From Caecibacter massiliensis (lineage in GTDB: Bacteria > Bacillota > Negativicutes > Veillonellales > Megasphaeraceae), in the NCBI GenBank assembly GCA_900095875.1, contig LT608311.1, forward strand, positions 1,240,001-1,304,000: a stretch of 64,000 nt of DNA, in the 5' to 3' direction. Numbering within the stretch: position 1 is the stretch's first letter; every line of letters starts with the position of its first letter. Positions 1 through 64,000 of this stretch are shown in pieces. Below the pieces are notes generated by a model. The model saw only the letters and a list, made by a program, of their open reading frames with translations. It was not told where the DNA came from and searched no databases. The translations under genes and the position numbers were made by a program.

Positions 1-1
1 G

Positions 2-334
2 GCTGAAGAAATAGCCCATCAGGAAGCATACCGGGAACAGTTTGATCTGGTGACCAGCCGGGCGGTGGCCCGCCTTTCCATTCTCTGTGAATGGGCGCTG
101 CCTTACGTGCGGAACAATGGCTTATTCATTGCTCTTAAAGGAGCGCAATATGAGGAAGAAATCAAAGAGGCTTCCAATGCCCTGCGCATATTGGGAGGGA
201 CACTGGAAGAAGTCCGCCCGGTAACGCTTCCCGGGCTTTCCGATAAACGGGCGGTCCTCTATATCCGCAAGAGTGGCACGAGTCCGGCTAAATACCCGCG
301 CAAACCCAAAATGGCGGCAAAACATCCATTATAA
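2..334 (+). CDS. rsmG: 16S rRNA (guanine527-N7)-methyltransferase RsmG, C-terminal part
   Basis: The gene enters from the left edge, so only about 110 C-terminal residues are visible. The stretch with VTSRAVARL, an ALPYVRNNG segment and FIALKG matches the second half of the RsmG (GidB) methyltransferase fold. RsmG uses S-adenosylmethionine to methylate G527 of 16S rRNA in the 30S subunit. In many bacteria it lies beside the parAB and mnmEG genes near oriC; here parAB is 30 kb downstream, so the classic cluster appears split. The reading frame stays open to the first base of the window. Identification is firm; the start lies outside. Confidence 0.9.
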   Translation, partial: AEEIAHQEAYREQFDLVTSRAVARLSILCEWALPYVRNNGLFIALKGAQYEEEIKEASNALRILGGTLEEVRPVTLPGLSDKRAVLYIRKSGTSPAKYPRKPKMAAKHPL

Positions 335-360
335 AATAAAAACTTCAGGAGAAAGGGTGT

Positions 361-1413
361 ATGATTATGTCTTTGAAAACGTCTATAGCTGTCGTTCTGG
401 CAGCCTGCTTTACGATGTTCAGTGCATCGGCACTGGCAGAAGAACCGCAGATCGATGCTCAGTCAGCCTGCGTCATCGATTCTGCGACGGGCAATGAACT
501 GTATGCCAAAAATGCAGATCAGCGCATGTATCCTGGCGGTACGACTATGATGATGACCAGCATCCTTGGCGTCGAATCGGGAAAACTCGATACGGTCATG
601 ACCGTATCCGATGCATCCCAGCAGCTGGCCGGCGATGTGAGCCGTCTCGGCATTTATCCCGGTGACAAGGTGACGTTGCGCAATGCCCTGACGGGCATGA
701 TGACGGTCGGGGGCTGTGATGTGGCATATGATGCGGCTGTTACGGTTTCGCCGTCTCTGGACAGCTTTGTTCAGTCTATGAATGAAAAAGCGGCATCTAT
801 TGGGGCCAGTCATACGCACTTCACCAATCCGGCCGGACTTCCTGATGAAAATCATTATTCTACGGCGAGAGACCTGGCAAAAATTGGCGCCTATGCCATG
901 AAATCAGCCGATTTCCGGGGACTCGTCAATCATGCTTCCTTTGACATGCCCTATGCAGACAGTGGTACGAAGCATTGCGAAACGACGAATGAATTTCTCA
1001 CCAGCGGTTTTGCGGGAGCTGACGGCATCAAGACCGGTGCGACTAACGATGGCGGCCCTTGTCTGGTAGCTTCTGCTACGCGTAATGGTCATACCCTGGT
1101 TGCGTCCATCCTCAACAGCGGTGACCGTGCTGGTGATGCGGCAGCTCTCCTGACCTATGGCTTTGAACGCCTGTCGGCCCCGGCAGCTGCTGTAAAGAAT
1201 GTAACGACGGCAACGACGGCGACAGCTGCCGAAAAAGCAGCGGTTGCCGCTTCCCAGGCTGTAACACAGACTGGCCGTGCATCTAATGCACCGGCTGATG
1301 CCGATGAAGCCTATGTCCTGCGCGATGCGCCGGCAGGACAGACCTTATCCCAGATAGCCGCCCAGCAGAAACAGGCGGCCCGGATTGCTGCGGAAAATCA
1401 GAATGAAAAATAA
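361..1413 (+). CDS. Serine D-Ala-D-Ala-carboxypeptidase (peptidase S11/DacA-like) homologue lacking catalytic residues
   Basis: 350 aa with an N-terminal signal peptide ending near ASALA (residues 22-26). The overall sequence follows the penicillin-binding-protein 5 family, which trims the terminal D-Ala from peptidoglycan stem peptides outside the cytoplasmic membrane. The KTG motif is intact at residues 224-226 (GADGIKTGATND). The SxxK motif, normally PASTTKMMT, reads PGGTTMMMT: the nucleophile Ser is Gly60 and the Lys is Met63. The SxN motif (normally SGN) reads GGC at 117-119. The protein therefore should not be a carboxypeptidase and may bind peptidoglycan or partner enzymes. The Ala/Thr-rich C-terminus (about 280-350) replaces the usual membrane anchor. 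Start chosen at 361 because an AGGAG lies 9 nt upstream. The substitutions were read directly in the DNA. Confidence 0.85.
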   Translation: MIMSLKTSIAVVLAACFTMFSASALAEEPQIDAQSACVIDSATGNELYAKNADQRMYPGGTTMMMTSILGVESGKLDTVMTVSDASQQLAGDVSRLGIYPGDKVTLRNALTGMMTVGGCDVAYDAAVTVSPSLDSFVQSMNEKAASIGASHTHFTNPAGLPDENHYSTARDLAKIGAYAMKSADFRGLVNHASFDMPYADSGTKHCETTNEFLTSGFAGADGIKTGATNDGGPCLVASATRNGHTLVASILNSGDRAGDAAALLTYGFERLSAPAAAVKNVTTATTATAAEKAAVAASQAVTQTGRASNAPADADEAYVLRDAPAGQTLSQIAAQQKQAARIAAENQNEK

Positions 1414-1426
1414 GACAGGCTCCCTA

Positions 1427-1454
1427 TTGACAGACAGATGTTTCCTGCTATAAT
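1427..1454 (+). promoter_or_regulatory. Sigma-70 type promoter of the ZTP riboswitch transcript
   Basis: TTGACA at 1427-1432 and TATAAT at 1449-1454 are both consensus hexamers, 16 nt apart. Transcription would start about 1461, just ahead of the riboswitch aptamer. Confidence 0.8.
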
Positions 1455-1475
1455 GAAAGAACATCAAGAAAATAT

Positions 1476-1597
1476 GCGATGCAGGCCTGACGGAATCAAG
1501 TGGAATAACCACGTGGACTGTATCGTTTAGAAAAAGCGCCGACCGTCTGGGCAAAGATATGAAAATATGCTTTGGCCAGCCGGCCGGTGCTTTTTTT
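1476..1597 (+). ncRNA. ZTP (pfl) riboswitch with intrinsic terminator
   Basis: P1 is a 9-bp helix between 1476-1484 (GCGAUGCAG) and 1518-1526 (CUGUAUCGU), enclosing a GUGG-AAUAA-CCAC hairpin (1500-1512). The family-typical 3' element GCCGACCGUCUGGGCA lies at 1539-1554; its CCGUC (1543-1547) is exactly complementary to GACGG (1489-1493), the expected pseudoknot. A 21-nt arm (1536-1556) pairs almost perfectly with 1570-1590, followed by seven U (1591-1597). This terminator stem uses the same CCGUC strand, so ligand binding would prevent termination and switch the gene on. ZTP/ZMP accumulates when 10-formyl-tetrahydrofolate is scarce. The downstream gene is an OFA-family transporter. Confidence 0.85.
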
Positions 1598-1638
1598 GCA
1601 CTCTCTTTGCCGGCCGACCGCAAAGGAGAGATGGATTC

Positions 1639-2925
1639 ATGAAAAAGAACCGTTGGCTTATTGCGTTGTCTGCTATGGGCATCCACATCTGCATTGGCAG
1701 TGTCTATGCCTGGAGTGTCCTTACCCGTCCTATCATGCAGGCTATGGGATTTTCTCTCAAAGATACGACGTGGACCTTTTCCCTGGCTATTTTGTTTTTA
1801 GGACTGTCTGCTGGTTTTCTCGGCAGCTTCGTCCAGAAAATCGGACCCCGTAAGTCGGGTCTGCTGGCCATGACCTTTTTCTGCAGTGGCATGTTCGGCA
1901 CGGCTGCAGCGTTATATTTCCACAGCCTGCCTCTGTTATATCTCTTCTACGGAGTCATTGGCGGTATTGGTCTGGGAACAGGTTACATCACTCCCGTTTC
2001 GACACTGGTCAAATGGTTCCCGGACAACCGTGGCTTTGCGACGGGCCTGGCTATCATGGGATTTGGTTTTGCCAGTATGATTGCCGGTCCGGTCATGCAG
2101 CTTTTGGTCCAGCATCTGGGCCTGATTCCCAATTTTCTCATCCTGGGCACGGTATATATGGTCATCATGACGGCTTCTTCTCTGTATCTGGCTCCACCCA
2201 AACCGGGAGAAGTCCCCGTTTCCGATGCGGCTCTTCGCAAAGCCGGTTCCCGCCATACGCCGGTCTATGCCGATGCCATGCCTCAGTTTAGCGTAAAAAA
2301 GGCGATGAAGACGTGGCCGCTCTATACTATCTGGTGGCTCTTCTTTACCAATATTACCTGTGGCATTGCTCTTCTGGCTGTCGCCTCTCCTATGGCTCAG
2401 GAAGTCGTCGGCATGTCGCCGATGGCAGCGGCTTCGATGGTCGGCATAATCGGATTCATGAACGGCGCCGGCCGCATTGCCTGGGCTACTGTTTCCGATT
2501 ACCTGGGCCGTTCTATGACCTATGTCCTGTTCTTTACTATTGAAATCCTGGCATTCTGGCAGCTGTCCCATGTCACGGGAGCTTTCAGTTTCCAGATACT
2601 CGTCCTGCTCATCATTACCTGTTATGGTGGCGGCTTCTCCTGCATGCCGGCCTACCTTTCCGATCTTTTTGGGACGCGGGAACTGAGTGCCATCCACGGC
2701 CGGATCCTGACGGCCTGGGGAGCTGCTGGCGTTGCTGGTCCCCTGGTCCTGTCGCTCATTAAGGAAACGACCAACAGTTATGCCATTACACTGCAGTTCT
2801 TCTCTGGCTGTTTCGTACTGGCTCTGGCCATTATGCTCTTCCTCAAATACAAGACGCGTCATGGTATTGTTACCAGCGACAATGCTGTAGCAGCCAGTGT
2901 ACAGAAAGAACACAGCATGCAGTAA
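1639..2925 (+). CDS. OFA (oxalate/formate antiporter) family MFS transporter
   Basis: 428 aa with about 12 membrane segments. The N-terminal YAWSVLTRPI, the WFPDNRGFATGLAIMGFGF segment and the VGIIGFMNGAGRI motif are typical of the OFA subfamily of the major facilitator superfamily. Members exchange oxalate, formate or related monocarboxylates across the cytoplasmic membrane. Start at 1639 follows AGGAG at 1624-1628 with 10 nt spacing; an upstream in-frame ATG at 1567 lies inside the terminator stem and is unlikely. The gene is alone behind a ZTP riboswitch and ends at a hairpin. The control suggests that the substrate feeds one-carbon metabolism; formate is the obvious candidate, but this is inference. 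A second OFA gene lies at 58505. Confidence 0.85.
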   Translation: MKKNRWLIALSAMGIHICIGSVYAWSVLTRPIMQAMGFSLKDTTWTFSLAILFLGLSAGFLGSFVQKIGPRKSGLLAMTFFCSGMFGTAAALYFHSLPLLYLFYGVIGGIGLGTGYITPVSTLVKWFPDNRGFATGLAIMGFGFASMIAGPVMQLLVQHLGLIPNFLILGTVYMVIMTASSLYLAPPKPGEVPVSDAALRKAGSRHTPVYADAMPQFSVKKAMKTWPLYTIWWLFFTNITCGIALLAVASPMAQEVVGMSPMAAASMVGIIGFMNGAGRIAWATVSDYLGRSMTYVLFFTIEILAFWQLSHVTGAFSFQILVLLIITCYGGGFSCMPAYLSDLFGTRELSAIHGRILTAWGAAGVAGPLVLSLIKETTNSYAITLQFFSGCFVLALAIMLFLKYKTRHGIVTSDNAVAASVQKEHSMQ

Positions 2926-2974
2926 CAGATGTAAATTTTTCAAATAGTTTTTATAAAGGCGAAAAGCATATCAG

Positions 2975-3022
2975 AAAACGGTTGTCACATGAAATAGTTG
3001 CTTCGTGTGGCAGCCGTTTTTT
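2975..3022 (+). terminator. Intrinsic terminator after the OFA gene
   Basis: AAAACGGTTGTCACATG pairs with CGTGTGGCAGCCGTTTT across a 12-13 nt loop, ending in a T run. Confidence 0.8.
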
Positions 3023-3040
3023 CTATTACCTTCTAGTATA

Positions 3041-3114
3041 AATGAACGGAAATGATTGCTATTTCAATATAATGATTGAACGTGATTGAAAATGAATGAA
3101 AATGTTTGTATAAT
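3041..3114 (+). promoter_or_regulatory. fru operon promoter overlapped by a 10-bp-phased repeat array
   Basis: TTGAAA (3086-3091) and TATAAT (3109-3114) are 17 nt apart. Decamers resembling AATGATTGAA begin at 3041, 3051, 3071, 3081, 3091 and 3101, on an exact 10-bp register, with one unrelated decamer at 3061. The array covers the -35 region and the spacer. It is a likely operator for the DeoR-family regulator encoded immediately downstream. Confidence 0.65.
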
Positions 3115-3161
3115 ACGGGGTATAAAAAGTAATTCTGATTGTACAGAGGTAGGTGATATAT

Positions 3162-3926
3162 GTGCTGACAGAAGAACGACAAGATGAGATGGTACGGCTG
3201 GTAACGGCCGGCGGTTCTGTTTCCGTACAGGAACTGGTTGATTATTTTCAGGTTTCTGAAGCGACGGTGCGGCGTGATTTGTCGGTCCTGAACCGGGACG
3301 GCCGGCTTCGCCGTGTTCATGGCGGGGCAACGGCACTGCCTTCTGAAGAAGGGGTGTATGAAGCCAATATGGAAGAACTGGAACATAAGTATTCTCTCCA
3401 TATGACGGAAAAACGGCGCATAGCCCAGTATGCTGCTTCCTGCGTGACTGATAGCGATTTTGTGTATCTTGATGCGGGATCGACGGTGGAACAGATGGCA
3501 GATTTTCTGACAGGGTCAGGGGCATCCTTTCTGACCAATAGCCTGCCCCTGGCACAAAAACTGGCCCGGAATGGCATATCTGTTCATATGCTGCCAGGCC
3601 ATGTAAGGGGAACGACTGCATCCGTCGTCGGCAGTGAACTCCTTCAGGCACTGGCGCAGTATCATTTTACCTATGGCTTTTTTGGTACCAATGGTATCAG
3701 CCTGGAAGAAGGTTGTACGACGCCGGACGCAGAAGAAGCTGCTGCCAAGGCCGCGGCCTTTTCCCAGTGCCGGCGGGCCTATATACTGGCGGATGGCAGC
3801 AAGTTCGGCCTGGCTTCCCATATTACATTTGCGCCTCTTACAGGCGTGTCAGTCATAACGGCACGGAGCAGCCGGGATGTCGATTTTGCTCCTTATAAGA
3901 AATTGACGGAGGTGCATGTGCTTTGA
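3162..3926 (+). CDS. fruR: DeoR-family transcriptional regulator of the fructose operon (FruR-like)
   Basis: 254 aa. The N-terminal winged helix (about 1-58: LVDYFQVSEATVRRDLSVL, RRVHGGA) is the DeoR signature, followed by a sugar-phosphate sensing domain of the DeoRC type with DAGSTVEQM, FLTNSLPLA and DGSKFG motifs. Such regulators usually respond to fructose 1-phosphate when placed ahead of fruK-fruA. GTG at 3162 is chosen because MLTEERQ is the usual DeoR beginning and AGAGGTAGGTG lies just upstream; GTG at 3153 would overlap that site. Its stop overlaps the fruK start, so it is the first gene of the operon and probably represses itself through the repeat array upstream. Confidence 0.9.
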   Translation: MLTEERQDEMVRLVTAGGSVSVQELVDYFQVSEATVRRDLSVLNRDGRLRRVHGGATALPSEEGVYEANMEELEHKYSLHMTEKRRIAQYAASCVTDSDFVYLDAGSTVEQMADFLTGSGASFLTNSLPLAQKLARNGISVHMLPGHVRGTTASVVGSELLQALAQYHFTYGFFGTNGISLEEGCTTPDAEEAAAKAAAFSQCRRAYILADGSKFGLASHITFAPLTGVSVITARSSRDVDFAPYKKLTEVHVL

Positions 3927-4828
3927 TTTATACCGTTACCTTTAATCCTTCTCTGGATTATGTCGTTCACATGAAAAAATTTGCCGCTGGTGCCATTAAC
4001 CGGGCCGAAAAGGAAACGATTTATCCCGGTGGCAAGGGCATCAACGTAGCGCTTGTCCTGGGAAATCTCCACATACCGGCACGGATGCTGGGCTTTATGG
4101 CCGGATTTACGGGGCAGGAAATTGAACGGCTCTGTGAAGAAAACGGAGGCGATTGTGATTTCATCCGTCTGGACAAGGGGTATTCCCGTATCAATATGAA
4201 AATCAGTGCGGAAGAAGAAACGGCTGTCAACGGAATGGGGCCGGTTATTCCGAAGGATAAACTGAAACAGCTCATGAAACAAATTGAAGCTCTGGATGAA
4301 GGAGACACGCTGGTACTGGCCGGCAGCATTCCTTCTACTCTTCCGGGCGATATGTATGAACAAATCCTGAAACGCATGGAATTTCGCCATATCCGCACGG
4401 TTGTCGATGCCACCGGTGACTTGCTGCGCAACGTCATTGCCTACCGGCCGTTTCTCATCAAGCCCAATCAGGATGAATTGGGTGAACTCTTCAGTGTTGT
4501 CCTGCACAGGGATGAAGAAATCATCATGTGTGCCAAACGGCTCCAGACCATGGGAGCACGCAATGTCCTCGTTTCTCTCGGCGGTGACGGGGCCCTGCTT
4601 CTCGGTGAAGATGGAAAAATCTACCGCCGTCCGTCTCCCCAGGGCCGGCTGGTGAATTCCGTCGGTGCCGGTGACAGCATGGTAGCCGGTTTCCTGGCTG
4701 GTTTTGAAGCATCTGGCGGCAGTCTGGAAGAAGCGCTGAAATGGGGGATTGCTGCCGGCAGTGCTACAGCGTTCCAGGACTGGCTTGCTGGCGAAAAGGA
4801 AATAAAGAAATTGTATAAAACACTGTGA
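3923..4828 (+). CDS. fruK: 1-phosphofructokinase FruK
   Basis: 301 aa PfkB-family kinase that phosphorylates fructose 1-phosphate to fructose 1,6-bisphosphate with ATP. N-terminal TFNPSLDY, the GGKGINVA motif (about residues 35-42) and the PfkB signature VNSVGAGDSMVAGF near residue 250 with the catalytic Asp are all present. It starts with TTG at 3923, overlapping the fruR TGA by four bases, with GGAGGTG 8 nt upstream. Its stop overlaps the beginning of the fruA reading frame, indicating translational coupling. Confidence 0.96.
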   Translation: MIYTVTFNPSLDYVVHMKKFAAGAINRAEKETIYPGGKGINVALVLGNLHIPARMLGFMAGFTGQEIERLCEENGGDCDFIRLDKGYSRINMKISAEEETAVNGMGPVIPKDKLKQLMKQIEALDEGDTLVLAGSIPSTLPGDMYEQILKRMEFRHIRTVVDATGDLLRNVIAYRPFLIKPNQDELGELFSVVLHRDEEIIMCAKRLQTMGARNVLVSLGGDGALLLGEDGKIYRRPSPQGRLVNSVGAGDSMVAGFLAGFEASGGSLEEALKWGIAAGSATAFQDWLAGEKEIKKLYKTL

Positions 4829-4863
4829 CCGATGTGCGTTTTCTGGAAAGCGAGGAAAATTCC

Positions 4864-6837
4864 GTGCGTATTGCAGACTTATTAAAAAAAGAAAGTATTG
4901 ATTTGCAGGCCCGGGCTGCTGATAAAGCCGGGGCTATCGATCATCTCGTGGGACTGATGGAAAAGGGCGGTCATCTGAAAGATACGGCAGCCTACAAGGC
5001 CTGTGTCCTTGCCCGGGAAGAAGAAGGCAGTACGGGAATCGGTGAAGGCATAGCGATTCCCCACGCCAAGACCGACGCCGTAGCGACGCCAGGCCTGGCG
5101 TCGATGATTGTCCGTCAGGGCGTCGATTACGAAAGCCTCGATGATGAACCGGCCTATTTGTTCTTCATGATTGCAGCCCCTGCCGGTGGTGCCAATATTC
5201 ATCTGGAAGTTCTGAGCCGCCTTTCCCGGATGCTCATGGATGATGATTTCCGGGAAAAACTGATGCAGGCTGCATCGGCTGATGAATACCTGCAGATCAT
5301 CACCGATGCCGAAACGGCCCAGCTGGCTGAAGACGCAGCTGAAGCGGCGGCTGAAGAAACTGCTGTAGACGGCAATGCCGTATCCGATGATGTGACAGAT
5401 ACGGAAACGCAATCTGCCGCACCAGATGCCGGACGCCCTTATGTCATCGGCGTTACGGCCTGCCCGACCGGCATTGCCCATACCTATATGGCAGCGGAAG
5501 CACTGGAACAGAAGGCTGCTGAAATGGGTGTCGATATCAAGATTGAAACGAACGGTTCCGGCGGTGTCAAGCATCACCTGACGGCGGATGATATCCGCCG
5601 TGCTGCCGGTGTCATCGTCGCTGCCGATAAAGACGTACCGGTGGAACGGTTTGATGGCAAACGCGTCCTCTTCGTCAAAGTGGCGGCAGGAATCAAAGAG
5701 CCGCAGGCTCTCATCCGTCAGGTCCTGGACGGGACACCGCCTGTATTCCATGGTACGGCTTCTGAGTCGGAAGCGGTAACAGAGGCGGAAAGCGGCGAAA
5801 GTACAGGCCGTCAGATATATAAGCATCTGATGAACGGCGTATCCCACATGCTGCCCTTCGTCATTGGCGGCGGGATTCTCATTGCCCTGGCATTTCTTTT
5901 CGATATGGGTAATGCCGGTACGGCCCAATTTGGTACAGGAACTCCTCTTTCGGCATTCCTGAAAAACGTCGGCGGACTGGCATTCAGTATGATGATGCCT
6001 ATCCTGGCCGGTTATATTGCTGCCAGTATCGGTGAACGGCCGGCTCTCATGCCGGGTATCGTCGGCGGCTTCCTGGCGACGACTGGTGGTTCTGGTTTCT
6101 TCGGGGCCCTCTTTGCCGGATTTATTGCCGGGTATCTCATCATCCTGCTGAAAAAAATATTTTCCCATCTTCCCCAGGCGTTGGAAGGGACTAAGCCGAT
6201 TCTCATCTACCCCGTACTGGGACTGGTCCTCATCGGCCTTATCATGACGTATATCATTAATCCTCCGACATCGGTGTTCAATCACTGGCTGGCAGATACG
6301 CTCTCATCTATGACGACATCCAGCCGCATCATCCTAGGCCTTGTCCTGGGTGGTATGATGTCAATCGATTTCGGCGGTCCTATCAATAAAGCGGCGTATG
6401 TTTTTGGTACGGCATCCCTTATGGACGCATCTGGTGCGGCCGTCAGCTCGGGCATCATGGCATCGGTCATGATCGGTGGCATGGTGCCACCCATTGCGAT
6501 TTCCCTTTCCATGCTGCTCTTCAAGAAAAAATTTACGCCGAAAGAACGGCAGTCTACGATTACCAACTTTATCATGGGACTGTCCTTCATTACAGAAGGA
6601 GCTATTCCCTTTGCCGCGTCGGATCCGTTGCACATTATTCCGCCCTGCGCTATCGGATCTGCTGCAGCTGGTGCCCTTTCCATGCTTTTCGGATGTACCG
6701 TACCGGCACCGCACGGTGGCATCTTTGTCTTCGGCGTCGTCACCAACTGGCCTATGTATTTTGCATCTTTGGCAGCCGGCGCTGTCATTGCAGCCGTCAT
6801 CATGGGGATTATCCGCAAAAAACGCCCCCAGTCGTAA
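4864..6837 (+). CDS. fruA: PTS fructose transporter subunit IIABC FruA
   Basis: About 657 aa, in the order IIA-IIB-IIC. The IIA phosphorylation site is His67 in GIAIPHAKT; the IIB site is Cys200 in VIGVTACPTGIAHTYMA after an acidic Ala/Glu-rich linker (about 150-190); the IIC membrane domain begins near residue 310. It imports fructose and phosphorylates it at C1. GTG at 4864 gives the usual MRIADLLKKE start and has GCGAGGA just upstream; an in-frame GTG at 4825, overlapping the fruK stop, is the alternative. ptsH and ptsI follow, so the locus carries all the general and specific PTS proteins. Confidence 0.95.
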   Translation: MRIADLLKKESIDLQARAADKAGAIDHLVGLMEKGGHLKDTAAYKACVLAREEEGSTGIGEGIAIPHAKTDAVATPGLASMIVRQGVDYESLDDEPAYLFFMIAAPAGGANIHLEVLSRLSRMLMDDDFREKLMQAASADEYLQIITDAETAQLAEDAAEAAAEETAVDGNAVSDDVTDTETQSAAPDAGRPYVIGVTACPTGIAHTYMAAEALEQKAAEMGVDIKIETNGSGGVKHHLTADDIRRAAGVIVAADKDVPVERFDGKRVLFVKVAAGIKEPQALIRQVLDGTPPVFHGTASESEAVTEAESGESTGRQIYKHLMNGVSHMLPFVIGGGILIALAFLFDMGNAGTAQFGTGTPLSAFLKNVGGLAFSMMMPILAGYIAASIGERPALMPGIVGGFLATTGGSGFFGALFAGFIAGYLIILLKKIFSHLPQALEGTKPILIYPVLGLVLIGLIMTYIINPPTSVFNHWLADTLSSMTTSSRIILGLVLGGMMSIDFGGPINKAAYVFGTASLMDASGAAVSSGIMASVMIGGMVPPIAISLSMLLFKKKFTPKERQSTITNFIMGLSFITEGAIPFAASDPLHIIPPCAIGSAAAGALSMLFGCTVPAPHGGIFVFGVVTNWPMYFASLAAGAVIAAVIMGIIRKKRPQS

Positions 6838-6903
6838 CGGTTGCCATACTAATGAACATAGAGTAAACTAAACCATAGGATTTCATACAGAGGAGGAATT
6901 ATC

Positions 6904-7161
6904 ATGAAAGAATTTACTTACACCATTACCGATCCCCAGGGTATCCATGCCCGCCCGGCAGGACTGCTGGTTAAAGAAGCCAAGAAATATGCCTCGTCCC
7001 TGACGATTGTCAAAGGCAGTAAAAAAGGCGATCTGAAGAAAATCTTCACCGTCATGGGTCTGGGTGTCAAACAAGGTGAAAGCATAACAGTTCAGGCAGA
7101 AGGTTCCGATGAAGAAGCAGCTGCTTCTGCTATGGAAACATTTTTCAAAGAAAATTTCTAA
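6904..7161 (+). CDS. ptsH: Phosphocarrier protein HPr with Lys at position 46
   Basis: 85 aa, the normal HPr length. The catalytic His15 is present in GIHARPAG (13-20). In Gram-positive HPr the segment around residue 46 reads NLKSIMGVMSLG, and Ser46 is phosphorylated by HPr kinase for catabolite repression. Here the same place reads DLKKIFTVMGLG, with Lys46. The protein should still pass phosphate from enzyme I to FruA but cannot take the regulatory Ser46 phosphate. GAGGAGG lies upstream of the ATG. It lies between fruA and ptsI and is probably a fructose-dedicated HPr (FPr-like); whether the genome has another ptsH cannot be seen. Confidence 0.95.
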   Translation: MKEFTYTITDPQGIHARPAGLLVKEAKKYASSLTIVKGSKKGDLKKIFTVMGLGVKQGESITVQAEGSDEEAAASAMETFFKENF

Positions 7162-7223
7162 TGTATGAGGCGGGGAGGACTGCATGGGCAATCCTCCTTT
7201 GCCATAACCGGGAGGTGTAAGTC

Positions 7224-8855
7224 ATGCTGACCCTTAAAGGAAAAAGCGTAAGTTCCGGCATCACCATCGGACCGCTGGCACTATTTCACCGCAATACGAT
7301 TTCTACAGCCGTCCGGCCTATTGACGACGCCGAAGCGGAAGTCAGCCGCTTTCAGGCTGCCCGCGCTGCGTCAATCAGCCAGCTCCAGTCTCTGTATGAA
7401 AAGGCCGTAGAAAAAATTGGCGAAGAACAGGCTGCCGTGTTTGAAGTGCATCAGATGATGCTCGATGATGACGATTATGTCGATGACATCGTATCCCAGA
7501 TACGGGATGAAAAACTCAATGCCGAAGCCGCTGTAGAACATACGGCACAGAACTTCGCTGCCATGTTCCGCGGGATGGATGATGCTTATATGCAGGCCCG
7601 TGCTGCCGATGTCCTGGATATTTCCCGCCGTGTCGAACGGGAATTATGCGGCGGTGAAGGAATTGACTTCAGCGCATACGATCAGGTCATCATCGCCGCT
7701 GATGATCTGGCTCCCAGTGAAACATTGCAGCTCGATACGGACAAAATCCTGGGATTTGTCACATCCGGTGGCAGTACCAATTCCCATACGGCTATCCTGG
7801 CCCGTACACTGGGCATTGCTGCCGTCGTCAGCACCGGTACCCAGCTGCATAATGACGTCGATGGCAAAACGGCTATCGTCGATGGGACGACGGGGACAGT
7901 GTACATTGACCCTGATGAACAAACACTGGAGCGCATGAGGAAACGGCAGGATTCAGAAATCCGGCGCCGGCAGGAATTGGAATCGGTACGCGGAACCGAA
8001 TCGATAACCCGCGATGGCCGCCACATTGATGTCTATGCCAATATTGGAAATCCTGACAACCTGCCCCAGGTCCTTTCAAATGATGCCGAAGGAATCGGCC
8101 TGTTCCGCAGTGAGTTCCTCTATCTGGGACGGAATACTTATCCGACAGAAGAAGAACAGTTTGAAGCCTATAAAAAGACGGCCCAGACGATGGCAGGAAA
8201 AAAAGTCATCATCCGTACTCTCGATATCGGTGCCGATAAAAAAGTCGATTATTTCAATCTGGCCCCGGAAGAAAATCCTGCCATGGGCATGCGGGCCATC
8301 CGTATCTGCCTGACCCGGCCGGAGTTGTTCCGGACGCAGTTACGGGCACTCTGCCGGGCATCGGCCTTTGGTACCATTGCCGTCATGTTCCCCATGATTA
8401 TTTCTACCGATGAAGTGCGCCGTGCCAAGGCAATCCTCCAGGATGTACAACGTGAACTGGATGAACAGGGCGTGAAATACGATTCTCATATGGAAGTGGG
8501 CATCATGATTGAAACGCCGGCTGCGGCCGTCATGAGTGATGAACTGGCTAAGGAAGTGGATTTCTTTAGTATCGGATCCAATGACCTGACCCAGTATACA
8601 CTGGCAATCGACCGCCAGCAGACCCAGCTCGATGCGTTCTTTGATGCCCATCACCCGGCCGTGCTTCGCCTTATCGGACAGACTATTGCCAACGGTCATA
8701 AGGAAGGAATCTGGGTCGGTATCTGCGGGGAACTCGGCGCAGATCTTGCGCTGACGGAAACATTCCTGCGCATGGGCGTCGATGAATTGTCTGTCAGCCC
8801 TCCGGCTGTACTGCCCCTCCGGGAGAAAATCCGTTCTCTTGATTTGAAAAAATAA
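7224..8855 (+). CDS. ptsI: Phosphoenolpyruvate-protein phosphotransferase (PTS enzyme I)
   Basis: 543 aa. Enzyme I takes phosphate from PEP and gives it to HPr in the cytoplasm. The phosphohistidine is His188 in GGSTNSHTAILAR; the PEP-binding barrel includes GLFRSEFLYLGR, MGMRAIR and the IGSNDLTQYTLAIDR motif, with the catalytic Cys in VGICGELG. GGGAGGTG precedes the ATG at 7224. It lies 62 nt after ptsH and ends the fructose PTS operon. Length is slightly under the usual 570 aa but all motifs are there. Confidence 0.96.
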   Translation: MLTLKGKSVSSGITIGPLALFHRNTISTAVRPIDDAEAEVSRFQAARAASISQLQSLYEKAVEKIGEEQAAVFEVHQMMLDDDDYVDDIVSQIRDEKLNAEAAVEHTAQNFAAMFRGMDDAYMQARAADVLDISRRVERELCGGEGIDFSAYDQVIIAADDLAPSETLQLDTDKILGFVTSGGSTNSHTAILARTLGIAAVVSTGTQLHNDVDGKTAIVDGTTGTVYIDPDEQTLERMRKRQDSEIRRRQELESVRGTESITRDGRHIDVYANIGNPDNLPQVLSNDAEGIGLFRSEFLYLGRNTYPTEEEQFEAYKKTAQTMAGKKVIIRTLDIGADKKVDYFNLAPEENPAMGMRAIRICLTRPELFRTQLRALCRASAFGTIAVMFPMIISTDEVRRAKAILQDVQRELDEQGVKYDSHMEVGIMIETPAAAVMSDELAKEVDFFSIGSNDLTQYTLAIDRQQTQLDAFFDAHHPAVLRLIGQTIANGHKEGIWVGICGELGADLALTETFLRMGVDELSVSPPAVLPLREKIRSLDLKK

Positions 8856-8910
8856 GTACTGTATATGAGAAATTCCACGGCTGTCATGATATATATTCAG
8901 TATGGGTTAA

Positions 8911-8940
8911 TTGACAGATAGTAATGGATTGTGGTAGAGT
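8911..8940 (+). promoter_or_regulatory. Promoter of the cobalamin riboswitch transcript
   Basis: TTGACA at 8911-8916 and TAGAGT at 8935-8940, 18 nt apart, directly ahead of the riboswitch. Confidence 0.55.
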
Positions 8941-8955
8941 AAAATTAGTTTAATA

Positions 8956-9118
8956 TGCAGGTCAGGTGTCGCAAGACTTAATAGAAAAGCCGGTAGAAGC
9001 CGGCGCGGTCACGCCGCTGTGAGGAAGAGCGATGCTGCAATGATGTCACTGTACGATTCGTATGGGAAGGCGCAGCAAAGCCATGAAGCCAAGCCAGAAG
9101 AACTGCCTGACTGATAAT
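8956..9118 (+). ncRNA. Cobalamin (adenosylcobalamin-type) riboswitch
   Basis: The region has the B12-box GCCAAGCCAGAAGAACTGCC (about 9088-9107), the upstream GGCGCGGTCACGCCGCTGTG arm with GAGGAAGAG, and a closing helix between GTCAGG (8961-8966) and CCTGAC (9106-9111). It is followed by an intrinsic terminator at 9177-9204, so cobalamin would switch off the downstream chelatase gene. Confidence 0.95.
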
Positions 9119-9176
9119 CACCGATGGACCTGCGAGCGATGGGAATGGAGATTATAATGCGAATTGGCGCATCAAT

Positions 9177-9204
9177 AAGCCGCAAGGATATCCTTGCGGC
9201 TTTT
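9177..9204 (+). terminator. Terminator in the cobalamin riboswitch expression platform
   Basis: GCCGCAAGGATATCCTTGCGGC (9179-9200 as two self-complementary arms) followed by TTTT. Confidence 0.8.
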
Positions 9205-9250
9205 GCATATTAAGGCAGGCCGTTTGTATATTTCTTAAGGAGTGATGGAT

Positions 9251-10288
9251 ATGTTCGGTAAGAAACTGAAGACAGTATTGATGTTATCCCTGGCTATTAC
9301 GGCATTCGGGACTTTTACGGGTATGCCGGCCCAGGCCTCGTATACCCTGAATCCGGAAGTCAAAGATGCGACACCGGCTCTCAGACAGGCCGCAGAAATA
9401 GGCGTACGTACGTATAATAACCCGGCTATGCAGGATGCGGCCAATAAAGATGCCATTGTCGTCATGAGTTTTGGTACGACATTTAAAGACAGCCGTAAGG
9501 CAACGATTGAAAAAACGGTGGCCGATATCCAGGCTGCCCATCCGGATACGAAAGTCGTCCTGGCCTTCACCTCTCATATTATCGTCGATCGCATCAAAGC
9601 CAATGAAAGTCTGGAAATTCCTACACCGGAAAAAGCCATGGCAGACCTCAAAGCCCAGGGATATACGCGGGTGGCCCTGACATCTCTCGATGTCATCCCC
9701 GGTATGGAGTACGCCTACGATACGGCTATTTACGACATGTATAAAAAGGATTTCAAAAAAATGACGATGGGTACGTCTCTTCTCTACTGGATGGGACAGG
9801 AAAACCAGCGCGACGATGTCAGTGAATTCGTTCAGGCTCTTTCTACACAGTTCCCGAAAATGGGCGAAAAAGACGCCGTCCTGGTCATGGCCCACGGCAC
9901 GCCCCATCCGGCCAATGCCTACTATTCTGTCCTGCAGAACCGGATTGACGAAGCCCATCTCGGCAATGTCTACGTTTACTCCGTCGAAGGCTGGCCTCAT
10001 CTGGATACGGTCATTCCTATGCTGAAGGCTAAGGGTATCCAGCACGTGACACTCATGCCCATGATGATGGTCGCCGGCGACCATGCCAACAATGATATGG
10101 CCGGTGCTGACGCCGATTCCCACAAGAGTATCCTGGAAAAAGAAGGATTCAAAGTCACGCCGTATATTCACGGCCTCGGTGAAAATACAGCCGTGCGCAA
10201 GATGTTCGTAGAACGGGCCAATGAAGCCTGGGATGCCCTGGAAAAAGACAACGGAATTCCGGCAAAATCCCATATGATGCGTCATTAA
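9251..10288 (+). CDS. cbiK: Exported sirohydrochlorin cobaltochelatase CbiK-like protein
   Basis: 345 aa. A signal peptide (basic start, hydrophobic stretch, cleavage after MPAQA near residue 29) precedes a class II chelatase domain. Conserved metal-binding histidines appear in VLVMAHGTPHPANAYY and in MMMVAGDHANNDMAG. CbiK inserts Co2+ into sirohydrochlorin in anaerobic B12 synthesis; exported versions (CbiKP of Desulfovibrio) are thought to act in the cell envelope, possibly in metal or tetrapyrrole handling. ATG at 9251 is chosen because AAGGAG ends 8 nt upstream. It is a single gene under a cobalamin riboswitch, with no other cbi genes next to it, which suggests a role in uptake or salvage rather than in a local pathway. 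Confidence 0.88.
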   Translation: MFGKKLKTVLMLSLAITAFGTFTGMPAQASYTLNPEVKDATPALRQAAEIGVRTYNNPAMQDAANKDAIVVMSFGTTFKDSRKATIEKTVADIQAAHPDTKVVLAFTSHIIVDRIKANESLEIPTPEKAMADLKAQGYTRVALTSLDVIPGMEYAYDTAIYDMYKKDFKKMTMGTSLLYWMGQENQRDDVSEFVQALSTQFPKMGEKDAVLVMAHGTPHPANAYYSVLQNRIDEAHLGNVYVYSVEGWPHLDTVIPMLKAKGIQHVTLMPMMMVAGDHANNDMAGADADSHKSILEKEGFKVTPYIHGLGENTAVRKMFVERANEAWDALEKDNGIPAKSHMMRH

Positions 10289-10310
10289 AAAATTAATATA
10301 CATGTAAAAT

Positions 10311-10343
10311 CCGGGACTGTCGTTATGGGCAGCCCCGGTTTTT
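10311..10343 (+). terminator. Intrinsic terminator after cbiK
   Basis: CCGGGACTG pairs with CAGCCCCGG (one mismatch), followed by five T. Confidence 0.75.
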
Positions 10344-10353
10344 ACGATTTTAA

Positions 10354-10509
10354 ATGAAACGTGTTAATGTCATATTTCATACCATGCCCAAGTCAAATTA
10401 TAATCTGAGCATTTTTGATGAAACCTGTGAAGGAACGGCAGCACGGCTTTATATGAGCCGTACGACGTTGTGGAGATTATTGCATAAAAAAGATGGTGTA
10501 ACAAAATAA
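10354..10509 (+). pseudogene. Remnant of the C-terminal Fis-type HTH of a PrpR-like sigma-54 activator
   Basis: A 51-codon open frame whose end encodes TAARLYMSRTTLWRLLHKK. This matches the DNA-binding helix-turn-helix found at the extreme C-terminus of sigma-54 enhancer-binding proteins (usual form AAxxLGISRTTLWRxL). No AAA domain lies upstream and no ribosome binding site precedes the ATG, so this is most likely a leftover of a deleted regulator gene. A short DNA-binding peptide cannot be excluded. Confidence 0.6.
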
Positions 10510-10563
10510 ATTTTTAAGCTTGCTTTATTACGGCCACTCCTTTGTATGATTCTTTATGATTTT

Positions 10564-11517
10564 TTACCGTACTCTCTTCCCCGCACTGGCTGTCCGTTGG
10601 GCTTCCTGATGGATGATGTCTATGACGGCCCGCGTTGCCTGGGAGAGATACCGGCCTTTTTTATAGGCGATGGCGACGTTCCAGTCTGGCGTATACTGGC
10701 GCAGCGTGTAGTAACGGGGCTGGGCGGGCAGGCGGCTGTAGATAGACCGGCCTTGCGGGATGATTGTCGCTCCTACGCCGACAGAGGCCAGGGTAAGGGC
10801 TGTTACCATATCGTTGGATTCCAGGACGACAGGCGGCGAAATAGCGGCTTTCTGGGTAAATTCATAGAAATTCTGACGCAGTTTCTGCCCTTCCTTGATG
10901 ACAATGAATGGCTCATTACCCAGCAGATGGTAATCAAAAGCTGGATATTGGGAAAAAGGTACAGTGCGGGCCTGGTTTTCATAGTGCCGTGCCTGCTCTT
11001 CCGGCAGGGCCAGGAGCAGTTCTTCCCGGAACAGTTCTTCATAAGCAAGGCCGGCATGGAAGAACGGGTGGAGTACGATAGAAAAATCCGTCCTCCCTTC
11101 CAGGGCATCTTCTTCCAGTTCCCGCGTCGTTCCTTCCGACAGCTGGATATGGATATGAGGATACGTTTTGTGCAGCTGCGGAAATACGGCGGCCAGAATG
11201 GTGGCACTGCGGTAATAGGAGCTGCCGATGCGTACGGTACCGCTTACGGTCTGCTGCAGGTCCTGGATGCGGCTGTCCCGTTCGCGGTAGATTTCCCGCA
11301 CTTTTTCTTCTGCTGTGAGATAAATCCGCCCTGCTTCTGTCAGGATGACACCACTTCCGCGGCGTTCGAACAGTGTTGTCCCCATCTGTTTTTCAATTCT
11401 GCGTATAAACTGGCTCAGTGAAGGCTGGGAGATAAATAATTTTTCCGCAGCCGTTGAGAAACTGCCTGTTTCGGCTATTTTCGTGATATATTCCCATTCC
11501 CGTGAATTGCTATGCAT
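10564..11517 (-). CDS. LysR-family transcriptional regulator
   Basis: 317 aa. The N-terminal winged HTH (about 1-65) has the typical GSFSTAAEKLFISQPSLSQ and LFERRGSGVILTEAG motifs; the rest is the periplasmic-binding-like effector domain. ATG at 11517 has AAGGGGTGA upstream. It is divergent from the malic enzyme gene, and the shared 159-bp intergenic region contains inverted repeats suited to LysR binding, so it probably controls malic enzyme and itself in response to a carboxylate. The effector is unknown. Confidence 0.92.
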   Translation of the reverse strand: MHSNSREWEYITKIAETGSFSTAAEKLFISQPSLSQFIRRIEKQMGTTLFERRGSGVILTEAGRIYLTAEEKVREIYRERDSRIQDLQQTVSGTVRIGSSYYRSATILAAVFPQLHKTYPHIHIQLSEGTTRELEEDALEGRTDFSIVLHPFFHAGLAYEELFREELLLALPEEQARHYENQARTVPFSQYPAFDYHLLGNEPFIVIKEGQKLRQNFYEFTQKAAISPPVVLESNDMVTALTLASVGVGATIIPQGRSIYSRLPAQPRYYTLRQYTPDWNVAIAYKKGRYLSQATRAVIDIIHQEAQRTASAGKRVR

Positions 11518-11541
11518 GATGTCACCCCTTCGTATTTGTAG

Positions 11542-11591
11542 TATAAGTCACATGCTATAGATTCTATAATTTTAAAAGACTTTGACTTATA
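11542..11591. promoter_or_regulatory. Candidate LysR operators between the divergent genes
   Basis: TATAAGTCA (11542-11550) is repeated inverted as TGACTTATA (11583-11591). Between them lies the perfect palindrome ATAGATTCTAT (11557-11567), which fits the T-N11-A LysR motif. Nested symmetry around one centre is unlikely by chance in a divergent LysR promoter. Confidence 0.6.
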
Positions 11592-11676
11592 GATAAATCC
11601 ATTATAAGATAGGCATGTACAGGAAACAAGAAATAAAAATTAGTGTGGTTATGTTCAATACAATGAGGTGAATGTC

Positions 11677-12930
11677 ATGAATTTTGATGAAGCTGCAATG
11701 AAGGTACGCCGTGGCAAAAAGGGCATTATTGAAACGATGCCCCGTGCCGTTTTGAAAACCCGCAATGATCTGAGTACACTCTATACGCCGGGTGTAGCCC
11801 AGCCGTGCCGGGAAATCGTTAAGGATAAAGACCTTTCCTTTGATCTGACCTGCCGGGGCAATATGATTGCCGTCGTATCCGATGGCACCCGTGTCCTGGG
11901 CCTTGGCGATATCGGACCAGAAGCGGCCATGCCGGTCATGGAAGGAAAATCCGTCCTGTTCAAAGTATTCGGTGGTGTCAATGCCGTTCCTATCTGCCTG
12001 GATACGAAGGACCCAAAGAAATTTATTGAAACGGTCAAACTGCTTCAGCCCTCCTTTGCCGGTATCAACCTGGAAGATATTGCTTCACCGAAATGCTATG
12101 AAATTGAAAATACATTGAAAAAAGAAATGGACATCCCCGTATTCCATGACGACCAGCACGGTACAGCCATTGCTGCCCTCTCCGGTGCCATCGGAGCTTT
12201 CCGCTGCGTCGGCAAAGATTTGAAGACGGCAAAAATCGTCATCAACGGTGCCGGTGCTGCCGGGGCTTCCATCGGCCGTCTCCTCGTCCGGGCCGGTGCT
12301 CAGAATGTGACTATGGTAGACCGCTGTGGCGCCCTCTATGAAGGTATGGACGGCCTCAATCCCGTACAGGCAGAACTAGCCGCCGTGACGAACCGGGATA
12401 AGGTACAGGGAACACTGGCAGATGTCGTAAAAGGGGCGGACATGCTCCTCGGCGTATCGGCTCCCCACATCTTTACGAAAGAAATCATCCAGTCCATGAA
12501 TCACGATGCCATCGTCTTTGCCATGGCCAATCCTATTCCGGAAACGGATTATGATTCTGCCAAGGCAGCCGGTGCCCGTGTCGTCGGAACAGGCCGGTCT
12601 GATTCACCAAACCAGATCAATAACGTCCTCGTATTCCCCGGCATATTCCGCGGTGCCCTGGCCGTACGGGCACGCCATATCAATGAAGACATGAAAGTAG
12701 CTGCTGCCTATGCGACTGCCGGCCTCATCAATGATGACGAATTAAATGATGAATATGTCATTCCCGATGCGTTTGACCAGCGCGTTGCCCCGGCTGTAGC
12801 CGCGGCTGTTGCCAAAGCTGCTATGGAAACCGGGTCGGCCCGTATCCAGCGTAATCCTGAAGATATCCGCCATGAAGCGGCTGAACAGATTGCCGCATTG
12901 CATGATATGATTGACAAACTGCACGGCTAA
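11677..12930 (+). CDS. NAD(P)-dependent malic enzyme (decarboxylating)
   Basis: 417 aa, the short bacterial form. It converts malate to pyruvate and CO2 in the cytoplasm. [12 protein letters not shown] with the catalytic Tyr lies near residue 36, [17 protein letters not shown] carries the metal-binding Asp residues, and [15 protein letters not shown] is the nucleotide-binding Rossmann loop. ATG at 11677 follows GAGGTG with 6 nt spacing; a GTG at 11668 overlaps that site. The cofactor cannot be settled by eye. It is divergent from a LysR regulator and ends with a long hairpin terminator. Confidence 0.93.
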
Positions 12931-12974
12931 GGCATATCTTATATATTCCCGTATAAAAAATAATAGTACTGTAT

Positions 12975-13052
12975 AAAAAGAGTTATCGTTTCCGTCTTTG
13001 CCTGACAATAGGCATGCTCAGAGACCGGGTTAGTTTGCGATAACTCTTTTTT
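12975..13052 (+). terminator. Terminator with an extended loop after malic enzyme
   Basis: AAAAAGAGTTATCG (12975-12988) pairs with CGATAACTCTTTTT (13038-13051); the 49-nt loop contains a small GCCT/AGGC hairpin. Confidence 0.65.
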
Positions 13053-13075
13053 ATGCAAATATTTTGTATAAACCA

Positions 13076-13104
13076 TTTACAATCGCCGTAATAATGTGTA
13101 TAAT
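13076..13104 (+). promoter_or_regulatory. Promoter of the amino acid binding lipoprotein gene
   Basis: TTTACA (13076-13081) and TATAAT (13099-13104), 17 nt apart. Confidence 0.65.
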
Positions 13105-13149
13105 ATCAAAATCAACACAAATTTTTATTCATATGTGGAGGGATATATC

Positions 13150-13956
13150 ATGAAATGGAAAACGATGATGACAGCTTGTCTGGCAGGCATCCTGGCCGTA
13201 TCGGTACTGGCAGGATGTGGCAGCGAAAAGAAAGAAGATGCGAAGAAACCGCTCCGCGTTGCGACGAATGCTACCTTTGTTCCCTTTGAGTTCAAAGAAA
13301 ACGATGAATCCAAGGAATATCAGGGCTTTGAAATGGATCTGCTCCGGGCTGTTGCCAAAGAAATGGGCAGGGACGTAGAAATCAATAATATTGCTTTTTC
13401 CGGCATTATCCCCATCCTGCAGCAGGGAGATATGGATATTGCTGCTGCCGGTATGACCGTGACAAAAGAACGGGCCCAGAAAGTCAATTTCTCTGCCCCC
13501 TTCTATGAATCTAAATTAGTCATCCTGACGCCTAATGAAAGCGGCATTGATTCAGCAGACGCCATTGCAGGTAAACAGGTTGCCGTCCAGATTGGCACGA
13601 CTGGTGCCCAGTATGCAGAAAATCAGGGATATACGGTCAAACAGTTTGACAATAATTCCGATGTCATCATGGAACTTCAGGTAGGCGGATCGCCGGCGGC
13701 TATCCTCGATAAACCCGTCGCTGATTATTTCCTCACCCAGGACGGAAAAGGCAAATTCAAAGTCATCGAAATTCCGAATACAAAATCGGAATACCTGGCC
13801 TTTGCCTTTAATAAAAAGGATACTGAATTGATGAAAAAGGTCAACGATGCCATGGCAAAATTGAAAGAAAAAGGCGAATTCCAGAAATTGTATAAAAAAT
13901 GGTTTAATACCGATATGCCGGATTTGCCGAAATCGGGAGACGATGCTTTGAAATAA
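13150..13956 (+). CDS. Amino acid ABC transporter substrate-binding lipoprotein (orphan)
   Basis: 268 aa. A lipoprotein signal (MKWKTMMTACLAGILAVS then LAGCGS, lipidated Cys near residue 22) precedes a family 3 solute-binding protein with RVATNATFVPFEF, GFEMDLLRAVA and AAAGMTVTKERA motifs, as in GlnH/FliY-type polar amino acid receptors. ATG at 13150 follows GTGGAGGG. No permease or ATPase gene lies on either side, and the gene has its own promoter and terminator, so it must work with a transporter encoded elsewhere or act as a sensor. The ligand cannot be read from the sequence; glutamine or another polar amino acid is likely. Confidence 0.9.
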   Translation: MKWKTMMTACLAGILAVSVLAGCGSEKKEDAKKPLRVATNATFVPFEFKENDESKEYQGFEMDLLRAVAKEMGRDVEINNIAFSGIIPILQQGDMDIAAAGMTVTKERAQKVNFSAPFYESKLVILTPNESGIDSADAIAGKQVAVQIGTTGAQYAENQGYTVKQFDNNSDVIMELQVGGSPAAILDKPVADYFLTQDGKGKFKVIEIPNTKSEYLAFAFNKKDTELMKKVNDAMAKLKEKGEFQKLYKKWFNTDMPDLPKSGDDALK

Positions 13957-13972
13957 GATGCAGATATAGCAG

Positions 13973-14019
13973 GGACCTGACACATGAATCTATCCAGCTT
14001 CATGTGTCAGGTCCTTTTT
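13973..14019 (+). terminator. Strong intrinsic terminator
   Basis: GGACCTGACACATGAA pairs perfectly with TTCATGTGTCAGGTCC and is followed by TTTTT. Confidence 0.9.
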
Positions 14020-14039
14020 GTATGGTGGTATGGGGTAAA

Positions 14040-15446
14040 CTATTTTTTTACTTCTGGTGTCCGGATAGGCCTTTTGTCAATCAGCCACACCAGAAAAAAG
14101 GTAATCAGGCAGATGAGCCATTCAAAATAAATGACGTGAGGCAGGAATCGTATCTGCGGGCACAGCTGCCACAGGAATAATCCGATGATACCTACCAAAG
14201 TAGTGGCAAAAGCCGTATTTTTCCGGCACAGAGACGGACAGAACATAGTAGCCAGGAAAACCAGTGTAAAGGCCGTTGTGAGAGACAAACCGATGAGCAT
14301 GACTTTGACGATGCCGACGGCATTGAAGGCCAGCCAGAGTGTTCCAGCCCCGATAATCAGGATGATGAGGCGGTTGGCCCGGACATATCCTTTTTCAGAG
14401 ATAGACGGATTGAAAAAACGTTTGTAAATATCCTGGGCTACGAGAGTACCGGCCCCGAGCAGGATGGTACAGGCTGTTGATACATCGGCAGCCCAGAGTG
14501 CGGCCAGGGTCATTCCGGAAGAAAACGGGTCCAGACTCATGATAATCTGTGGCAGAGCCATGGTTGGATTCAGACCCGGAAACTGGGCTTTGGCAGCCAG
14601 ACCCAGGATGGCAGACAGGAAGCCGACAGGAAAAATGAGCAGGCCGCCCAGGATAAATCCTTTACGGGCCGCTGTGGCATTTTTAGCGCCACAGGCAATC
14701 TGGACCGGCCCCTGGGCAGTAATGGCCTGGGTAGTCATGACAATGATCCAGCCCAGGAGTACGGCCAGAGACAGCCCGCCAAAAGGACTGAACCAGTCAA
14801 AATCAGAAGGGGGAAGTGCGGCATTGATACCGGATATGCCGCCATCCCGCAATAGGATACGTATCATGGAATAAACGATGCCGGCATAGATAATAGCGAC
14901 ACTGAGCACATTGGAAAGGCCGCTCGACCATAGACCACCGATGGCAGTGATGCCGATGAAGACGATGGCACTAGTAATCATCCCGCCATGAAGAGAAAAG
15001 ATATCTGGCATGAGCGCGTGCAGTATAGATCCGCCGGCGACATACTGGAGAGATGTAATGCATATCATGATCAGAGACAGGCCGATGACACTGATGACAC
15101 GGGCTTTTTTATCATAACACCGTTCGAAGAGTTCCGGGATGGTCGTGCAGTCCAGTGAACGGTATCTGCCGGCAGCGACGATCCCCATAATGATGGCACC
15201 GATGGACCAGGCTCCATTATACCAGCCGGCTGACAACCCGATCTTTGTGGCACTTTCGGCGACACCTACCGTGGAAGCAGCTCCGACGGCCATACCGGTG
15301 ATACTGACAGCGACGAGCCCTGCAGAAAACTTGCGGCCGGCAAACAGGTATTCTGTTGGATTCTGTCCGGCCCGGCGTTTTACATACAAAGAAATACCAA
15401 ATAATAGCAGGATGTACAAAATAACGATACTGAGCTGAATTGACAT
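14040..15446 (-). CDS. Sodium:solute symporter family (SSF) protein
   Basis: 468 aa with about 13 membrane helices. The early PTEYLFAGRKFSAGLVAVSI and the GAASTVGVAESATKIG segment are typical of SSF symporters (PutP/PanF/DhlP type) of the LeuT-fold superfamily, which import a solute with Na+. Start placed at ATG 15446, preceded by GAGGGGAG; the longer upstream reading frame has no such site. A perfect 18-bp inverted repeat sits 57-101 nt upstream. The substrate is not evident; neighbours are a second amino-acid-like permease and an aminotransferase. Confidence 0.87.
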   Translation of the reverse strand: MSIQLSIVILYILLLFGISLYVKRRAGQNPTEYLFAGRKFSAGLVAVSITGMAVGAASTVGVAESATKIGLSAGWYNGAWSIGAIIMGIVAAGRYRSLDCTTIPELFERCYDKKARVISVIGLSLIMICITSLQYVAGGSILHALMPDIFSLHGGMITSAIVFIGITAIGGLWSSGLSNVLSVAIIYAGIVYSMIRILLRDGGISGINAALPPSDFDWFSPFGGLSLAVLLGWIIVMTTQAITAQGPVQIACGAKNATAARKGFILGGLLIFPVGFLSAILGLAAKAQFPGLNPTMALPQIIMSLDPFSSGMTLAALWAADVSTACTILLGAGTLVAQDIYKRFFNPSISEKGYVRANRLIILIIGAGTLWLAFNAVGIVKVMLIGLSLTTAFTLVFLATMFCPSLCRKNTAFATTLVGIIGLFLWQLCPQIRFLPHVIYFEWLICLITFFLVWLIDKRPIRTPEVKK

Positions 15447-15502
15447 GAAAAACTCCCCTCTTTCCTGCCGGGCAGTACGGTTTCCCCCTGTAGCTGCCGG
15501 CA

Positions 15503-15547
15503 TTGATATATGGATTCATTGTATGGGAAAATGAATCCATATATCAA
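15503..15547. repeat. Perfect 18-bp inverted repeat upstream of the SSF symporter gene
   Basis: TTGATATATGGATTCATT (15503-15520) is repeated exactly inverted at 15530-15547 around a 9-nt spacer. There is no T run on either side. It lies in the promoter or leader of the symporter gene and may be an operator or an RNA hairpin. Confidence 0.8.
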
Positions 15548-15624
15548 TTCATTCAGGTGAAAGAGTTTGTTATACCTGCTTTGCGTATTTAAAGGCATCT
15601 GCCTGCAGAAGCTCATAGGTAATA

Positions 15625-15670
15625 TAAAACAGGTCCCTCCTATGACAACAGGATAGTCATGGGAGGGACC
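15625..15670 (-). terminator. Terminator of the YkvI-like gene
   Basis: GGTCCCTCC-TATGAC pairs with GTCATGGGAGGGACC; on the minus strand it is followed by a T-rich stretch. Confidence 0.75.
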
Positions 15671-15697
15671 CGTTTATGATGTGATGGATATAGCCGG

Positions 15698-16843
15698 TTA
15701 ATTATCTGAATCTTCCCGTTCCAGGCCGATTTCTTTATCTTTCATGAAATATACTTTGATGAAGACGACGATGATCATGATGATGCCGACCTGTCCCAGA
15801 AGTGGATACAGGAAGCCAATCAGTTTGCCGAAACCAATCTGTGCACCGAAAAATGCGACGATGCCCAGAATGACGGAGACGGCCATTTTGGCGGTTTTAT
15901 TGGGAAGCCATTGTTCCAGTTTGTTGATGACGACCCAGAACATAGGAGCGCCGGTACTGTAAATACCCATAAGAAGGATAATCGAAAAGACGGCTGCCAG
16001 CGCCGGAGCGAACTGCTGGGCCAGGAACAGATTAGGAACCTGCAGCTTGGCGACCTGTTCCGGGAAGCAGAGCATGGCAGCCGTCATGAGGCCGCCGGCC
16101 AACATGAGGGCGACGCCGCCTATGAAGCCGCCGAGAAATGCTTCTTTGCGGTTATTGGCCTTGCCGCCCAGCCCGGTCAGGAACGGGATAGAGCCAAATA
16201 CCATGCAGGATGCATAAAGGACGCCACTGAACCAGGCGGAATCCAGGAAGGCGTACTTGGCGAACCACCAGGATTTAGTGGCACGCAGGTCATACAGGAC
16301 TTCCCAGTTCTGTGCCCAGCCGCCATGGAAGCTGATGAGCGTCATGAGGCCGATGCCCAGTGTAAAGACGATGATGACAGGACCGATGGCACCGATGATA
16401 TCGGCCAGCTTCATCAGTCCCAGCATGACCGTAAGGACGCAGAGAGCGGCCATGAAGACACGGCCGGCATCGGCAGGAATGCCTACGAATTCAGAAGCAA
16501 TGGCTCCTGTTCCGGCAATCATGATAGAGACGACTGAAAACAGGAACAGGACAGTCACCCATTCTAAGATGGTTCCTACATATTTTCCACAATAATAACG
16601 AAAAGCCTGGGTGTGATATTTTAATTTTAAATCATAGCCCTTTTGCATCAGTGCGCCACCAAAAAATGCAAATATGAGCATACTGATGGCTGCGCCAATG
16701 AAACCGTCCGGTCCGTACGCGCCAAAGAACTGCAGGACTTCCTGTCCTGTAGCATAGCCAGAACCTATCATAAAAGCACAATAGGCACCGGCAAAAATAA
16801 TAATGTTTTTCAAACTTGTCTTGCCTGTCTTATTGATATCCAA
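15698..16843 (-). CDS. YkvI-like membrane protein (COG3949), putative amino acid transporter
   Basis: 381 aa with about 10 membrane segments. The N-terminus IIIFAGAYCAFMIGSGYATG with the GSGYATGQEVLQFF motif marks the YkvI family of the amino acid-polyamine-organocation superfamily; function is not established. The protein starts with TTG at 16843, eight bases after GGGGGA. It lies between an SSF symporter and a HisC-like aminotransferase on the same strand (60 nt from the latter), which suggests that this strand groups uptake and conversion of an amino acid. Confidence 0.8.
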   Translation of the reverse strand: MDINKTGKTSLKNIIIFAGAYCAFMIGSGYATGQEVLQFFGAYGPDGFIGAAISMLIFAFFGGALMQKGYDLKLKYHTQAFRYYCGKYVGTILEWVTVLFLFSVVSIMIAGTGAIASEFVGIPADAGRVFMAALCVLTVMLGLMKLADIIGAIGPVIIVFTLGIGLMTLISFHGGWAQNWEVLYDLRATKSWWFAKYAFLDSAWFSGVLYASCMVFGSIPFLTGLGGKANNRKEAFLGGFIGGVALMLAGGLMTAAMLCFPEQVAKLQVPNLFLAQQFAPALAAVFSIILLMGIYSTGAPMFWVVINKLEQWLPNKTAKMAVSVILGIVAFFGAQIGFGKLIGFLYPLLGQVGIIMIIVVFIKVYFMKDKEIGLEREDSDN

Positions 16844-16903
16844 TGTTTTTTCCCCCAGTTTTATTTAAATTTGGACAGGATCCGGCCATAGGTATCCCCC
16901 ACC

Positions 16904-18010
16904 CTATGCCTGGAGCTCGCTTTCTATAGCGGCAATACGTGTAAGCAGCGGTTTTACATCATCGGGGACGCGCAGACGGACGTGGCGTTTTCCGATTCCT
17001 TCAAAATCGACACCATATTCGACGCGGATGCCATGTTTCCAGAATATGGCGCCCAAGTCCGTATCGGCATCTGTGTAATACAGTCCGATAGGCACATCGG
17101 GGCGTGTTTTTGAAACATGCAGGACGTGCAGACTATCTATGAGGGCTTTTTTATTGTTTGCAATGGTTTCTCTGGACATTTTCAAAAAGCCCGGATCTTG
17201 AAGCACAATGGGAATCAGTTTGTCTGCTGGTGTCGTGATGGTCATTTCGCCGGGATCTTTAGCTAGGACCGGGACCATTGCCTTAGGCAGGACTATGTAA
17301 CCGGCACGGAGTGCACCCAGTCCGAATCCTTTGGAAAAGGTACGGGCGATGACCAGATTGTCATAGTCGTTGATGAGCGAAACGGCCGATTCTTCTTTTT
17401 CAAGAAAATCGCCGTAGGCTTCGTCGATGACGACGACAATTTCTTTTTCTCGTGCCGCGTCGAGAATACGGCGGATGTCAGCCAGCGGTAGTGCCTGCCC
17501 TGTCGGATTATTGGGATTGTCGATATAAGCCAGCCGCTGACCTGGTTTCAGTGCCGCAATATAGCGGTCTGTGTCAAAGGCGAATTTCTCTTCTTCTTTC
17601 AGCGGGACGGATACGATGGCTGCTCCGCAGGAGCGGGCATTGGACGTATACGACGAGAAACACGGCATCGGTGCTACAACAGTCGTCCCTTCTTCCAGAA
17701 AGATACTGTTGATGCGGCACAAGGCACTCATAGATCCGCTTTGCATGGATATCTGGGATATGTCCAGATCGGCGATATCTGAAAAATACTGGCAGATATG
17801 GCGGCGGGTTTCCGTAAAAGGATGGGCCGGATACGAATGAAGCAGATCGAACGTATCGGCATAGGCTTCTTTTGTCAGAGTCGGTGTAACACCGCAGGGA
17901 TTGACTCCCAGTGAGCAATCGATGATATCCTTTTCCAGAGATGTGCCTTCATCTTTCAAATAACTGTATACGGTCACGTTTTCCAGAGCGTGACGGATAT
18001 GGTAATGCAT
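16904..18010 (-). CDS. PLP-dependent class I/II aminotransferase (HisC/CobD-like)
   Basis: 368 aa fold-type I aminotransferase. Motifs: AYIDNPNNPTGQALP, VVIDEAYGDFL and the PLP lysine in ARTFSKGFGLGALRAGYI. Closest by pattern are histidinol-phosphate aminotransferases and the related CobD L-threonine-phosphate decarboxylase; the N-terminal IDCSLGVNPCGVTP resembles both. GGAGGTGATACC directly precedes the ATG. There are no his or cob genes next to it, so the substrate is open. It heads a minus-strand run with the YkvI-like permease. Confidence 0.85.
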   Translation of the reverse strand: MHYHIRHALENVTVYSYLKDEGTSLEKDIIDCSLGVNPCGVTPTLTKEAYADTFDLLHSYPAHPFTETRRHICQYFSDIADLDISQISMQSGSMSALCRINSIFLEEGTTVVAPMPCFSSYTSNARSCGAAIVSVPLKEEEKFAFDTDRYIAALKPGQRLAYIDNPNNPTGQALPLADIRRILDAAREKEIVVVIDEAYGDFLEKEESAVSLINDYDNLVIARTFSKGFGLGALRAGYIVLPKAMVPVLAKDPGEMTITTPADKLIPIVLQDPGFLKMSRETIANNKKALIDSLHVLHVSKTRPDVPIGLYYTDADTDLGAIFWKHGIRVEYGVDFEGIGKRHVRLRVPDDVKPLLTRIAAIESELQA

Positions 18011-18217
18011 GGTATCACCTCCATAATATATTCAGCTGATACTTATACTGATAATGAGTACAAACAGCCTATAATAACCCTATTCTACCGTTATGGGACG
18101 GGTTTGTAAAGCGATTCTCAAGGCATTAGACAGGCCATCAGAATTAAAACGTTTTACTCGTGGGCGGTATAGCTGAGGTGCATCTGGCAGGTAATTTAGA
18201 TGTTGATACAGAAAATT
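18011..18217. other. Intergenic stretch without recognised gene
   Basis: About 200 bases between the divergent aminotransferase and copper-locus genes. I see no open frame or hairpin of note here before the parS site at 18218. Confidence 0.5.
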
Positions 18218-18233
18218 TGTTTCACGTGAAACA
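18218..18233. promoter_or_regulatory. parS site 1 (chromosome segregation)
   Basis: TGTTTCACGTGAAACA is a perfect parS of the Bacillus/Firmicute consensus; flanking bases extend the palindrome to 22 bp (18215-18236). ParB, encoded at 31229, should load here. It is intergenic, 16 bp upstream of the putative response-regulator sites. Confidence 0.95.
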
Positions 18234-18248
18234 AATAAATTTTTTTAT

Positions 18249-18281
18249 CTTCATAGTTTCTTCATACTTTCTACATGATTT
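18249..18281 (+). promoter_or_regulatory. Three tandem 11-bp repeats, putative OmpR-type response regulator operator
   Basis: CTTCATAGTTT, CTTCATACTTT and CTACATGATTT follow one another directly. An 11-bp direct-repeat spacing is typical of OmpR/PhoB-family binding. They end 16 bp upstream of a -10 element TATAGT (18298-18303), so they would replace a -35 box, as in activated promoters. The regulator at 19142 is the obvious candidate. Confidence 0.6.
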
Positions 18282-18332
18282 CTCTATATGCATCGTGTAT
18301 AGTATGGATATGTTCAAAAGGAGGAATAATAT

Positions 18333-18986
18333 ATGACTATGGTAATGACTCACTACATGGAGCTGTTGTCTCTGCACCAGCCCTGGTTTTTAATTTTATT
18401 TATGCTCGTACCGATGGTACTGGCAGAAACGATTCTCGCTTCCGGCGCTTTTTCTCTGTTGTACAAAGACGGACGCAGTGCCAAGTGGGATTCTCTCAGT
18501 CATGTTTGTGGATTGGTCCTTGGTATTTTCTTTATCTGTGCATCTGTTTACATCGTGGCCTGCTATGTCCCCACGATTGAATGGAGAGGCCCGATTGATT
18601 ACATTTCTATCTGGTCTTATGTACTGGCCATTATTCCGGCCGTATTGATTCTGCTCCAGGAATTGGGAATTATCTATAAAAAGCTGGATAACACCATGAA
18701 AATCAAACATCATATTGTGCTCATGATACTCTTTGTCTTATTCACTCACCTGGCTATGGTATTCGGCATGGCTGATCCCCAGCTGGCAGGATATCAGCCG
18801 CCTATGAATACGATGAACATGCAACAGGGCAGTATGGATCACGGCCAGATGACCAATCAGGATACTATGCAGCAGGGCCAGATGAATCATGATAATATGA
18901 ATCAAAGCAATATGAATCATAATCAGATGGATCATAGCCAGATGAACCATGAACAAATGCACGACCAGATGAACAATAACAAATAG
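18333..18986 (+). CDS. Membrane protein with Met/His-rich tail, putative copper handling
   Basis: 217 aa. Four predicted membrane helices (about 12-35, 53-77, 88-110, 126-146) are followed by a hydrophilic tail from residue 155 rich in Met, His, Gln and Asn, with repeated NHDQM/MDHSQM-like units. Such tails bind Cu(I) and occur in CopB-like proteins. I recognise a family of DUF6803-type proteins but am not certain of the name. AAAAGGAGGA precedes the ATG. Upstream are putative response-regulator repeats; downstream a two-component system and copA. Copper binding is inferred from composition and location. Confidence 0.75.
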   Translation: MTMVMTHYMELLSLHQPWFLILFMLVPMVLAETILASGAFSLLYKDGRSAKWDSLSHVCGLVLGIFFICASVYIVACYVPTIEWRGPIDYISIWSYVLAIIPAVLILLQELGIIYKKLDNTMKIKHHIVLMILFVLFTHLAMVFGMADPQLAGYQPPMNTMNMQQGSMDHGQMTNQDTMQQGQMNHDNMNQSNMNHNQMDHSQMNHEQMHDQMNNNK

Positions 18987-19004
18987 AAGTCAATGATGTT
19001 TCCT

Positions 19005-19045
19005 AAAAGCTTCCTCGTACAATCGTTGTGTGGGGAGGCTTTTTT
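19005..19045 (+). terminator. Intrinsic terminator
   Basis: AAGCTTCCTCGTACAA pairs with TTGTGTGGGGAGGCTT with some wobble, followed by a T run. Confidence 0.7.
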
Positions 19046-19141
19046 GTATACCGATTGATACGACTTGGTATGGAACAGTTCTCCCGCGTAGAATTTTGAT
19101 GTACAATACATATTGGATATAGATTTTTTGGAGGTGGTATT

Positions 19142-19843
19142 GTGCTCCCCTACTCTATTCTCATTGCTGATGATGATGAAAAATTACTTACCGTGCTCCG
19201 TTCTTATTTTGAACAGGATCAATGTCTGGTGTATACGGCCCAGACAGGCCGGCAGGCGCTGGATATACTCAAACGATATGAGCCTCAGCTCCTGGTTCTC
19301 GATGTGATGATGCCGGATATGGACGGTTTTGAAGTCTGCCGGCATGTACGCCAGACTAATGATATTCCCATTATTTTCCTGACAGCCAGAGACGATGAAA
19401 CAGATCGTCTTGTGGGGCTGAACATTGGAGCCGATGACTACGTGACCAAACCGTTTAACGTTAAAGAACTGATGGCCCGTGCCCATGCCATGCTTCGTAG
19501 AGCGCGGGGAGAAGTCATACAGCAGTCGTCACAGCTTATACGGGGGGATTTGGTCATTGATAAAGAAAAATTCACCGTCACCCGCAACGGAGAGGCTGTT
19601 TCGCTTACTCCGACAGAATTTAATCTGCTGGAAGTGATGGCCTCTTCTCCCGGTCGTGTTTTTAGCCGCATGCAGCTCATGGAGCGGGCACAGGGCGGAT
19701 ACAGTTTTGAAGGGTATGAACGGACTATTGATACGCACATCCGGAATCTGCGGAAAAAACTGGAGCGTGACGCGGCCCATCCTGAATACATACTTACCGT
19801 CTACGGGATTGGCTATAAATTTGGAGGGACTGCTCATGACTAA
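19142..19843 (+). CDS. OmpR/PhoB-family response regulator (copper-type)
   Basis: 233 aa. Receiver domain with the acidic pocket ADDDE (9-13), phosphorylated Asp54 in LVLDVMMPD, and the conserved Lys in DDYVTKPF. The C-terminal winged helix includes SLTPTEFNLLEVMASSPGRVFSR and RTIDTHIRNLRKKL. GTG at 19142 follows GGAGGTGG. It overlaps the sensor kinase gene by 8 nt. Its position between a Met/His-rich membrane protein and copA makes metal, probably copper, the likely signal. Confidence 0.92.
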   Translation: MLPYSILIADDDEKLLTVLRSYFEQDQCLVYTAQTGRQALDILKRYEPQLLVLDVMMPDMDGFEVCRHVRQTNDIPIIFLTARDDETDRLVGLNIGADDYVTKPFNVKELMARAHAMLRRARGEVIQQSSQLIRGDLVIDKEKFTVTRNGEAVSLTPTEFNLLEVMASSPGRVFSRMQLMERAQGGYSFEGYERTIDTHIRNLRKKLERDAAHPEYILTVYGIGYKFGGTAHD

Positions 19844-20939
19844 CTATTATAGTCTTGTCTTCCGGCTGACAGGCATTATCTTTTTTCTTTTTATTATGAC
19901 TATCGGCATCCTTCTGTTTTTAGTCAATTATCAGATGGATGCGCACTTCTCTCATTATCTTTATAATCACTCCATGGAAATGGGCATAACTTCCCATGGG
20001 ATGGCAGAAGAAATATATGTTTCTTCTGTTCACCGGTCTCTTTTATGGGTTGGTGCCGTCATGACTCTTCTCAGTGTATTTATCAGCTGGATTGTCATCC
20101 GCTGGTCTATTCAGCCCCTGCAGGATCTGACAGAAGCCGTCCGTCATGTTGAGGCTGGTTCCTTCGGGGAAACCGTGCTCGTTGACCGACAGGATGAAGT
20201 GGGATTACTGGCCCAGTCTTTTAATGCTATGTCAAAAAAGTTACAATACAATGACACGATGCGTCGCCATCTCTTTGCCAGTATAGCCCATGAACTCCGG
20301 ACACCTCTTGCCATTATCCAGGGAAATCTGGAGGGCATGATCGATAATGTCATTCCGGCAGACAAGAAAACATTTTTGTCTCTGGAAGACGAAGTTCTCC
20401 GCGTAAGCCGGCTCGTTCAGGATCTGCGGGATTTGTCCCTGGCAGAAATCAATGAATTACAACTTCATTGCCATCCTTTGCAGATAAATGACCTTCTTCA
20501 ACAGGCGGCTAGTATGCTGGAACCGCTTTTTGAGGAAAAACAATTACAGGTCCGCCTTTCTACAGATGATGAGGTACCGCTCCTTTCACTGGATAAAGAC
20601 CGGATGAATCAGGTTATTTATAATCTTTTAAATAATGCTATCCGCTATGTACCTTGCGGAGGGGCTGTTTTCATTCAATCGCGGCTGCGGCGGCTAAAAA
20701 ACGGCCAGCGCGTCGAAATCTGTATTGCTGATTCCGGACCGGGTATCAGTCATCAGGACGTACCTCATATTTTTGAGTATTTCTATCGGGCAGAGAAATC
20801 ACGAAACCGTAAGAGTGGAGGTTCCGGTATTGGCCTGGCTCTGGCGCGGCAATATGTCATCAATCAGGGTGGATATATACGCGTCCACAGTAAAGAGGGA
20901 AAAGGCACGATCTTTACAATCTGCTTCCCCATTTTATAA
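19836..20939 (+). CDS. Sensor histidine kinase, putative copper sensor
   Basis: 367 aa. Two membrane helices (about 9-31 and 68-88) enclose a short extracytoplasmic loop unusually rich in His and Met (AHFSHYLYNHSMEMG, TSHGMAEE), suiting Cu or Ag sensing. A HAMP linker follows, then the H-box FASIAHELRTPLAII, the N-box NLLNNAIRY, and the G-boxes DSGPGI and GGSGIGLAL. ATG at 19836 lies within the end of the response regulator gene, preceded by GGAGGG, which argues for translational coupling. Its transcript ends at the parS-containing hairpin. Confidence 0.92.
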   Translation: MTNYYSLVFRLTGIIFFLFIMTIGILLFLVNYQMDAHFSHYLYNHSMEMGITSHGMAEEIYVSSVHRSLLWVGAVMTLLSVFISWIVIRWSIQPLQDLTEAVRHVEAGSFGETVLVDRQDEVGLLAQSFNAMSKKLQYNDTMRRHLFASIAHELRTPLAIIQGNLEGMIDNVIPADKKTFLSLEDEVLRVSRLVQDLRDLSLAEINELQLHCHPLQINDLLQQAASMLEPLFEEKQLQVRLSTDDEVPLLSLDKDRMNQVIYNLLNNAIRYVPCGGAVFIQSRLRRLKNGQRVEICIADSGPGISHQDVPHIFEYFYRAEKSRNRKSGGSGIGLALARQYVINQGGYIRVHSKEGKGTIFTICFPIL

Positions 20940-20941
20940 TG

Positions 20942-20994
20942 AAAAGGATGCTGTATCATGTTTCACGTGAAACATAGTACAGCATCCTTTTTTT
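20942..20994 (+). terminator. Intrinsic terminator whose upper stem is a parS site
   Basis: AAAAGGATGCTGTA (20942-20955) pairs with TACAGCATCCTTTT (20978-20991), then T's. The parS palindrome fills the space between the arms, so the RNA would form one long rod with the parS half-sites as the upper stem. Confidence 0.85.
20959..20974. promoter_or_regulatory. parS site 2, embedded in a terminator
   Basis: A second perfect TGTTTCACGTGAAACA, 2.7 kb from the first. It sits between the sensor kinase gene and the DUF1294 gene. Confidence 0.95.
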
Positions 20995-21047
20995 ATGATA
21001 CAATAGGAATAACAGAAATGAGCGGATTGAAAGAAAGGAGTTCGTAT

Positions 21048-21326
21048 ATGCTGAATATTAATCTGACCTTTGTGTACTGGTATTTATTTTTACTGAATAT
21101 CCTTACCTTTGCCCTGTTTGGATTGGAAAAACGATTTCAGGACGGCGGATCTTCCCGTATACCGGAATGGGTCCTGCTCCTGCTGGCTGTACTGGGAGGG
21201 TCGATGGGAGCTTTCTTTGCTATTTATATTTTTACTTATAAAAAAGACCGGCCAAAATTTAAATACGGAATCCTTGCCCTGTATGCCATACAATTCGCAA
21301 TCTGTGTCCGGCTGGGCATATTCTGA
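21048..21326 (+). CDS. DUF1294 family small membrane protein
   Basis: 92 aa with three predicted membrane helices. The FGLEKRFQD segment, IPEWVLLLLAVLGGSMGAFFA and the HKT-like KKDRPKFKYGI are recognisable of DUF1294, a family of unknown function. ATG at 21048 follows AAAGGAG by 7 nt; the frame is open further upstream into the parS terminator but without a ribosome binding site. It is convergent with copA and has no clear functional link to copper. Confidence 0.8.
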   Translation: MLNINLTFVYWYLFLLNILTFALFGLEKRFQDGGSSRIPEWVLLLLAVLGGSMGAFFAIYIFTYKKDRPKFKYGILALYAIQFAICVRLGIF

Positions 21327-21360
21327 TTTGCCGGTCCTGCATTAGAGGGTAATACACAAC

Positions 21361-21403
21361 GGACCTGCCGTGAAATACCTGGGGTATTTTTTCGGCAGGT
21401 CCG
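21361..21403. terminator. Bidirectional terminator between DUF1294 gene and copA
   Basis: GGACCTGCCG pairs with CGGCAGGTCC, with an inner GAAATACC/GGTATTTT stem. Confidence 0.75.
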
Positions 21404-21468
21404 TTTGTCTTTTCTATGGGAATTTCCGTACTAGTTCACCCATACACGACAGAATCCGGTGGTGTCTA

Positions 21469-21675
21469 TCAGGCAGTTACCAGTTTATAACCGGCATCGG
21501 CAATGACTTTGGCAAATTCTTCTGTAGAGATGTCACGGGTGGCTTCTACGTCGGCTTTGCCGCCATCGAGATCAACCGATACGGCGGTTACGCCATTCAT
21601 AGCGGATAATGCTTCCTGGACGTGTTTCTGGCAATGCTGGCACATCATGCCTTCAATTTTTAATGTGGTTTTCAT
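21469..21675 (-). CDS. copZ: Possible internally initiated copper chaperone CopZ
   Basis: An in-frame ATG at 21675 inside copA has AAGAGGA 7 nt upstream and would give a 68-aa protein: MKTTLKIEGMMCQHCQKH, then a complete ferredoxin-like metal-binding domain. This is the normal size of a free CopZ, which delivers Cu(I) to CopA. It could be made separately from the copA message. That a free product exists is inference. Confidence 0.45.
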   Translation of the reverse strand: MKTTLKIEGMMCQHCQKHVQEALSAMNGVTAVSVDLDGGKADVEATRDISTEEFAKVIADAGYKLVTA

Positions 21676-24342
21676 AGTGGAATCCTCTTCTTTCTCTGAA
21701 AGTAATGTATATCCTGCAGCCGTAATGACTTTTTTAAAGTCATCGGCCGGGATGGCAGATGAACTGGTGACAGTGGCACCTTTGCTGTCCAGATCGACGT
21801 GAACCGTTGCAACGCCGGGCATTGCTTCTAGTTCTTTGGTGACCGTGCGGACGCAGTGCTGGCACATCATTCCGTCGATAGTCAGTTTATATTGATGCGC
21901 TGCAACAGGTACTGTCTGATCGGTTTCTTCCATGATTTCAGTGGCCGTTGACGGCTGTATTGTAAGTGCATCGGTTGTGGCTGACGAAGCGGTATGGGTG
22001 GATTCTGATTGCCTTGTTTCACGTGAAACATGGTGAGTCTGGTGATCTGGTTTAAAGAAGCGCAGGCGCAGGGCATTCATGCAGACACTGAAGCTGGAAA
22101 GACTCATGGCCGCTGCACCGATCATCGGATTGAGACGGATGCCAAAGGCCGGATATAGGACCCCTGCTGCCAGGGGAATGCAGATGGCATTGTAGAAGAA
22201 TGCCCAGAACAGATTTTCTTTGATATTGCGTATGACAGCTTTGCTGAGGCGGACGGCGCTTACGGCGTCGAGGAGATCATTGCGCATGAGTACGGCATCG
22301 GCGCTTTCAATCGCTACATCCGTGCCAGCCCCTATGGCAATCCCTAAATCTGCTTTGGCCAGTGCCGGAGCATCGTTGATACCATCGCCAATCATAGCGA
22401 CCTTATGGCCTTGTGCCTGGAGAGCTGCAATATGGCGTTCTTTATCTTGTGGCAGGACGCCGGCGATTACCTGAGGAATATGGAGCCGCTTGCGGATGGC
22501 TTCAGCTGTGCGCTGATTATCCCCGGTCAGCATGACCACGTCGATTCCCATTTTGCCAAAGAGCGAAATCGCCTGGGCGCTGCTTTCTTTTTCCATATCG
22601 GCGGCAGCGATGATGCCGATGACTTCTGTACTGTCGGCAAAGATGAGCGGTGTCTTCCCAGCGTCTGCCAGTCCATCCAGCCGTTGTCGGATTTCTTCTG
22701 TGGCAATACCCTTTTCTTCCATGAGACGGGTATTGCCAGCATAGTAAGTCTGGCCATTCCATATAGCTTCAATACCGCGCCCGAAAAGGGCTTTAAAGTT
22801 TGTTACCGCTTTGGGAACGGCATGATGGTCCTGGGCATAATTCATAATAGCTTCTGCCAGGGGATGTTCACTCCCCTGCTCCAGGCTGACTGCCAGCGTA
22901 AGCAGTTGGTCTTCTGTTCCCTTGCGGACCCAGATGTCAGTTACGCGGGGGCGGCCTTCCGTAATGGTACCGGTTTTATCCATGACGACTGTATCGATGG
23001 TATGGGCCGTTTCCAATGCTTCTCCTGATTTGATGAGGATACCATTTTCGGCTCCTTTACCAGTACCTACCATGATGGCGACCGGTGTTGCCAGTCCCAG
23101 TGCGCAGGGGCAGGAAATGACGAGAACAGAAATGGCCGTAGAAAAGGCAAATTCTGCAGTGGCACCGAGCAGGAAGTACCAGACCAGCCCTGTGATAACG
23201 GCGATGGTCATGACGACAGGAACGAAAATCCCGGAAATTTTATCAGCCATTTTGGCAATAGGCGCCTTACTGGCACTGGCTTCGTCAACCAGCTTGATAA
23301 TCTGGCTGATTGTCGTATCCGCTCCGACACGACTGGCCTTGACGTGAATAAAACCTGTTTTATTGATCGTAGCAGAGGTGACGGAATCGCCTTTTTGTTT
23401 TTCTACAGGGATACTTTCGCCGGTGATGGCGGCTTCATCGATACTGGTCGATCCTTCAGAAATGATGCCGTCTGCAGGGATGCTTTCTCCCGGGCGGATG
23501 ACCATTTCATCACCTACGGCGAGTTGTTCTACGGGAATGACCTCTTCTTTGCCATTGCGGAGCACCGTGGCCTGCTTGGGAGCCAGATCCATCAGTTTTT
23601 CAATGGCCGTACTGGTTTTTCCCTTGGCGCGGGCTTCCAGGTACTTGCCGATATCGATGAGGGTAACGATCATACCGGCTGATTCAAAATAGAGATTTGT
23701 GCTGTACTGGGAAACGAGAGCCCAGTCGCCGTGGCCCATGCCCCAGCTCATGCGGAAAATGGCAAAGACACCATATACGGCGGCTGCCATAGAACCCATG
23801 CCCACGAGGGTATCCATATTCGGTGCGCCCTGGAACAGGGTCCGGAAGCCGTTGATATAATACTTTCTGTTGAGATACATGATGGGCAGTATAAGCAGAA
23901 ATTGGGTAAAAGCAAAGGTGATGGCGTTTTCATCGCCATGGAATATTGCCTGGAACGATTCCGGAACGGGGATGCCGAACCATTCCAGTAGCATATGGTG
24001 CATGGCGATATACATGACGGGAATCAGGAACAGGATAGACCCGATCAATCGCTTTTTCATGGTTGCCATATCTTTTTTTGCCAAATCAGAAGGACTGGGC
24101 TCTGGAGCCGCAGCTGTTTTTTTATTTCCTCCGGAAAGAGTTGCCCCGTATCCGGCATCTATGACGGCCTGGATGATATCCTGGCTGGATAGCGTCCCTT
24201 CATCATATTCGACCTGCATACTATTAGTCAGTAAATTGACACTGGCTTTTTTCATGCCTGCCAGTTTGGAAACGGCTTTTTCGACCCGGCTGGAGCAGGC
24301 CGAGCAGCTCATACCGGTAATGGCATATTTCTCATGTTTCAT
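21469..24342 (-). CDS. copA: Copper-exporting P1B-type ATPase CopA with CopZ-like domains at the C-terminus
   Basis: 957 aa. An N-terminal heavy-metal domain (GMSCSAC, Cys13/Cys16) is followed by the P-type ATPase core with ISCPCALGLATP (metal-binding CPC), the phosphorylated DKTGT and the GDGINDAPALA hinge. It exports Cu(I) from the cytoplasm. Unusually, a linker (about 765-810) leads to two more heavy-metal domains at the C-terminus (MMCQHCVRT, MMCQHCQKH). The last 68 residues are a complete CopZ chaperone starting with an in-frame Met890. parS site 3 encodes residues 771-776 of the linker. The gene follows csoR by 10 nt, so copper derepresses both. Confidence 0.95.
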   Translation of the reverse strand: MKHEKYAITGMSCSACSSRVEKAVSKLAGMKKASVNLLTNSMQVEYDEGTLSSQDIIQAVIDAGYGATLSGGNKKTAAAPEPSPSDLAKKDMATMKKRLIGSILFLIPVMYIAMHHMLLEWFGIPVPESFQAIFHGDENAITFAFTQFLLILPIMYLNRKYYINGFRTLFQGAPNMDTLVGMGSMAAAVYGVFAIFRMSWGMGHGDWALVSQYSTNLYFESAGMIVTLIDIGKYLEARAKGKTSTAIEKLMDLAPKQATVLRNGKEEVIPVEQLAVGDEMVIRPGESIPADGIISEGSTSIDEAAITGESIPVEKQKGDSVTSATINKTGFIHVKASRVGADTTISQIIKLVDEASASKAPIAKMADKISGIFVPVVMTIAVITGLVWYFLLGATAEFAFSTAISVLVISCPCALGLATPVAIMVGTGKGAENGILIKSGEALETAHTIDTVVMDKTGTITEGRPRVTDIWVRKGTEDQLLTLAVSLEQGSEHPLAEAIMNYAQDHHAVPKAVTNFKALFGRGIEAIWNGQTYYAGNTRLMEEKGIATEEIRQRLDGLADAGKTPLIFADSTEVIGIIAAADMEKESSAQAISLFGKMGIDVVMLTGDNQRTAEAIRKRLHIPQVIAGVLPQDKERHIAALQAQGHKVAMIGDGINDAPALAKADLGIAIGAGTDVAIESADAVLMRNDLLDAVSAVRLSKAVIRNIKENLFWAFFYNAICIPLAAGVLYPAFGIRLNPMIGAAAMSLSSFSVCMNALRLRFFKPDHQTHHVSRETRQSESTHTASSATTDALTIQPSTATEIMEETDQTVPVAAHQYKLTIDGMMCQHCVRTVTKELEAMPGVATVHVDLDSKGATVTSSSAIPADDFKKVITAAGYTLLSEKEEDSTMKTTLKIEGMMCQHCQKHVQEALSAMNGVTAVSVDLDGGKADVEATRDISTEEFAKVIADAGYKLVTA
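22015..22030. promoter_or_regulatory. parS site 3, inside the copA coding sequence
   Basis: A third perfect TGTTTCACGTGAAACA, read in copA as VSRET within the linker before the C-terminal metal-binding domains. Confidence 0.95.
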
Positions 24343-24352
24343 CTCATATCAC

Positions 24353-24703
24353 CTACTTCATTAATTTTTGCAGCATACAGACGAGTTCATCGACGACCTC
24401 ATCCTTTCCTTCACGGATATCGTGAACGACACAGCTTTTAATATGCTGGGCCAGCAATTCTTTATTAAATGAATTGAGAGCCGATTGGATAGCGCTGACC
24501 TGCATCAGGATATCGACGCAGTAACGGTCATTTTCTACCATATTGCGGACACCGCGTACCTGGCCTTCAATCCGGTTGAGGCGTGAAATAAGGCATTTAT
24601 ATTCCTTACTGGTTTTATCACGGTATTTATGCTTGGGACCGGTACAGCAGCACGTTTTGGCCGGATGGTCTGTCAATCCTGTCTCTTGTTTTTTCTCTTC
24701 CAT
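24353..24703 (-). CDS. csoR: CsoR-family copper-sensing repressor
   Basis: 116 aa all-helical repressor. The Cu(I) ligands of CsoR are present: Cys in DRYCVDILMQV and His plus Cys in AQHIKSCVVHD; RLNRIEGQVRGV is the family signature of the first helix. An N-terminal extension has three consecutive Cys (TCCCTGPKHK), an addition seen in some CsoR relatives and possibly a further metal site. AGGAGGAG precedes the ATG. It is the first gene of the csoR-copA operon and is flanked upstream by two palindromes of the CsoR type. Confidence 0.94.
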   Translation of the reverse strand: MEEKKQETGLTDHPAKTCCCTGPKHKYRDKTSKEYKCLISRLNRIEGQVRGVRNMVENDRYCVDILMQVSAIQSALNSFNKELLAQHIKSCVVHDIREGKDEVVDELVCMLQKLMK

Positions 24704-24719
24704 CGTATTCTCCTCCTAT

Positions 24720-24773
24720 ATACCCCTATCGGGTATCTGTGAGTATAATATACCCACAAGGGGTATATGTCAA
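24720..24773 (-). promoter_or_regulatory. csoR-copA promoter with two CsoR operators
   Basis: On the minus strand TTGACA (24768-24773) and TATTAT (24745-24750) are 17 nt apart. ATACCCACAAGGGGTAT (24750-24766) fills the spacer and ATACCCCTATCGGGTAT (24720-24736) lies just downstream of the start site. Both are G/C-tract pseudopalindromes typical of CsoR. Confidence 0.85.
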
Positions 24774-24779
24774 GAGAAA

Positions 24780-25018
24780 ACAAGAATTTATTTCAAAAAG
24801 ATGAAATATGGATTAAAAAAATACAACTAAATGATTTAAATATAGAAAAACGCCGTAAACGTCGCTGTAACGGGCAAAACGTGATTTTATGATATATAAT
24901 ATAAAAAGAAAAATAAAAACGCCTTAAAAGGCGTTTTTATCGACCATCCGTGACAAGCTAAAAAGGACCATACATGACGGTTTCCACCGTCGTGCATGGT
25001 CCTTTACCCGTATACTAA
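24780..25018. other. AT-rich intergenic region with two hairpins
   Basis: AAAAACGCCTT/AAGGCGTTTTT at 24915-24938 is a bidirectional hairpin. AAAGGACCAT/ATGGTCCTTT (24962-25005) with an inner TGACGG/CCGTCG stem and a minus-strand T run is the terminator of the Skp-like gene. Nothing else is recognisable. Confidence 0.7.
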
Positions 25019-25447
25019 TTATTTGAGGAGTTTAGCAACTTCCTGGGTTTCGTCAGTCGCTTTGTCAGCACCGGCAATGATGGCGCCCTGGGCTACGATG
25101 CAGTCCAGGTTCTTATCCTTGCGGACCTGTTCGACTTTATTGACGACATCTTTTTCAATAGGAACGATGAGGCTGTTTTCCAGCTTGCTCAGGTTCTGGG
25201 CGAGCTGACGGCCTAATTCCTGTTTTTCCTGATCTGTTTTCAGAGTCGGAGCTTTTTTGGCAAATTCCTGATTGGCGTTTTTGATAGCAGACTGCATCTG
25301 GGCGCTTACTTTCGGGAAATCTTTATGAGCCTGGACGAGGGTATCAAAATTGACATAGCCAACGCCGGCAGCAAAAGCGGAAGAAGCAGCGACGACGCTC
25401 ATCATCCCTACTACGGCGAGGGAAGCCAGTTGTTTTCTTAATTTCAT
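25019..25447 (-). CDS. OmpH/Skp-like periplasmic chaperone
   Basis: 142 aa with a clear signal peptide (MKLRKQL, hydrophobic stretch, cleavage after SSAFA) followed by GVGYVNFDTLVQAHKDFPK, the typical beginning of mature Skp, and a long charged helical region. Skp family proteins hold unfolded outer membrane proteins in the periplasm, which is the best direct evidence in this window for a diderm cell. The gene stands alone with its own terminator. Confidence 0.88.
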   Translation of the reverse strand: MKLRKQLASLAVVGMMSVVAASSAFAAGVGYVNFDTLVQAHKDFPKVSAQMQSAIKNANQEFAKKAPTLKTDQEKQELGRQLAQNLSKLENSLIVPIEKDVVNKVEQVRKDKNLDCIVAQGAIIAGADKATDETQEVAKLLK

Positions 25448-25564
25448 TATATGATCCTCCTGTATATTAAAATAATAGGGTTACTGTCTGTTTAGATATT
25501 ATATCAGAATAGAACGGAAAGTACAACGGTTGTGACCATACTGTGATTATAATTGACAAAATGT

Positions 25565-25990
25565 TTAAAGTTTTGCATCGGATTGAACCGGTTCAGCTGC
25601 GGCTGTAGTTTCATCTTCATCTTTAATGTAGATGTATTTATCCTTTTTCAGCTTGTCAATAATTTCCGGAGCCATGGTCAGCAGCTTTTCAAAGGCCGAT
25701 GCCTGATATCCGCCTTTTTTGATAGAAAACATTTCGACCCGGTCACCTTTGATGACCAGGACAGCTGTCGGTTCCATTTTGGCACCGCCGCCACCACCGC
25801 CGCTCTGACGGCCTGTTTCTTCTTTGCCGTTCACGCCTCCTGTACCAAAACCAAAGGTGATGTCTACAAAAGGAACGAGAATCGTATCGCCAATGTGTAC
25901 AGCCTGGCCGACGACCGTTTCAACTTTAATCATGTTCTGGAAATTTTCAAAGATTGTTTCTAAATTATTTTTTATATAATTTTTATCCAT
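25565..25990 (-). CDS. ytfJ: GerW (YtfJ) family protein
   Basis: 141 aa. The first part (NLETIFENFQNMIKVETVVG) and the Gly-rich loop with SGGGGGGAKMEPTAVLVI are characteristic of GerW/YtfJ, a protein linked to spore germination in Bacillus. It also occurs in Negativicutes that do not sporulate, so its role here is unclear. Start placed at 25990 with AAAGGAA upstream; an upstream extension runs through the preceding gene. It overlaps the DUF2953 gene by 8 nt. Confidence 0.88.
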   Translation of the reverse strand: MDKNYIKNNLETIFENFQNMIKVETVVGQAVHIGDTILVPFVDITFGFGTGGVNGKEETGRQSGGGGGGAKMEPTAVLVIKGDRVEMFSIKKGGYQASAFEKLLTMAPEIIDKLKKDKYIYIKDEDETTAAAEPVQSDAKL

Positions 25991-26717
25991 GAGCGAATTC
26001 CTTTCTGTGCTGACGTACGGCCCAAAGCAGCCGGCGGACTGGCGGGGAAACGATGAAGGAAAGGGCATACAGCACAATGACACCGGGATAGATGCGTCCT
26101 GCTATTTGTATGTGGCAGTCGTATATTTCATTCAGGAAATCGAATTGCAGATCCTGCGCAGCTTGTGGCAGGAGCATGTAGAGGAAACCGGACAGCATAC
26201 CCGTCTGATGCGGCTGAGATAGGCCTAACGTCCCTGTCGTCTGCACGGTGCGGATGCGGCTGTGATGCAAAAGGCGCAGGAAGAAAGACAGGCATGATGA
26301 AAGAAAGTCTTCAGACCATACATAGTCTTTCCACCAGAATGTATCGGACGCGGCACAGACATCATCTGGTTCCGGGGAGCCTGCACCCTGCAGGGCATCC
26401 CGGATTGTGTTTTCAGACAGCGGGTCCTCTTCTTCTTTGTCTGGCTCTTCTGGGTCTTTTTTGTCAGGAACAATACCGGGTGGCTGTCCTCTATCGGATA
26501 GGGGTTCCTTATGCCAGCCTATATAGCAGAGTTTCGTTGGTTTTTGACCGAAAACGTAATCCCACTCGTAATACAATCCGTGATTCAGAAAGGAAAGGAC
26601 CGTCCGGATGTGAAATGGGGATTGAATATCTGCACTCAGACTATACGTAAGCGGCAGGAAGAGAAAGAAGGAACACAGCATAGCGATAAAGGCCAGCAGG
26701 CTCAACAGTATCAGCAT
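25983..26717 (-). CDS. DUF2953 domain-containing membrane protein
   Basis: 244 aa. An N-terminal membrane helix (about 2-24) with LPLTYSL, an acidic proline-rich middle (DKKDPEEPDKEEEDP), and a C-terminal half with a FLNEIYDCHIQIAGRIYPG segment fit DUF2953. In Firmicutes this gene is the usual partner of ytfJ, and here the two overlap, so one transcript is likely. Function unknown; the pair may be a remnant of sporulation machinery. Confidence 0.78.
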   Translation of the reverse strand: MLILLSLLAFIAMLCSFFLFLPLTYSLSADIQSPFHIRTVLSFLNHGLYYEWDYVFGQKPTKLCYIGWHKEPLSDRGQPPGIVPDKKDPEEPDKEEEDPLSENTIRDALQGAGSPEPDDVCAASDTFWWKDYVWSEDFLSSCLSFFLRLLHHSRIRTVQTTGTLGLSQPHQTGMLSGFLYMLLPQAAQDLQFDFLNEIYDCHIQIAGRIYPGVIVLYALSFIVSPPVRRLLWAVRQHRKEFAHG

Positions 26718-26801
26718 GATATTCTCTCCTCTCCCGGCAGATGCCGCTATTCCTTGTCATACTTAGAATATTCGCCGCAATACGGATATTTCCTTTTTAC
26801 G

Positions 26802-27911
26802 TCAGTCTTCTTCCGCTGTATCATGGAAAATACAATCTACATCAGTATCCCCGAAACAGCGGCTGCAGGAAATACAAGTTGCCGGTTCCGTATCACCGCG
26901 GCGCCATCTGTTTGGCAGATCCGGCTGGCGGAGGAGCGGGCGGCACATGGATATAAACGATACAGGCGCAGTATTGAGGAATTCTTCCATCTCAGCGGCA
27001 CTTCTCCAGCCGCCGACGACACCGATATCGGTCTGGCCCTGCAGTTCTTTGGCTGCTTTTTCTGCATACGGGGCAAAGTACATGGGCTCTTTCGTGCGCC
27101 GGATTGCGCGGATCGGGCCTTTGCGGGGCAGGGAGGATGTATTGCCGCCACTGATTTCAATGGCCGAAATGCCGTCGTCAGCCAGCCAGTGCATGACCTG
27201 CAGGCTTTCTTCTGCGGTCATACCGCCTTCTTTCATGAAATCGGCGCAGTTCAATTTGACCCATACAGGAAAATCGCTGCCAGCGGTCTGTTTGATGGAA
27301 GCAATACACTGACGGAGGAAACGGGCACGGCCCATGAGGTCGCCACCGTATTCATCACTGCGCTGATTATAATAAGGAGTCAGGAATTTGCTGGCCAGAT
27401 AGCCGTGGGCTCCATGGAACTGGACGCCGTCAAATCCGGCTTTGCGGGCACGCAGCGCCGCCTGTCCTACGTCTTCGACGAGATGCTGAATCTGCTCTTT
27501 TGTCAGCGCCTGGGATTCCTGCAGTGTCCGGCCGATTTTATCAGGGACACCGCTTGGACTTACGATAATACGGTCTTCTCCTTCGGGAACCATAATGGCC
27601 GAACCCATGATGACAATCTGGGCAATGATTTTTCCGCCTTTGGCGTGGACTGCCTGGGTGATGGCTGCCAGGGGGGCGATACAACTATCGTCATCGAGCA
27701 GTATCTGGTGATGCTGGTGCGGTTCCAGTCTGGAAGCAGCAATCATGCCGGTAATGATGATTCCCGTTCCCCCTTCTGCCAGTGTTTCATACATGTGGCA
27801 GAGCTTATCTGTCGGATGCCCTTCTGCATCAGCCATACCTTCAAACGTTGCAGAACGGACAATACGGCAGGCTGCATGGATGCCGCCTATGGTACACGCA
27901 TCAAATAACAT
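26802..27911 (-). CDS. NADH:flavin oxidoreductase, old yellow enzyme family with C-terminal Cys cluster
   Basis: 369 aa TIM-barrel flavoprotein. QFHGAHGYLASKFLTP with the substrate-binding His residues and QRSDEYGGDLMGRARFL are hallmark motifs. Near the end, CISCSRCFGDTDVDC provides four cysteines that in the 2-enoate reductase branch hold an iron-sulphur cluster. These enzymes reduce activated double bonds with NAD(P)H. It is the short form, without the second flavin domain of 2-enoate reductases. It lies alone; the substrate is not evident. Confidence 0.88.
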   Translation of the reverse strand: MLFDACTIGGIHAACRIVRSATFEGMADAEGHPTDKLCHMYETLAEGGTGIIITGMIAASRLEPHQHHQILLDDDSCIAPLAAITQAVHAKGGKIIAQIVIMGSAIMVPEGEDRIIVSPSGVPDKIGRTLQESQALTKEQIQHLVEDVGQAALRARKAGFDGVQFHGAHGYLASKFLTPYYNQRSDEYGGDLMGRARFLRQCIASIKQTAGSDFPVWVKLNCADFMKEGGMTAEESLQVMHWLADDGISAIEISGGNTSSLPRKGPIRAIRRTKEPMYFAPYAEKAAKELQGQTDIGVVGGWRSAAEMEEFLNTAPVSFISMCRPLLRQPDLPNRWRRGDTEPATCISCSRCFGDTDVDCIFHDTAEED

Positions 27912-28079
27912 GAAAATCTCTCCTTATGTATTCTATAATAATCAATTATATGGAACAATTGTTGCCATATAATTATTCATTATAAACTAAAATAAGAAAC
28001 GTGGCTAGACATATCCTGACCGGCTCTTTTGAAATATGTACGCTTTTTCGGTTAATATGATAGGAATTTTAATTAAATT

Positions 28080-29454
<1,375 letters not shown>

Positions 29455-29480
29455 TGCTATTTTGGGTTTTCACCATAACG

Positions 29481-29526
29481 ATATACGAAAAGCGGGCCCT
29501 GTTCACGGGGCCTGCTTTTCGTATAT
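29481..29526. terminator. Inverted repeat after purA, probable bidirectional terminator
   Basis: ATATACGAAAAGC pairs with GCTTTTCGTATAT around a GGGCCC/GGGGCC inner stem. It sits between the convergent purA and the MetH-activation-domain gene. Confidence 0.65.
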
Positions 29527-29610
29527 GAGCAGAAAAAAGAGATTGCCATTGAAGACAATCTCTTTCTGAGCTTTCCGTTATTAGTTTTCAGATGTATGAT
29601 GTACCTAGAA

Positions 29611-30267
29611 TCATTCATGGCAGTTGTGGGAGCAGCTGGCACAACCGGACGGGCTGCAGCCTCCTTCTCCCCCGACGTGGTTCATGCCGACGATAGCCGT
29701 GACGGCTTTACGCGGTACGAGCATATTGGTCGGCGTAACGGAAATGCCGATCTGGGCGGCCTGCAGGGCCTGTACCAGCGTGACTTCCTGTTTCTGGGGC
29801 GTGTCGCTGTGGCCCGGCGTGATGCGCCAGAGAATCTTGTAGCCTTCCGGTGCGCCGAGGGTGTCGATATAGCCGCATAACTGTCCTACCATCTGTTCTG
29901 TTGCGATAGAAATGGCGGAATCCATGAGGATGCCTTTGGTGAAGTCTTTCTGCATGAATAATTCATCACAGGCATCTTCTACTTCTTTCCCGAGAGTGAC
30001 GGCCATGATGATGGCGACTTCCGTATTTTCCAGATAATTGCGGACCGTTTCCCCTTCGATGACAAATGGATCATTGCATAAAAAGGTGTGTGTATCTTTA
30101 TCATAAAAGAACTGATAAAATACACTGACCGGCTGGGCCAGGCGGACGACGGTCTGGCAGACTTCTTCTGCCATTTCCGGCGTTGCATCGTCAACGGCGC
30201 GCTGTCCTGCCAGGGTGAGTACATTATTGGTATCGATGTGTTTCAGATTTCCTTTATAAACAGGCAT
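29611..30267 (-). CDS. Stand-alone MetH activation (B12-dependent methionine synthase reactivation) domain protein with Cys-rich tail
   Basis: 218 aa. WRITPGHSDTPQKQEVTLVQ and IGISVTPTNMLVPRKAVTAI match the SAM-binding activation domain of cobalamin-dependent methionine synthase, which in split enzymes is a separate polypeptide. It reactivates oxidised cob(II)alamin. The last 16 residues (GGCSPSGCASCSHNCHE) carry four cysteines, not part of classic MetH, and may bind a metal or corrinoid cobalt. The other MetH domains are not nearby. A role with another corrinoid protein is possible. Confidence 0.8.
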   Translation of the reverse strand: MPVYKGNLKHIDTNNVLTLAGQRAVDDATPEMAEEVCQTVVRLAQPVSVFYQFFYDKDTHTFLCNDPFVIEGETVRNYLENTEVAIIMAVTLGKEVEDACDELFMQKDFTKGILMDSAISIATEQMVGQLCGYIDTLGAPEGYKILWRITPGHSDTPQKQEVTLVQALQAAQIGISVTPTNMLVPRKAVTAIVGMNHVGGEGGCSPSGCASCSHNCHE

Positions 30268-30396
30268 AGGGTATCCTCTTTTCCCGGACTATCGGCGATA
30301 ATCCTGACTTTTTGTTCCATTATAGCAAGTTTTTCTTATAGTGGCTAGTAAAAGTGTGGAAAGGCCGGAACGACCGTTCTGATGAGCATGAAATAT

Positions 30397-30425
30397 TTGC
30401 TAAAATAATCGTAGCAAGGTATACT
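30397..30425 (+). promoter_or_regulatory. parAB promoter with an inverted repeat
   Basis: TTGCTA (30397-30402) and TATACT (30420-30425) are 17 nt apart. TTGCTA is repeated inverted as TAGCAA at 30411-30416, inside the spacer, and may be an autoregulatory site. Confidence 0.6.
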
Positions 30426-30462
30426 AATATATAGACTTAAATTTGGAAATGAGGTGACTGCG

Positions 30463-31239
30463 TTGGCTCATATTATTGCCGTGACGAACCAGAAAGGCGG
30501 CGTGGGCAAGACGACGACCAGCATTAATCTGAGCGCCTGTCTGGCAGACTGCGGCAAGCGTACATTATTGGTGGATCTGGACCCCCAGGGCAATGCGACG
30601 AGCGGTCTGGGTATCGATAAAGAAAGCCTTTCCGGCAATTTATATGACTGCCTGATTGATGGCGTACCGATGGAACAGGTATTGCAGAAGACGGCAGTGA
30701 AAAAGTTGTCTGTCATTCCGGCGACGATGGATGTAGCCGGGGCAGCCGTAGAACTGGTCAATATGGATAAACGGGAACAGGTATTGAAGCAGGCGCTGTC
30801 AGATTGTCTGGAAGCGGCGAAAAAGCCCTATGACTTTGTTCTCATCGATTGTCCCCCCTCACTGGGGCTTCTGACCATCAATGCTCTGGTGGCATCGGAC
30901 CAGGTACTGATTCCCGTGCAATGTGAGTTTTATGCACTGGAAGGTCTGGCCCAGCTGATGCAGACCGTCGAGATGGTACGGGATAATATGAACAGCAGCC
31001 TGCGCCTGCTGGGACTGCTGCTCACTATGTTTGACGGCCGTACGAACCTGTCTCTGCAGGTTGCCGAAGAAGTAAAAAAATACTTCAGCGGACAGGTGTT
31101 CCGCACGATTATCCCGCGCAATGTACGGTTGGGAGAAGCTCCGAGTCATGGGGAGCCTATCACCGTGTACGACCCTCATTCCCGCGGTGCGGAAGTGTAT
31201 CGAAAATTAGCCAGAGAGGTGATTCGCCGTGTCGGTTAG
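30463..31239 (+). CDS. parA: Chromosome partitioning ATPase ParA (Soj)
   Basis: 258 aa. Deviant Walker A motif KGGVGKTTT near residue 10 with AVTNQKGG, and the Walker B VLIDCPPSLGLLT. ParA dimerises with ATP on the nucleoid and drives movement of ParB-parS complexes. TTG at 30463 is preferred because GAGGTG ends 7 nt upstream; a GTG at 30454 overlaps that site. It overlaps parB by 11 nt. The genes lie 8-12 kb from the parS sites found in this window. Confidence 0.96.
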   Translation: MAHIIAVTNQKGGVGKTTTSINLSACLADCGKRTLLVDLDPQGNATSGLGIDKESLSGNLYDCLIDGVPMEQVLQKTAVKKLSVIPATMDVAGAAVELVNMDKREQVLKQALSDCLEAAKKPYDFVLIDCPPSLGLLTINALVASDQVLIPVQCEFYALEGLAQLMQTVEMVRDNMNSSLRLLGLLLTMFDGRTNLSLQVAEEVKKYFSGQVFRTIIPRNVRLGEAPSHGEPITVYDPHSRGAEVYRKLAREVIRRVG

Positions 31240-32170
31240 GAAAAAGGGACTTGGCAGTAATGCCATCCTGGGAAGCCGGCTTCAGGCACTGGGATTAAAA
31301 GAAAAAAAAATAGATGAAATAGATAAGGCTGCTTCTGGTGACGGAACGATGCCGGCGGAACTGGATATTTCGGCCATTGTGCCCAATCCTCATCAGGCGC
31401 GGCGTGAGTTTGACAGCGTGGCATTGGAAGAATTGTCCTCCTCTATCCGCCAGTATGGGCTGATCCAGCCGCTGGTCGTACAGAAGAAGCCTGATGGCAC
31501 GTACGAACTGGTGGCGGGAGAACGGCGCCTGCGGGCTGCGAAACTGGCTGGCCTGAAAACGATTCCTGCTCTGGTACGGGAGTATACACCCGATGCGGCT
31601 GCCGAAGTGTCACTCATTGAAAACCTGCAGCGGGAAAATCTGAATGTCATGGAAGAAGCAGCGGCATATGACATGCTGATCCATACGTTCGGACTGACGC
31701 AGGAAGAGGCAGCACAGAAAGTGGGCAAGAGCCGTCCCCACGTAGCCAATATGATACGCCTTTTGAAACTGCCTGACGAAATATGCCAGTTCCTCCGCGA
31801 TGGGACACTGTCTATGGGACAGGCCCGCCCCCTGCTTCAGCTTGCCGATGAAGATCAGCAGCTGGCGGCAGCCGGACAGATTATCCGCCAGGGATTATCG
31901 GCACGGCAGTGTGAAGCCCTCGTGGCCCGTATGCTGCAGGGTGGCACGGACAAGGGACCGAAAGAACCCGATGCCTATCTGGAAGCCATGCAGGACCGAA
32001 TTAAAATGCATCTGGGGACTAATGTTTCTATTCATTTCAACCGGAAGAGGCAAAAGGGGAAAATCGAAATCTCCGTAGCGTCGGAAGCCGAATTTGAACG
32101 GCTTCTGGCTCTTTTGACAGAAGAAAAGACGGGAGACGGCACGGAAAGGCCATCTTCTTTTACAGTTTAG
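31229..32170 (+). CDS. parB: Chromosome partitioning protein ParB (Spo0J)
   Basis: 313 aa CTPase clamp. The GERRLRAAKLAG box (CTP-binding GERRxRA motif), PNPHQARREF and ENLQRENLN mark the N-terminal domain; GKSRPHVANMIRLLKLP is the HTH that reads parS; a dimerisation domain closes the C-terminus. GTG start with AGAGAGGTG upstream. It should load onto the three perfect parS sites at 18218, 20959 and 22015. Confidence 0.97.
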   Translation: MSVRKKGLGSNAILGSRLQALGLKEKKIDEIDKAASGDGTMPAELDISAIVPNPHQARREFDSVALEELSSSIRQYGLIQPLVVQKKPDGTYELVAGERRLRAAKLAGLKTIPALVREYTPDAAAEVSLIENLQRENLNVMEEAAAYDMLIHTFGLTQEEAAQKVGKSRPHVANMIRLLKLPDEICQFLRDGTLSMGQARPLLQLADEDQQLAAAGQIIRQGLSARQCEALVARMLQGGTDKGPKEPDAYLEAMQDRIKMHLGTNVSIHFNRKRQKGKIEISVASEAEFERLLALLTEEKTGDGTERPSSFTV

Positions 32171-32259
32171 AAAAAAATCCTGGAAAGCGGTTGTTTTTTA
32201 GAGTTCTTTTGTGTAATATAAGATACAGACTTTTTTTGTAATACTGCAGGAGGAAAGAC

Positions 32260-32784
32260 ATGTTTTATGGATTAGACTGGCAGCTTATTTATCTGGCTGC
32301 CGCCGGCGCTGTGGGAGTGCTGTTGCTGCTGCTGCTCATCTACATTGGCATACTGACCCACCGCATGGGCAAACTCAAAGAAAAATATGAGTTTTTTATG
32401 CAGGATGAAACGGGCAAAAGTGTAGAAGCCAAGCTGCATGAAGATGTTGCCCGGCTGCACGATTTGCAGGATTCACTGGAACTCATCCACAAGACCCAGA
32501 AAGATATCATGGCCGTGCAGAACCACTGTTTCCGCAAAATCGGCTTTGTCAAATACAATGCCTTTGACAATATTGGCAACAATCTGAGTTTTGCCTTTAC
32601 GGTGCTCGACGGCAAGAACGACGGTTTCTGTCTTTCCAGTGTTTACGGTCGTAACGAATCCCGCATTTTCGCCAAGCCGATCGTCGATGGCAAGTGCCTG
32701 TATGGCATGAGTGAAGAAGAAAAAGAAAGTCTGGATAACGCCCTGCAGTATACGGGTACGCTGGATACGGTACAAAAGGATTAA
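32260..32784 (+). CDS. DUF4446 family membrane-anchored protein
   Basis: 174 aa: one N-terminal membrane helix (about 8-32), a coiled-coil stretch, then IGFVKYNAFDNIGNNLSFAFTVLDGKNDGF, the DUF4446 signature. The family is usually encoded just downstream of parB in Firmicutes, as here, but its function is unknown. GCAGGAGG lies upstream of the ATG. Confidence 0.88.
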   Translation: MFYGLDWQLIYLAAAGAVGVLLLLLLIYIGILTHRMGKLKEKYEFFMQDETGKSVEAKLHEDVARLHDLQDSLELIHKTQKDIMAVQNHCFRKIGFVKYNAFDNIGNNLSFAFTVLDGKNDGFCLSSVYGRNESRIFAKPIVDGKCLYGMSEEEKESLDNALQYTGTLDTVQKD

Positions 32785-32798
32785 AGAGGGGACTATAT

Positions 32799-33743
32799 TT
32801 GAATTTTCAGGATTTTCTTGCGCGTTTGAAACAACGTGCTGCTGGTATGGCCGGCCATGCTTCCTGCCTCAGGCGTACAGAGCCGCTGGTCATCACACCG
32901 GGACAGTATAAAAAGATACTGGCAGCGGTCATCGCAGGCGTTGTCGTCATTGCTGCCGGACTGTGCATCGGTATATATGAATTTATTTCGCTGCAGCACA
33001 TGAAGGAACAGAACGCGCTTCACGAACAACAGCTGGAACTGATGCGGGAAAAAACGGCATCGCTCCAGGAAAAAATGGATAAGATGGATGCCCTCGACCA
33101 GGAGCTGCGGCAGATGGTCAAGGGGGCAGGTACGGGTGACAGCCCAAAAGGTGAAGGTGGCGTAGCAGGACAGCAGAAGAAATCACCGGACGTTTCTCAT
33201 GCTGACTACAACGACCTGCTCCATGCCACCTCCCGGCTGGAAACCAAAACAAATGCCCGCATCATCAGTTTCATTACGCTTAAGACCGTGCTCAGTGATA
33301 CGGCCGGTCAGCAGGTCCGGGAGATGCAGCAGATTTCCAAGAAATACCAGGCTTCGAATTATCCGTCTATCTGGCCGGTCAACGGTACGATTACGTCGAA
33401 CTTCGGCTACCGGGGCAATCCCATTGGCGGTGGTACCGGCTATCATGAAGGACTGGATATTGCCGTCGATTACGGGACACCTGTACGGGCTACGGCTTCG
33501 GGAAAAGTCACCATGGCCGGATGGGTCGATGGCTATGGCAATCTCGTAGAAATCGACCACGGCGGCGGATTCGTTACCCGCTACGGCCACAATTCGATGC
33601 TTCTGGTCGTCGTAGGCCAGGAAGTCAGGACGGGCGATATCGTCGCTCTGGCAGGCAGTACGGGACGCAGTACGGGGCCGCATTGCCACTATGAAGTACG
33701 AGTCAACGGCACTCCGACGGATCCGTTGCTGTTTTTACCATAA
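32799..33743 (+). CDS. M23 family (LytM) peptidoglycan endopeptidase
   Basis: 314 aa. An N-terminal cytoplasmic stretch, a membrane helix (about 44-64), a coiled coil (about 68-110), then the LytM domain with the zinc motifs HEGLDIAVD and HCHYEV. Such proteins cut peptide cross-links in the wall or, when degenerate, activate amidases; the metal ligands appear complete here. It starts with TTG, six bases after AGAGGGGA, 14 nt downstream of the DUF4446 gene. Its transcript ends at 33760-33801. Confidence 0.9.
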   Translation: MNFQDFLARLKQRAAGMAGHASCLRRTEPLVITPGQYKKILAAVIAGVVVIAAGLCIGIYEFISLQHMKEQNALHEQQLELMREKTASLQEKMDKMDALDQELRQMVKGAGTGDSPKGEGGVAGQQKKSPDVSHADYNDLLHATSRLETKTNARIISFITLKTVLSDTAGQQVREMQQISKKYQASNYPSIWPVNGTITSNFGYRGNPIGGGTGYHEGLDIAVDYGTPVRATASGKVTMAGWVDGYGNLVEIDHGGGFVTRYGHNSMLLVVVGQEVRTGDIVALAGSTGRSTGPHCHYEVRVNGTPTDPLLFLP

Positions 33744-33759
33744 TTCATCATAGGAAGAT

Positions 33760-33801
33760 AAAACAGGGGGGAACGGATGGACGGGACCGCCCTGTTTTTT
33801 T
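33760..33801 (+). terminator. Intrinsic terminator after the M23 gene
   Basis: AAAACAGGG pairs with CCCTGTTTT, followed by further T's. Confidence 0.65.
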
Positions 33802-33821
33802 ATGAAAAGGAGACACATGCT

Positions 33822-35009
33822 ATGAAACGTATCAGCACCCTGCTGGCGGCAGGCCTATGCCTGCTGTCCCTGGCTTTCCTGGCCTCAGGATGCAGCAAAC
33901 AGGCACCACAGGCCGTTCAGCGCCAAGAAGTGCTGATTGGCACCAATCTCTCCCTCACCGGCCCTGGCGAAGCATACTGCCGTTCAACAGAACAGGGGGT
34001 AGAGCTGGCCAGGGATATACTGAATGAGCAGGGTGGACTTCTGGGTAAGGAGGTCAATCTGGTCACGGTCGATAATCATGGCAAGGCTGATGATGCAGCT
34101 ATGGCGGTGCAGCAGTTATCGACACGCCACGTCAGTGCCATTATCGGTCCCAACATGACAGCCTGTGCGGCGGCAGTCATGCAGCCAGCGGAAGCGCTGC
34201 GCATTCCCGTAGTCAGTCCGGCCTGTACTGATCCGGATATTACCGTCGATGCCAAATCGCGGCAGGTATACCAGTATATGTTCCGGGCCACGTTCATCGA
34301 TCCTTATCAGGCCCGGGCTATGGGCGAATATGCCATGGAAAATCTTCACGTGACCCGGTCGGCTGTCCTATACAACGGAGAGAGCTCTTATTCTAAAGGG
34401 CTGGCTGAGTTTTACCGCAGTACCATAGAAGCCCGTGGCGGTACCGTTACGGCATTTGTCGATCTGGCTGATCATGACGGCAATCTGGCGGCGGCACTCG
34501 ACGCCGTGCGGCAGGATCCGGGCCAGGCCGTGTATGTACCACTCTATGATAAAAAGGCGCGGGAAGTGATTGTCCTCGCCCGTTCATCCGGTATGACGAC
34601 TCCCCTTTTGGGGGCTGATGGCTGGAACGGTCCGGCTCTTGCCAAAAACGTGGATCCGGCATACCTGACAAATCTGGTATATACCGATCATTATGCCAAT
34701 GATGTCCACGAAAAAACGGCAGAAACCTTTGCTGAACGGTATTATGAAAAATACGGAGAATGGCCGGACAGCTATGCGGCGCTGGGCTACGATTCTCTCA
34801 TGATGATCGCCGAAGCCATCCGCCGCGGTAATTCCGACAAACCGCAGCAGATAGCCCAGGAACTGGCTAAAACGATTGATTTTACGGGAGCGACGGGACA
34901 CATCATCCTTGACTCCAATCACGATGCCATCAAAGCCGTATTCATCCTCACCTTCTGGGAAGGGGAACCGGCCCTTCTGGAAAAGCAGCCGGCGGTCAAT
35001 ATACAATAG
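33822..35009 (+). CDS. Branched-chain amino acid type ABC substrate-binding lipoprotein (orphan)
   Basis: 395 aa. Lipoprotein signal (FLASGCSK, lipidated Cys near residue 25) and a periplasmic-binding type I domain with IGTNLSLTGPGEAYC, GVELARDILNEQGGLLGKEV and a C-terminal TGATGHIILD, as in LivJ/LivK-like receptors. It would capture amino acids or related ligands outside the membrane. AAAAGGAGAC precedes ATG 33822. No liv permease or ATPase genes are adjacent. The ligand is not evident. Confidence 0.88.
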   Translation: MKRISTLLAAGLCLLSLAFLASGCSKQAPQAVQRQEVLIGTNLSLTGPGEAYCRSTEQGVELARDILNEQGGLLGKEVNLVTVDNHGKADDAAMAVQQLSTRHVSAIIGPNMTACAAAVMQPAEALRIPVVSPACTDPDITVDAKSRQVYQYMFRATFIDPYQARAMGEYAMENLHVTRSAVLYNGESSYSKGLAEFYRSTIEARGGTVTAFVDLADHDGNLAAALDAVRQDPGQAVYVPLYDKKAREVIVLARSSGMTTPLLGADGWNGPALAKNVDPAYLTNLVYTDHYANDVHEKTAETFAERYYEKYGEWPDSYAALGYDSLMMIAEAIRRGNSDKPQQIAQELAKTIDFTGATGHIILDSNHDAIKAVFILTFWEGEPALLEKQPAVNIQ

Positions 35010-35062
35010 CTGAAAGGCATAGGGCTCATGTAAAATTGCCATACAGATATTCTCAAAAAATA

Positions 35063-35224
35063 TTTACAAATGAGAATTAAGATGATACTATATGCGTAAA
35101 GAACAGACTGCACAAGCGGTCGGGCGCAAGCAGCAGGCAGGACCTGCGGGACTACATATAAGTAAGGATATGCGGTTCCGCAGGTCCTGTCTGATTATTT
35201 TCATAGACAAAGGAAGTTTTAATT
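35063..35224 (+). promoter_or_regulatory. Promoter and structured leader of the CDF exporter gene
   Basis: TTTACA (35063-35068) and TACTAT (35086-35091) are 17 nt apart, so transcription should start near 35098, giving a leader of about 127 nt. It contains the stem CAGGACCTGCGG/CCGCAGGTCCTG (35138-35149 with 35178-35189) followed by a moderately T-rich stretch. Its place before a metal exporter suggests attenuation, possibly a metal riboswitch. The family is not identified. Confidence 0.45.
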
Positions 35225-36091
35225 ATGACGACAGATGAAATAACACTCAAACGCCGTACGGCTTGTCTTTCCGTACTCAGCAATACTCTTCTGGTAATAG
35301 GTAAATTATCCATTGGAATCCTGACTGGCACAGTCAGTCTGATATCCGAAGCCATCCACTCCGGTGTCGATCTCCTCGCGGCTGCCATTGCCTGCCTGGC
35401 CGTGCGCAAATCCTGCCTGCCGCCAGATCAGGATCACGACTATGGCCACGGTAAAGTGGAAAATGTCTCAGCCGCCTTTGAATCCCTGCTGATTATCGTG
35501 GCGGCTCTGAGTATCCTCTACGAAGCGGTGGGCAAATTTTTCCATCCCCAGGTGCCGGAATCACTGAATCTGGCTATTGTCATCATGCTGGCATCCAGCC
35601 TGATCAATGCCATCGTGTCTGCCCGGTTGTATTATGTCGGGGAAAAGACCGGCTCGGAAGCACTGAAGGCCGATGGCATGCATCTGCGGGCTGATGTTTG
35701 GACGTCAGCTGCCGTCATGGCCGGTATCTTTCTCATGAAAGTCACGGGCTGGGCTATCCTGGATCCGCTCATCGCCTGCCTCGTCGCTTTGGGGATTCTC
35801 CGCGTCGGATACAAGATGTGCCGCCGCAGTTATGACGATTTGACAGACGCGTCGCTCAGTGATGACGAAGAATCGAAAATCGGCCATATCATCATGGAAA
35901 CTCCGGGAGTCAAAGGATATCATCATCTGCGTACCCGCATTTCCGGATCGGAAACCATTATGGATTTTCATCTGGAACTGGACCGCACACTTCCCCTGTC
36001 CCAGGCTCATGCTATTTCCGATAAGGTAGAATCGGCATTGCAAAAAAAATACGGGCCCTGTGATCCTATGATTCACCTGGACCCGAGATAA
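35225..36091 (+). CDS. Cation diffusion facilitator (CDF) family metal exporter
   Basis: 288 aa with six membrane helices and a C-terminal cytoplasmic domain. The transport-site residues are present in helix 2 (SEAIHSGVD) and helix 5 (ADGMHLRADVW). The HDYGHGKVENVSA segment between helices 2 and 3 is typical of the family. It exports a divalent cation (Mn, Fe, Zn or Co/Ni) in exchange for protons. The leader upstream looks regulated. It is convergent with the YgjP-like gene. Confidence 0.92.
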   Translation: MTTDEITLKRRTACLSVLSNTLLVIGKLSIGILTGTVSLISEAIHSGVDLLAAAIACLAVRKSCLPPDQDHDYGHGKVENVSAAFESLLIIVAALSILYEAVGKFFHPQVPESLNLAIVIMLASSLINAIVSARLYYVGEKTGSEALKADGMHLRADVWTSAAVMAGIFLMKVTGWAILDPLIACLVALGILRVGYKMCRRSYDDLTDASLSDDEESKIGHIIMETPGVKGYHHLRTRISGSETIMDFHLELDRTLPLSQAHAISDKVESALQKKYGPCDPMIHLDPR

Positions 36092-36101
36092 CCGGATATA
36101 T

Positions 36102-36821
36102 TCAGATGTTGCAGTACGGAGCGTATCGTACCAGTTCCTGCCGCCAGACTTTCCAGTCGGGCATGAAGCGGTTCATCCAGCCATAAAAACGGGATGAATG
36201 ATTGCATTCCAGGAAGTGGCATAATTCATGAAGGACGACCTGGTCGATACAGCCATCGGGCATGACCGCCAGATAGGTGTTAAGACTGATCCGCTTTCTG
36301 GCCGGCGTACAGGAACCCCAGCGGGAGCGCATCCGCCGCAGGGTGACCGTGGGAAGGGGAACTCCGTATGGCTGGAGCCGGGGATAGATACGGGCTATAC
36401 TGGCAGCAAATAAAGTACCTGCCTGCTGGCGCAGGTATTGGTGATAGAGATGGGCCCGTTGGCTCTCTTCATCGCTATGAGACGTTTCCATGTACAGGAT
36501 GTCTCCTTTTTCATATACCTTTCCAGCAGGGCCGGGGACGACGCGGAGTGTCAGCGGACGGCCATGAATATACAGGACATCGCCGGTATTCAGTCTGAAT
36601 ACCGGCTTTTTTTCTATCTGGGAAAGCGTTTTTACGATGAACGGTGTTTCCCGGAGCAGAAAGGCATCAATCCGGTCTTTGGAGACAAATGAAGGGGCCG
36701 ATACATGGATGGATCCATCGAGGCGGATGCGGAGATTGATGTTTTTGACAGCTTTCCGGGTCAGTTCATAAGAAAAAGAAAGAGTGCCGTTTTGGAAATG
36801 GCATTGGGCAGAACGTGGCAT
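36102..36821 (-). CDS. YgjP/M48-type metal-dependent hydrolase (DUF45)
   Basis: 239 aa. RRMRSRWGSCTPARKRISLN and the zinc motif VVLHELCHFLECNHSSRFY (HELxH with a third His) identify the YgjP family of predicted zinc metallopeptidases. No substrate is established. The N-terminal half (INLRIRLDGSIHVSAP) is the conserved beta domain. It stands alone on the minus strand. Confidence 0.88.
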   Translation of the reverse strand: MPRSAQCHFQNGTLSFSYELTRKAVKNINLRIRLDGSIHVSAPSFVSKDRIDAFLLRETPFIVKTLSQIEKKPVFRLNTGDVLYIHGRPLTLRVVPGPAGKVYEKGDILYMETSHSDEESQRAHLYHQYLRQQAGTLFAASIARIYPRLQPYGVPLPTVTLRRMRSRWGSCTPARKRISLNTYLAVMPDGCIDQVVLHELCHFLECNHSSRFYGWMNRFMPDWKVWRQELVRYAPYCNI

Positions 36822-37009
36822 AATGACTCCTTTTGGCAGGTCCGGTATAGAGATGATGTCCGCCCTGCGCTTTTCATACTTCCTCTACTTTATACTGAAA
36901 TACTCCGTTTGTCCATAGGAGGATAGGTTGCTTTTAACCGTCAGGTGTGGTATGTTGAACGTGATGCCGCGTTATGCGGCTGCTTCTTCTGTAGAAAGGT
37001 ATGTACATT

Positions 37010-37564
37010 ATGTTAGACTTTACGGCAATTGATTTTGAAACAGCCAATAAATATGCCAATAGTGCCTGCTCGCTGGCGGCGGTTACCATGCATGACGGAC
37101 AGTGCGTCCGCGAAGGATACACGCTCATTCGTCCGCCCTTTATGGTATTTTCCCCTGATAATGTTCGCATCCACGGCATTACTCCCGACCAGGTGGCACA
37201 CAAACCTCAGTTTGACCGGCTTTGGCCGTCCGTGCGGCTTCATCTGGAAGGACGCATCCTGGTCGCACACTACGCCGTCTTTGATACGCGGGTCCTGCGC
37301 AGTCTTCTCAAAACGTATCACCTGGAAAAGCCACAGGCCTCCTATGCCTGCACCGTCGAAATTTCACGCCGCGTCTGGCCGGATCTGCCCAACCACAAGC
37401 TGGATACGGTAGCGAACTTCCTGGGATATACCTTCCACCATCATCAGGCGCTGGATGATGCCCGGGCCTGTGCCCTCATCGTCGTCAAGGCAGCCGAAGC
37501 CGTTGGAGCTTCGTCTATGGAAGAACTGCTCGATGCGACGCACCTCAAATTGAAAATACTATAG
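37010..37564 (+). CDS. DnaQ-like 3'-5' exonuclease domain protein
   Basis: 184 aa. DEDD-type exonuclease: motif I is FTAIDFETAN, motif II VAHYAVFDTRVL and motif III HHQALDDARACA. Stand-alone proteins of this type trim DNA or RNA 3' ends; the sequence resembles the exonuclease domain of PolC and its free homologues. ATG at 37010 gives 10 nt spacing from AAAGG; an ATG at 37001 is too close. Target not evident. Confidence 0.9.
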   Translation: MLDFTAIDFETANKYANSACSLAAVTMHDGQCVREGYTLIRPPFMVFSPDNVRIHGITPDQVAHKPQFDRLWPSVRLHLEGRILVAHYAVFDTRVLRSLLKTYHLEKPQASYACTVEISRRVWPDLPNHKLDTVANFLGYTFHHHQALDDARACALIVVKAAEAVGASSMEELLDATHLKLKIL

Positions 37565-37633
37565 TGGTGAAACGAAGAGTAATTAATTGGTACGATACCC
37601 ATCGGTTGTATTAAAAGCTTTAGAATAAATATA

Positions 37634-37691
37634 TTGACTAGTCAATTAAAAAGCGCTATGATATACAATGCTGATTAAATTGACTAGTCAA
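37634..37691 (+). promoter_or_regulatory. MFS-marR operon promoter with two MarR operators
   Basis: TTGACTAGTCAA occurs perfectly at 37634-37645 and 37680-37691. The first contains the -35 TTGACT; -10 TATGAT is at 37657-37662 with 17 nt spacing. Repressor on both sites would block the promoter on both sides of the start site. The MarR regulator at 38936 is the likely binder. Confidence 0.85.
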
Positions 37692-37712
37692 TATAGAGGA
37701 GAGGTTGAATTG

Positions 37713-38924
37713 ATGAAAGAAACATTATGGACTCGTGATTTTGTTGCCTTGGTTCTGGCCAACGGCTTTTTATTTGCTGGTTTTCATTTTCTCTTGCCGA
37801 CGATTACTCTGTATGCAGCCAGTTTAGGGGCGACGGGTGGGGAAATCGGTCTCATTGGTGGCATCTTTGGCTATTCGGCCATCTGCATACGCTTGTTTAC
37901 CGATGCGGGCGTCCAACATTTAGGAAAAAAGAAATGTCTTTACCTGGGGCTGGCTCTTTCTATTTTAGCGACGGTGTCGTATTATATGTTTAGCAGTATC
38001 CACGCCATCGTTGCGGCACGCATCCTTCACGGATTCGGCTTTGGCATGAGCACGACTTTTGCTGCTGCTATCGTCGCCGATATCATCCCGGCCAGCCGCC
38101 GCGGCGAAGGAATTGGCTATTTTGGATTGGGAAGTACGGTCATGATGGCACTGGCACCGGCTGTCGGTTTATTTTTACTCAGCGAAATCGGCCCGTCGGC
38201 ACTGTTTTTTTCGTCTGCTGCCGTTTCTTTTCTGGCTGTTCTGACTGCTGGGTTCTGCCATGCAGGCAGGAAGATACGTCGTGTAGAAGTGATAGAAAAG
38301 ACATCGTTACGTGATTGCATTTGTGAAACGGGTACGGGCCTTCCTTCTGTTTTGACGATTTTATTTGGAGCCGCCTATGGCAGTGTCAATACGTATATTG
38401 CTATGATGGCTGCTGAAGCACATATTGGAAATGCTGGCCTGTTCTTCATTGTGGGGACGCTGTTTGTCTTTATTTCCCGTCCTTTTGGCGGTCGCCTCCT
38501 CGACTCCAAGGGAGCCTTCGCCGTCATCGTGCCGGGATCTGTCTCATATTTGATTGGCTTATTGCTCATCATGGCAGCTCACTCGCTGACGGTCTTATTG
38601 GCTGCATCTGTCTTTTATGGCTTAGGTGCCGGCCTGCTGCTTCCGGCCCTGCTGACGTGGATTTTGAATATGGTCCGCCCGGAACGGCGCAGTTCCGCCA
38701 GTGCGACTTTTTATAATATGCTGGATATTGGTACCAGTACAGGCATCCTCGTCCTGGGTGTCGTTGCCGGGATGGTGGGCTATCGCAACATGTACTGGAG
38801 CGTAACGGCTCTCATGATCTGCTTTTCCGTCTTGTTCATGTTCTGCCATTACCGTTATGGTAATGATTGCATAGCCAGTCCCAAAGCGGTGAAAAGACCT
38901 GTTGCCGATATCCATAAAGATTGA
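37713..38924 (+). CDS. MFS efflux transporter
   Basis: 403 aa with 12 predicted helices. The motif between helices 2 and 3 (TDAGVQHLGKKKCLYLG) and RILHGFGFGMSTTFAAAIVADIIP fit drug/proton antiporters of the major facilitator superfamily. Start at ATG 37713, behind GGAGAGG; the frame extends upstream through an operator and is unlikely to be used there. It is co-transcribed with marR, a common arrangement for exporters of toxic or phenolic compounds. Substrate unknown. Confidence 0.87.
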   Translation: MKETLWTRDFVALVLANGFLFAGFHFLLPTITLYAASLGATGGEIGLIGGIFGYSAICIRLFTDAGVQHLGKKKCLYLGLALSILATVSYYMFSSIHAIVAARILHGFGFGMSTTFAAAIVADIIPASRRGEGIGYFGLGSTVMMALAPAVGLFLLSEIGPSALFFSSAAVSFLAVLTAGFCHAGRKIRRVEVIEKTSLRDCICETGTGLPSVLTILFGAAYGSVNTYIAMMAAEAHIGNAGLFFIVGTLFVFISRPFGGRLLDSKGAFAVIVPGSVSYLIGLLLIMAAHSLTVLLAASVFYGLGAGLLLPALLTWILNMVRPERRSSASATFYNMLDIGTSTGILVLGVVAGMVGYRNMYWSVTALMICFSVLFMFCHYRYGNDCIASPKAVKRPVADIHKD

Positions 38925-38935
38925 GAGGTATCATG

Positions 38936-39370
38936 ATGGATGTACGAGACCGGCAAGATGACGAACTGGTACGGCAATTATTCTGCACGACCCGGATTTT
39001 TTCCCGGACCTTAAATGGCTGTGTAGCTCCTCTGGGGCTGCATAGTTCGGAATGGATGGTCCTGAACCTTGTCCACTTGAACGGAGGTATTGCCCAGGCC
39101 GATTTAATCCGCTATTTTAAGGTGGAAGCGGCAGCGATTACGCGCACGTTGAGCCGCTTGGGAAAGAAAGGACTGATATGCCGGCACCCCCGGGAAAAGG
39201 GACGGGGTAAGTATATCGAATTGACAGACGCAGGCAGGGATTTGTTCGTCCAGGCGGAACCCTTTGTGATAGCGCACCGGAGACAGGCGTTGCAAGGACT
39301 GTCTCCAGAGGAACGAAAACTATTATTGACTTTGTGTGCAAAAGTACAAGCGGCTTTAGACGAAGTATAG
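38936..39370 (+). CDS. MarR-family transcriptional repressor
   Basis: 144 aa winged-helix regulator. LHSSEWMVLNLVHLNGGIAQADLIRYFKVEAAAITRTL is the DNA-binding domain and RHPREKGRGKYIELTDAG the wing. Start set at ATG 38936, 7 nt from AGAGG; ATG 38933 is possible. It follows the exporter gene by 11 nt, and two perfect palindromes at the operon promoter fit a self-repressing MarR released by the exported compound. Confidence 0.92.
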   Translation: MDVRDRQDDELVRQLFCTTRIFSRTLNGCVAPLGLHSSEWMVLNLVHLNGGIAQADLIRYFKVEAAAITRTLSRLGKKGLICRHPREKGRGKYIELTDAGRDLFVQAEPFVIAHRRQALQGLSPEERKLLLTLCAKVQAALDEV

Positions 39371-39423
39371 TATATATTTTTAGCATATAGGTAGTACATC
39401 TATACTGATTTTCCATAGATAGC

Positions 39424-39452
39424 TTACAAATTGCCCGACGCATGCTTATAAT
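39424..39452 (+). promoter_or_regulatory. Promoter of the hydroxyacid dehydrogenase gene
   Basis: TTACAA (39424-39429) and TATAAT (39447-39452), 17 nt apart. Confidence 0.65.
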
Positions 39453-39488
39453 AAAATCAGATATTGCCTATGATGAAAGGGGATTTTT

Positions 39489-40439
39489 ATGATGAAGATT
39501 GTCTTATTGGAATCGTTAGGTATCAGTCAGGAATTACTTGATTCGTATGTAAAACCTCTGAAAGAAAAAGGCTATGAATTCGCCGCGTATGAACGCAATG
39601 ATGACCCGGCCGTCCAGATCGAAGAAGCAAAGGATGCCGATATCCTCATCATCGCCAATATGCCTTTGAAGGCAGAAGTCATCAACGCCTGTCCGAAATT
39701 GAAATATATTGACGTGGCCTTTACGGGTGTCGATCATGTTGCTCTCGATGCTGCCAAAGCCAAGGGCATTAAGGTCAGCAATGCATCCGGCTATTCGACT
39801 GTTGCCGTAGCCGAATTGACCATTGCCATGATGCTCGATCTGCTCCGCCGCGTACCTCAGGTCGATGCAGCCTGCCGTGCTGGCGGTACGAAAGCCGGTC
39901 TCGTCGGCAATGAATTGGAAGGTAAGACAGTCGCTCTTGTCGGTACTGGTCATATCGGCCATCGCGTCGCCGAACTGGTCCATGCTTTTGGTGCCAAAGT
40001 TATCGCCTATAACGGATTTTCCCATAAAGCCGATACGGACCTGATTACCTACCTGCCCATGAAAGAAATGATGGAACAGGCCGATATCGTCAGCCTCCAT
40101 TGTCCGGTTACAGACCAATCGAAGGGCCTGATCAATAAAGAAACTCTCTCTTACATGAAACCGACGGCATTCCTCATCAATGAAGCCCGTGGCCCTGTCG
40201 TCGTATCCCAGGACCTGGCAGATGCACTGAACAGCGGTAAAATCGCCGGCGCCGGCATCGACGTCTTTGAAAAGGAACCACCACTGGATACGAATCACCC
40301 GCTGCTCCACTCCAAGAACACTATTGTCACGCCGCACGTCGCCTTTGCAACGGCAGAATCCATGGCCAAACGGGCCGTCATCGTCTTTGATAATATCGAT
40401 GCGTACTTGGCCGGGAATCAGAAGAATATTATTCTCTAA
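39489..40439 (+). CDS. D-isomer specific 2-hydroxyacid dehydrogenase
   Basis: 316 aa, NAD-dependent. VALVGTGHIGHRVAEL is the cofactor loop; the catalytic Arg (INEARGPVV), Glu (DVFEKEPP) and His (TPHVAF) are all present. It interconverts a 2-oxoacid and a D-2-hydroxyacid in the cytoplasm; lactate, glycerate or a branched-chain acid are possible. AAAGGGGA precedes two adjacent ATGs (39489, 39492). Single gene with its own promoter and strong terminator, next to hexuronate genes. Confidence 0.9.
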   Translation: MMKIVLLESLGISQELLDSYVKPLKEKGYEFAAYERNDDPAVQIEEAKDADILIIANMPLKAEVINACPKLKYIDVAFTGVDHVALDAAKAKGIKVSNASGYSTVAVAELTIAMMLDLLRRVPQVDAACRAGGTKAGLVGNELEGKTVALVGTGHIGHRVAELVHAFGAKVIAYNGFSHKADTDLITYLPMKEMMEQADIVSLHCPVTDQSKGLINKETLSYMKPTAFLINEARGPVVVSQDLADALNSGKIAGAGIDVFEKEPPLDTNHPLLHSKNTIVTPHVAFATAESMAKRAVIVFDNIDAYLAGNQKNIIL

Positions 40440-40454
40440 AGAGATACGTTTAGG

Positions 40455-40490
40455 CAGACGGATGCAGAAATAGCATCCGTCTGTTTTTTT
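40455..40490 (+). terminator. Strong intrinsic terminator
   Basis: CAGACGGATGC pairs perfectly with GCATCCGTCTG, followed by seven T. Confidence 0.92.
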
Positions 40491-40552
40491 CTTTCTTTTC
40501 TATTGTCACAGCCTTTCTAGTATGGTAGCATTTAACAAAGATAAGAAATAAT

Positions 40553-40570
40553 AAACAGTATATACTGTTT
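40553..40570. promoter_or_regulatory. Perfect 18-bp palindrome upstream of uxuA, likely operator
   Basis: AAACAGTATATACTGTTT lies 27 nt ahead of the uxuA start codon, within the leader or promoter. It fits a dimeric repressor of the hexuronate genes; the regulator is not identified. Confidence 0.75.
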
Positions 40571-40596
40571 CTGTAGTTTTTGAGGAGGCTATTCAT

Positions 40597-41676
40597 ATGA
40601 GAATGACATTTCGCTGGTATGGCGAAAAAGATGATAATATTACACTGCAGCAGATTGACCAGATTCCCGGGATGGACGGCATCGTCGGGGCGTTATTTGA
40701 TATCCCCGTCGGCGACGTATGGCCTGTCGAACCGCTGCTTCATATCAAAGAAGAAGCGGCAAAACACAATCTCGTATTCAAAGACCTGGAAAGCATCAAT
40801 GTCCATGAAGATATCAAACTGGGCCTGCCCAGCCGTGACAAGTATATTGAAAATTACATCCAGTCGCTGAAAAATGCAGCCAAAGCAGGGATTGAAGTCG
40901 TCTGCTACAATTTCATGCCGATTTTTGACTGGACACGGACGGACCTGGCCAAACCTCTCTATGACGGTTCGACCTGCCTGGCTTATGACTATCATCTCGT
41001 CGCTGGCAAGACGCCCCAGGATATGGCCCGGGAAATCCTGGATAACAGCAATGGCTTTGTCCTGCCTGGCTGGGAACCGGAACGGCTCCAGGAATTATCG
41101 CATCTTTTTGAACAGTATGAAGGCATGGATGAAGATGGCCTGCGCAAGAATCTGGCCTATTTCCTGAAAGCCGTCGTGCCCGTAGCCGAAGAATGTGGCA
41201 TCAAGATGGGCATTCATCCCGATGATCCGCCTATTTCCGTTTTTGGACTGCCCCGCATCGTCAAAAATGAAGCAGACCTTGACAAAATCGCGGCTATGGT
41301 AGATAGTGAAAGCAATGGTTTTACTATCTGCACCGGTTCTCTCGGTTCGAACCGCCAGAATGACATCCCCCATATTATCCGCAAATTCGGCCGTCAGCAC
41401 CGCGTCCAGTTCGTCCATCTGCGCAACGTCCAGGTGCATGAACCGTGGGTATTCAACGAAGTTGCCCACAAATCGGCCATTGGCTCTCTCGATATGTTTG
41501 AAATTGCCAAAGCGCTTTATGATATCCACTTTGATGGGCCTATCCGTCCCGACCATGGCCGTATGATCTGGGGTGAAGAAGGACGGCCTGGTTACGGCCT
41601 CTATGACCGCGCGCTCGGTGCGAATTATATATGTGGCCTCTGGGATGCCATCAACCGCCTGTGCGGGCAGTTTTAA
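40597..41676 (+). CDS. uxuA: D-mannonate dehydratase UxuA
   Basis: 359 aa. Converts D-mannonate to 2-keto-3-deoxygluconate in glucuronate breakdown. The opening MRMTFRWYGEKDDNITLQQI, VVCYNFMPIFDWTRTDL and MGIHPDDPPISVFGLPRI are characteristic, with metal-binding His and Cys residues in the TIM barrel. GAGGAGG lies upstream. It is the first gene of an apparent uxuA, uxuB-like, zinc-dehydrogenase operon (gaps of 39 and 41 nt). Confidence 0.97.
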   Translation: MRMTFRWYGEKDDNITLQQIDQIPGMDGIVGALFDIPVGDVWPVEPLLHIKEEAAKHNLVFKDLESINVHEDIKLGLPSRDKYIENYIQSLKNAAKAGIEVVCYNFMPIFDWTRTDLAKPLYDGSTCLAYDYHLVAGKTPQDMAREILDNSNGFVLPGWEPERLQELSHLFEQYEGMDEDGLRKNLAYFLKAVVPVAEECGIKMGIHPDDPPISVFGLPRIVKNEADLDKIAAMVDSESNGFTICTGSLGSNRQNDIPHIIRKFGRQHRVQFVHLRNVQVHEPWVFNEVAHKSAIGSLDMFEIAKALYDIHFDGPIRPDHGRMIWGEEGRPGYGLYDRALGANYICGLWDAINRLCGQF

Positions 41677-41715
41677 GGATTTACCTATGAAATTTATTAC
41701 GTGGAGGGATTGTGT

Positions 41716-43317
41716 ATGTTGCATCTGAACCGGCAGGAAATTGCTGAAAATCGTTCTCTTTGGGAAGAAAAAGGATTTACTCTCTATTCGTTTAATGACA
41801 AAGTTGTCATAGAGGAAACAAAAAAAGCGCCGCAATGGCTCCATATCGGCAGCGGCAATCTGTTCCGCGCGTATATCGCTGTCCTCCAGCAGCGCCTTCT
41901 CGACCAGGGCCTGGCCCATACAGGCATCATTGCCGCCACGACTCATAATGCGGCCGTCGTCGACGATGTGTTCCGGCCTTATGACAACCTCCATGTCAAC
42001 GTGACCATGGAAGCAGATGGGCAGTTCGGCAAAGAAGTCATCGGCAGCGTCTGTGAATCGGCAGCCGTCAAAGAAAGCCGACCGGCCGACTGGCAGCGCC
42101 TGCTCGATATTTTTACGGCTCCGTCGCTGCAGATGGTCAGCTTTACCATTACGGAAAAAGGGTATAATCTTAAGGACTATGATGGCAACTACTATGACGA
42201 TGTAGCGTCTGATCTGCAGGAAGGCCCGGCCCACCCGCAGAGTGCCATGGGCAGTCTGACGGCCCTTACCTATGCCCGGTATAAAGCAGGTGTCAGCCCC
42301 ATTGCCTTTGTCAGCATGGATAACTGCTCTCACAACGGTGAACGGATCCGCCAGGCATTCCTGACTTTTGCCAGAGCGTGGGAAGAAAAGGGATATACCG
42401 ATGCAGGTTTTACGGCATACATTGAAGAAAAAACGGCTTTTCCCTACAGCATGATCGATAAAATCGTACCGGGCCCGTCGCCGAAAGTACAGTCGTATCT
42501 CAAAGAATGCGGCTTTGCTGATACGGAATATATCAAAGCCGGCCGCAGCACCTATGCCCTCTTTGTCAACGCAGCTCCGCAGGAATATCTGGTCATTGAG
42601 GACACCTTCCCCAACGGTCGTCCGCCCCTGGAAAAAGCCGGCGTCATCTTTACAGACCGGGAAACGGTCAACCAGTGCGAACGCATGAAAGTAGGAACCT
42701 GCCTCAATCCGCTCCATACGGCCCTGGCCGTGTACGGCTGCCTTCTGGGTTATGTGAAGATTTCCGATGAAATCGGCGATCCCCAGCTCAAAGGGCTCAT
42801 TGAAAAAATCGGTTATGATGAAGGGCTGCCCGTCGTCGTTAATCCCGGCGTCCTCAATCCGAAGGCATTCATCAATGAACTGCTGGAAGAACGGCTGCCC
42901 AACCCCAATGTCCCCGATACGCCTCAGCGCATTGCTACGGACACGTCGCAGAAAGTAGGCGTCCGCTATGGTATTACTATCAAAGCCTATGGCGATAAGG
43001 CCAAAGACCTGAAATATATCCCTCTGGCCATTGCCGGCTGGTGCCGCTACCTTCTCGGTATAGACGATAAGGGAAATGCGTTTACGCCCAGCCCGGATCC
43101 TCTTTTGGAAGATTTGCAGAAGACCCTTGCCGGCGTCTGTTTCGGTCATCCGGAAACGGCCTCAGGGGCGCTGCATCCCATCCTGTCCAACCGCGATATT
43201 TTTGGCGGTATGGACCTTTCAGAAGTGGGCCTTGAACCAGTCATCGAAGGCTATTTCAAAGAACTCATTGCCGGTCCTGGCGCTGTCCGTGCCGTCCTGA
43301 AGAAATATGTAGGCTGA
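41716..43317 (+). CDS. uxuB: D-mannonate oxidoreductase (fructuronate reductase), mannitol dehydrogenase family
   Basis: 533 aa long-chain dehydrogenase with PQWLHIGSGNLFRAYIA (cofactor domain), FVSMDNCSHNG with the catalytic region, and the C-terminal TCLNPLHTALAVYGCLLGY. With UxuA downstream in the pathway, it should reduce fructuronate to mannonate with NADH. ATG 41716 follows GGAGGG by 8 nt; the GTG at 41701 overlaps that site. The assignment rests on family and neighbour; other polyol dehydrogenases share the fold. Confidence 0.9.
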   Translation: MLHLNRQEIAENRSLWEEKGFTLYSFNDKVVIEETKKAPQWLHIGSGNLFRAYIAVLQQRLLDQGLAHTGIIAATTHNAAVVDDVFRPYDNLHVNVTMEADGQFGKEVIGSVCESAAVKESRPADWQRLLDIFTAPSLQMVSFTITEKGYNLKDYDGNYYDDVASDLQEGPAHPQSAMGSLTALTYARYKAGVSPIAFVSMDNCSHNGERIRQAFLTFARAWEEKGYTDAGFTAYIEEKTAFPYSMIDKIVPGPSPKVQSYLKECGFADTEYIKAGRSTYALFVNAAPQEYLVIEDTFPNGRPPLEKAGVIFTDRETVNQCERMKVGTCLNPLHTALAVYGCLLGYVKISDEIGDPQLKGLIEKIGYDEGLPVVVNPGVLNPKAFINELLEERLPNPNVPDTPQRIATDTSQKVGVRYGITIKAYGDKAKDLKYIPLAIAGWCRYLLGIDDKGNAFTPSPDPLLEDLQKTLAGVCFGHPETASGALHPILSNRDIFGGMDLSEVGLEPVIEGYFKELIAGPGAVRAVLKKYVG

Positions 43318-43358
43318 GTCCTGTCATATATATGTGCTCATACGAAGGAGGAAATGTC

Positions 43359-44378
43359 ATGAAAGCAGTTGTAGTTGAAAAACCGGGTAGTATTGCCGTT
43401 GTCGAACGGGATATACCGGAAATTACGGAAACCCAGGTATTGGTAAAAGTGAAAGCTGCCGGTATCTGTGGCTCTGATGTCCATATCTTCCATGGGAAAA
43501 ATGCCTTTGCAACCTATCCCCGCGTCGTCGGCCATGAATTTGTCGGTGAAGTCGTCAAAGTGGGAAGCCAGACGGAACATATCGCTGTCGGCGACCGGGT
43601 AGCCGTCGATCCTGTCGTTTCCTGCGGTCATTGCTATGCCTGTCAGCACGACCGGCATAATGTCTGCTCCAGCCTTCAGGTCATGGGTGTCCATCGCGAT
43701 GGCGGTTTCCAGGAATACGTCGCTGCCGACTACCGCCAGGCTTATAAGCTGCCTGACAATATTCCCTGGGAAATCGCGGCAACAGTAGAACCGTACTCCA
43801 TCGGGGCCCAGGTTGCTCATCGCGGCCGCCTCACCGGGGATGACACGGTACTCATCTGCGGTGCCGGCCCGATCGGCCTGATCATTCTCCAGGTTGCCAA
43901 GATGAAGGGGGCCAGAGTCGCCATCCTCGACATCGTCGAAAGCCGTCTGGAAAAAGCGAAAGAAATGGGTGCCGATATGGTCGTCAATGGAAAGACGACG
44001 GATATAGTCGATGCCATGAAGGAATTCACGAATGGCGAAGGGTTCAACCTCATTTATGAAGCGACGGCTAATACGAAAATCCTGGCTACGTGTATCCGCG
44101 ACCTGCCCAGCCAGGCCGGCCGCATCGTCGTCCTCGGCTTTACGACACAGGAACTTCCTATCCGCCAGGTAGACATCATGGGACGGGAACTGGAAATCAT
44201 CGGCACGCGGCTCAATAACCACCGCTTCCCCGAAGTCATCGGCTGGTTCAAAGATGGGAAAGTACAGCCAAAAGAAATCATTACCCATACCTTCCCCTTT
44301 GCAAAAGCTGGCGAAGCCTTTGCCTTTAACGACGAACATCCTGATAAAGTGCTGAAAATCATCCTTACCTTTGATTAA
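43359..44378 (+). CDS. Zinc-dependent medium-chain alcohol/polyol dehydrogenase
   Basis: 339 aa. Catalytic zinc site AGICGSDVHIF and GHEFVGEVVKVG; structural zinc cysteines in CGHCYACQHDRHNVC; cofactor loop ICGAGPIGLI. It resembles RspB-like, L-galactonate and L-idonate dehydrogenases, which often accompany mannonate dehydratase genes. It probably oxidises a sugar acid that enters the same pathway. AAGGAGGAA precedes ATG 43359. Substrate not certain. Confidence 0.88.
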   Translation: MKAVVVEKPGSIAVVERDIPEITETQVLVKVKAAGICGSDVHIFHGKNAFATYPRVVGHEFVGEVVKVGSQTEHIAVGDRVAVDPVVSCGHCYACQHDRHNVCSSLQVMGVHRDGGFQEYVAADYRQAYKLPDNIPWEIAATVEPYSIGAQVAHRGRLTGDDTVLICGAGPIGLIILQVAKMKGARVAILDIVESRLEKAKEMGADMVVNGKTTDIVDAMKEFTNGEGFNLIYEATANTKILATCIRDLPSQAGRIVVLGFTTQELPIRQVDIMGRELEIIGTRLNNHRFPEVIGWFKDGKVQPKEIITHTFPFAKAGEAFAFNDEHPDKVLKIILTFD

Positions 44379-44393
44379 TTATGCCCGATATGA

Positions 44394-44448
44394 GATGGAG
44401 TCATCACATTACGTTTTTTGCGTAATGTGATGACTCCATCTTTTTTTT
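44394..44448 (+). terminator. Strong intrinsic terminator of the hexuronate operon
   Basis: A perfect stem of about 20 bp (AGATGGAGTCATCACATTAC and its complement) around a T6 loop, followed by eight T. Confidence 0.93.
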
Positions 44449-44814
44449 AACGTTACACGCGACACAGGGACTGGCCTTGTCTTTTTGTGGCAGTTACCGT
44501 TTATTTTTTATTTATAAAAAGAAGCTATATTACAAATAGGCAATGTTATAGATAAAGCGATGAGAAATATGTATGCAAAAATGTGTTGTATTTGTTGATT
44601 ATTCATCATACAGGTGCTAGAATGTTAGTATATCAATGAGGTGCGGATATAAAAGAAAATATGTATATACGAACGATGAATCGCAATGTGTCCCGGCATC
44701 GTTCAGGTAATGAGGAAAGGAGGAAGAACCGTACGTCTTTGATGAACGGAAAATGAAGCTTACTGTTATTTTATTATGTATCATGAAGGAAAAAAGAAAA
44801 GGGAGTGTATCTGT
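44449..44814 (+). promoter_or_regulatory. Long leader region before the MFS permease gene
   Basis: TTGATT (44595-44600) and TAGAAT (44618-44623), 17 nt apart, form a promoter about 190 nt ahead of the gene. The leader has the hairpin GAACGATG/CATCGTTC (44671-44704) and an AGGAGG (44718-44724) not followed by a real open frame. The part before 44595 shows nothing recognisable. Confidence 0.5.
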
Positions 44815-46095
44815 ATGAAAATGCCTAAGGCCCATCCTATATCATGGATCCTTTTGCTGGTTACGACCCTGGCCATTCTGGCTACGTCCGTATCCCGTAT
44901 CATTCTGCCGACCGTTCTGCCGGCTATTATGGAAGAATTTCATTGGAGTGCTACCGAAGTCGGCTTCCTGAATTCGGCTATGTTCATCGGTGCCTTCATC
45001 GGTGCTACTTTCTTTGGCATCCTTTCTGACTCTGTCGGTTCCGGCTATAAACGGGGCTGGACCTGGATCTGCTGCATGGTCGTCGCGGCTATCGGAGGCA
45101 TTCTGACTGCTATGTGTACGACCGTCAATGCTATGCGCGCTGCTCTGGCTGTCCTCGGCATGGGGACTGGTGGTGCTGAACCGGTAAACGTAGCGATTAT
45201 CGGTGAATGGTGGCCGAAAGAACATCGTGGTTTCGCCATCGGCGTCCATCACACGGGCTTCCCCTTCGGTCAGTTCCTGGGACCTGTCGTCATCAGTTTT
45301 ATCCTGGCCGTCGGTACCTGGCATGACGCCTTTACCTTTGTTCCTCTCCTGGCTATCCCCATCATCATCCTGCAGCTGATTTTTGGTACGGAAAAGAATC
45401 AGAAAAAAGTTTATAAATGGATTGAAGACCATCAGATGACCAAACCGCTCGATGAAGTCGAAGCCGAAGGCAAGAAACCGTCTCTTAAAGAAATGGTCAA
45501 AAACGTCGGCGTCTGCCTCCAGAACCGCAACTGTGTCATGGCTATCATCACGATCTTTATTTTCCTCTGGTCTGAAGCGGCTATCACCACATTTATGACC
45601 CTGCAGCTGACGACGGTTGCCGGCATCTCTCTGGCGGCTGCTGCTGTCGTTTCAGGTGCTTCCGGCCTGACTGGCTGGATTGGCCAGATTGGCTGGGGTA
45701 CGGTATCGGATTCTACGGGCCGTAAGTTTGCCCTGCGCATCATCACTGCCGGCTGGATTGTTGCGACCCTGGCCTGCATGTTCATCAATACGGAAATGTC
45801 AGCCTGGATGATCCTCATTTTCTGGGGCCTCTTCCGTAACTCGCCATTCCCGGTCATGTATGCCCTGCTCATCGATTCCCTGCCCAAATCGGCCGGCTCC
45901 TCTATGGGTCTGATGATTGGTATTGCCCTCGGTCTTTCCGGGTTCTTCGCTGCCCCGACGGCAGGCTGGATTATTGAAACCTATGGGTTTACGGCCCACT
46001 ACGTCGTACTGGCTATCATGCTGGCTCTGTCCTATATCCCGCTGACTATCATCAAGGAAACGGTACACAAAGATGGAGAACAGGCAGAAGCATAA
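44815..46095 (+). CDS. MFS permease (anion/sugar-acid type)
   Basis: 426 aa with 12 helices and a large cytoplasmic loop between helices 6 and 7. The first helices (SRIILPTVLPAIMEEFHWS) and VLGMGTGGAEPVNVAIIGEWWPKEHRG resemble the anion:cation symporter/phthalate-permease side of the MFS. ATG 44815 follows GGGAGTG. Two cyclase-family hydrolase genes follow at 54 and 35 nt, so the permease may import their substrate; it also lies just after the hexuronate operon. Substrate unknown. Confidence 0.85.
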   Translation: MKMPKAHPISWILLLVTTLAILATSVSRIILPTVLPAIMEEFHWSATEVGFLNSAMFIGAFIGATFFGILSDSVGSGYKRGWTWICCMVVAAIGGILTAMCTTVNAMRAALAVLGMGTGGAEPVNVAIIGEWWPKEHRGFAIGVHHTGFPFGQFLGPVVISFILAVGTWHDAFTFVPLLAIPIIILQLIFGTEKNQKKVYKWIEDHQMTKPLDEVEAEGKKPSLKEMVKNVGVCLQNRNCVMAIITIFIFLWSEAAITTFMTLQLTTVAGISLAAAAVVSGASGLTGWIGQIGWGTVSDSTGRKFALRIITAGWIVATLACMFINTEMSAWMILIFWGLFRNSPFPVMYALLIDSLPKSAGSSMGLMIGIALGLSGFFAAPTAGWIIETYGFTAHYVVLAIMLALSYIPLTIIKETVHKDGEQAEA

Positions 46096-46149
46096 GGTTG
46101 TCTTCACTATAGATAGGTACGTGAACGTAAGAAAGGGAGATGTTTTCAC

Positions 46150-46851
46150 ATGAACACGAAAGAATTAGCTGCTGTATTAGAAGGAATGGATGTCGTCGAT
46201 CTGACGCTGACCATGGAAGAAGGCATGCCGGTCTGGCCGACACATCAGCATTTCTATCACAATATTGTAGAATCGACAGAAATGGGAGATCCGGCCACTC
46301 ATTATGCCGTTACGATGGGCGAACATTGTGGTACTCATCTCGATGCACCGCGCCATTTCATAACTGGTGCAACTCCCGTCGATGAAGTGCCGCTCAAACA
46401 GTTCTTCGGTCATGCTGTCAAAATCGAAGCGACTCAGGTCGGTGCATTGGGATTGTTCCATAAGGATGATATCATCGCCTGGGAAAAAGACCATGTAGAA
46501 ATCCAGGAAGGAGACGTCGTACTGCTCCATTTCGGATGGGACAAACGGTATGCCCTGAAACCGGATTATGATGAATTCCTGTCTGACTGGCCGGGCCTGG
46601 CTGAAGATGGTGCCCAGTATCTGGCAGAAAAGAAAGTGAAAATCGTCGGCTGTGATGCCCTGGCTCTCGATGTATTCGGCGGAACGGACCCAACCCATAA
46701 GACACTTCTCCCCAAAGGCATCCTGATTATTGAAAATCTGTATAATCTGGGAACTCTTCCCGATGAAGTACTGTTTGCCACGCTGCCTCTCAAGATTAAA
46801 GATGGTTCCGGCTCTCCTATCCGTGCCGTCGCTTTTGTAGAAAAGAAATAA
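46150..46851 (+). CDS. Cyclase family metal-dependent hydrolase 1
   Basis: 233 aa. VDLTLTMEEGMPVWP and the signature GEHCGTHLDAPRHF carry the metal ligands of the kynurenine formamidase/isatin hydrolase (putative cyclase) family. These enzymes open amide or lactam-like bonds. GAAAGGGAG lies upstream. Probably in one transcript with the MFS permease and the second family member; the two share only the core motif. Confidence 0.9.
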   Translation: MNTKELAAVLEGMDVVDLTLTMEEGMPVWPTHQHFYHNIVESTEMGDPATHYAVTMGEHCGTHLDAPRHFITGATPVDEVPLKQFFGHAVKIEATQVGALGLFHKDDIIAWEKDHVEIQEGDVVLLHFGWDKRYALKPDYDEFLSDWPGLAEDGAQYLAEKKVKIVGCDALALDVFGGTDPTHKTLLPKGILIIENLYNLGTLPDEVLFATLPLKIKDGSGSPIRAVAFVEKK

Positions 46852-46886
46852 GTGAGTTACCTGTTATAGAAAAGGAGTGAGTCTCT

Positions 46887-47564
46887 ATGTACGTATATCT
46901 TTCTTATCCCATTGCAGAAGGACAGATTGCCTGGCCGGATGCCCCCGTATATACTTCCGGCCGCCATGATATCATCGGTATCGATGGCAGTTACTGCAAT
47001 ACATCGGTCATGACGATTCCCAATCATTACGGCACCCACTATGACGCACCGCGTCATTTCAATGCCAAGGGGCCTAAAATCACAGAACTGCCGATGGATT
47101 ACTTCTGCTTCAAGGGCGATGAAATCCTTATCCTCGACATCCCAAAAACGTTTAAGGAAGTCATTACGGCGGAAGATGTCATGCCCTACAAGGATCAGAT
47201 TGCCAAAGCGAAACTGCTCTTGTTCTGTACGGGCTTTGAAAAACAGAAGGAACTGAATCCCCAGGGATACAAATACGAAAATCCGAGTGCTCATCCCGGC
47301 CTGTGCAAATATCTCGTAGAAAATTTCCCCAATCTCTGCACTATCGGCCTCGATTCCCTGTCCCTTGGATCGGTATGCAATGACTATGCGACGGAAGCCC
47401 ATCACTGGCTGCTGGGTTATTATACGGATAAATTCGTGACCGTCATTGAAGATATGATGCTGTCGCCTCTCGAAGGAAAAACCGTAAAGAGTATCATCGT
47501 AGCACCTATCCGGGCACTGGACGTGGATAGCGCACCGGTTACCATCATTGCTGAAGTTGAATAA
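46887..47564 (+). CDS. Cyclase family metal-dependent hydrolase 2
   Basis: 225 aa with the same signature, NHYGTHYDAPRHF, and a LSYPIAEGQIAWPDAP beginning. Two different members side by side suggest successive steps, or one hetero-oligomer, on the compound imported by the adjacent MFS permease. AAAGGAGTGA precedes the ATG. The reaction cannot be deduced. Confidence 0.88.
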   Translation: MYVYLSYPIAEGQIAWPDAPVYTSGRHDIIGIDGSYCNTSVMTIPNHYGTHYDAPRHFNAKGPKITELPMDYFCFKGDEILILDIPKTFKEVITAEDVMPYKDQIAKAKLLLFCTGFEKQKELNPQGYKYENPSAHPGLCKYLVENFPNLCTIGLDSLSLGSVCNDYATEAHHWLLGYYTDKFVTVIEDMMLSPLEGKTVKSIIVAPIRALDVDSAPVTIIAEVE

Positions 47565-47578
47565 GGAATGACTCATAA

Positions 47579-47624
47579 GCCTGTCGCATGAAGAATTCTG
47601 CTATCATGCGGCAGGCATTTTCTT
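47579..47624 (+). terminator. Intrinsic terminator after the cyclase genes
   Basis: GCCTGTCGCATGA pairs with TCATGCGGCAGGC, followed by ATTTTCTT. Confidence 0.8.
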
Positions 47625-47765
47625 AAATTTTGCCATATCAGATATGGGAAAAGGAAATATCTGTCGTGACGGTTAAACTCATCTGCAGAAAAACAATTTG
47701 TCTGGCAGTCCTTTTTTACCTGTTGCGGACGTATATTAGAACTGGCTTATGTATTGACGGTATGC

Positions 47766-47797
47766 TATAATATCATTATAAGAATATCAATATTATA
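47766..47797. promoter_or_regulatory. Inverted repeat at the promoter of the GntR cluster
   Basis: TATAATAT (47766-47773), which contains the probable -10, is repeated inverted as ATATTATA (47790-47797). It may be an autoregulatory operator. AT-rich composition limits confidence. Confidence 0.4.
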
Positions 47798-47835
47798 AAG
47801 AAGGCAAGCTATCTTTTGCTGCGCGAGGTTACAGT

Positions 47836-48522
47836 ATGATTGAACTTACCATTACACCTATGGAACCACGGGAAAATGTCAGGGCCTATGTATACCGGCT
47901 GTTATACCATAATATCATGGCAGTCCGCCTGACGCCGGGAACGGCTGTTTCCGAACAGGAAGTATCTTCCTACCTGGATATCAGCCGGACGCCTGTACGG
48001 GAAGCATTTATCCATTTATCCCAGGATGGGCTCGTGGAAATCCTGCCCCAGCGGGGGACCTTTGTTTCTAAAATCGACACGGCACTCATCGAAGAAAACC
48101 TTTTTATGCGCCTGACTCTCGAATGGGCCGTCATACGGCTGGCCTGTCAGGGGCTGCCGGACATGTACCTGAAACAGCTCGACCAATCTCTGAACGATCA
48201 GAAAGAAGCCATGGATGCTGGCGACAGTGCCCGCTTCATGACCCTTGATAATGAAATGCACGGCATCATTTTTGCCGGCTGCGGCAAGCCCCACGTCTGG
48301 CAGACACTGATGCAGGCTAATCTGGATTATCTGCGGTCCCGCGCGCTTTCCGTACTGAATACAGAAGAAATGGATATTGTCTATGCCAAGCACCAGTCGC
48401 TCGTGACTCATATACGGCAGCATGAAACGGACCAGGCGGAACGGGACATCAATGAACACATCGACCGTATCATCATAGACCTGGCGGCACTGCGGGCGGC
48501 CCATCCTGATTTTTTCAAATGA
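47836..48522 (+). CDS. GntR-family regulator, FCD type (first of three)
   Basis: 228 aa. Winged HTH with LTPGTAVSEQEVSSYLDISRTPVREAFIHL (read in parts: VSEQEVSSYLDISRTPVREA) and EILPQRGTFVSKID, then an all-helical FCD ligand domain with metal-type residues (DNEMHGIIF, KHQSLVTHI). FCD regulators respond to organic acids such as hexuronates or lactate. It is closely similar to the next gene and precedes it by 42 nt. Candidate targets are the uxu operon and the permease-cyclase operon just upstream. Confidence 0.9.
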   Translation: MIELTITPMEPRENVRAYVYRLLYHNIMAVRLTPGTAVSEQEVSSYLDISRTPVREAFIHLSQDGLVEILPQRGTFVSKIDTALIEENLFMRLTLEWAVIRLACQGLPDMYLKQLDQSLNDQKEAMDAGDSARFMTLDNEMHGIIFAGCGKPHVWQTLMQANLDYLRSRALSVLNTEEMDIVYAKHQSLVTHIRQHETDQAERDINEHIDRIIIDLAALRAAHPDFFK

Positions 48523-48564
48523 TGAGAGATCCGTCCGCTATTCTACATGAATCAGGTGATAACG

Positions 48565-49248
48565 ATGATTGATTTGGAAATTACGCCACCTCTCCAGCGG
48601 GAGACGGTGCGTTCTTACGTATACCGCATGTTATATGATAATATTATGTCACTCCATCTGCCGCCGGGATCGGCCATGTCTGAACAGGAAGTGGCAGACC
48701 TTCTGAAGACGAGCCGTACGCCTGTACGGGAAGCTTTCATCCATCTCGGGCAGGATCACCTGCTGGATATTTTTCCCCAGCGCGGTACGTTTGTGGCCAG
48801 GCTGCATACCCAGATGATACGGGAAGCCCGGTTTATGCGCGTTGTTATGGAAGAAGCTGTCATGGCAGAAGCCTGTCAGGGCCTCCCTGAATCTTGCCTC
48901 CGGCAGCTGTATGAAATCCTGGAGCGCCAGCAGAAAGCGGCAGATGCCGGTGATAAACGGGCTTTTTTTGAAGCGGACAATGCCTTCCATGAAACGGTTT
49001 TTTCTGGCTGCGGCCGGCCTCATATCTGGCAGACCCTGATGCGGGCCAGCCTCGATTATTCCCGTGCCCGCATGCTCAATGCCTTTCTGGAACCGAAAGA
49101 AATTCCCCTTTCTGTCCATGAAGATATGCTGAAAGCGATAGAATCGCATGAGGGCGATAAGGCGGCCCGGCTGGTCCGCCAGCATATGGCCAATCAGGAA
49201 ACGGGTATCCGTAAATTGATGCAGCTCTACCCCGATTATTTTATATAA
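48565..49248 (+). CDS. GntR-family regulator, FCD type (second of three)
   Basis: 227 aa. It follows the first copy closely: MIDLEITPP against MIELTITPM, RTPVREAFIHLGQDHLLDI, IFPQRGTFVARL, and the shared CGRPHIWQTLMRASLDY against CGKPHVWQTLMQANLDY. The pair clearly arose by duplication. Start at ATG 48565, 7 nt after AGGTGA; an ATG at 48547 lacks such a site. Divergence in the FCD domain suggests different ligands. Confidence 0.9.
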   Translation: MIDLEITPPLQRETVRSYVYRMLYDNIMSLHLPPGSAMSEQEVADLLKTSRTPVREAFIHLGQDHLLDIFPQRGTFVARLHTQMIREARFMRVVMEEAVMAEACQGLPESCLRQLYEILERQQKAADAGDKRAFFEADNAFHETVFSGCGRPHIWQTLMRASLDYSRARMLNAFLEPKEIPLSVHEDMLKAIESHEGDKAARLVRQHMANQETGIRKLMQLYPDYFI

Positions 49249-49294
49249 AAAGCGGCTTCTGGCGTCATGAACCAGGCTGAAACAGGTGATGGGT

Positions 49295-49969
49295 ATGGAA
49301 ATTCTGGCAAAAAAAGAAGATGAGTCGTCGCGGCAGTATGTACGGCGCTGTTTGCTTTATAATATTGTCAATGTAGAAATCAAACCGGGTGAACGGATTA
49401 TCGAGAAGGAATATTGCGATTTGTTTCAGGTAAGCCGCACGCCTATCAGGGAGGCCATTCTGGACCTGCACAAGAATCATCTCATCGACGTCATGCCCAA
49501 GCGAGGCACCTTTGTCTCATACATTGACGAAGACCGGGTGGAAGAAGTGCGCCAGCTGAGGGCCGTCCTGGAAGCGGAAATCGCCCGGGAAGCCTGCCGG
49601 AAACTGACGGCAGATGATCTGGACCGGCTGCGGGAAAACGTCATTGTCTGGAAATATTACATTGGCCGCAAGCAGGTGCGCAAAATTTTTGAATTGGATA
49701 AGAAATTTCATGGACTCCTCTATACGCTGTGCGGAAAGCCCTACTGGAGTGAAATCGTCGAAGCGGCGGCACCGCATTTCGACCGGGCGATTGTCCTGAG
49801 TTTCCAGTGCATGCCTGCCTCCCAGGTCCTGGCCGATCATATGCAGCTCATCGATGCCATAGAAGCCCGCGATGAGGATAAGGCCTATGAACTGGCCCGG
49901 ACACATCTGAACCGGTATAATGAAGAAAAGGAAATGATTAAACAATCTTTTCCCGGCTATTTTCAGTAA
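49295..49969 (+). CDS. GntR-family regulator, FCD type (third of three)
   Basis: 224 aa. Same architecture (EKEYCDLFQVSRTPIREAIL, VMPKRGTFVSYID, then FCD with DKKFHGLLYTLCGKPYW and ADHMQLIDAI) but more distant than the other two. ATG 49295 follows AGGTG by 6 nt. It lies 46 nt after the second copy and ends at a perfect bidirectional terminator, so all three may share one transcript. Confidence 0.9.
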   Translation: MEILAKKEDESSRQYVRRCLLYNIVNVEIKPGERIIEKEYCDLFQVSRTPIREAILDLHKNHLIDVMPKRGTFVSYIDEDRVEEVRQLRAVLEAEIAREACRKLTADDLDRLRENVIVWKYYIGRKQVRKIFELDKKFHGLLYTLCGKPYWSEIVEAAAPHFDRAIVLSFQCMPASQVLADHMQLIDAIEARDEDKAYELARTHLNRYNEEKEMIKQSFPGYFQ

Positions 49970-49993
49970 GGCCTGCATCGAATAAGGGCAGAA

Positions 49994-50049
49994 AAAAGGA
50001 AGCCGCAACAAAATGACCACTCAAGGCTGTTTTGTTGCGGCTTCCTTTT
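49994..50049. terminator. Perfect 20-bp bidirectional terminator
   Basis: AAAAGGAAGCCGCAACAAAA (49994-50013) and its exact complement (50030-50049). It separates the GntR genes from the convergent transporter gene. Confidence 0.92.
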
Positions 50050-50117
50050 AGTTTATCATGGATGAGAATATGCCAGATTCCCCCTTTTGGTTCTGCCGTT
50101 AGAAATCTGTAGACAGA

Positions 50118-51269
50118 TCAGATCCAGTGGACCATGATGCTGGCCAGGAGGCCGGAGACGACTGATACGGATACAATGCCGGCGATGACCAGTTTAGGCA
50201 TGATGTAATGCAGAATGGCTTCTTTTTCTTCATCCGTCCTGCCACAGGCGCGGGATACTTCCAGGGAGATGAGGTATGTACCGGGGAAGCCGAAAAAGGC
50301 TGTGACGGCCATGGCGATGGAAAGCCTCCAGTCGAAACGGACAATCCGGCCGACGATGACGGCAATGACCGAGCAGCTGACCGTACCGACGGCCAGGACG
50401 ACCAGGAGAGGCGCAATCATGCCCAGGAGCATGTCTGGCGTCGTGTTGGTCAGGCCGACGAAAATCAGGGCGACGGCACCGGCCATGACGAAGGTCAGGG
50501 CATTGGCCTTTGTCAGGCAGTTTTCTTCCAGAAGGCCCAGTTCATGAAGGATGATGCCGAAAATGAGGCCGAAGATGAGGATGCTGATGCCCGTAGCCTG
50601 GGCCAGGAGCATGGAAACATAGGAAATGAAACAGAGTTTGCAGAGGATGATATTGGGCGTACTGTATTTTTCCGGTATGTGGAACAGACGGAGATTCAAA
50701 TTCTTTTCCGATTCTCCGTTAGAGAGGGTGCCGTTGTTGAATTCCGTGCGGACCCGGTCCCCTTCTTTTTTGCAGAAGAAGCTGGCAATGGGGATGCCGA
50801 CGAAATTCTGGAACACCAGGACCAGCACGGCAAAGACTTTGATATCGGGGCGTCCCAGGACATCGCCTATAGGAGACATGACCAGATAGGCAACGACCCC
50901 GCCGGCCAGGACCGGGGCGCCTACCAGGGCGTAATAGGCGTCGATGAATAATTTTCCGATGAAGAAGACGCCGCCGGCTACGGAAAGGGTAGCAAAGAAG
51001 GTGACGAAGACGGTCTTCCATTCCTTGACGAAATCATTGATCTTGATGGCCGTACCGATATGGATGAGGAACATGCAGAGGGTAATCTTGGCAAAGGCGA
51101 TGAGACCGGAATCGGCAAAAATCGTCTTGGGCAGGCCCAGCCAGAAGCCGGCTGTAAAGATGACGGCACAGGCCAGAAGCATAGAGACGAAAGCCTTTGT
51201 CTTGTCGGCGATGAAATCGCCGATGGAATAAATGAGAAAGATCAGGCCGAGGGCAACCAGGGCATTCAT
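50118..51269 (-). CDS. Multi-pass membrane transporter of unassigned family
   Basis: 383 aa with about 10-11 hydrophobic helices and a cytoplasmic loop near the middle (FFCKKEGDRVRTEFNNG). I do not recognise a characterised family; the two-fold arrangement and the GVVAYLVMSPIGDVLG and FFGFPGTYLISLEVSR segments recall Na+/glutamate or 2-hydroxycarboxylate symporters, but this is weak. AAAGGAG precedes the ATG. It follows the T-box controlled M20 gene by 15 nt, so it probably imports the N-acyl amino acid or dipeptide that the enzyme cleaves, or the released amino acid. Confidence 0.7.
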   Translation of the reverse strand: MNALVALGLIFLIYSIGDFIADKTKAFVSMLLACAVIFTAGFWLGLPKTIFADSGLIAFAKITLCMFLIHIGTAIKINDFVKEWKTVFVTFFATLSVAGGVFFIGKLFIDAYYALVGAPVLAGGVVAYLVMSPIGDVLGRPDIKVFAVLVLVFQNFVGIPIASFFCKKEGDRVRTEFNNGTLSNGESEKNLNLRLFHIPEKYSTPNIILCKLCFISYVSMLLAQATGISILIFGLIFGIILHELGLLEENCLTKANALTFVMAGAVALIFVGLTNTTPDMLLGMIAPLLVVLAVGTVSCSVIAVIVGRIVRFDWRLSIAMAVTAFFGFPGTYLISLEVSRACGRTDEEKEAILHYIMPKLVIAGIVSVSVVSGLLASIMVHWI

Positions 51270-51284
51270 AGTAACAACTCCTTT

Positions 51285-52466
51285 TTATAGTGTGTTGGCG
51301 GCTTTCAGGTATACGGAAAGCATATATTCCAAGGCCAGGGGCAGGCCTTTTTCGTCATACAGGTAGAATTTGGGGTTGTGATGCGGTGTCAGTTCGTGGG
51401 TACCGGTCGGATCGCCCATGCCGAACCAGGCGACGGCTGCCGGTTTCTGTTCGCTGAAATAGCCGAAGTCTTCAGCACCCAGGCTGGGCGGGCAGTCGAT
51501 AACCGTGATGCCCATAGCGCCAGCCGTGTCCTGCATGATAGAGACACAGGAGGCATCATTTTTGCAGGCCGGATAGCCATATACCATGGTGGTCTTGACT
51601 TCGCACTGATGGGCGGCGCAGATGCTGTTGCCCAGCCGTTCGATTTCTTCCATGACTGACTGGCGCAGATCCGTATCGAGGACGCGTACGCAGCCGCCCA
51701 TGCTGACCGTTTCGGGGATGACGTTGGCTACGCCTTCGACGCCGCAGTGGAGATAGCTGACCGAGACGGTGCAATTGGCCAGAGGGTCACATTTCAGGGC
51801 CGGAATGAGGGCGATATCGTTTACCAGTTCCGACGCTGCAAAGATAGGGTTGTTGGCCTTGTGGGGGAATCCGCCGTGGCCGCCTTTGCCGCGGATCTTG
51901 AAGTCGTATGTACCGACAGCGGCAAAACGGACGCCGTCGTGGATATCGATCTGGCCGAGCGGGGCCGATGCGTTGACATGGATGGCGAACATGTAATCAA
52001 TGTGGTCCATGATACCGTCTTTGACCAGCTGCTGGGCACCGCCGGGAAGGAATTCTTCACCCTGTTCGAAGACAAAATAGACTGTGCCGCGGACGAGTTC
52101 GCGGTGACGGGCCAATGTTTCGGCAACGGCCATGAGGATAGAGGCGTGGGCATCGTGGCCGCAGGCGTGCATGACGCCGGGATTGGTGCTCTTGTAGGGA
52201 AGATCATTCGTTTCCGTGAGGCCCAGGGCATCGAAATCAGCGCGCAGTCCGATAGACGGGCCGGGCTGGCTGCCTTTGAGGAAGCCGACCGTACTGTTGC
52301 CCGTAATGCCCGGCATCAGTTCGATACCGGCCTTTGTCAGATGGTCCCGGATCCAGGCTGCCGTATTCGTTTCCTGGAAGGACAGTTCCGGGTGGGCATG
52401 GAGATAGCGGCGGTTCTTTATAATCTGGTCACCATATTCTTCTACGAGTTTTTTTACGTCTGTCAT
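51285..52466 (-). CDS. M20 family amidohydrolase (aminoacylase/hippurate-hydrolase-like) 1
   Basis: 393 aa zinc hydrolase: RRYLHAHPELSFQE, MHACGHDAHASILM, EQGEEFLPGGAQ and a conserved terminal HHNPKF are typical of the M20D branch (IAA-amino acid hydrolase, HipO, AbgA). It releases amino acids from N-acyl conjugates. ATG 52466 follows AGAGAGTGAT. The long leader is a T-box riboswitch with an apparent Tyr specifier, so the gene should be induced when charged tRNA is scarce. Operon with the transporter at 50118. Confidence 0.92.
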   Translation of the reverse strand: MTDVKKLVEEYGDQIIKNRRYLHAHPELSFQETNTAAWIRDHLTKAGIELMPGITGNSTVGFLKGSQPGPSIGLRADFDALGLTETNDLPYKSTNPGVMHACGHDAHASILMAVAETLARHRELVRGTVYFVFEQGEEFLPGGAQQLVKDGIMDHIDYMFAIHVNASAPLGQIDIHDGVRFAAVGTYDFKIRGKGGHGGFPHKANNPIFAASELVNDIALIPALKCDPLANCTVSVSYLHCGVEGVANVIPETVSMGGCVRVLDTDLRQSVMEEIERLGNSICAAHQCEVKTTMVYGYPACKNDASCVSIMQDTAGAMGITVIDCPPSLGAEDFGYFSEQKPAAVAWFGMGDPTGTHELTPHHNPKFYLYDEKGLPLALEYMLSVYLKAANTL

Positions 52467-52514
52467 AGGAATCACTCTCTTTCTGTAATATAACAATAGC
52501 ATGATGATGGTAAC

Positions 52515-52790
52515 AAAAAAGGGCGGTACGTGAGGGACGAAATATATCCGCGGTACCACCCTGTTAATCTAAAATATTTAGATCAGCTCTTGCGCTCTGT
52601 AACGGGAGCTTGCCGGCCAGGCCTACTTACGGTTCAGCCAGGCAGTTCAGGAATGTACTTCATATGACCGTCCCTGCTGTCTTGCACCAGGCGGCAGCTC
52701 TCTGGAAAGTCCAGTCATACTACTCTTTCCTTCATTACTTTTTGCAATCACCTTAAATTTTTAAAATGTGATATATCTAAATTATACTGA
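52515..52790 (-). ncRNA. T-box riboswitch (apparent Tyr specifier)
   Basis: On the minus strand the T-box sequence AGGGTGGTACCGCG (52562-52549) is followed by a terminator hairpin with arms GGGTGGTAC and GTACCGCCC and six T's (down to 52515). Stem I lies upstream with the usual AGAGAGCTG and GGTGCAAGACAGC parts. The specifier loop reads GAAGTACATTCCTGAAC; by alignment with known leaders the codon before ATTCCTGAAC is TAC (52657-52655), i.e. tyrosine. GTA (Val) is the frame alternative. Uncharged tRNA would favour readthrough. Confidence 0.93.
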
Positions 52791-52808
52791 AAAAATCTTT
52801 TCTGTCAA
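52781..52808 (-). promoter_or_regulatory. Promoter of the T-box transcript
   Basis: On the minus strand TTGACA (52808-52803) and TATAAT (52786-52781) are both consensus, 16 nt apart. Confidence 0.88.
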
Positions 52809-52828
52809 GATACATGTCTATCCTGACA

Positions 52829-54016
52829 TTACATCAGCTCCTGCAGAGCCGTTTCGTAGACTGTGAGCATGTATTCCAGTGCCAGGGGAAGCCCCTTTTC
52901 GTCATCGATATAGAAACAGGGATTGTGATGGGACGTGGGGGCGATGGCGCCGGTCGGATCGGCCATGCCGAGTTTGGCGATGCCCGCCGGTTTCTTCTGG
53001 GCATAATAGGCAAAGTCTTCGGCACCGAGAACGGGCGGGTTGTCGAGGACCGTAAGGCCCATGGACGCGGCGGCTTTGCGGAATATGTCATTGCATGTGG
53101 CATCGATTGTATTCGCCGGATAACCATAGACCAGGCTTACATCGCACTGGCACTGGTGAGCGGCACAGATGGCTTTGGCCAGGCGTTCGATTTCTTTCAT
53201 GACGAAGTCGCGCAGATCCGTATTGAGGACGCGGGCATTGCCACCCATGCTGACCCGTTCGGGAATGACGTTGGCTACGCCGTCTACACCGCACTGGAAA
53301 TAGCTCACAGAGACAGTGCAGTTTTCCAGGGGATCGCATTTCAGGGCTGGAATCAGATTGATGGCGCTGACCAGTTCGGCTGCGGGAATGACCGGGTTGT
53401 TGGCCTTGTGAGGGAAGCCGCCGTGGCCGCCTTTACCGGTGATTTTGATGTCGTAGGTACCGACGGCGGCTTCGCGGACGCCGGCGGCGACATCGACAGT
53501 GCCTACCTTTTCGAGGGCTGCGGCATGCCAGGCAAACATATAGTCAATGCGGTCCATGATGCCGTCTTTGACCAGCTGCTGGGCGCCGCCGGGGAGAAAT
53601 TCTTCCCCCTGCTGGAATACGAAATAGATAGTGCCGTGGACGAGTTCCCGGTGAGAGGCAAAGATTTCGGCCATGGCCATGAGGACTGCCGTATGGGCAT
53701 CGTGGCCGCAGGCGTGCATGATGCCGGGATGGGTGCTCTTGTAGGGCAGGTCATTCATTTCCGTAAGACCTAAAGCATCGATATCGGCGCGGAATCCGAT
53801 GGACGGACCGGGCTGTGTTCCTTTGAGGACGCCGACCGTGCTGTTGCCCGTAATACCAGACAGGGCGGGAATGCCAATGGCTGCCAGATGGTCCCGGATC
53901 CATTGGGCTGTATTCGTTTCATGGAAGGATAATTCCGGATGGGCGTGGAGATACCGCCGGTTTTTGATGACTTCTGCTGCATAGGCTGCAGCTAATTTTT
54001 TCATTGTTCCAGACAT
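52829..54016 (-). CDS. M20 family amidohydrolase (aminoacylase/hippurate-hydrolase-like) 2
   Basis: 395 aa, a close paralogue of the gene at 51285: RRYLHAHPELSFHE, MHACGHDAHTAVLM, QQGEEFLPGGAQ, GKGGHGGFPHKANNP and HHNPCF are shared. Differences, for example MFAWHAAALEKVG against MFAIHVNASAPLG near residue 170, suggest another acyl or amino acid preference. GGAGG precedes the ATG. It lies 49 nt behind the sigma-54 activator gene and upstream of the T-box promoter, so it is controlled separately from its paralogue. Confidence 0.92.
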   Translation of the reverse strand: MSGTMKKLAAAYAAEVIKNRRYLHAHPELSFHETNTAQWIRDHLAAIGIPALSGITGNSTVGVLKGTQPGPSIGFRADIDALGLTEMNDLPYKSTHPGIMHACGHDAHTAVLMAMAEIFASHRELVHGTIYFVFQQGEEFLPGGAQQLVKDGIMDRIDYMFAWHAAALEKVGTVDVAAGVREAAVGTYDIKITGKGGHGGFPHKANNPVIPAAELVSAINLIPALKCDPLENCTVSVSYFQCGVDGVANVIPERVSMGGNARVLNTDLRDFVMKEIERLAKAICAAHQCQCDVSLVYGYPANTIDATCNDIFRKAAASMGLTVLDNPPVLGAEDFAYYAQKKPAGIAKLGMADPTGAIAPTSHHNPCFYIDDEKGLPLALEYMLTVYETALQELM

Positions 54017-54065
54017 GACAAACTGCCTCCTTTTTTACCGTAAGTATACTACGAATAGATATATT

Positions 54066-55943
54066 TTACGATTCTTTTTTTAGTTTATTGTATAAAGCCT
54101 GACGGCTGATGCCGAGGATGCGCGCCGCCTGGGTATGGCTGCACCCTTGTTCGATGAGCCCGTGGATGAGCGACTGCTGCAATGTATCCTGCAGCCCTTT
54201 GAGGTCGATATGCAGCGTATCGGCATCGCGACGGGTCCAGCCGTGGCCGGCCTGGTCAAAAAGGTAGCCGTATGACGGGTCTCCCTGTTCACCGTAGAGA
54301 TGATACCGCAGGGCAACGCTGTATAGTTCCCGTATATTGCCCCACCAGCGATGTTTTTCCAGGACCGGGCGCAGGGCATCGGGAATCTCGACGGCATGGC
54401 CGGTCAACCGTTCCAGGAATATGGAGAATAAGTAAAAAATATCCGATGGCCGTTCGTTGAGAGACGGCAGGTCGAGCGTCAGAGGATTGAGGCGGAAATA
54501 GAGATCGCGGCGGAAGCGCCCTGATTCGATCTGGGGGATGATATCGGCATTGCTGGCGGAGATGATGCGGATATCGAGGGGAATGACATAATCCGACCCG
54601 ATGCGCATGACCTGCCGCGTTTCCAGGACGCGCAGCAGCTTGGACTGGATATTGGCGGACATACTATTGATTTCGTCGAGGAAAATCGTGCCGGTGTGGG
54701 CCAGCTCGAAGAGGCCGGCTTTCCCTTCTTTGCGGGCTCCCGTAAAAGATCCGCCTTCGTAGCCGAAAAGTTCGCTCTCCAGCAGTTCAGGCGGCAGGGC
54801 AGCGCAGTTCACGGCGACGAAAGGGCCGCTGCGCCGCGGGCTGGCATTGTGGATGCTCTGGGCAAAGAGTTCTTTGCCGGTGCCGCTTTCTCCCTGGATG
54901 AGGACCGGCGCATTGTAAGCCGCCATGATTTTTGCCGTGGCGATGCAGCGTTTCATGGCCTTATCCCTGGTCAGGATATCGCTGAAGGTGTGGCGGGCCG
55001 TGAGCCCTGTCCGGGACAGTTTATAGCGGACATTTTTTTCCAGGCGCTGCAGTTCCGTGACGTCGCGGATATTGAGGATGAAATACGGCTTGTCGTTGAG
55101 CGTGAACGGCCGCGTCGTGGCTACCAGCGTGTATGGCGGACAGTGCAGGATGCGGTTCTGGAAAAAGGGCGGTTTTTTGAAGGCTTCATCCAGATCGGGA
55201 AACATATGCTGAATCGTATCAGGCGTCCTGGGGAATTTCAGGAAATGGTGTGCCTTGGGATTAAAATGAGTGATATTCCCCTTTTTATCATAGATGATGA
55301 TGCCTTCGTCTACGTTGTTCAGTACGGAAGACAGAAGGGAAATCTGATTCTGTTCGCGCCGGTTCAAAAGTACCAGGTCATGGGCGTACTGGTAGGCCGA
55401 CAAGATGGCCGATTCACCGGGCGTAATGGGAAAGACTGGCAGCCGTGTGTGCGTAAGAAGCGGCATGACCAGACAGCTGACGATAGCCGTACCTGGTGAT
55501 TCCGGAATAGCATCGGCCAGGGCTCCCAGCGTCTCAGGGGAGATATCGGCACTATAGGGATGAATGACCATCTTACTGCGGATTTCCGGCCAGCACATAG
55601 CCTCGTTGAAAATGACATGCTGGCTGAGAAACAGGTGGATTTTTTCATAATTCTCTACCTGATGGAGCGTATAGAGAATATCACTGGTCGAATAATGCAG
55701 GCACAGTACGGGGATATCCCGGATGGCCTGGGACAATTCGTAGTATGGTCCGGTGTGGGTAATGATGACCTGGGCTCCCTGCTCTACGAGGTGACGGCCC
55801 TGTTCGAAGCGGTTGGGGAAATCGAGGACAGCTACCTTCGTGGGGATGTAATTTTTTTGTTCTGCCACAGAAGCCTGACGGAGGACTGCTTCTATTTCTT
55901 CCTTCAGAGTTTCGTTGGTTGCGAGAAAATAAATAGATTCCAT
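54066..55943 (-). CDS. PrpR-type sigma-54 dependent transcriptional activator
   Basis: 625 aa in four parts: an N-terminal PrpR_N-like sensor domain (about 1-185), a PAS domain (about 200-305), the AAA+ ATPase (about 320-550; GESGTGKELFAQ, ELFGYEGGSFTGARKEG, FLDEINSM) and a Fis-type HTH at the end (HTQAARILGISRQALYNKL). The sigma-54 contact loop reads GSFTGA where GAFTGA is usual, a tolerated variant. AGGAGGTA precedes the ATG. It is divergent from iorAB and followed by an M20 gene, so it likely controls amino acid fermentation genes on both sides. Confidence 0.93.
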   Translation of the reverse strand: MESIYFLATNETLKEEIEAVLRQASVAEQKNYIPTKVAVLDFPNRFEQGRHLVEQGAQVIITHTGPYYELSQAIRDIPVLCLHYSTSDILYTLHQVENYEKIHLFLSQHVIFNEAMCWPEIRSKMVIHPYSADISPETLGALADAIPESPGTAIVSCLVMPLLTHTRLPVFPITPGESAILSAYQYAHDLVLLNRREQNQISLLSSVLNNVDEGIIIYDKKGNITHFNPKAHHFLKFPRTPDTIQHMFPDLDEAFKKPPFFQNRILHCPPYTLVATTRPFTLNDKPYFILNIRDVTELQRLEKNVRYKLSRTGLTARHTFSDILTRDKAMKRCIATAKIMAAYNAPVLIQGESGTGKELFAQSIHNASPRRSGPFVAVNCAALPPELLESELFGYEGGSFTGARKEGKAGLFELAHTGTIFLDEINSMSANIQSKLLRVLETRQVMRIGSDYVIPLDIRIISASNADIIPQIESGRFRRDLYFRLNPLTLDLPSLNERPSDIFYLFSIFLERLTGHAVEIPDALRPVLEKHRWWGNIRELYSVALRYHLYGEQGDPSYGYLFDQAGHGWTRRDADTLHIDLKGLQDTLQQSLIHGLIEQGCSHTQAARILGISRQALYNKLKKES

Positions 55944-56067
55944 AACATACCTCCTGATTTATTCTATCATAGGAAAATTGTAAAGGTGTGTCAATAAATG
56001 TATACAAATTAATTTGGAAAAACGAAAGAAATACAAAGAAATGGGGATATATCACCATTATTTAAGT

Positions 56068-56083
56068 TGGCATATATCTTTCA
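56068..56083 (+). promoter_or_regulatory. Possible sigma-54 promoter of iorA (degenerate), with a sigma-70 alternative
   Basis: TGGCAT-N5-TTTCA at 56068-56083 follows the -24/-12 layout, but the critical -12 GC is TC. A sigma-70 promoter, TTCACA (56080-56085) with 17 nt to TATAGT (56103-56108), overlaps it and may be the real one. Confidence 0.3.
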
Positions 56084-56145
56084 CATATATTGACGACAGA
56101 TGTATAGTATCCCATAACTGAAAAAGACATGTATGAGGAGGTATC

Positions 56146-57927
56146 ATGATGAAAAAATTAGTATCAGGTGATGAAGCCCTGGCACGGGGCCTGTATGAAG
56201 CCGGTGTCACCTTTGCTTCGGCCTATCCGGGCACGCCGAGCACGGAAATCCTGGAGAATGCAGCTAAATATGAAGAAATCGATGCCGAATGGGCACCGAA
56301 TGAAAAGACAGCTATGGAAGCGGCTATCGGAGCTTCTGTTTCCGGTGTACGGTCCTTTGCGGCTATGAAAATGGTCGGTCTCAACGTAGCGGCCGATCCA
56401 CTTTTTACCTACGCTTATCTCCATGTCAATGGCGGCTTTGTCTTTGTATCGGCCGATGACCCGGGCATGCATTCGTCCCAGAACGAACAGGATAGCCGCA
56501 ATTATGCCAAATTCGCCAAAATATGCATGTTTGAACCGTCCAATTCCCAGGAAGCCAAGGACATGACTAAAGAAGCCTATGCCGTCAGCGAACGGTTCCA
56601 TACGCCGGTCATGATCCGCATGACGACCCGTGTCTGCCATTCCAAGAGTCTCGTAGAAGAAGGGGCCCGTGTAGAAGTGCCGGCTGTACCCTATGTAAAA
56701 CAGCCGGAAAAAATGGATCCCGTACCGGCTATTTCCCGCGTGCGCCGCGTCGTCATCGAACAGAGGGAGAAAGATCTGGCAGCGTATTCCGAAACCTGTC
56801 CCTGGAATGTAGAAGAAGCAGGTCATACAAATATGGGCATCATCACATCCGGTGCCGCCTACAACTATGTAAAAGAAGTATTTGGCGACAGCGTATCGGT
56901 CCTGAAAATCGGCTTTTCTTATCCCCTTCCCATGAATAAAATCCGTGCCTTTGCGGAAAAAGTAGATACCCTGTATGTCGTGGAAGAACTGGACTCTTTT
57001 ATGGAAGACCAGATCAAGGCTGCGGGTATTCCATGCCATGGACATGATATCATCCCCAATATAGGCGAACTCAACCCGGATATCGTACAGAAAGCACTGA
57101 CGGGTACAGGAAATGATGGAGTATCTGTTCCAGAAGAATTTATCGTCCCCCGTCCGCCTGTCCTTTGCGCCGGCTGCCCTCACCGGGGCTTTGCCTTTGA
57201 ACTGGCCAAACGCAAGAATACAGTCATGCTCGGCGATATCGGCTGCTATGGCCTGTGCGGTGCTCCCCCGCTGAATGCCAAGGATATGGGCCTCAATATG
57301 GGTGCTGTCTTTTCCATGGGACATGGCATGGTACACGGCTTTGCCCGGAGTGGTCAGCAAAAGCGCGTCGTCGGCTATATGGGCGACTCTACCTTCTTCC
57401 ACAGCGGTATCAATGCTCTCATGGAAGTCTCCTATAATAAATCCAATACGATCTGTGTCATCCTCGACAACCGCACGACGGGCATGACGGGCCATCAGGA
57501 AAATCCCGGCACGGGCTATAATCTGAAAGAAGAAATCACGACCATGCTAGACATTGAAACCATCGTCCGGGCCCTGGGCATCCGGAACGTCCGTACAGTC
57601 AATCCCCAGAATCTGACGGCTATGAAAGAAACGCTGGACTGGGCCTTTGCCATTACGGATGAACCGGTAGTCATCATCACCAAATGGCCATGTGCCCTGA
57701 AGAAACTTACGCCTTTTGATAAGAAAGAATTCACTATAGAAAAAGCCGTATACGGAGTGGTGGAAGATGCGTGTATCGGCTGCCGCAAATGCCTTACGAC
57801 AGGATGCCCGGCCCTGCGCTTTGACAAGGAAACGAAAAAATCCAGTATCTCTCCGGCAGACTGCAACGGCTGTTCTGTCTGTGCCCAGGTCTGCCCGGTA
57901 CAGGCTATCGTAAAGAAAGGGGAATAA
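56146..57927 (+). CDS. iorA: Indolepyruvate ferredoxin oxidoreductase, alpha subunit IorA
   Basis: 593 aa. Converts aryl-pyruvates (from Trp, Phe, Tyr) to aryl-acetyl-CoA with CoA and ferredoxin. N-terminal AYPGTPSTEILE, the thiamine-diphosphate domain with LCAGCPHRG and GDIGCYGLCGAPPLNAKDMG, and a C-terminal two-cluster ferredoxin domain (CIGCRKCLTTGCP and CNGCSVCAQVCP). GAGGAGG precedes the ATG pair at 56146/56149. iorB follows after 2 nt. The cluster with an aminotransferase and CoA-transferase fits amino acid fermentation. Confidence 0.97.
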   Translation: MMKKLVSGDEALARGLYEAGVTFASAYPGTPSTEILENAAKYEEIDAEWAPNEKTAMEAAIGASVSGVRSFAAMKMVGLNVAADPLFTYAYLHVNGGFVFVSADDPGMHSSQNEQDSRNYAKFAKICMFEPSNSQEAKDMTKEAYAVSERFHTPVMIRMTTRVCHSKSLVEEGARVEVPAVPYVKQPEKMDPVPAISRVRRVVIEQREKDLAAYSETCPWNVEEAGHTNMGIITSGAAYNYVKEVFGDSVSVLKIGFSYPLPMNKIRAFAEKVDTLYVVEELDSFMEDQIKAAGIPCHGHDIIPNIGELNPDIVQKALTGTGNDGVSVPEEFIVPRPPVLCAGCPHRGFAFELAKRKNTVMLGDIGCYGLCGAPPLNAKDMGLNMGAVFSMGHGMVHGFARSGQQKRVVGYMGDSTFFHSGINALMEVSYNKSNTICVILDNRTTGMTGHQENPGTGYNLKEEITTMLDIETIVRALGIRNVRTVNPQNLTAMKETLDWAFAITDEPVVIITKWPCALKKLTPFDKKEFTIEKAVYGVVEDACIGCRKCLTTGCPALRFDKETKKSSISPADCNGCSVCAQVCPVQAIVKKGE

Positions 57928-57929
57928 TC

Positions 57930-58508
57930 ATGAACGATGTAAAAAGCATACTCCTCGTCGGTGTCGGCGGGCAGGGGACGATTCTGGCCAGCAAGATTCT
58001 CACCCAGGGTCTCATAGAAAATGGATACGATGTCAAAATGAGCGAAGTCCACGGCATGAGCCAGCGCAGCGGTAGTGTCAGCACCCAGGTACGGTTCGGT
58101 GCGAAAGTCTACTCCCCTATCATCGGGGAAGGGACGGCGGATATCCTCGTTTCCTTTGAAGAAATGGAAGCTGCCCGGTACGCTCATTTTCTGAAAAAAG
58201 ATGGCAAGGCCGTCGTCAATACGTACCGTATCCCGTCCATGCCAATCCTGACAGGTAATCAGGACTATCCCGATGATATCATCGGCATGCTCCGCCAGCG
58301 CGTGTCGACGATGGCTCTCGATGCGACGGGGATTGCAGAAAAAGTGGGAAATCCCAAGAGTGCCAATGTCGTTTTGCTGGGAGCCCTGGTCAAAGCCATG
58401 GGGCTGACTGATATCGATTGGGACCCGATCATTGCCAAGACCGTTAAACCGGCTTTCATTGACGTAAACCGCAAAGCCTTCGCCGCCGGTATGGCAGCGG
58501 TAGGATGA
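57930..58508 (+). CDS. iorB: Indolepyruvate ferredoxin oxidoreductase, beta subunit IorB
   Basis: 192 aa, the gamma-type domain partner of IorA: SILLVGVGGQGTILASKIL and SEVHGMSQRSGSVSTQVRFG are the family signatures. AAAGGGG at the end of iorA serves as its ribosome binding site. Its stop overlaps the start of the OFA transporter gene (ATGA), so the three are translated together. Confidence 0.97.
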   Translation: MNDVKSILLVGVGGQGTILASKILTQGLIENGYDVKMSEVHGMSQRSGSVSTQVRFGAKVYSPIIGEGTADILVSFEEMEAARYAHFLKKDGKAVVNTYRIPSMPILTGNQDYPDDIIGMLRQRVSTMALDATGIAEKVGNPKSANVVLLGALVKAMGLTDIDWDPIIAKTVKPAFIDVNRKAFAAGMAAVG

Positions 58509-59698
58509 CGGCGCTTATCATACAGCAGAAACAGAGACGCTGGGCCTACCTGGTTCTCAGCGTCTTTCTCCTGCTGTTCCTCGGACTCATTTATGCTTGG
58601 TCTGTATTCCGCATACCGTTGGAACAGGAATTTGGCTGGTCTAAGAGCGGGACATCGCTCACCTTTTCCATCTCTATGGTCATGTTCTGCCTGGGCGGTC
58701 TCATATCAGGCGTCCTGACAGCCCGCAAGGGCATGAGGATAACTCTCGTCCTGGCGGCGCTCCTCCTCGTCTCCGGGTTCGGGCTGGCCTCGCAGATTAC
58801 ATCCCTCATGGGCATATACCTGACGTACGGCGGCATGGCCGGTCTCGGTGTGGGTCTCGGTTATAATGCGGCCATCAGCACTATCATGCGCTGGTTTCCG
58901 GACAAACAGGGCCTCGTCTCAGGCATTGCTCTCATGGGATTTGGATTTGGTGCTATGATACTCGGCACGGCTGGAGCCTCACTGATTAGCCTTGCCGGCT
59001 GGCGTATGACCTTTCTCCTCATCGCCGCGTCTTATGCCGTCGTCATCGCCCTGGCCGTTGTTATCCTTCGGCCGCCTGATGCAGACTTTACGGCAGCTCT
59101 GTCGGGCGCTCTCCCCAAAGGAAAAGAGGCACGGGAAGAAATCGGCTGGCAGGATATGCTCCGCCGCCAATCGTTCTGGTTGTTTTTTCTCTGGGCCATC
59201 CTCCTGAGTGCGGCCGGCCTTTCCATCATCAATATTTCTGCCGGGTATGCCGGGACTTTCGTAGGTGGAAATCTCACACAGGCAGCAGCTATTGCCGGTG
59301 TCATTTCTATCGCCAATGGCGCGGGCCGCGTACTGGCGGGGCAGCTCTTTGACAGCAAGGGCTGCAAAGTCACTATGTATACCGTCTCTGTGGTCTATCT
59401 GGCAGCGGCTGCTGCCCTTGCCGGTGCCGATGTGAGCCGCAGCCAGCCTGTCCTTCTGACAGCCTTTGTCCTTACGGGCTTGGCCTATGGCGCCTGTCCG
59501 CCGACGGGGTCTGCCTTTGCTGCCTCATTCTATGGCTCCCGGAATTATGGCATGAATTTCAGTATCGTCAATCTCAATCTTATCGGCGCTTCGACCCTCG
59601 GCCCCATGTTTGCCAATGGTACGCCCATGATGGCTTTTATCATCATCGCCATACTGGCCGTTATCGGAGTTGTCATTACGACGGCAATCCGCCGCTAA
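58505..59698 (+). CDS. OFA family MFS transporter (second)
   Basis: 397 aa, 12 helices. YAWSVFRIPLEQEFGWS, MRWFPDKQGLVSGIALMGFGFG and ISIANGAGRVLAGQLFD are the OFA motifs also seen in the gene at 1639. Coupling to iorAB by a 4-nt overlap suggests that it moves a carboxylate of this pathway, for instance exporting an aryl- or branched-chain acid or importing the 2-oxoacid. No ribosome riboswitch is found here, unlike at 1639. Confidence 0.87.
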   Translation: MTALIIQQKQRRWAYLVLSVFLLLFLGLIYAWSVFRIPLEQEFGWSKSGTSLTFSISMVMFCLGGLISGVLTARKGMRITLVLAALLLVSGFGLASQITSLMGIYLTYGGMAGLGVGLGYNAAISTIMRWFPDKQGLVSGIALMGFGFGAMILGTAGASLISLAGWRMTFLLIAASYAVVIALAVVILRPPDADFTAALSGALPKGKEAREEIGWQDMLRRQSFWLFFLWAILLSAAGLSIINISAGYAGTFVGGNLTQAAAIAGVISIANGAGRVLAGQLFDSKGCKVTMYTVSVVYLAAAAALAGADVSRSQPVLLTAFVLTGLAYGACPPTGSAFAASFYGSRNYGMNFSIVNLNLIGASTLGPMFANGTPMMAFIIIAILAVIGVVITTAIRR

Positions 59699-59704
59699 CC
59701 AGTG

Positions 59705-59810
59705 ACAGGCAGCAGATGGATGAATCGGAAGGCTCCAGCTGTACTCCCTTCTCTCACCGTTCCGGCCTTTGCCGGGATGATGCTTTCCGGTTTGTCTGTG
59801 TGCTGCCTGT
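59705..59810 (+). other. Structured intergenic segment between OFA transporter and aminotransferase genes
   Basis: ACAGGCAGCA (59705-59714) and TGCTGCCTGT (59801-59810) are exact complements enclosing about 86 nt that contain further short stems (CGGAA/TTCCG, GGCCTTTGCC). No T run follows. It may be a processed RNA, a weak terminator or an RNA leader. A -10 like TACAAT lies downstream near 59846. Confidence 0.35.
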
Positions 59811-59879
59811 TGAAACAAATGCACTGCAGGGGTAACCTGTGGTACAATATAGGTATTCATCATAAAGGAGTGATTTTCT

Positions 59880-61064
59880 ATGGCAAATAAAGAAATGTAT
59901 GCACTGGGTTCCCAGGGTTCGGCTATCCGCGAACTGTTTGCGTACGGACAGGCCCAGGCCACCAAGGTAGGCAAAGAAAATGTATTTGATTTCAGTATCG
60001 GCAATCCGACTGTACCGGCCCCTTCGTGCATCCGGGAATCAATTGAACATATCCTGGCTACACGGGAATCAGCCGCTATCCACGGCTATACGGCCGCTGC
60101 CGGGGATCTGGCCGTTCGCAAAGGACTGGCAGACTATATGAATCAGACCTATGATGCCGGCGTTGGGGCCGATAATTTCTACATGACCTGCGGGGCTGCA
60201 GCATCACTGACCATTTCTCTTAAAGCTATCGTCGAAGATCCTGATGATGAAATCATCGTCGTCGCACCTTTCTTCCCGGAATATACAGTCTTTATTGCCA
60301 ATGCTGGCGCCAAAAAAGTCATGCTGCCTCCTGATACGGATCACTTCCAGATTAAACTGGACGAACTGGAAGCTGCTATCACCCCCCATACGCGGGCTCT
60401 CATCGTCAACTCGCCGAATAACCCGGCAGGTACGGTCTATTCGCGGGAAACGATGGAAAAAGTGGCAGCCATCCTGACTAAGAAGAGTGCCGAAATCGGC
60501 CATACCATCTACCTTATTTCCGATGAACCGTACCGGGAAATCACCTACGACGGTCTGGAAATCCTCTATATGCCGGCTATTTATCCCGATACGCTCGTAT
60601 GCTATTCGTACAGCAAATCCCTGAGCCTTCCCGGCGAACGTATCGGCTACATCCTCGTACCGGATTCTGTATCGGACAAAGACGTGTATCCTGCCGTCTG
60701 TGGAGCCGGCCGGTCCATGGGCTTCGTCTGCGCGCCTCATCTCTTCCAGGATGTCGTCCTCCAGTGCCTGGGCAAGACCAGCGATATGAGCATCTACGAT
60801 GACAATCGCAAGCTCCTGTACAATGGCCTGAAAGATATGGGTTATGATTGCGTCTATCCCCAGGGGGCCTTCTATCTCTTCGTCAAATCACCGGAACCGG
60901 ATGCCAAGGCATTTTCCGACAAGGCCAAGGCCCTGAACCTGCTCATCGTACCGGCAGACAGCTTCGGTTGCCCGGGTTACGTCCGCGTCTCTTACTGCGT
61001 CGAAGCTGATATGATCCGCCGCAGCTTTGCCGCCTTCCAGAAGCTCATCGACCAGTATAAATAA
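59880..61064 (+). CDS. PLP-dependent class I aminotransferase
   Basis: 394 aa. FSIGNPTVPAP, SPNNPAGTVYSRE, LISDEPYREITYDG and the PLP lysine in CYSYSKSLSLPGERIGY are class I aminotransferase motifs. It would form the 2-oxoacid oxidised by IorAB from an amino acid, aromatic by context. AAAGGAGTGA precedes the ATG. It belongs to the iorAB-OFA-aminotransferase-CoA-transferase run, though 181 nt separate it from the OFA gene. Confidence 0.92.
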   Translation: MANKEMYALGSQGSAIRELFAYGQAQATKVGKENVFDFSIGNPTVPAPSCIRESIEHILATRESAAIHGYTAAAGDLAVRKGLADYMNQTYDAGVGADNFYMTCGAAASLTISLKAIVEDPDDEIIVVAPFFPEYTVFIANAGAKKVMLPPDTDHFQIKLDELEAAITPHTRALIVNSPNNPAGTVYSRETMEKVAAILTKKSAEIGHTIYLISDEPYREITYDGLEILYMPAIYPDTLVCYSYSKSLSLPGERIGYILVPDSVSDKDVYPAVCGAGRSMGFVCAPHLFQDVVLQCLGKTSDMSIYDDNRKLLYNGLKDMGYDCVYPQGAFYLFVKSPEPDAKAFSDKAKALNLLIVPADSFGCPGYVRVSYCVEADMIRRSFAAFQKLIDQYK

Positions 61065-61117
61065 TGGTGGCGCCGATGGGCCGGGAATTTTGAAATTTTC
61101 TTAAAGGAGTCTTACTC

Positions 61118-62455
61118 TTGAATCCATTCGAAATATATCAGGAAAAACTGCACACTCCCGAAGAGGCAGTGCATCTCGTCCAGTCCGGCGACTGGGTCGA
61201 TTATAGCCAGACCTGTTCCTTTCCGGCGGCTCTCGATGCGGCTCTGGCGGCACGGCGGGATGAGCTCACTGACGTGAAGGTGCGCCACGCCATATCGATG
61301 CGCCCTGTCCAGATAGTAGAACAGGACCCGCAGCGGCAGGCCTTTACATACAACCTCTGGCACTGCTCGGGACTGGATCGTAAGTATATCGATACGGGAC
61401 GGGCTTTCTTCTCGCCTATGATGTTCCGCTTCTGCGGCTCCTATTACAGCCGCGGCCAGGCGCCGGTCAACGTGGCCATGGTGACCGTATCGCCTATGGA
61501 CCGCTATGGCAATTTCAGCTATGGCCTGACTAACTGCTGTATGCAGGAAATGCTCGATGCGGCTGACCGGATTATCCTGGAAGTCAATCCCCATATGCCT
61601 TTTATATACGGTATGGCCGATGATCACATCAATATCCGCGACGTCGATGCTGTCGTTGAAAATGATCAGCCTCTGAGCGAAGCCCCAAGCCGGGGAGCCA
61701 GTGAACTGGATAAGCAGATTGCCGCCCAGATTTTTCCCTTCATCCACGATGGAGACACGCTGCAGCTCGGCATCGGCGGTATGCCCAATGCCCTGGGGTC
61801 GCTCATTGCCGGGTCAGACCTCAGGGACCTGGGCATGCATACAGAACTCATGAGCGATGGCTATCTCGACCTGTATAAGGCCGGCAAGATCACCAATAAG
61901 CGTAAGACCTTGCAGAAGGGAAAGGGCGTATTTTCCATCTGCAGCGGATCGAAGGAGCTCTATGAGTTCCTCGACCACAATATTGACATTCTGTCGGCGC
62001 CCATGCATTATGTCAACGACCCGGAAACGATTCGTCAGCTGGACCATTTCGTTTCCATCAATGGCTGCATTGCCTGCGACCTCTACGGCCAGGTCAGCTC
62101 CGAATCGGCGGGGACGCGGCAGATCAGTGGGACCGGCGGCCAGCTTGATTTTGTCACCGGTGCCTATACGGCAGAACACGGCCGGACCTTCCTGGCCATG
62201 GCGTCGAGCCGGGTGGACAAGAAAGGCGTCCGCCATTCCAATATCGTACCATGCTTTACCGGCGGTGACATCATCACGACGCCGCGGGCACAGACCATGT
62301 ACATCGTCACCGAATACGGGGCGGTCAATCTGGCCGGACTTACGACGTGGCAACGGGCAGAAAAACTGATTGGTATCGCTCATCCCGATTTCCGGGACGA
62401 ACTCATCAAAGCCGCAGAACAACAGAAAATCTGGAGGAACAGTAACAAGAAATGA
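61118..62455 (+). CDS. Acetyl-CoA hydrolase/transferase family CoA-transferase
   Basis: 445 aa. Class I CoA-transferase of the 4-hydroxybutyrate/butyryl-CoA:acetate type: [24 protein letters not shown] and [18 protein letters not shown] with the catalytic Glu that carries CoA. It would swap CoA between acyl-CoA from IorAB and acetate, freeing the acid. TTG start, behind AAAGGAG. Stop overlaps the next gene by 4 nt. Substrate range is inferred from context. Confidence 0.92.
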
Positions 62456-63159
62456 AATTTATCGTAGAAGACCGCATTTTTGAAAACGTACCTGATTTAT
62501 ATATCGGTGTCGTCGCCGTTAAAGGCGTAGATAACAGCAAATCCTATCCGCAGATCGAAGCCATGCTGGACGAATCCATCGCTGCAGCACAGCAGAAATT
62601 CGACGGTGTCAAAGTCAAGACATCGCCGGACATCGTGCCCTATCGCGAAGCGTTCCGCACGCTGGGCCTCAACCCAAACCGCTTCCCCTGCTCTGTCGAA
62701 GCCATGTTCAACCGCATCAGCAAAGGCAAGGGGATGCCCCATATCAATCCGCTGGTGGACCTGAACAATGCCCTGTCCCTGAAATATACCATCCCCATGG
62801 GGACCCATGACCTGGGCCGGTCGCCGGAAGATATGGAAATGCGTTACGCCCGGGAAGGCGACCATTTCCTGCCTTTCGGGGAAACGGAAGAAGAAGCGCC
62901 CGGTGAAGACGAAGTCGTCTACGCCGTCGGCCATGAAGTCCGCACGCGCCGCTGGACCTGGCGCCAGAGCGAACACGGAAAAATCACGGCTGATACGAGC
63001 TATGTGTTCTTCCCTATCGACGGATTCGTCGATTTCAATAAAGACCGGGTTGATGCGGTCATCGCCGAACTGTCGGACATCCTGAAAAACGTCTTCGGAT
63101 GCCCTGTCGTAAGCGGCGTCGTCACCAAAGACCACCCGTCTGTTGATGTGACCTTATAA
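62452..63159 (+). CDS. B3/B4 (tRNA-binding) domain protein
   Basis: 235 aa. [26 protein letters not shown] and [20 protein letters not shown] match the B3/B4 domain of phenylalanyl-tRNA synthetase beta, which hydrolyses Tyr mis-attached to tRNA-Phe. Free-standing copies (COG3382) are of unknown function; trans-editing or amino acid binding are plausible. It begins inside the end of the CoA-transferase gene (ATGA overlap), an unusual partner, and closes the fermentation cluster at a strong terminator. Confidence 0.85.
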
Positions 63160-63177
63160 TTTGTCCATTTAGATAGG

Positions 63178-63222
63178 ACGGCCAGCAGAATGCCTGTCAG
63201 AGGCCTGCTGGCCGTTTTTTTT
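63178..63222 (+). terminator. Strong intrinsic terminator of the fermentation cluster
   Basis: ACGGCCAGCAG pairs with CTGCTGGCCGT, followed by eight T. Confidence 0.92.
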
Positions 63223-63358
63223 GTCAAAGAGAGCAAAAAAATTTTACATATTATGGTATGGAGCGGCGGGAATACAAACCAGAAAGAGGATACTACTCCC
63301 GATTGTGTCGGTTTTATATTTTGGCATAACTGTTTCGTATACTTGAAATGATACATAG

Positions 63359-63442
63359 CATTACCTGATATACGATTGCGCCGCCTGCTTCCTGTGCGCC
63401 CAGGTCTGCCCGGTCAGAGCTATCGTTACAAAAGAATGGTAA
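63359..63442 (+). pseudogene. Remnant of a second iorA: C-terminal ferredoxin end
   Basis: An in-frame stop at 63356 is followed by 27 codons ending DCAACFLCAQVCPVRAIVTK. This matches the end of IorA (DCNGCSVCAQVCPVQAIVKK) at the same distance to the stop codon; 47 of 69 bases agree by my count. No start or upstream domain remains, so it is the tail of a deleted or degraded iorA copy. Confidence 0.75.
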
Positions 63443-63454
63443 ACCCATAGAAAA

Positions 63455-63498
63455 ATGACTCCTGTCATGGTACTCTTATAGGCAGGAGTTATTTTTTT
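63455..63498 (+). terminator. Terminator after the iorA remnant
   Basis: ATGACTCCTGTC pairs with GGCAGGAGTTAT, followed by seven T. It sits where the terminator of the lost gene would be. Confidence 0.75.
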
Positions 63499-63516
63499 AC
63501 TGGGAGGTAAGGCTGT

Positions 63517-64000
63517 ATGGATAATGAACAACGGAAACGAATCTGGCAGCGGTTCATGGAAGACGGGACCCTGGACCCGCGCCTGCCGCCTCTTGTCGCC
63601 CGGTCATGGCAGGAATGCCGGTGCCGCGGTGTCGATCCCTGGCGGCGCAGCAGTACGACCGCCGATCCGGGGAAATGGCAGCAGATCCTGCAGCGCAGCC
63701 GTCTCCTTCTGCAGACGGCTGGTCCCATCATGCAGTCCGTCCATGAAATTATCCGCGATTCCCATTTCCTGCTGGCACTGACCGATGAAGAAGGCTATGT
63801 CCTGTCTACCATCGGCGATGATGCCATCCTGGCCCGTTCAGAAAATATCCTCTTCCGCCGGGGCTCGGTGTGGCGCAACGATCAGGTAGGGACTAATGCG
63901 CCGGGCATCGCCCTGGAATATAATCAGCCCGTCCAGCTCATCGGTGCCGAACATTACTGTGCCGACCAGCACGGCTGGACCTGCTCGGCTGCCCCTATCC
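63517..64000 (+). CDS. AcoR/DhaR-like sigma-54 activator, N-terminal part
   Basis: The first 161 residues, cut by the window edge. ARSWQECRCRGVDP, then a GAF sensor domain with LALTDEEGYVLS, GSVWRNDQVGTNAPGIALE and GAEHYCADQHGWTCSAAPI, is the typical start of AcoR-family activators of ketone, aldehyde or glycerol metabolism; an AAA+ domain should follow outside the window. GGGAGG lies 9 nt before ATG 63517. It is the second sigma-54 activator around the iorAB cluster, and could be its regulator or belong to genes further right. Confidence 0.85.
   Translation, partial: MDNEQRKRIWQRFMEDGTLDPRLPPLVARSWQECRCRGVDPWRRSSTTADPGKWQQILQRSRLLLQTAGPIMQSVHEIIRDSHFLLALTDEEGYVLSTIGDDAILARSENILFRRGSVWRNDQVGTNAPGIALEYNQPVQLIGAEHYCADQHGWTCSAAPI

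Follow-up and report, generated by a model that had tools for sequence, protein, structure and literature searches.

parS sites are usually described as protein sites alone, and a search of the literature (partial listings, with few subscription papers, and not proof of absence) gave no description of a parS inside a terminator. None is described in the available portions of PMC7022226, PMC12779278, PMC8585504, PMC2397512, PMC10681803, PMC5450999 or PMC5521831, and the words "terminator" and "hairpin" are absent from the first of these, a review of chromosomal ParB, as far as its text was available. The nearest precedent that we found is in Neisseria, where paired DNA uptake sequences are described as Rho-independent terminators (PMC2397512, available part). 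The likeness is that a short motif with another use doubles as a terminator stem. In the Neisseria terminators, however, two copies of a 10–12-mer form the stem, whereas in the element described here a single palindromic parS occupies the tip and the basal stem is built from arms that are unrelated to parS, rather than from two inverted copies of one motif. The copy numbers also differ, with uptake sequences numbering hundreds to thousands (PMC2346458, available part) and parS one to six per genome in the home genus.

The window, a stretch of 64,000 nucleotides from Caecibacter massiliensis (contig LT608311.1, positions 1,240,001 to 1,304,000), contains an exact parS within a hairpin that directly follows a sensor kinase gene. 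Very probably this element serves the response-regulator/kinase operon as an intrinsic (Rho-independent) terminator tipped by a parS, a double use at the level of the sequence. The relevant features are as follows.

18218-18233, no strand assigned: second exact parS, intergenic, with only 3 contiguous flanking pairs
19142-19843, + strand: OmpR-type response regulator gene, in the same operon as the kinase
19836-20939, + strand: sensor histidine kinase gene (Pfam HATPase_c, HAMP, HisKA), whose transcript the hairpin would end; the open reading frame spans 19656-20939 and the ATG at 19836 was taken as the start
20942-20955, + strand: 5′ arm of the putative terminator stem, AAAAGGATGCTGTA, pairing exactly with 20978-20991
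20959-20974, no strand assigned: exact parS, TGTTTCACGTGAAACA, in RNA a predicted apical stem-loop of 6 bp with the loop ACGT
20978-20991, + strand: 3′ arm of the stem, TACAGCATCCTTTT
20988-20994, + strand: T7 tract, the putative terminator U tail, whose leading four T are at the same time base-paired to the A tract in the 5′ arm
21048-21326, + strand: DUF1294 gene, just downstream of the hairpin and on the same strand as the kinase
21469-24342, − strand: copA, a copper-type P-type ATPase gene, facing the kinase operon
22015-22030, no strand assigned: third exact parS, lying within the coding sequence of copA, without arms
30454-31239, + strand: parA (soj)
31229-32170, + strand: parB (HTH_ParB, ParB_N, ParB_C)

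Read directly from the window, the order of the hairpin is AAAAGGATGCTGTA-TCA-TGTTTCACGTGAAACA-TAG-TACAGCATCCTTTT, with three further T behind it. The arms pair exactly over 14 bp, and the spacer between arms and parS consists of a U.G wobble (20956/20977), a C.A mismatch (20957/20976) and one A-T pair. The earlier note had described one continuous hairpin; the 14-base arms and the T run are as it described them, but the single C.A mismatch interrupts the stem. The RNA fold of 20936-21000 has an energy of −31.4 kcal/mol (z −10.0), equalled by none of 200 shuffles, and the presence of the parS inside the hairpin at 20942-20994 is confirmed. As in an intrinsic terminator, the stable stem-loop is followed immediately by a T tract, and it also stands where a terminator would, on the same strand as the kinase with a gap of two bases between the stop codon and the 5′ arm. 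A simple terminator scan of the window does not include this hairpin among its listed sites, as an interior mismatch may escape the rule of that scan. A crude longest-ORF gene caller, whose context counts are only a guide, labelled the hairpin as coding because an open reading frame at 20958-21326 starts inside it.

Three sites in the window match parS with up to three mismatches, all of them exactly, against 0.24 expected, and a search of the entire 2.65-Mb genome (two contigs) allowing two mismatches gives these three and no others; their occurrence is not chance. They lie within 4 kb of one another, clustered about 25–30 kb from dnaA, which was used as the marker of the replication origin, and 8–12 kb from the cognate parA-parB genes of the same window (30454-32170). 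The parS in the hairpin is therefore like other chromosomal ParABS sites in its exact 16-bp sequence, in its nearness to dnaA and in belonging to a genome with parA and parB, and it would be bound by ParB; it differs in forming part of a hairpin that follows a gene. At 18218 and 22015 the flanks form no more than 3 contiguous pairs, and armed and armless parS thus stand side by side in one genome. With a canonical parS, a genome encoding ParA and ParB, and a strong predicted terminator, the proposal of the earlier note that one piece of DNA is both a parS site and the terminator of the sensor kinase operon is supported as a prediction from sequence.

The strength of the hairpin was compared with that of other sites using a terminator score, d, of the d'Aubenton-Carafa type. 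The window hairpin scores 43.6, and the bare parS at the window's other two places score −56 and −65. Proteins of the window were searched against the loci of 14 relatives (L021-L032, L191, L192), and in eight of these the kinase faces copA as it does in the window. Ordinary terminators with d of 31–41 are present at this junction in four relatives; in L032, L191 and L192 there is a stem-loop without parS, and in L021 the stem-loop lies beside an armless parS. L026 has a parS-cored hairpin with arms unrelated to those in the window, located 14 nt from the end of copA and 163 nt from the end of the kinase gene (as placed by the crude gene caller), and with a d of 38 in the direction of the kinase and 64 in that of copA. 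In L025 an extra open reading frame (15175-15735) separates the kinase gene from copA, and a parS-cored hairpin lies 78 nt after it, again with arms unrelated to those of the window; a mismatch and a bulge bring its d to 2.2, barely above zero. In L027 and L031 the ends of the two genes overlap. Among these relatives a parS-cored hairpin is thus present only in L026 and, past the extra gene, in L025. Where relatives carry a terminator, the window and L026 would have one with a parS as its tip. The window hairpin resembles the ordinary terminators in its GC-containing stem, its T tract, its position directly past the stop codon and its score, and differs from them in having a fixed ParB site at its tip in place of free sequence.

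Two other sites in these relatives may be mentioned. L029 contains, at 7778, a two-mismatch parS, TGTTTCACAAGAAACA, with arms and a T5 tract, possibly a decayed parS that still serves as a terminator, and at about 6384 in L027 there is a terminator-like perfect palindrome of 34 nt with the core GCACGTGC and a T6 tract, which is not a parS. The DUF1294 gene was tried as a handle on conservation of the hairpin and failed, as it has a match in four of the 15 genomes of the genus, that of the window included, and the other three sit at different places.

Armed parS sites recur in distant bacteria. The sample was drawn from class and order searches (exact parS in 128 of 150 and 44 of 45 genomes, respectively) and from the genus, where a parS with at most one mismatch is present in all 15 genomes. 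The 222 occurrences, from which a further one at an edge was left out, include repeats from overlapping loci and reduce to 140 distinct sites; coverage of the class is uneven, its sites being among the matches listed and families without listed sites missing. At least seven contiguous Watson-Crick pairs abut parS at 31 of the 140 distinct listed sites, against a mean of 0.11 and a maximum of 2 in 2000 trials of a null that joined each upstream arm to a downstream arm from another site. Because of its mismatch the window site falls outside the 31, but it belongs to the 36 of 140 listed sites that reach an arm score of 6 or more, for which the null has a mean of 1.04 and a maximum of 5. An energy criterion of −16 kcal/mol is reached by 46 of the 140 listed parS (null 6.2, maximum 14). 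Contiguous pairing and energy were used in place of counts of arm pairs in RNAfold structures, which let too much through, the null itself giving 57 of 140 sites with eight or more pairs. The tails of the 36 armed sites, taken as the nine bases past the last GC pair on the better strand, have more T than A in 28 and more A than T in four (p = 2.7e-4).

Sampling more widely, a parS with a T6 is found in 26 of 299 genomes of the phylum, versus 16 of 299 for a parS with an A6; the excess is only moderate, such that a T tract near parS is by itself no evidence and the arms have to be measured. Among the phylum loci with T runs, seven sites besides that of the window have at least seven contiguous pairs (in some cases the paired site is a different parS in the locus and not the one with the T run), and the loci with A runs have none, the best having six. 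A scan for parS-N7-14-T7 in a collection of 84,980 species gave at least 120 stretches and 80 loci, and illustrates spread rather than frequency. Among the matches listed, 26 of 83 parS-plus-T7 sites reach an arm score of 6 or more, where the null averages 1.15 and never exceeds 4, with the sites of L204 and L210 entering the 83 on both strands, and the armed sites include members of Paraburkholderia, Arthrobacter, Lachnospiraceae, Roseburia and Selenomonas, a Planctomycetota bin and a Dadabacteria bin.

Two of these lineages were followed through their genera. The hairpin of Paraburkholderia guartelaensis lies after a livF-like ABC-ATPase gene (NCBIfam LivF is the best match, below its cut-off) and before mnmG. 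A parS is present in all 30 Paraburkholderia genomes searched, and the livF-like end was recognised upstream of it in 29, at readable distances of 28–91 nt (L360 gave none); the duplicate locus L372 was dropped, and G477 has no recognised livF end at either fetched parS. Arms and a T tract, defined as at least five of the six pairs next to parS and at least five T in eight, accompany 28 of the 29 recognised sites, all 29 rows being counted, and the sole failing row, L366, has no arms. Pair 2 is C-G in 17 rows, T-A in ten, T-G in one and C-C in the failing L366, requiring roughly 5–6 changes on a livF tree whose support is weak. Covariation across the arms, with only ten distinct arm pairs, gives 55 of 70 cells paired, the same as the shuffle maximum of 55. 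In the livF direction the tail has more T than A in 26 rows and more A than T in one of 27; the opposite direction has some bias too (17 versus 5, p = 0.017). Sites with weak or no arms (L337 and L366 here, and L388 in Arthrobacter) are left out of the tail-direction counts.

The hairpin of Arthrobacter sp. MYb229 follows a gene of the ParB/Spo0J family, which scores above the cut-off of TIGR00180 and better, though below its own cut-off, with the Noc model. Homologues of this protein are present in all 18 genomes of the genus searched, and a parS lies 3′ of the gene in all 18, exact in 17, at 17–25 nt from the stop codon in 17 and 73 nt in L388. Arms are present in 17 of the 18 rows, with L388 having none. 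Arm covariation around the fixed parS is seen at this site; over ten arm pairs in 18 rows, 158 of 180 cells are Watson-Crick pairs (shuffle mean 95, maximum 114) and 48 cells carry changes on both sides (shuffle maximum 23), in shuffles that ignore relatedness and use no tree. The earlier note had made its reading depend on arms that are conserved together with parS, and what is conserved in other lineages is the complementarity of the arms and not their letters; the outcome that the note named as a refutation, a conserved parS with unconserved arms, is thus not what these lineages show. The tails again favor the direction of the upstream gene, with more T than A in 14 rows and more A than T in two of 17 (p = 0.004), compared to 7 versus 6 in the opposite direction, although eight of the 17 have fewer than five T in nine. 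We note two further details of this series: the parS after the parB-family gene in L400 is GGTTTCACGTGAAACC, with both outer bases changed together to G/C and the arms kept, and in ten of the 18 rows (L389-L398) another TGTTTCAC/CGTTTCAC starts approximately 23–28 nt past the first parS, with only its start in view.

The most likely mode of action of the window hairpin is as follows. In duplex DNA the 16-bp parS would be a loading site for ParB, and in RNA the same letters, TGTTTC/GAAACA, would fold with the loop ACGT on top of the 14-bp stem, with the U7 tract releasing RNA polymerase after the kinase gene. The parS would thus supply the apical 6-bp stem and loop, the arms the strength, and the T tract the release, and as the two uses would act on different molecules, no competition between them need be supposed. 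Because parS is already palindromic, short complementary arms and a T tract are enough to turn an intergenic copy lying right behind a stop codon into a terminator, and it may be that the parS came first and the arms later. Selection for termination would maintain the complementarity of the arms while their letters drift, and ParB would hold the parS fixed; a fixed parS between arms that are merely complementary is the pattern found in Arthrobacter. If a good share of parS sites also serve as terminator cores, then where they lie after genes, what flanks them and how parS mutants behave all call for a fresh reading, since a mutation in such a parS would weaken a terminator as well and could shift the expression of neighboring genes through lost termination and not through lost ParB. 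Such sites would also offer a testable case in which one sequence is shared by two machines, RNA polymerase and the partition complex, and, beside the DNA uptake sequences, a recurrent example of one motif with two jobs.

A closer relationship between the two uses, as the earlier note had envisaged, would be a coupled element in which ParB on the parS alters termination, or the terminator shields the ParB loading site from RNA polymerase; the 3′ end of the Arthrobacter parB-family gene would then be self-regulating. The constancy of parS behind that gene in all 18 genomes, with covarying arms in 17, counts in favor of such coupling, and there are related examples in ParB repression of promoters adjoining parS3 and parS4 in P. 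aeruginosa (PMC5521831, available part) and in the influence of a parS on comCDE in S. pneumoniae (PMC7022226, available part). However, parS also sits within genes that must be transcribed, namely copA in the window, mnmG in P. guartelaensis and the parB-family gene of Arthrobacter sp. MYb229, which suggests that transcription through parS is tolerated. One genome can moreover hold both armed and armless parS, and an in vitro study reports that RNA polymerase is not blocked by ParB-DNA clusters, transcription and ParB condensation coexisting (PMC10681803, available part). Neither of the two purposes offered by the earlier note is supported in the form in which it was put. Coupling is not required by the evidence, and we regard it as unlikely at the window hairpin; we would say the same of the broader idea of hairpins with parS cores as a class that is widespread and has evolved repeatedly, and in which ParB occupancy alters termination or 3′-end formation of the upstream gene. 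Were it true, there would be direct feedback from assembly of the partition complex to gene expression, including that of the parB-family gene itself in Arthrobacter.

The arms could alternatively be a by-product of mutation, formed when a nascent strand folds back at parS during replication and copies its own flank, with any termination being incidental. Such an origin would fit arms that are in many cases perfect and adjoin parS without a gap, as well as the several hairpins that lack a T tail. Other palindromes provide a control, and 2 of 23 other perfect 16-nt palindromes are extended by at least four, versus 43 of 159 parS; set against the 17 palindromes that are GC-matched the difference gives a Fisher p of 0.24, and the controls are too scarce to set parS apart from other palindromes or to decide this point. 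Against such an origin, the T tails are enriched and directional, and the arms at the homologous site remain paired through many double changes, which neutral extension does not predict. We consider it very unlikely.

Not all of the extended sites look like terminators. Clusters of extended-palindrome parS lie upstream of parA in genus g36 (L117 at 3580 and 3819; L118 at 3664 and 3755; L119 at 7148, 7294 and 7392), and among the extended parS in this position L117 3580 and 3819, L118 3755, L119 7148 and 7294, and L120 779 have no T tail; the extended parS of L144 and L132 likewise have none. Arms in some lineages may therefore serve more than U-tract termination. A search of L117-L122 with Rfam for RNA genes beside the tail-less palindromes returned three tRNAs only. 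At about 4027-4072 in L117, also upstream of parA, there is a near-parS, TGCTTCACGTGAAACA, with 13-bp arms and a T5 tract. These tail-less palindromes, together with the weak tails of many Arthrobacter hairpins, lend something to the idea that the longer palindrome matters as DNA, for ParB or for cruciform extrusion, independently of transcription. But 109 of the 140 listed parS have fewer than seven contiguous flanking pairs (the window site being one of them, through its mismatch), the letters of the arms vary widely as long as pairing holds, and the 16-bp palindrome is itself described as the parS of chromosomal ParB (PMC5450999, available part). For the window hairpin this explanation seems highly improbable, and a terminator with a parS tip is the better account.

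Lastly, the hairpin could be a 5′-end structure serving DUF1294, on a transcript from a promoter-like TTTACA-16-TATAAT (20913-20940, 11 of 12 matching) that overlaps the kinase stop codon and ends right before the arm, but that match could be chance (36 such sites in 18 kb versus 28 expected), its transcript would meet the U7 stop at once, and the junction has a parS-cored hairpin in L026 and an ordinary terminator in four relatives with no DUF1294 match, so that we set this reading aside as extremely improbable.

Other regulatory RNA elements in the window are a ZMP/ZTP riboswitch (1473-1559, + strand), a cobalamin riboswitch (8947-9124, + strand) and a T-box leader (52530-52744, − strand), all above the Rfam threshold. 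We also note that the intragenic parS of the unrelated genes copA, mnmG and the parB-family gene are in the same reading frame and encode V-S-R-E-T each time (window 22015-22030; L273, open reading frame 3508-5475; L238, open reading frame 2382-3566; L025, open reading frame 16054-18642).
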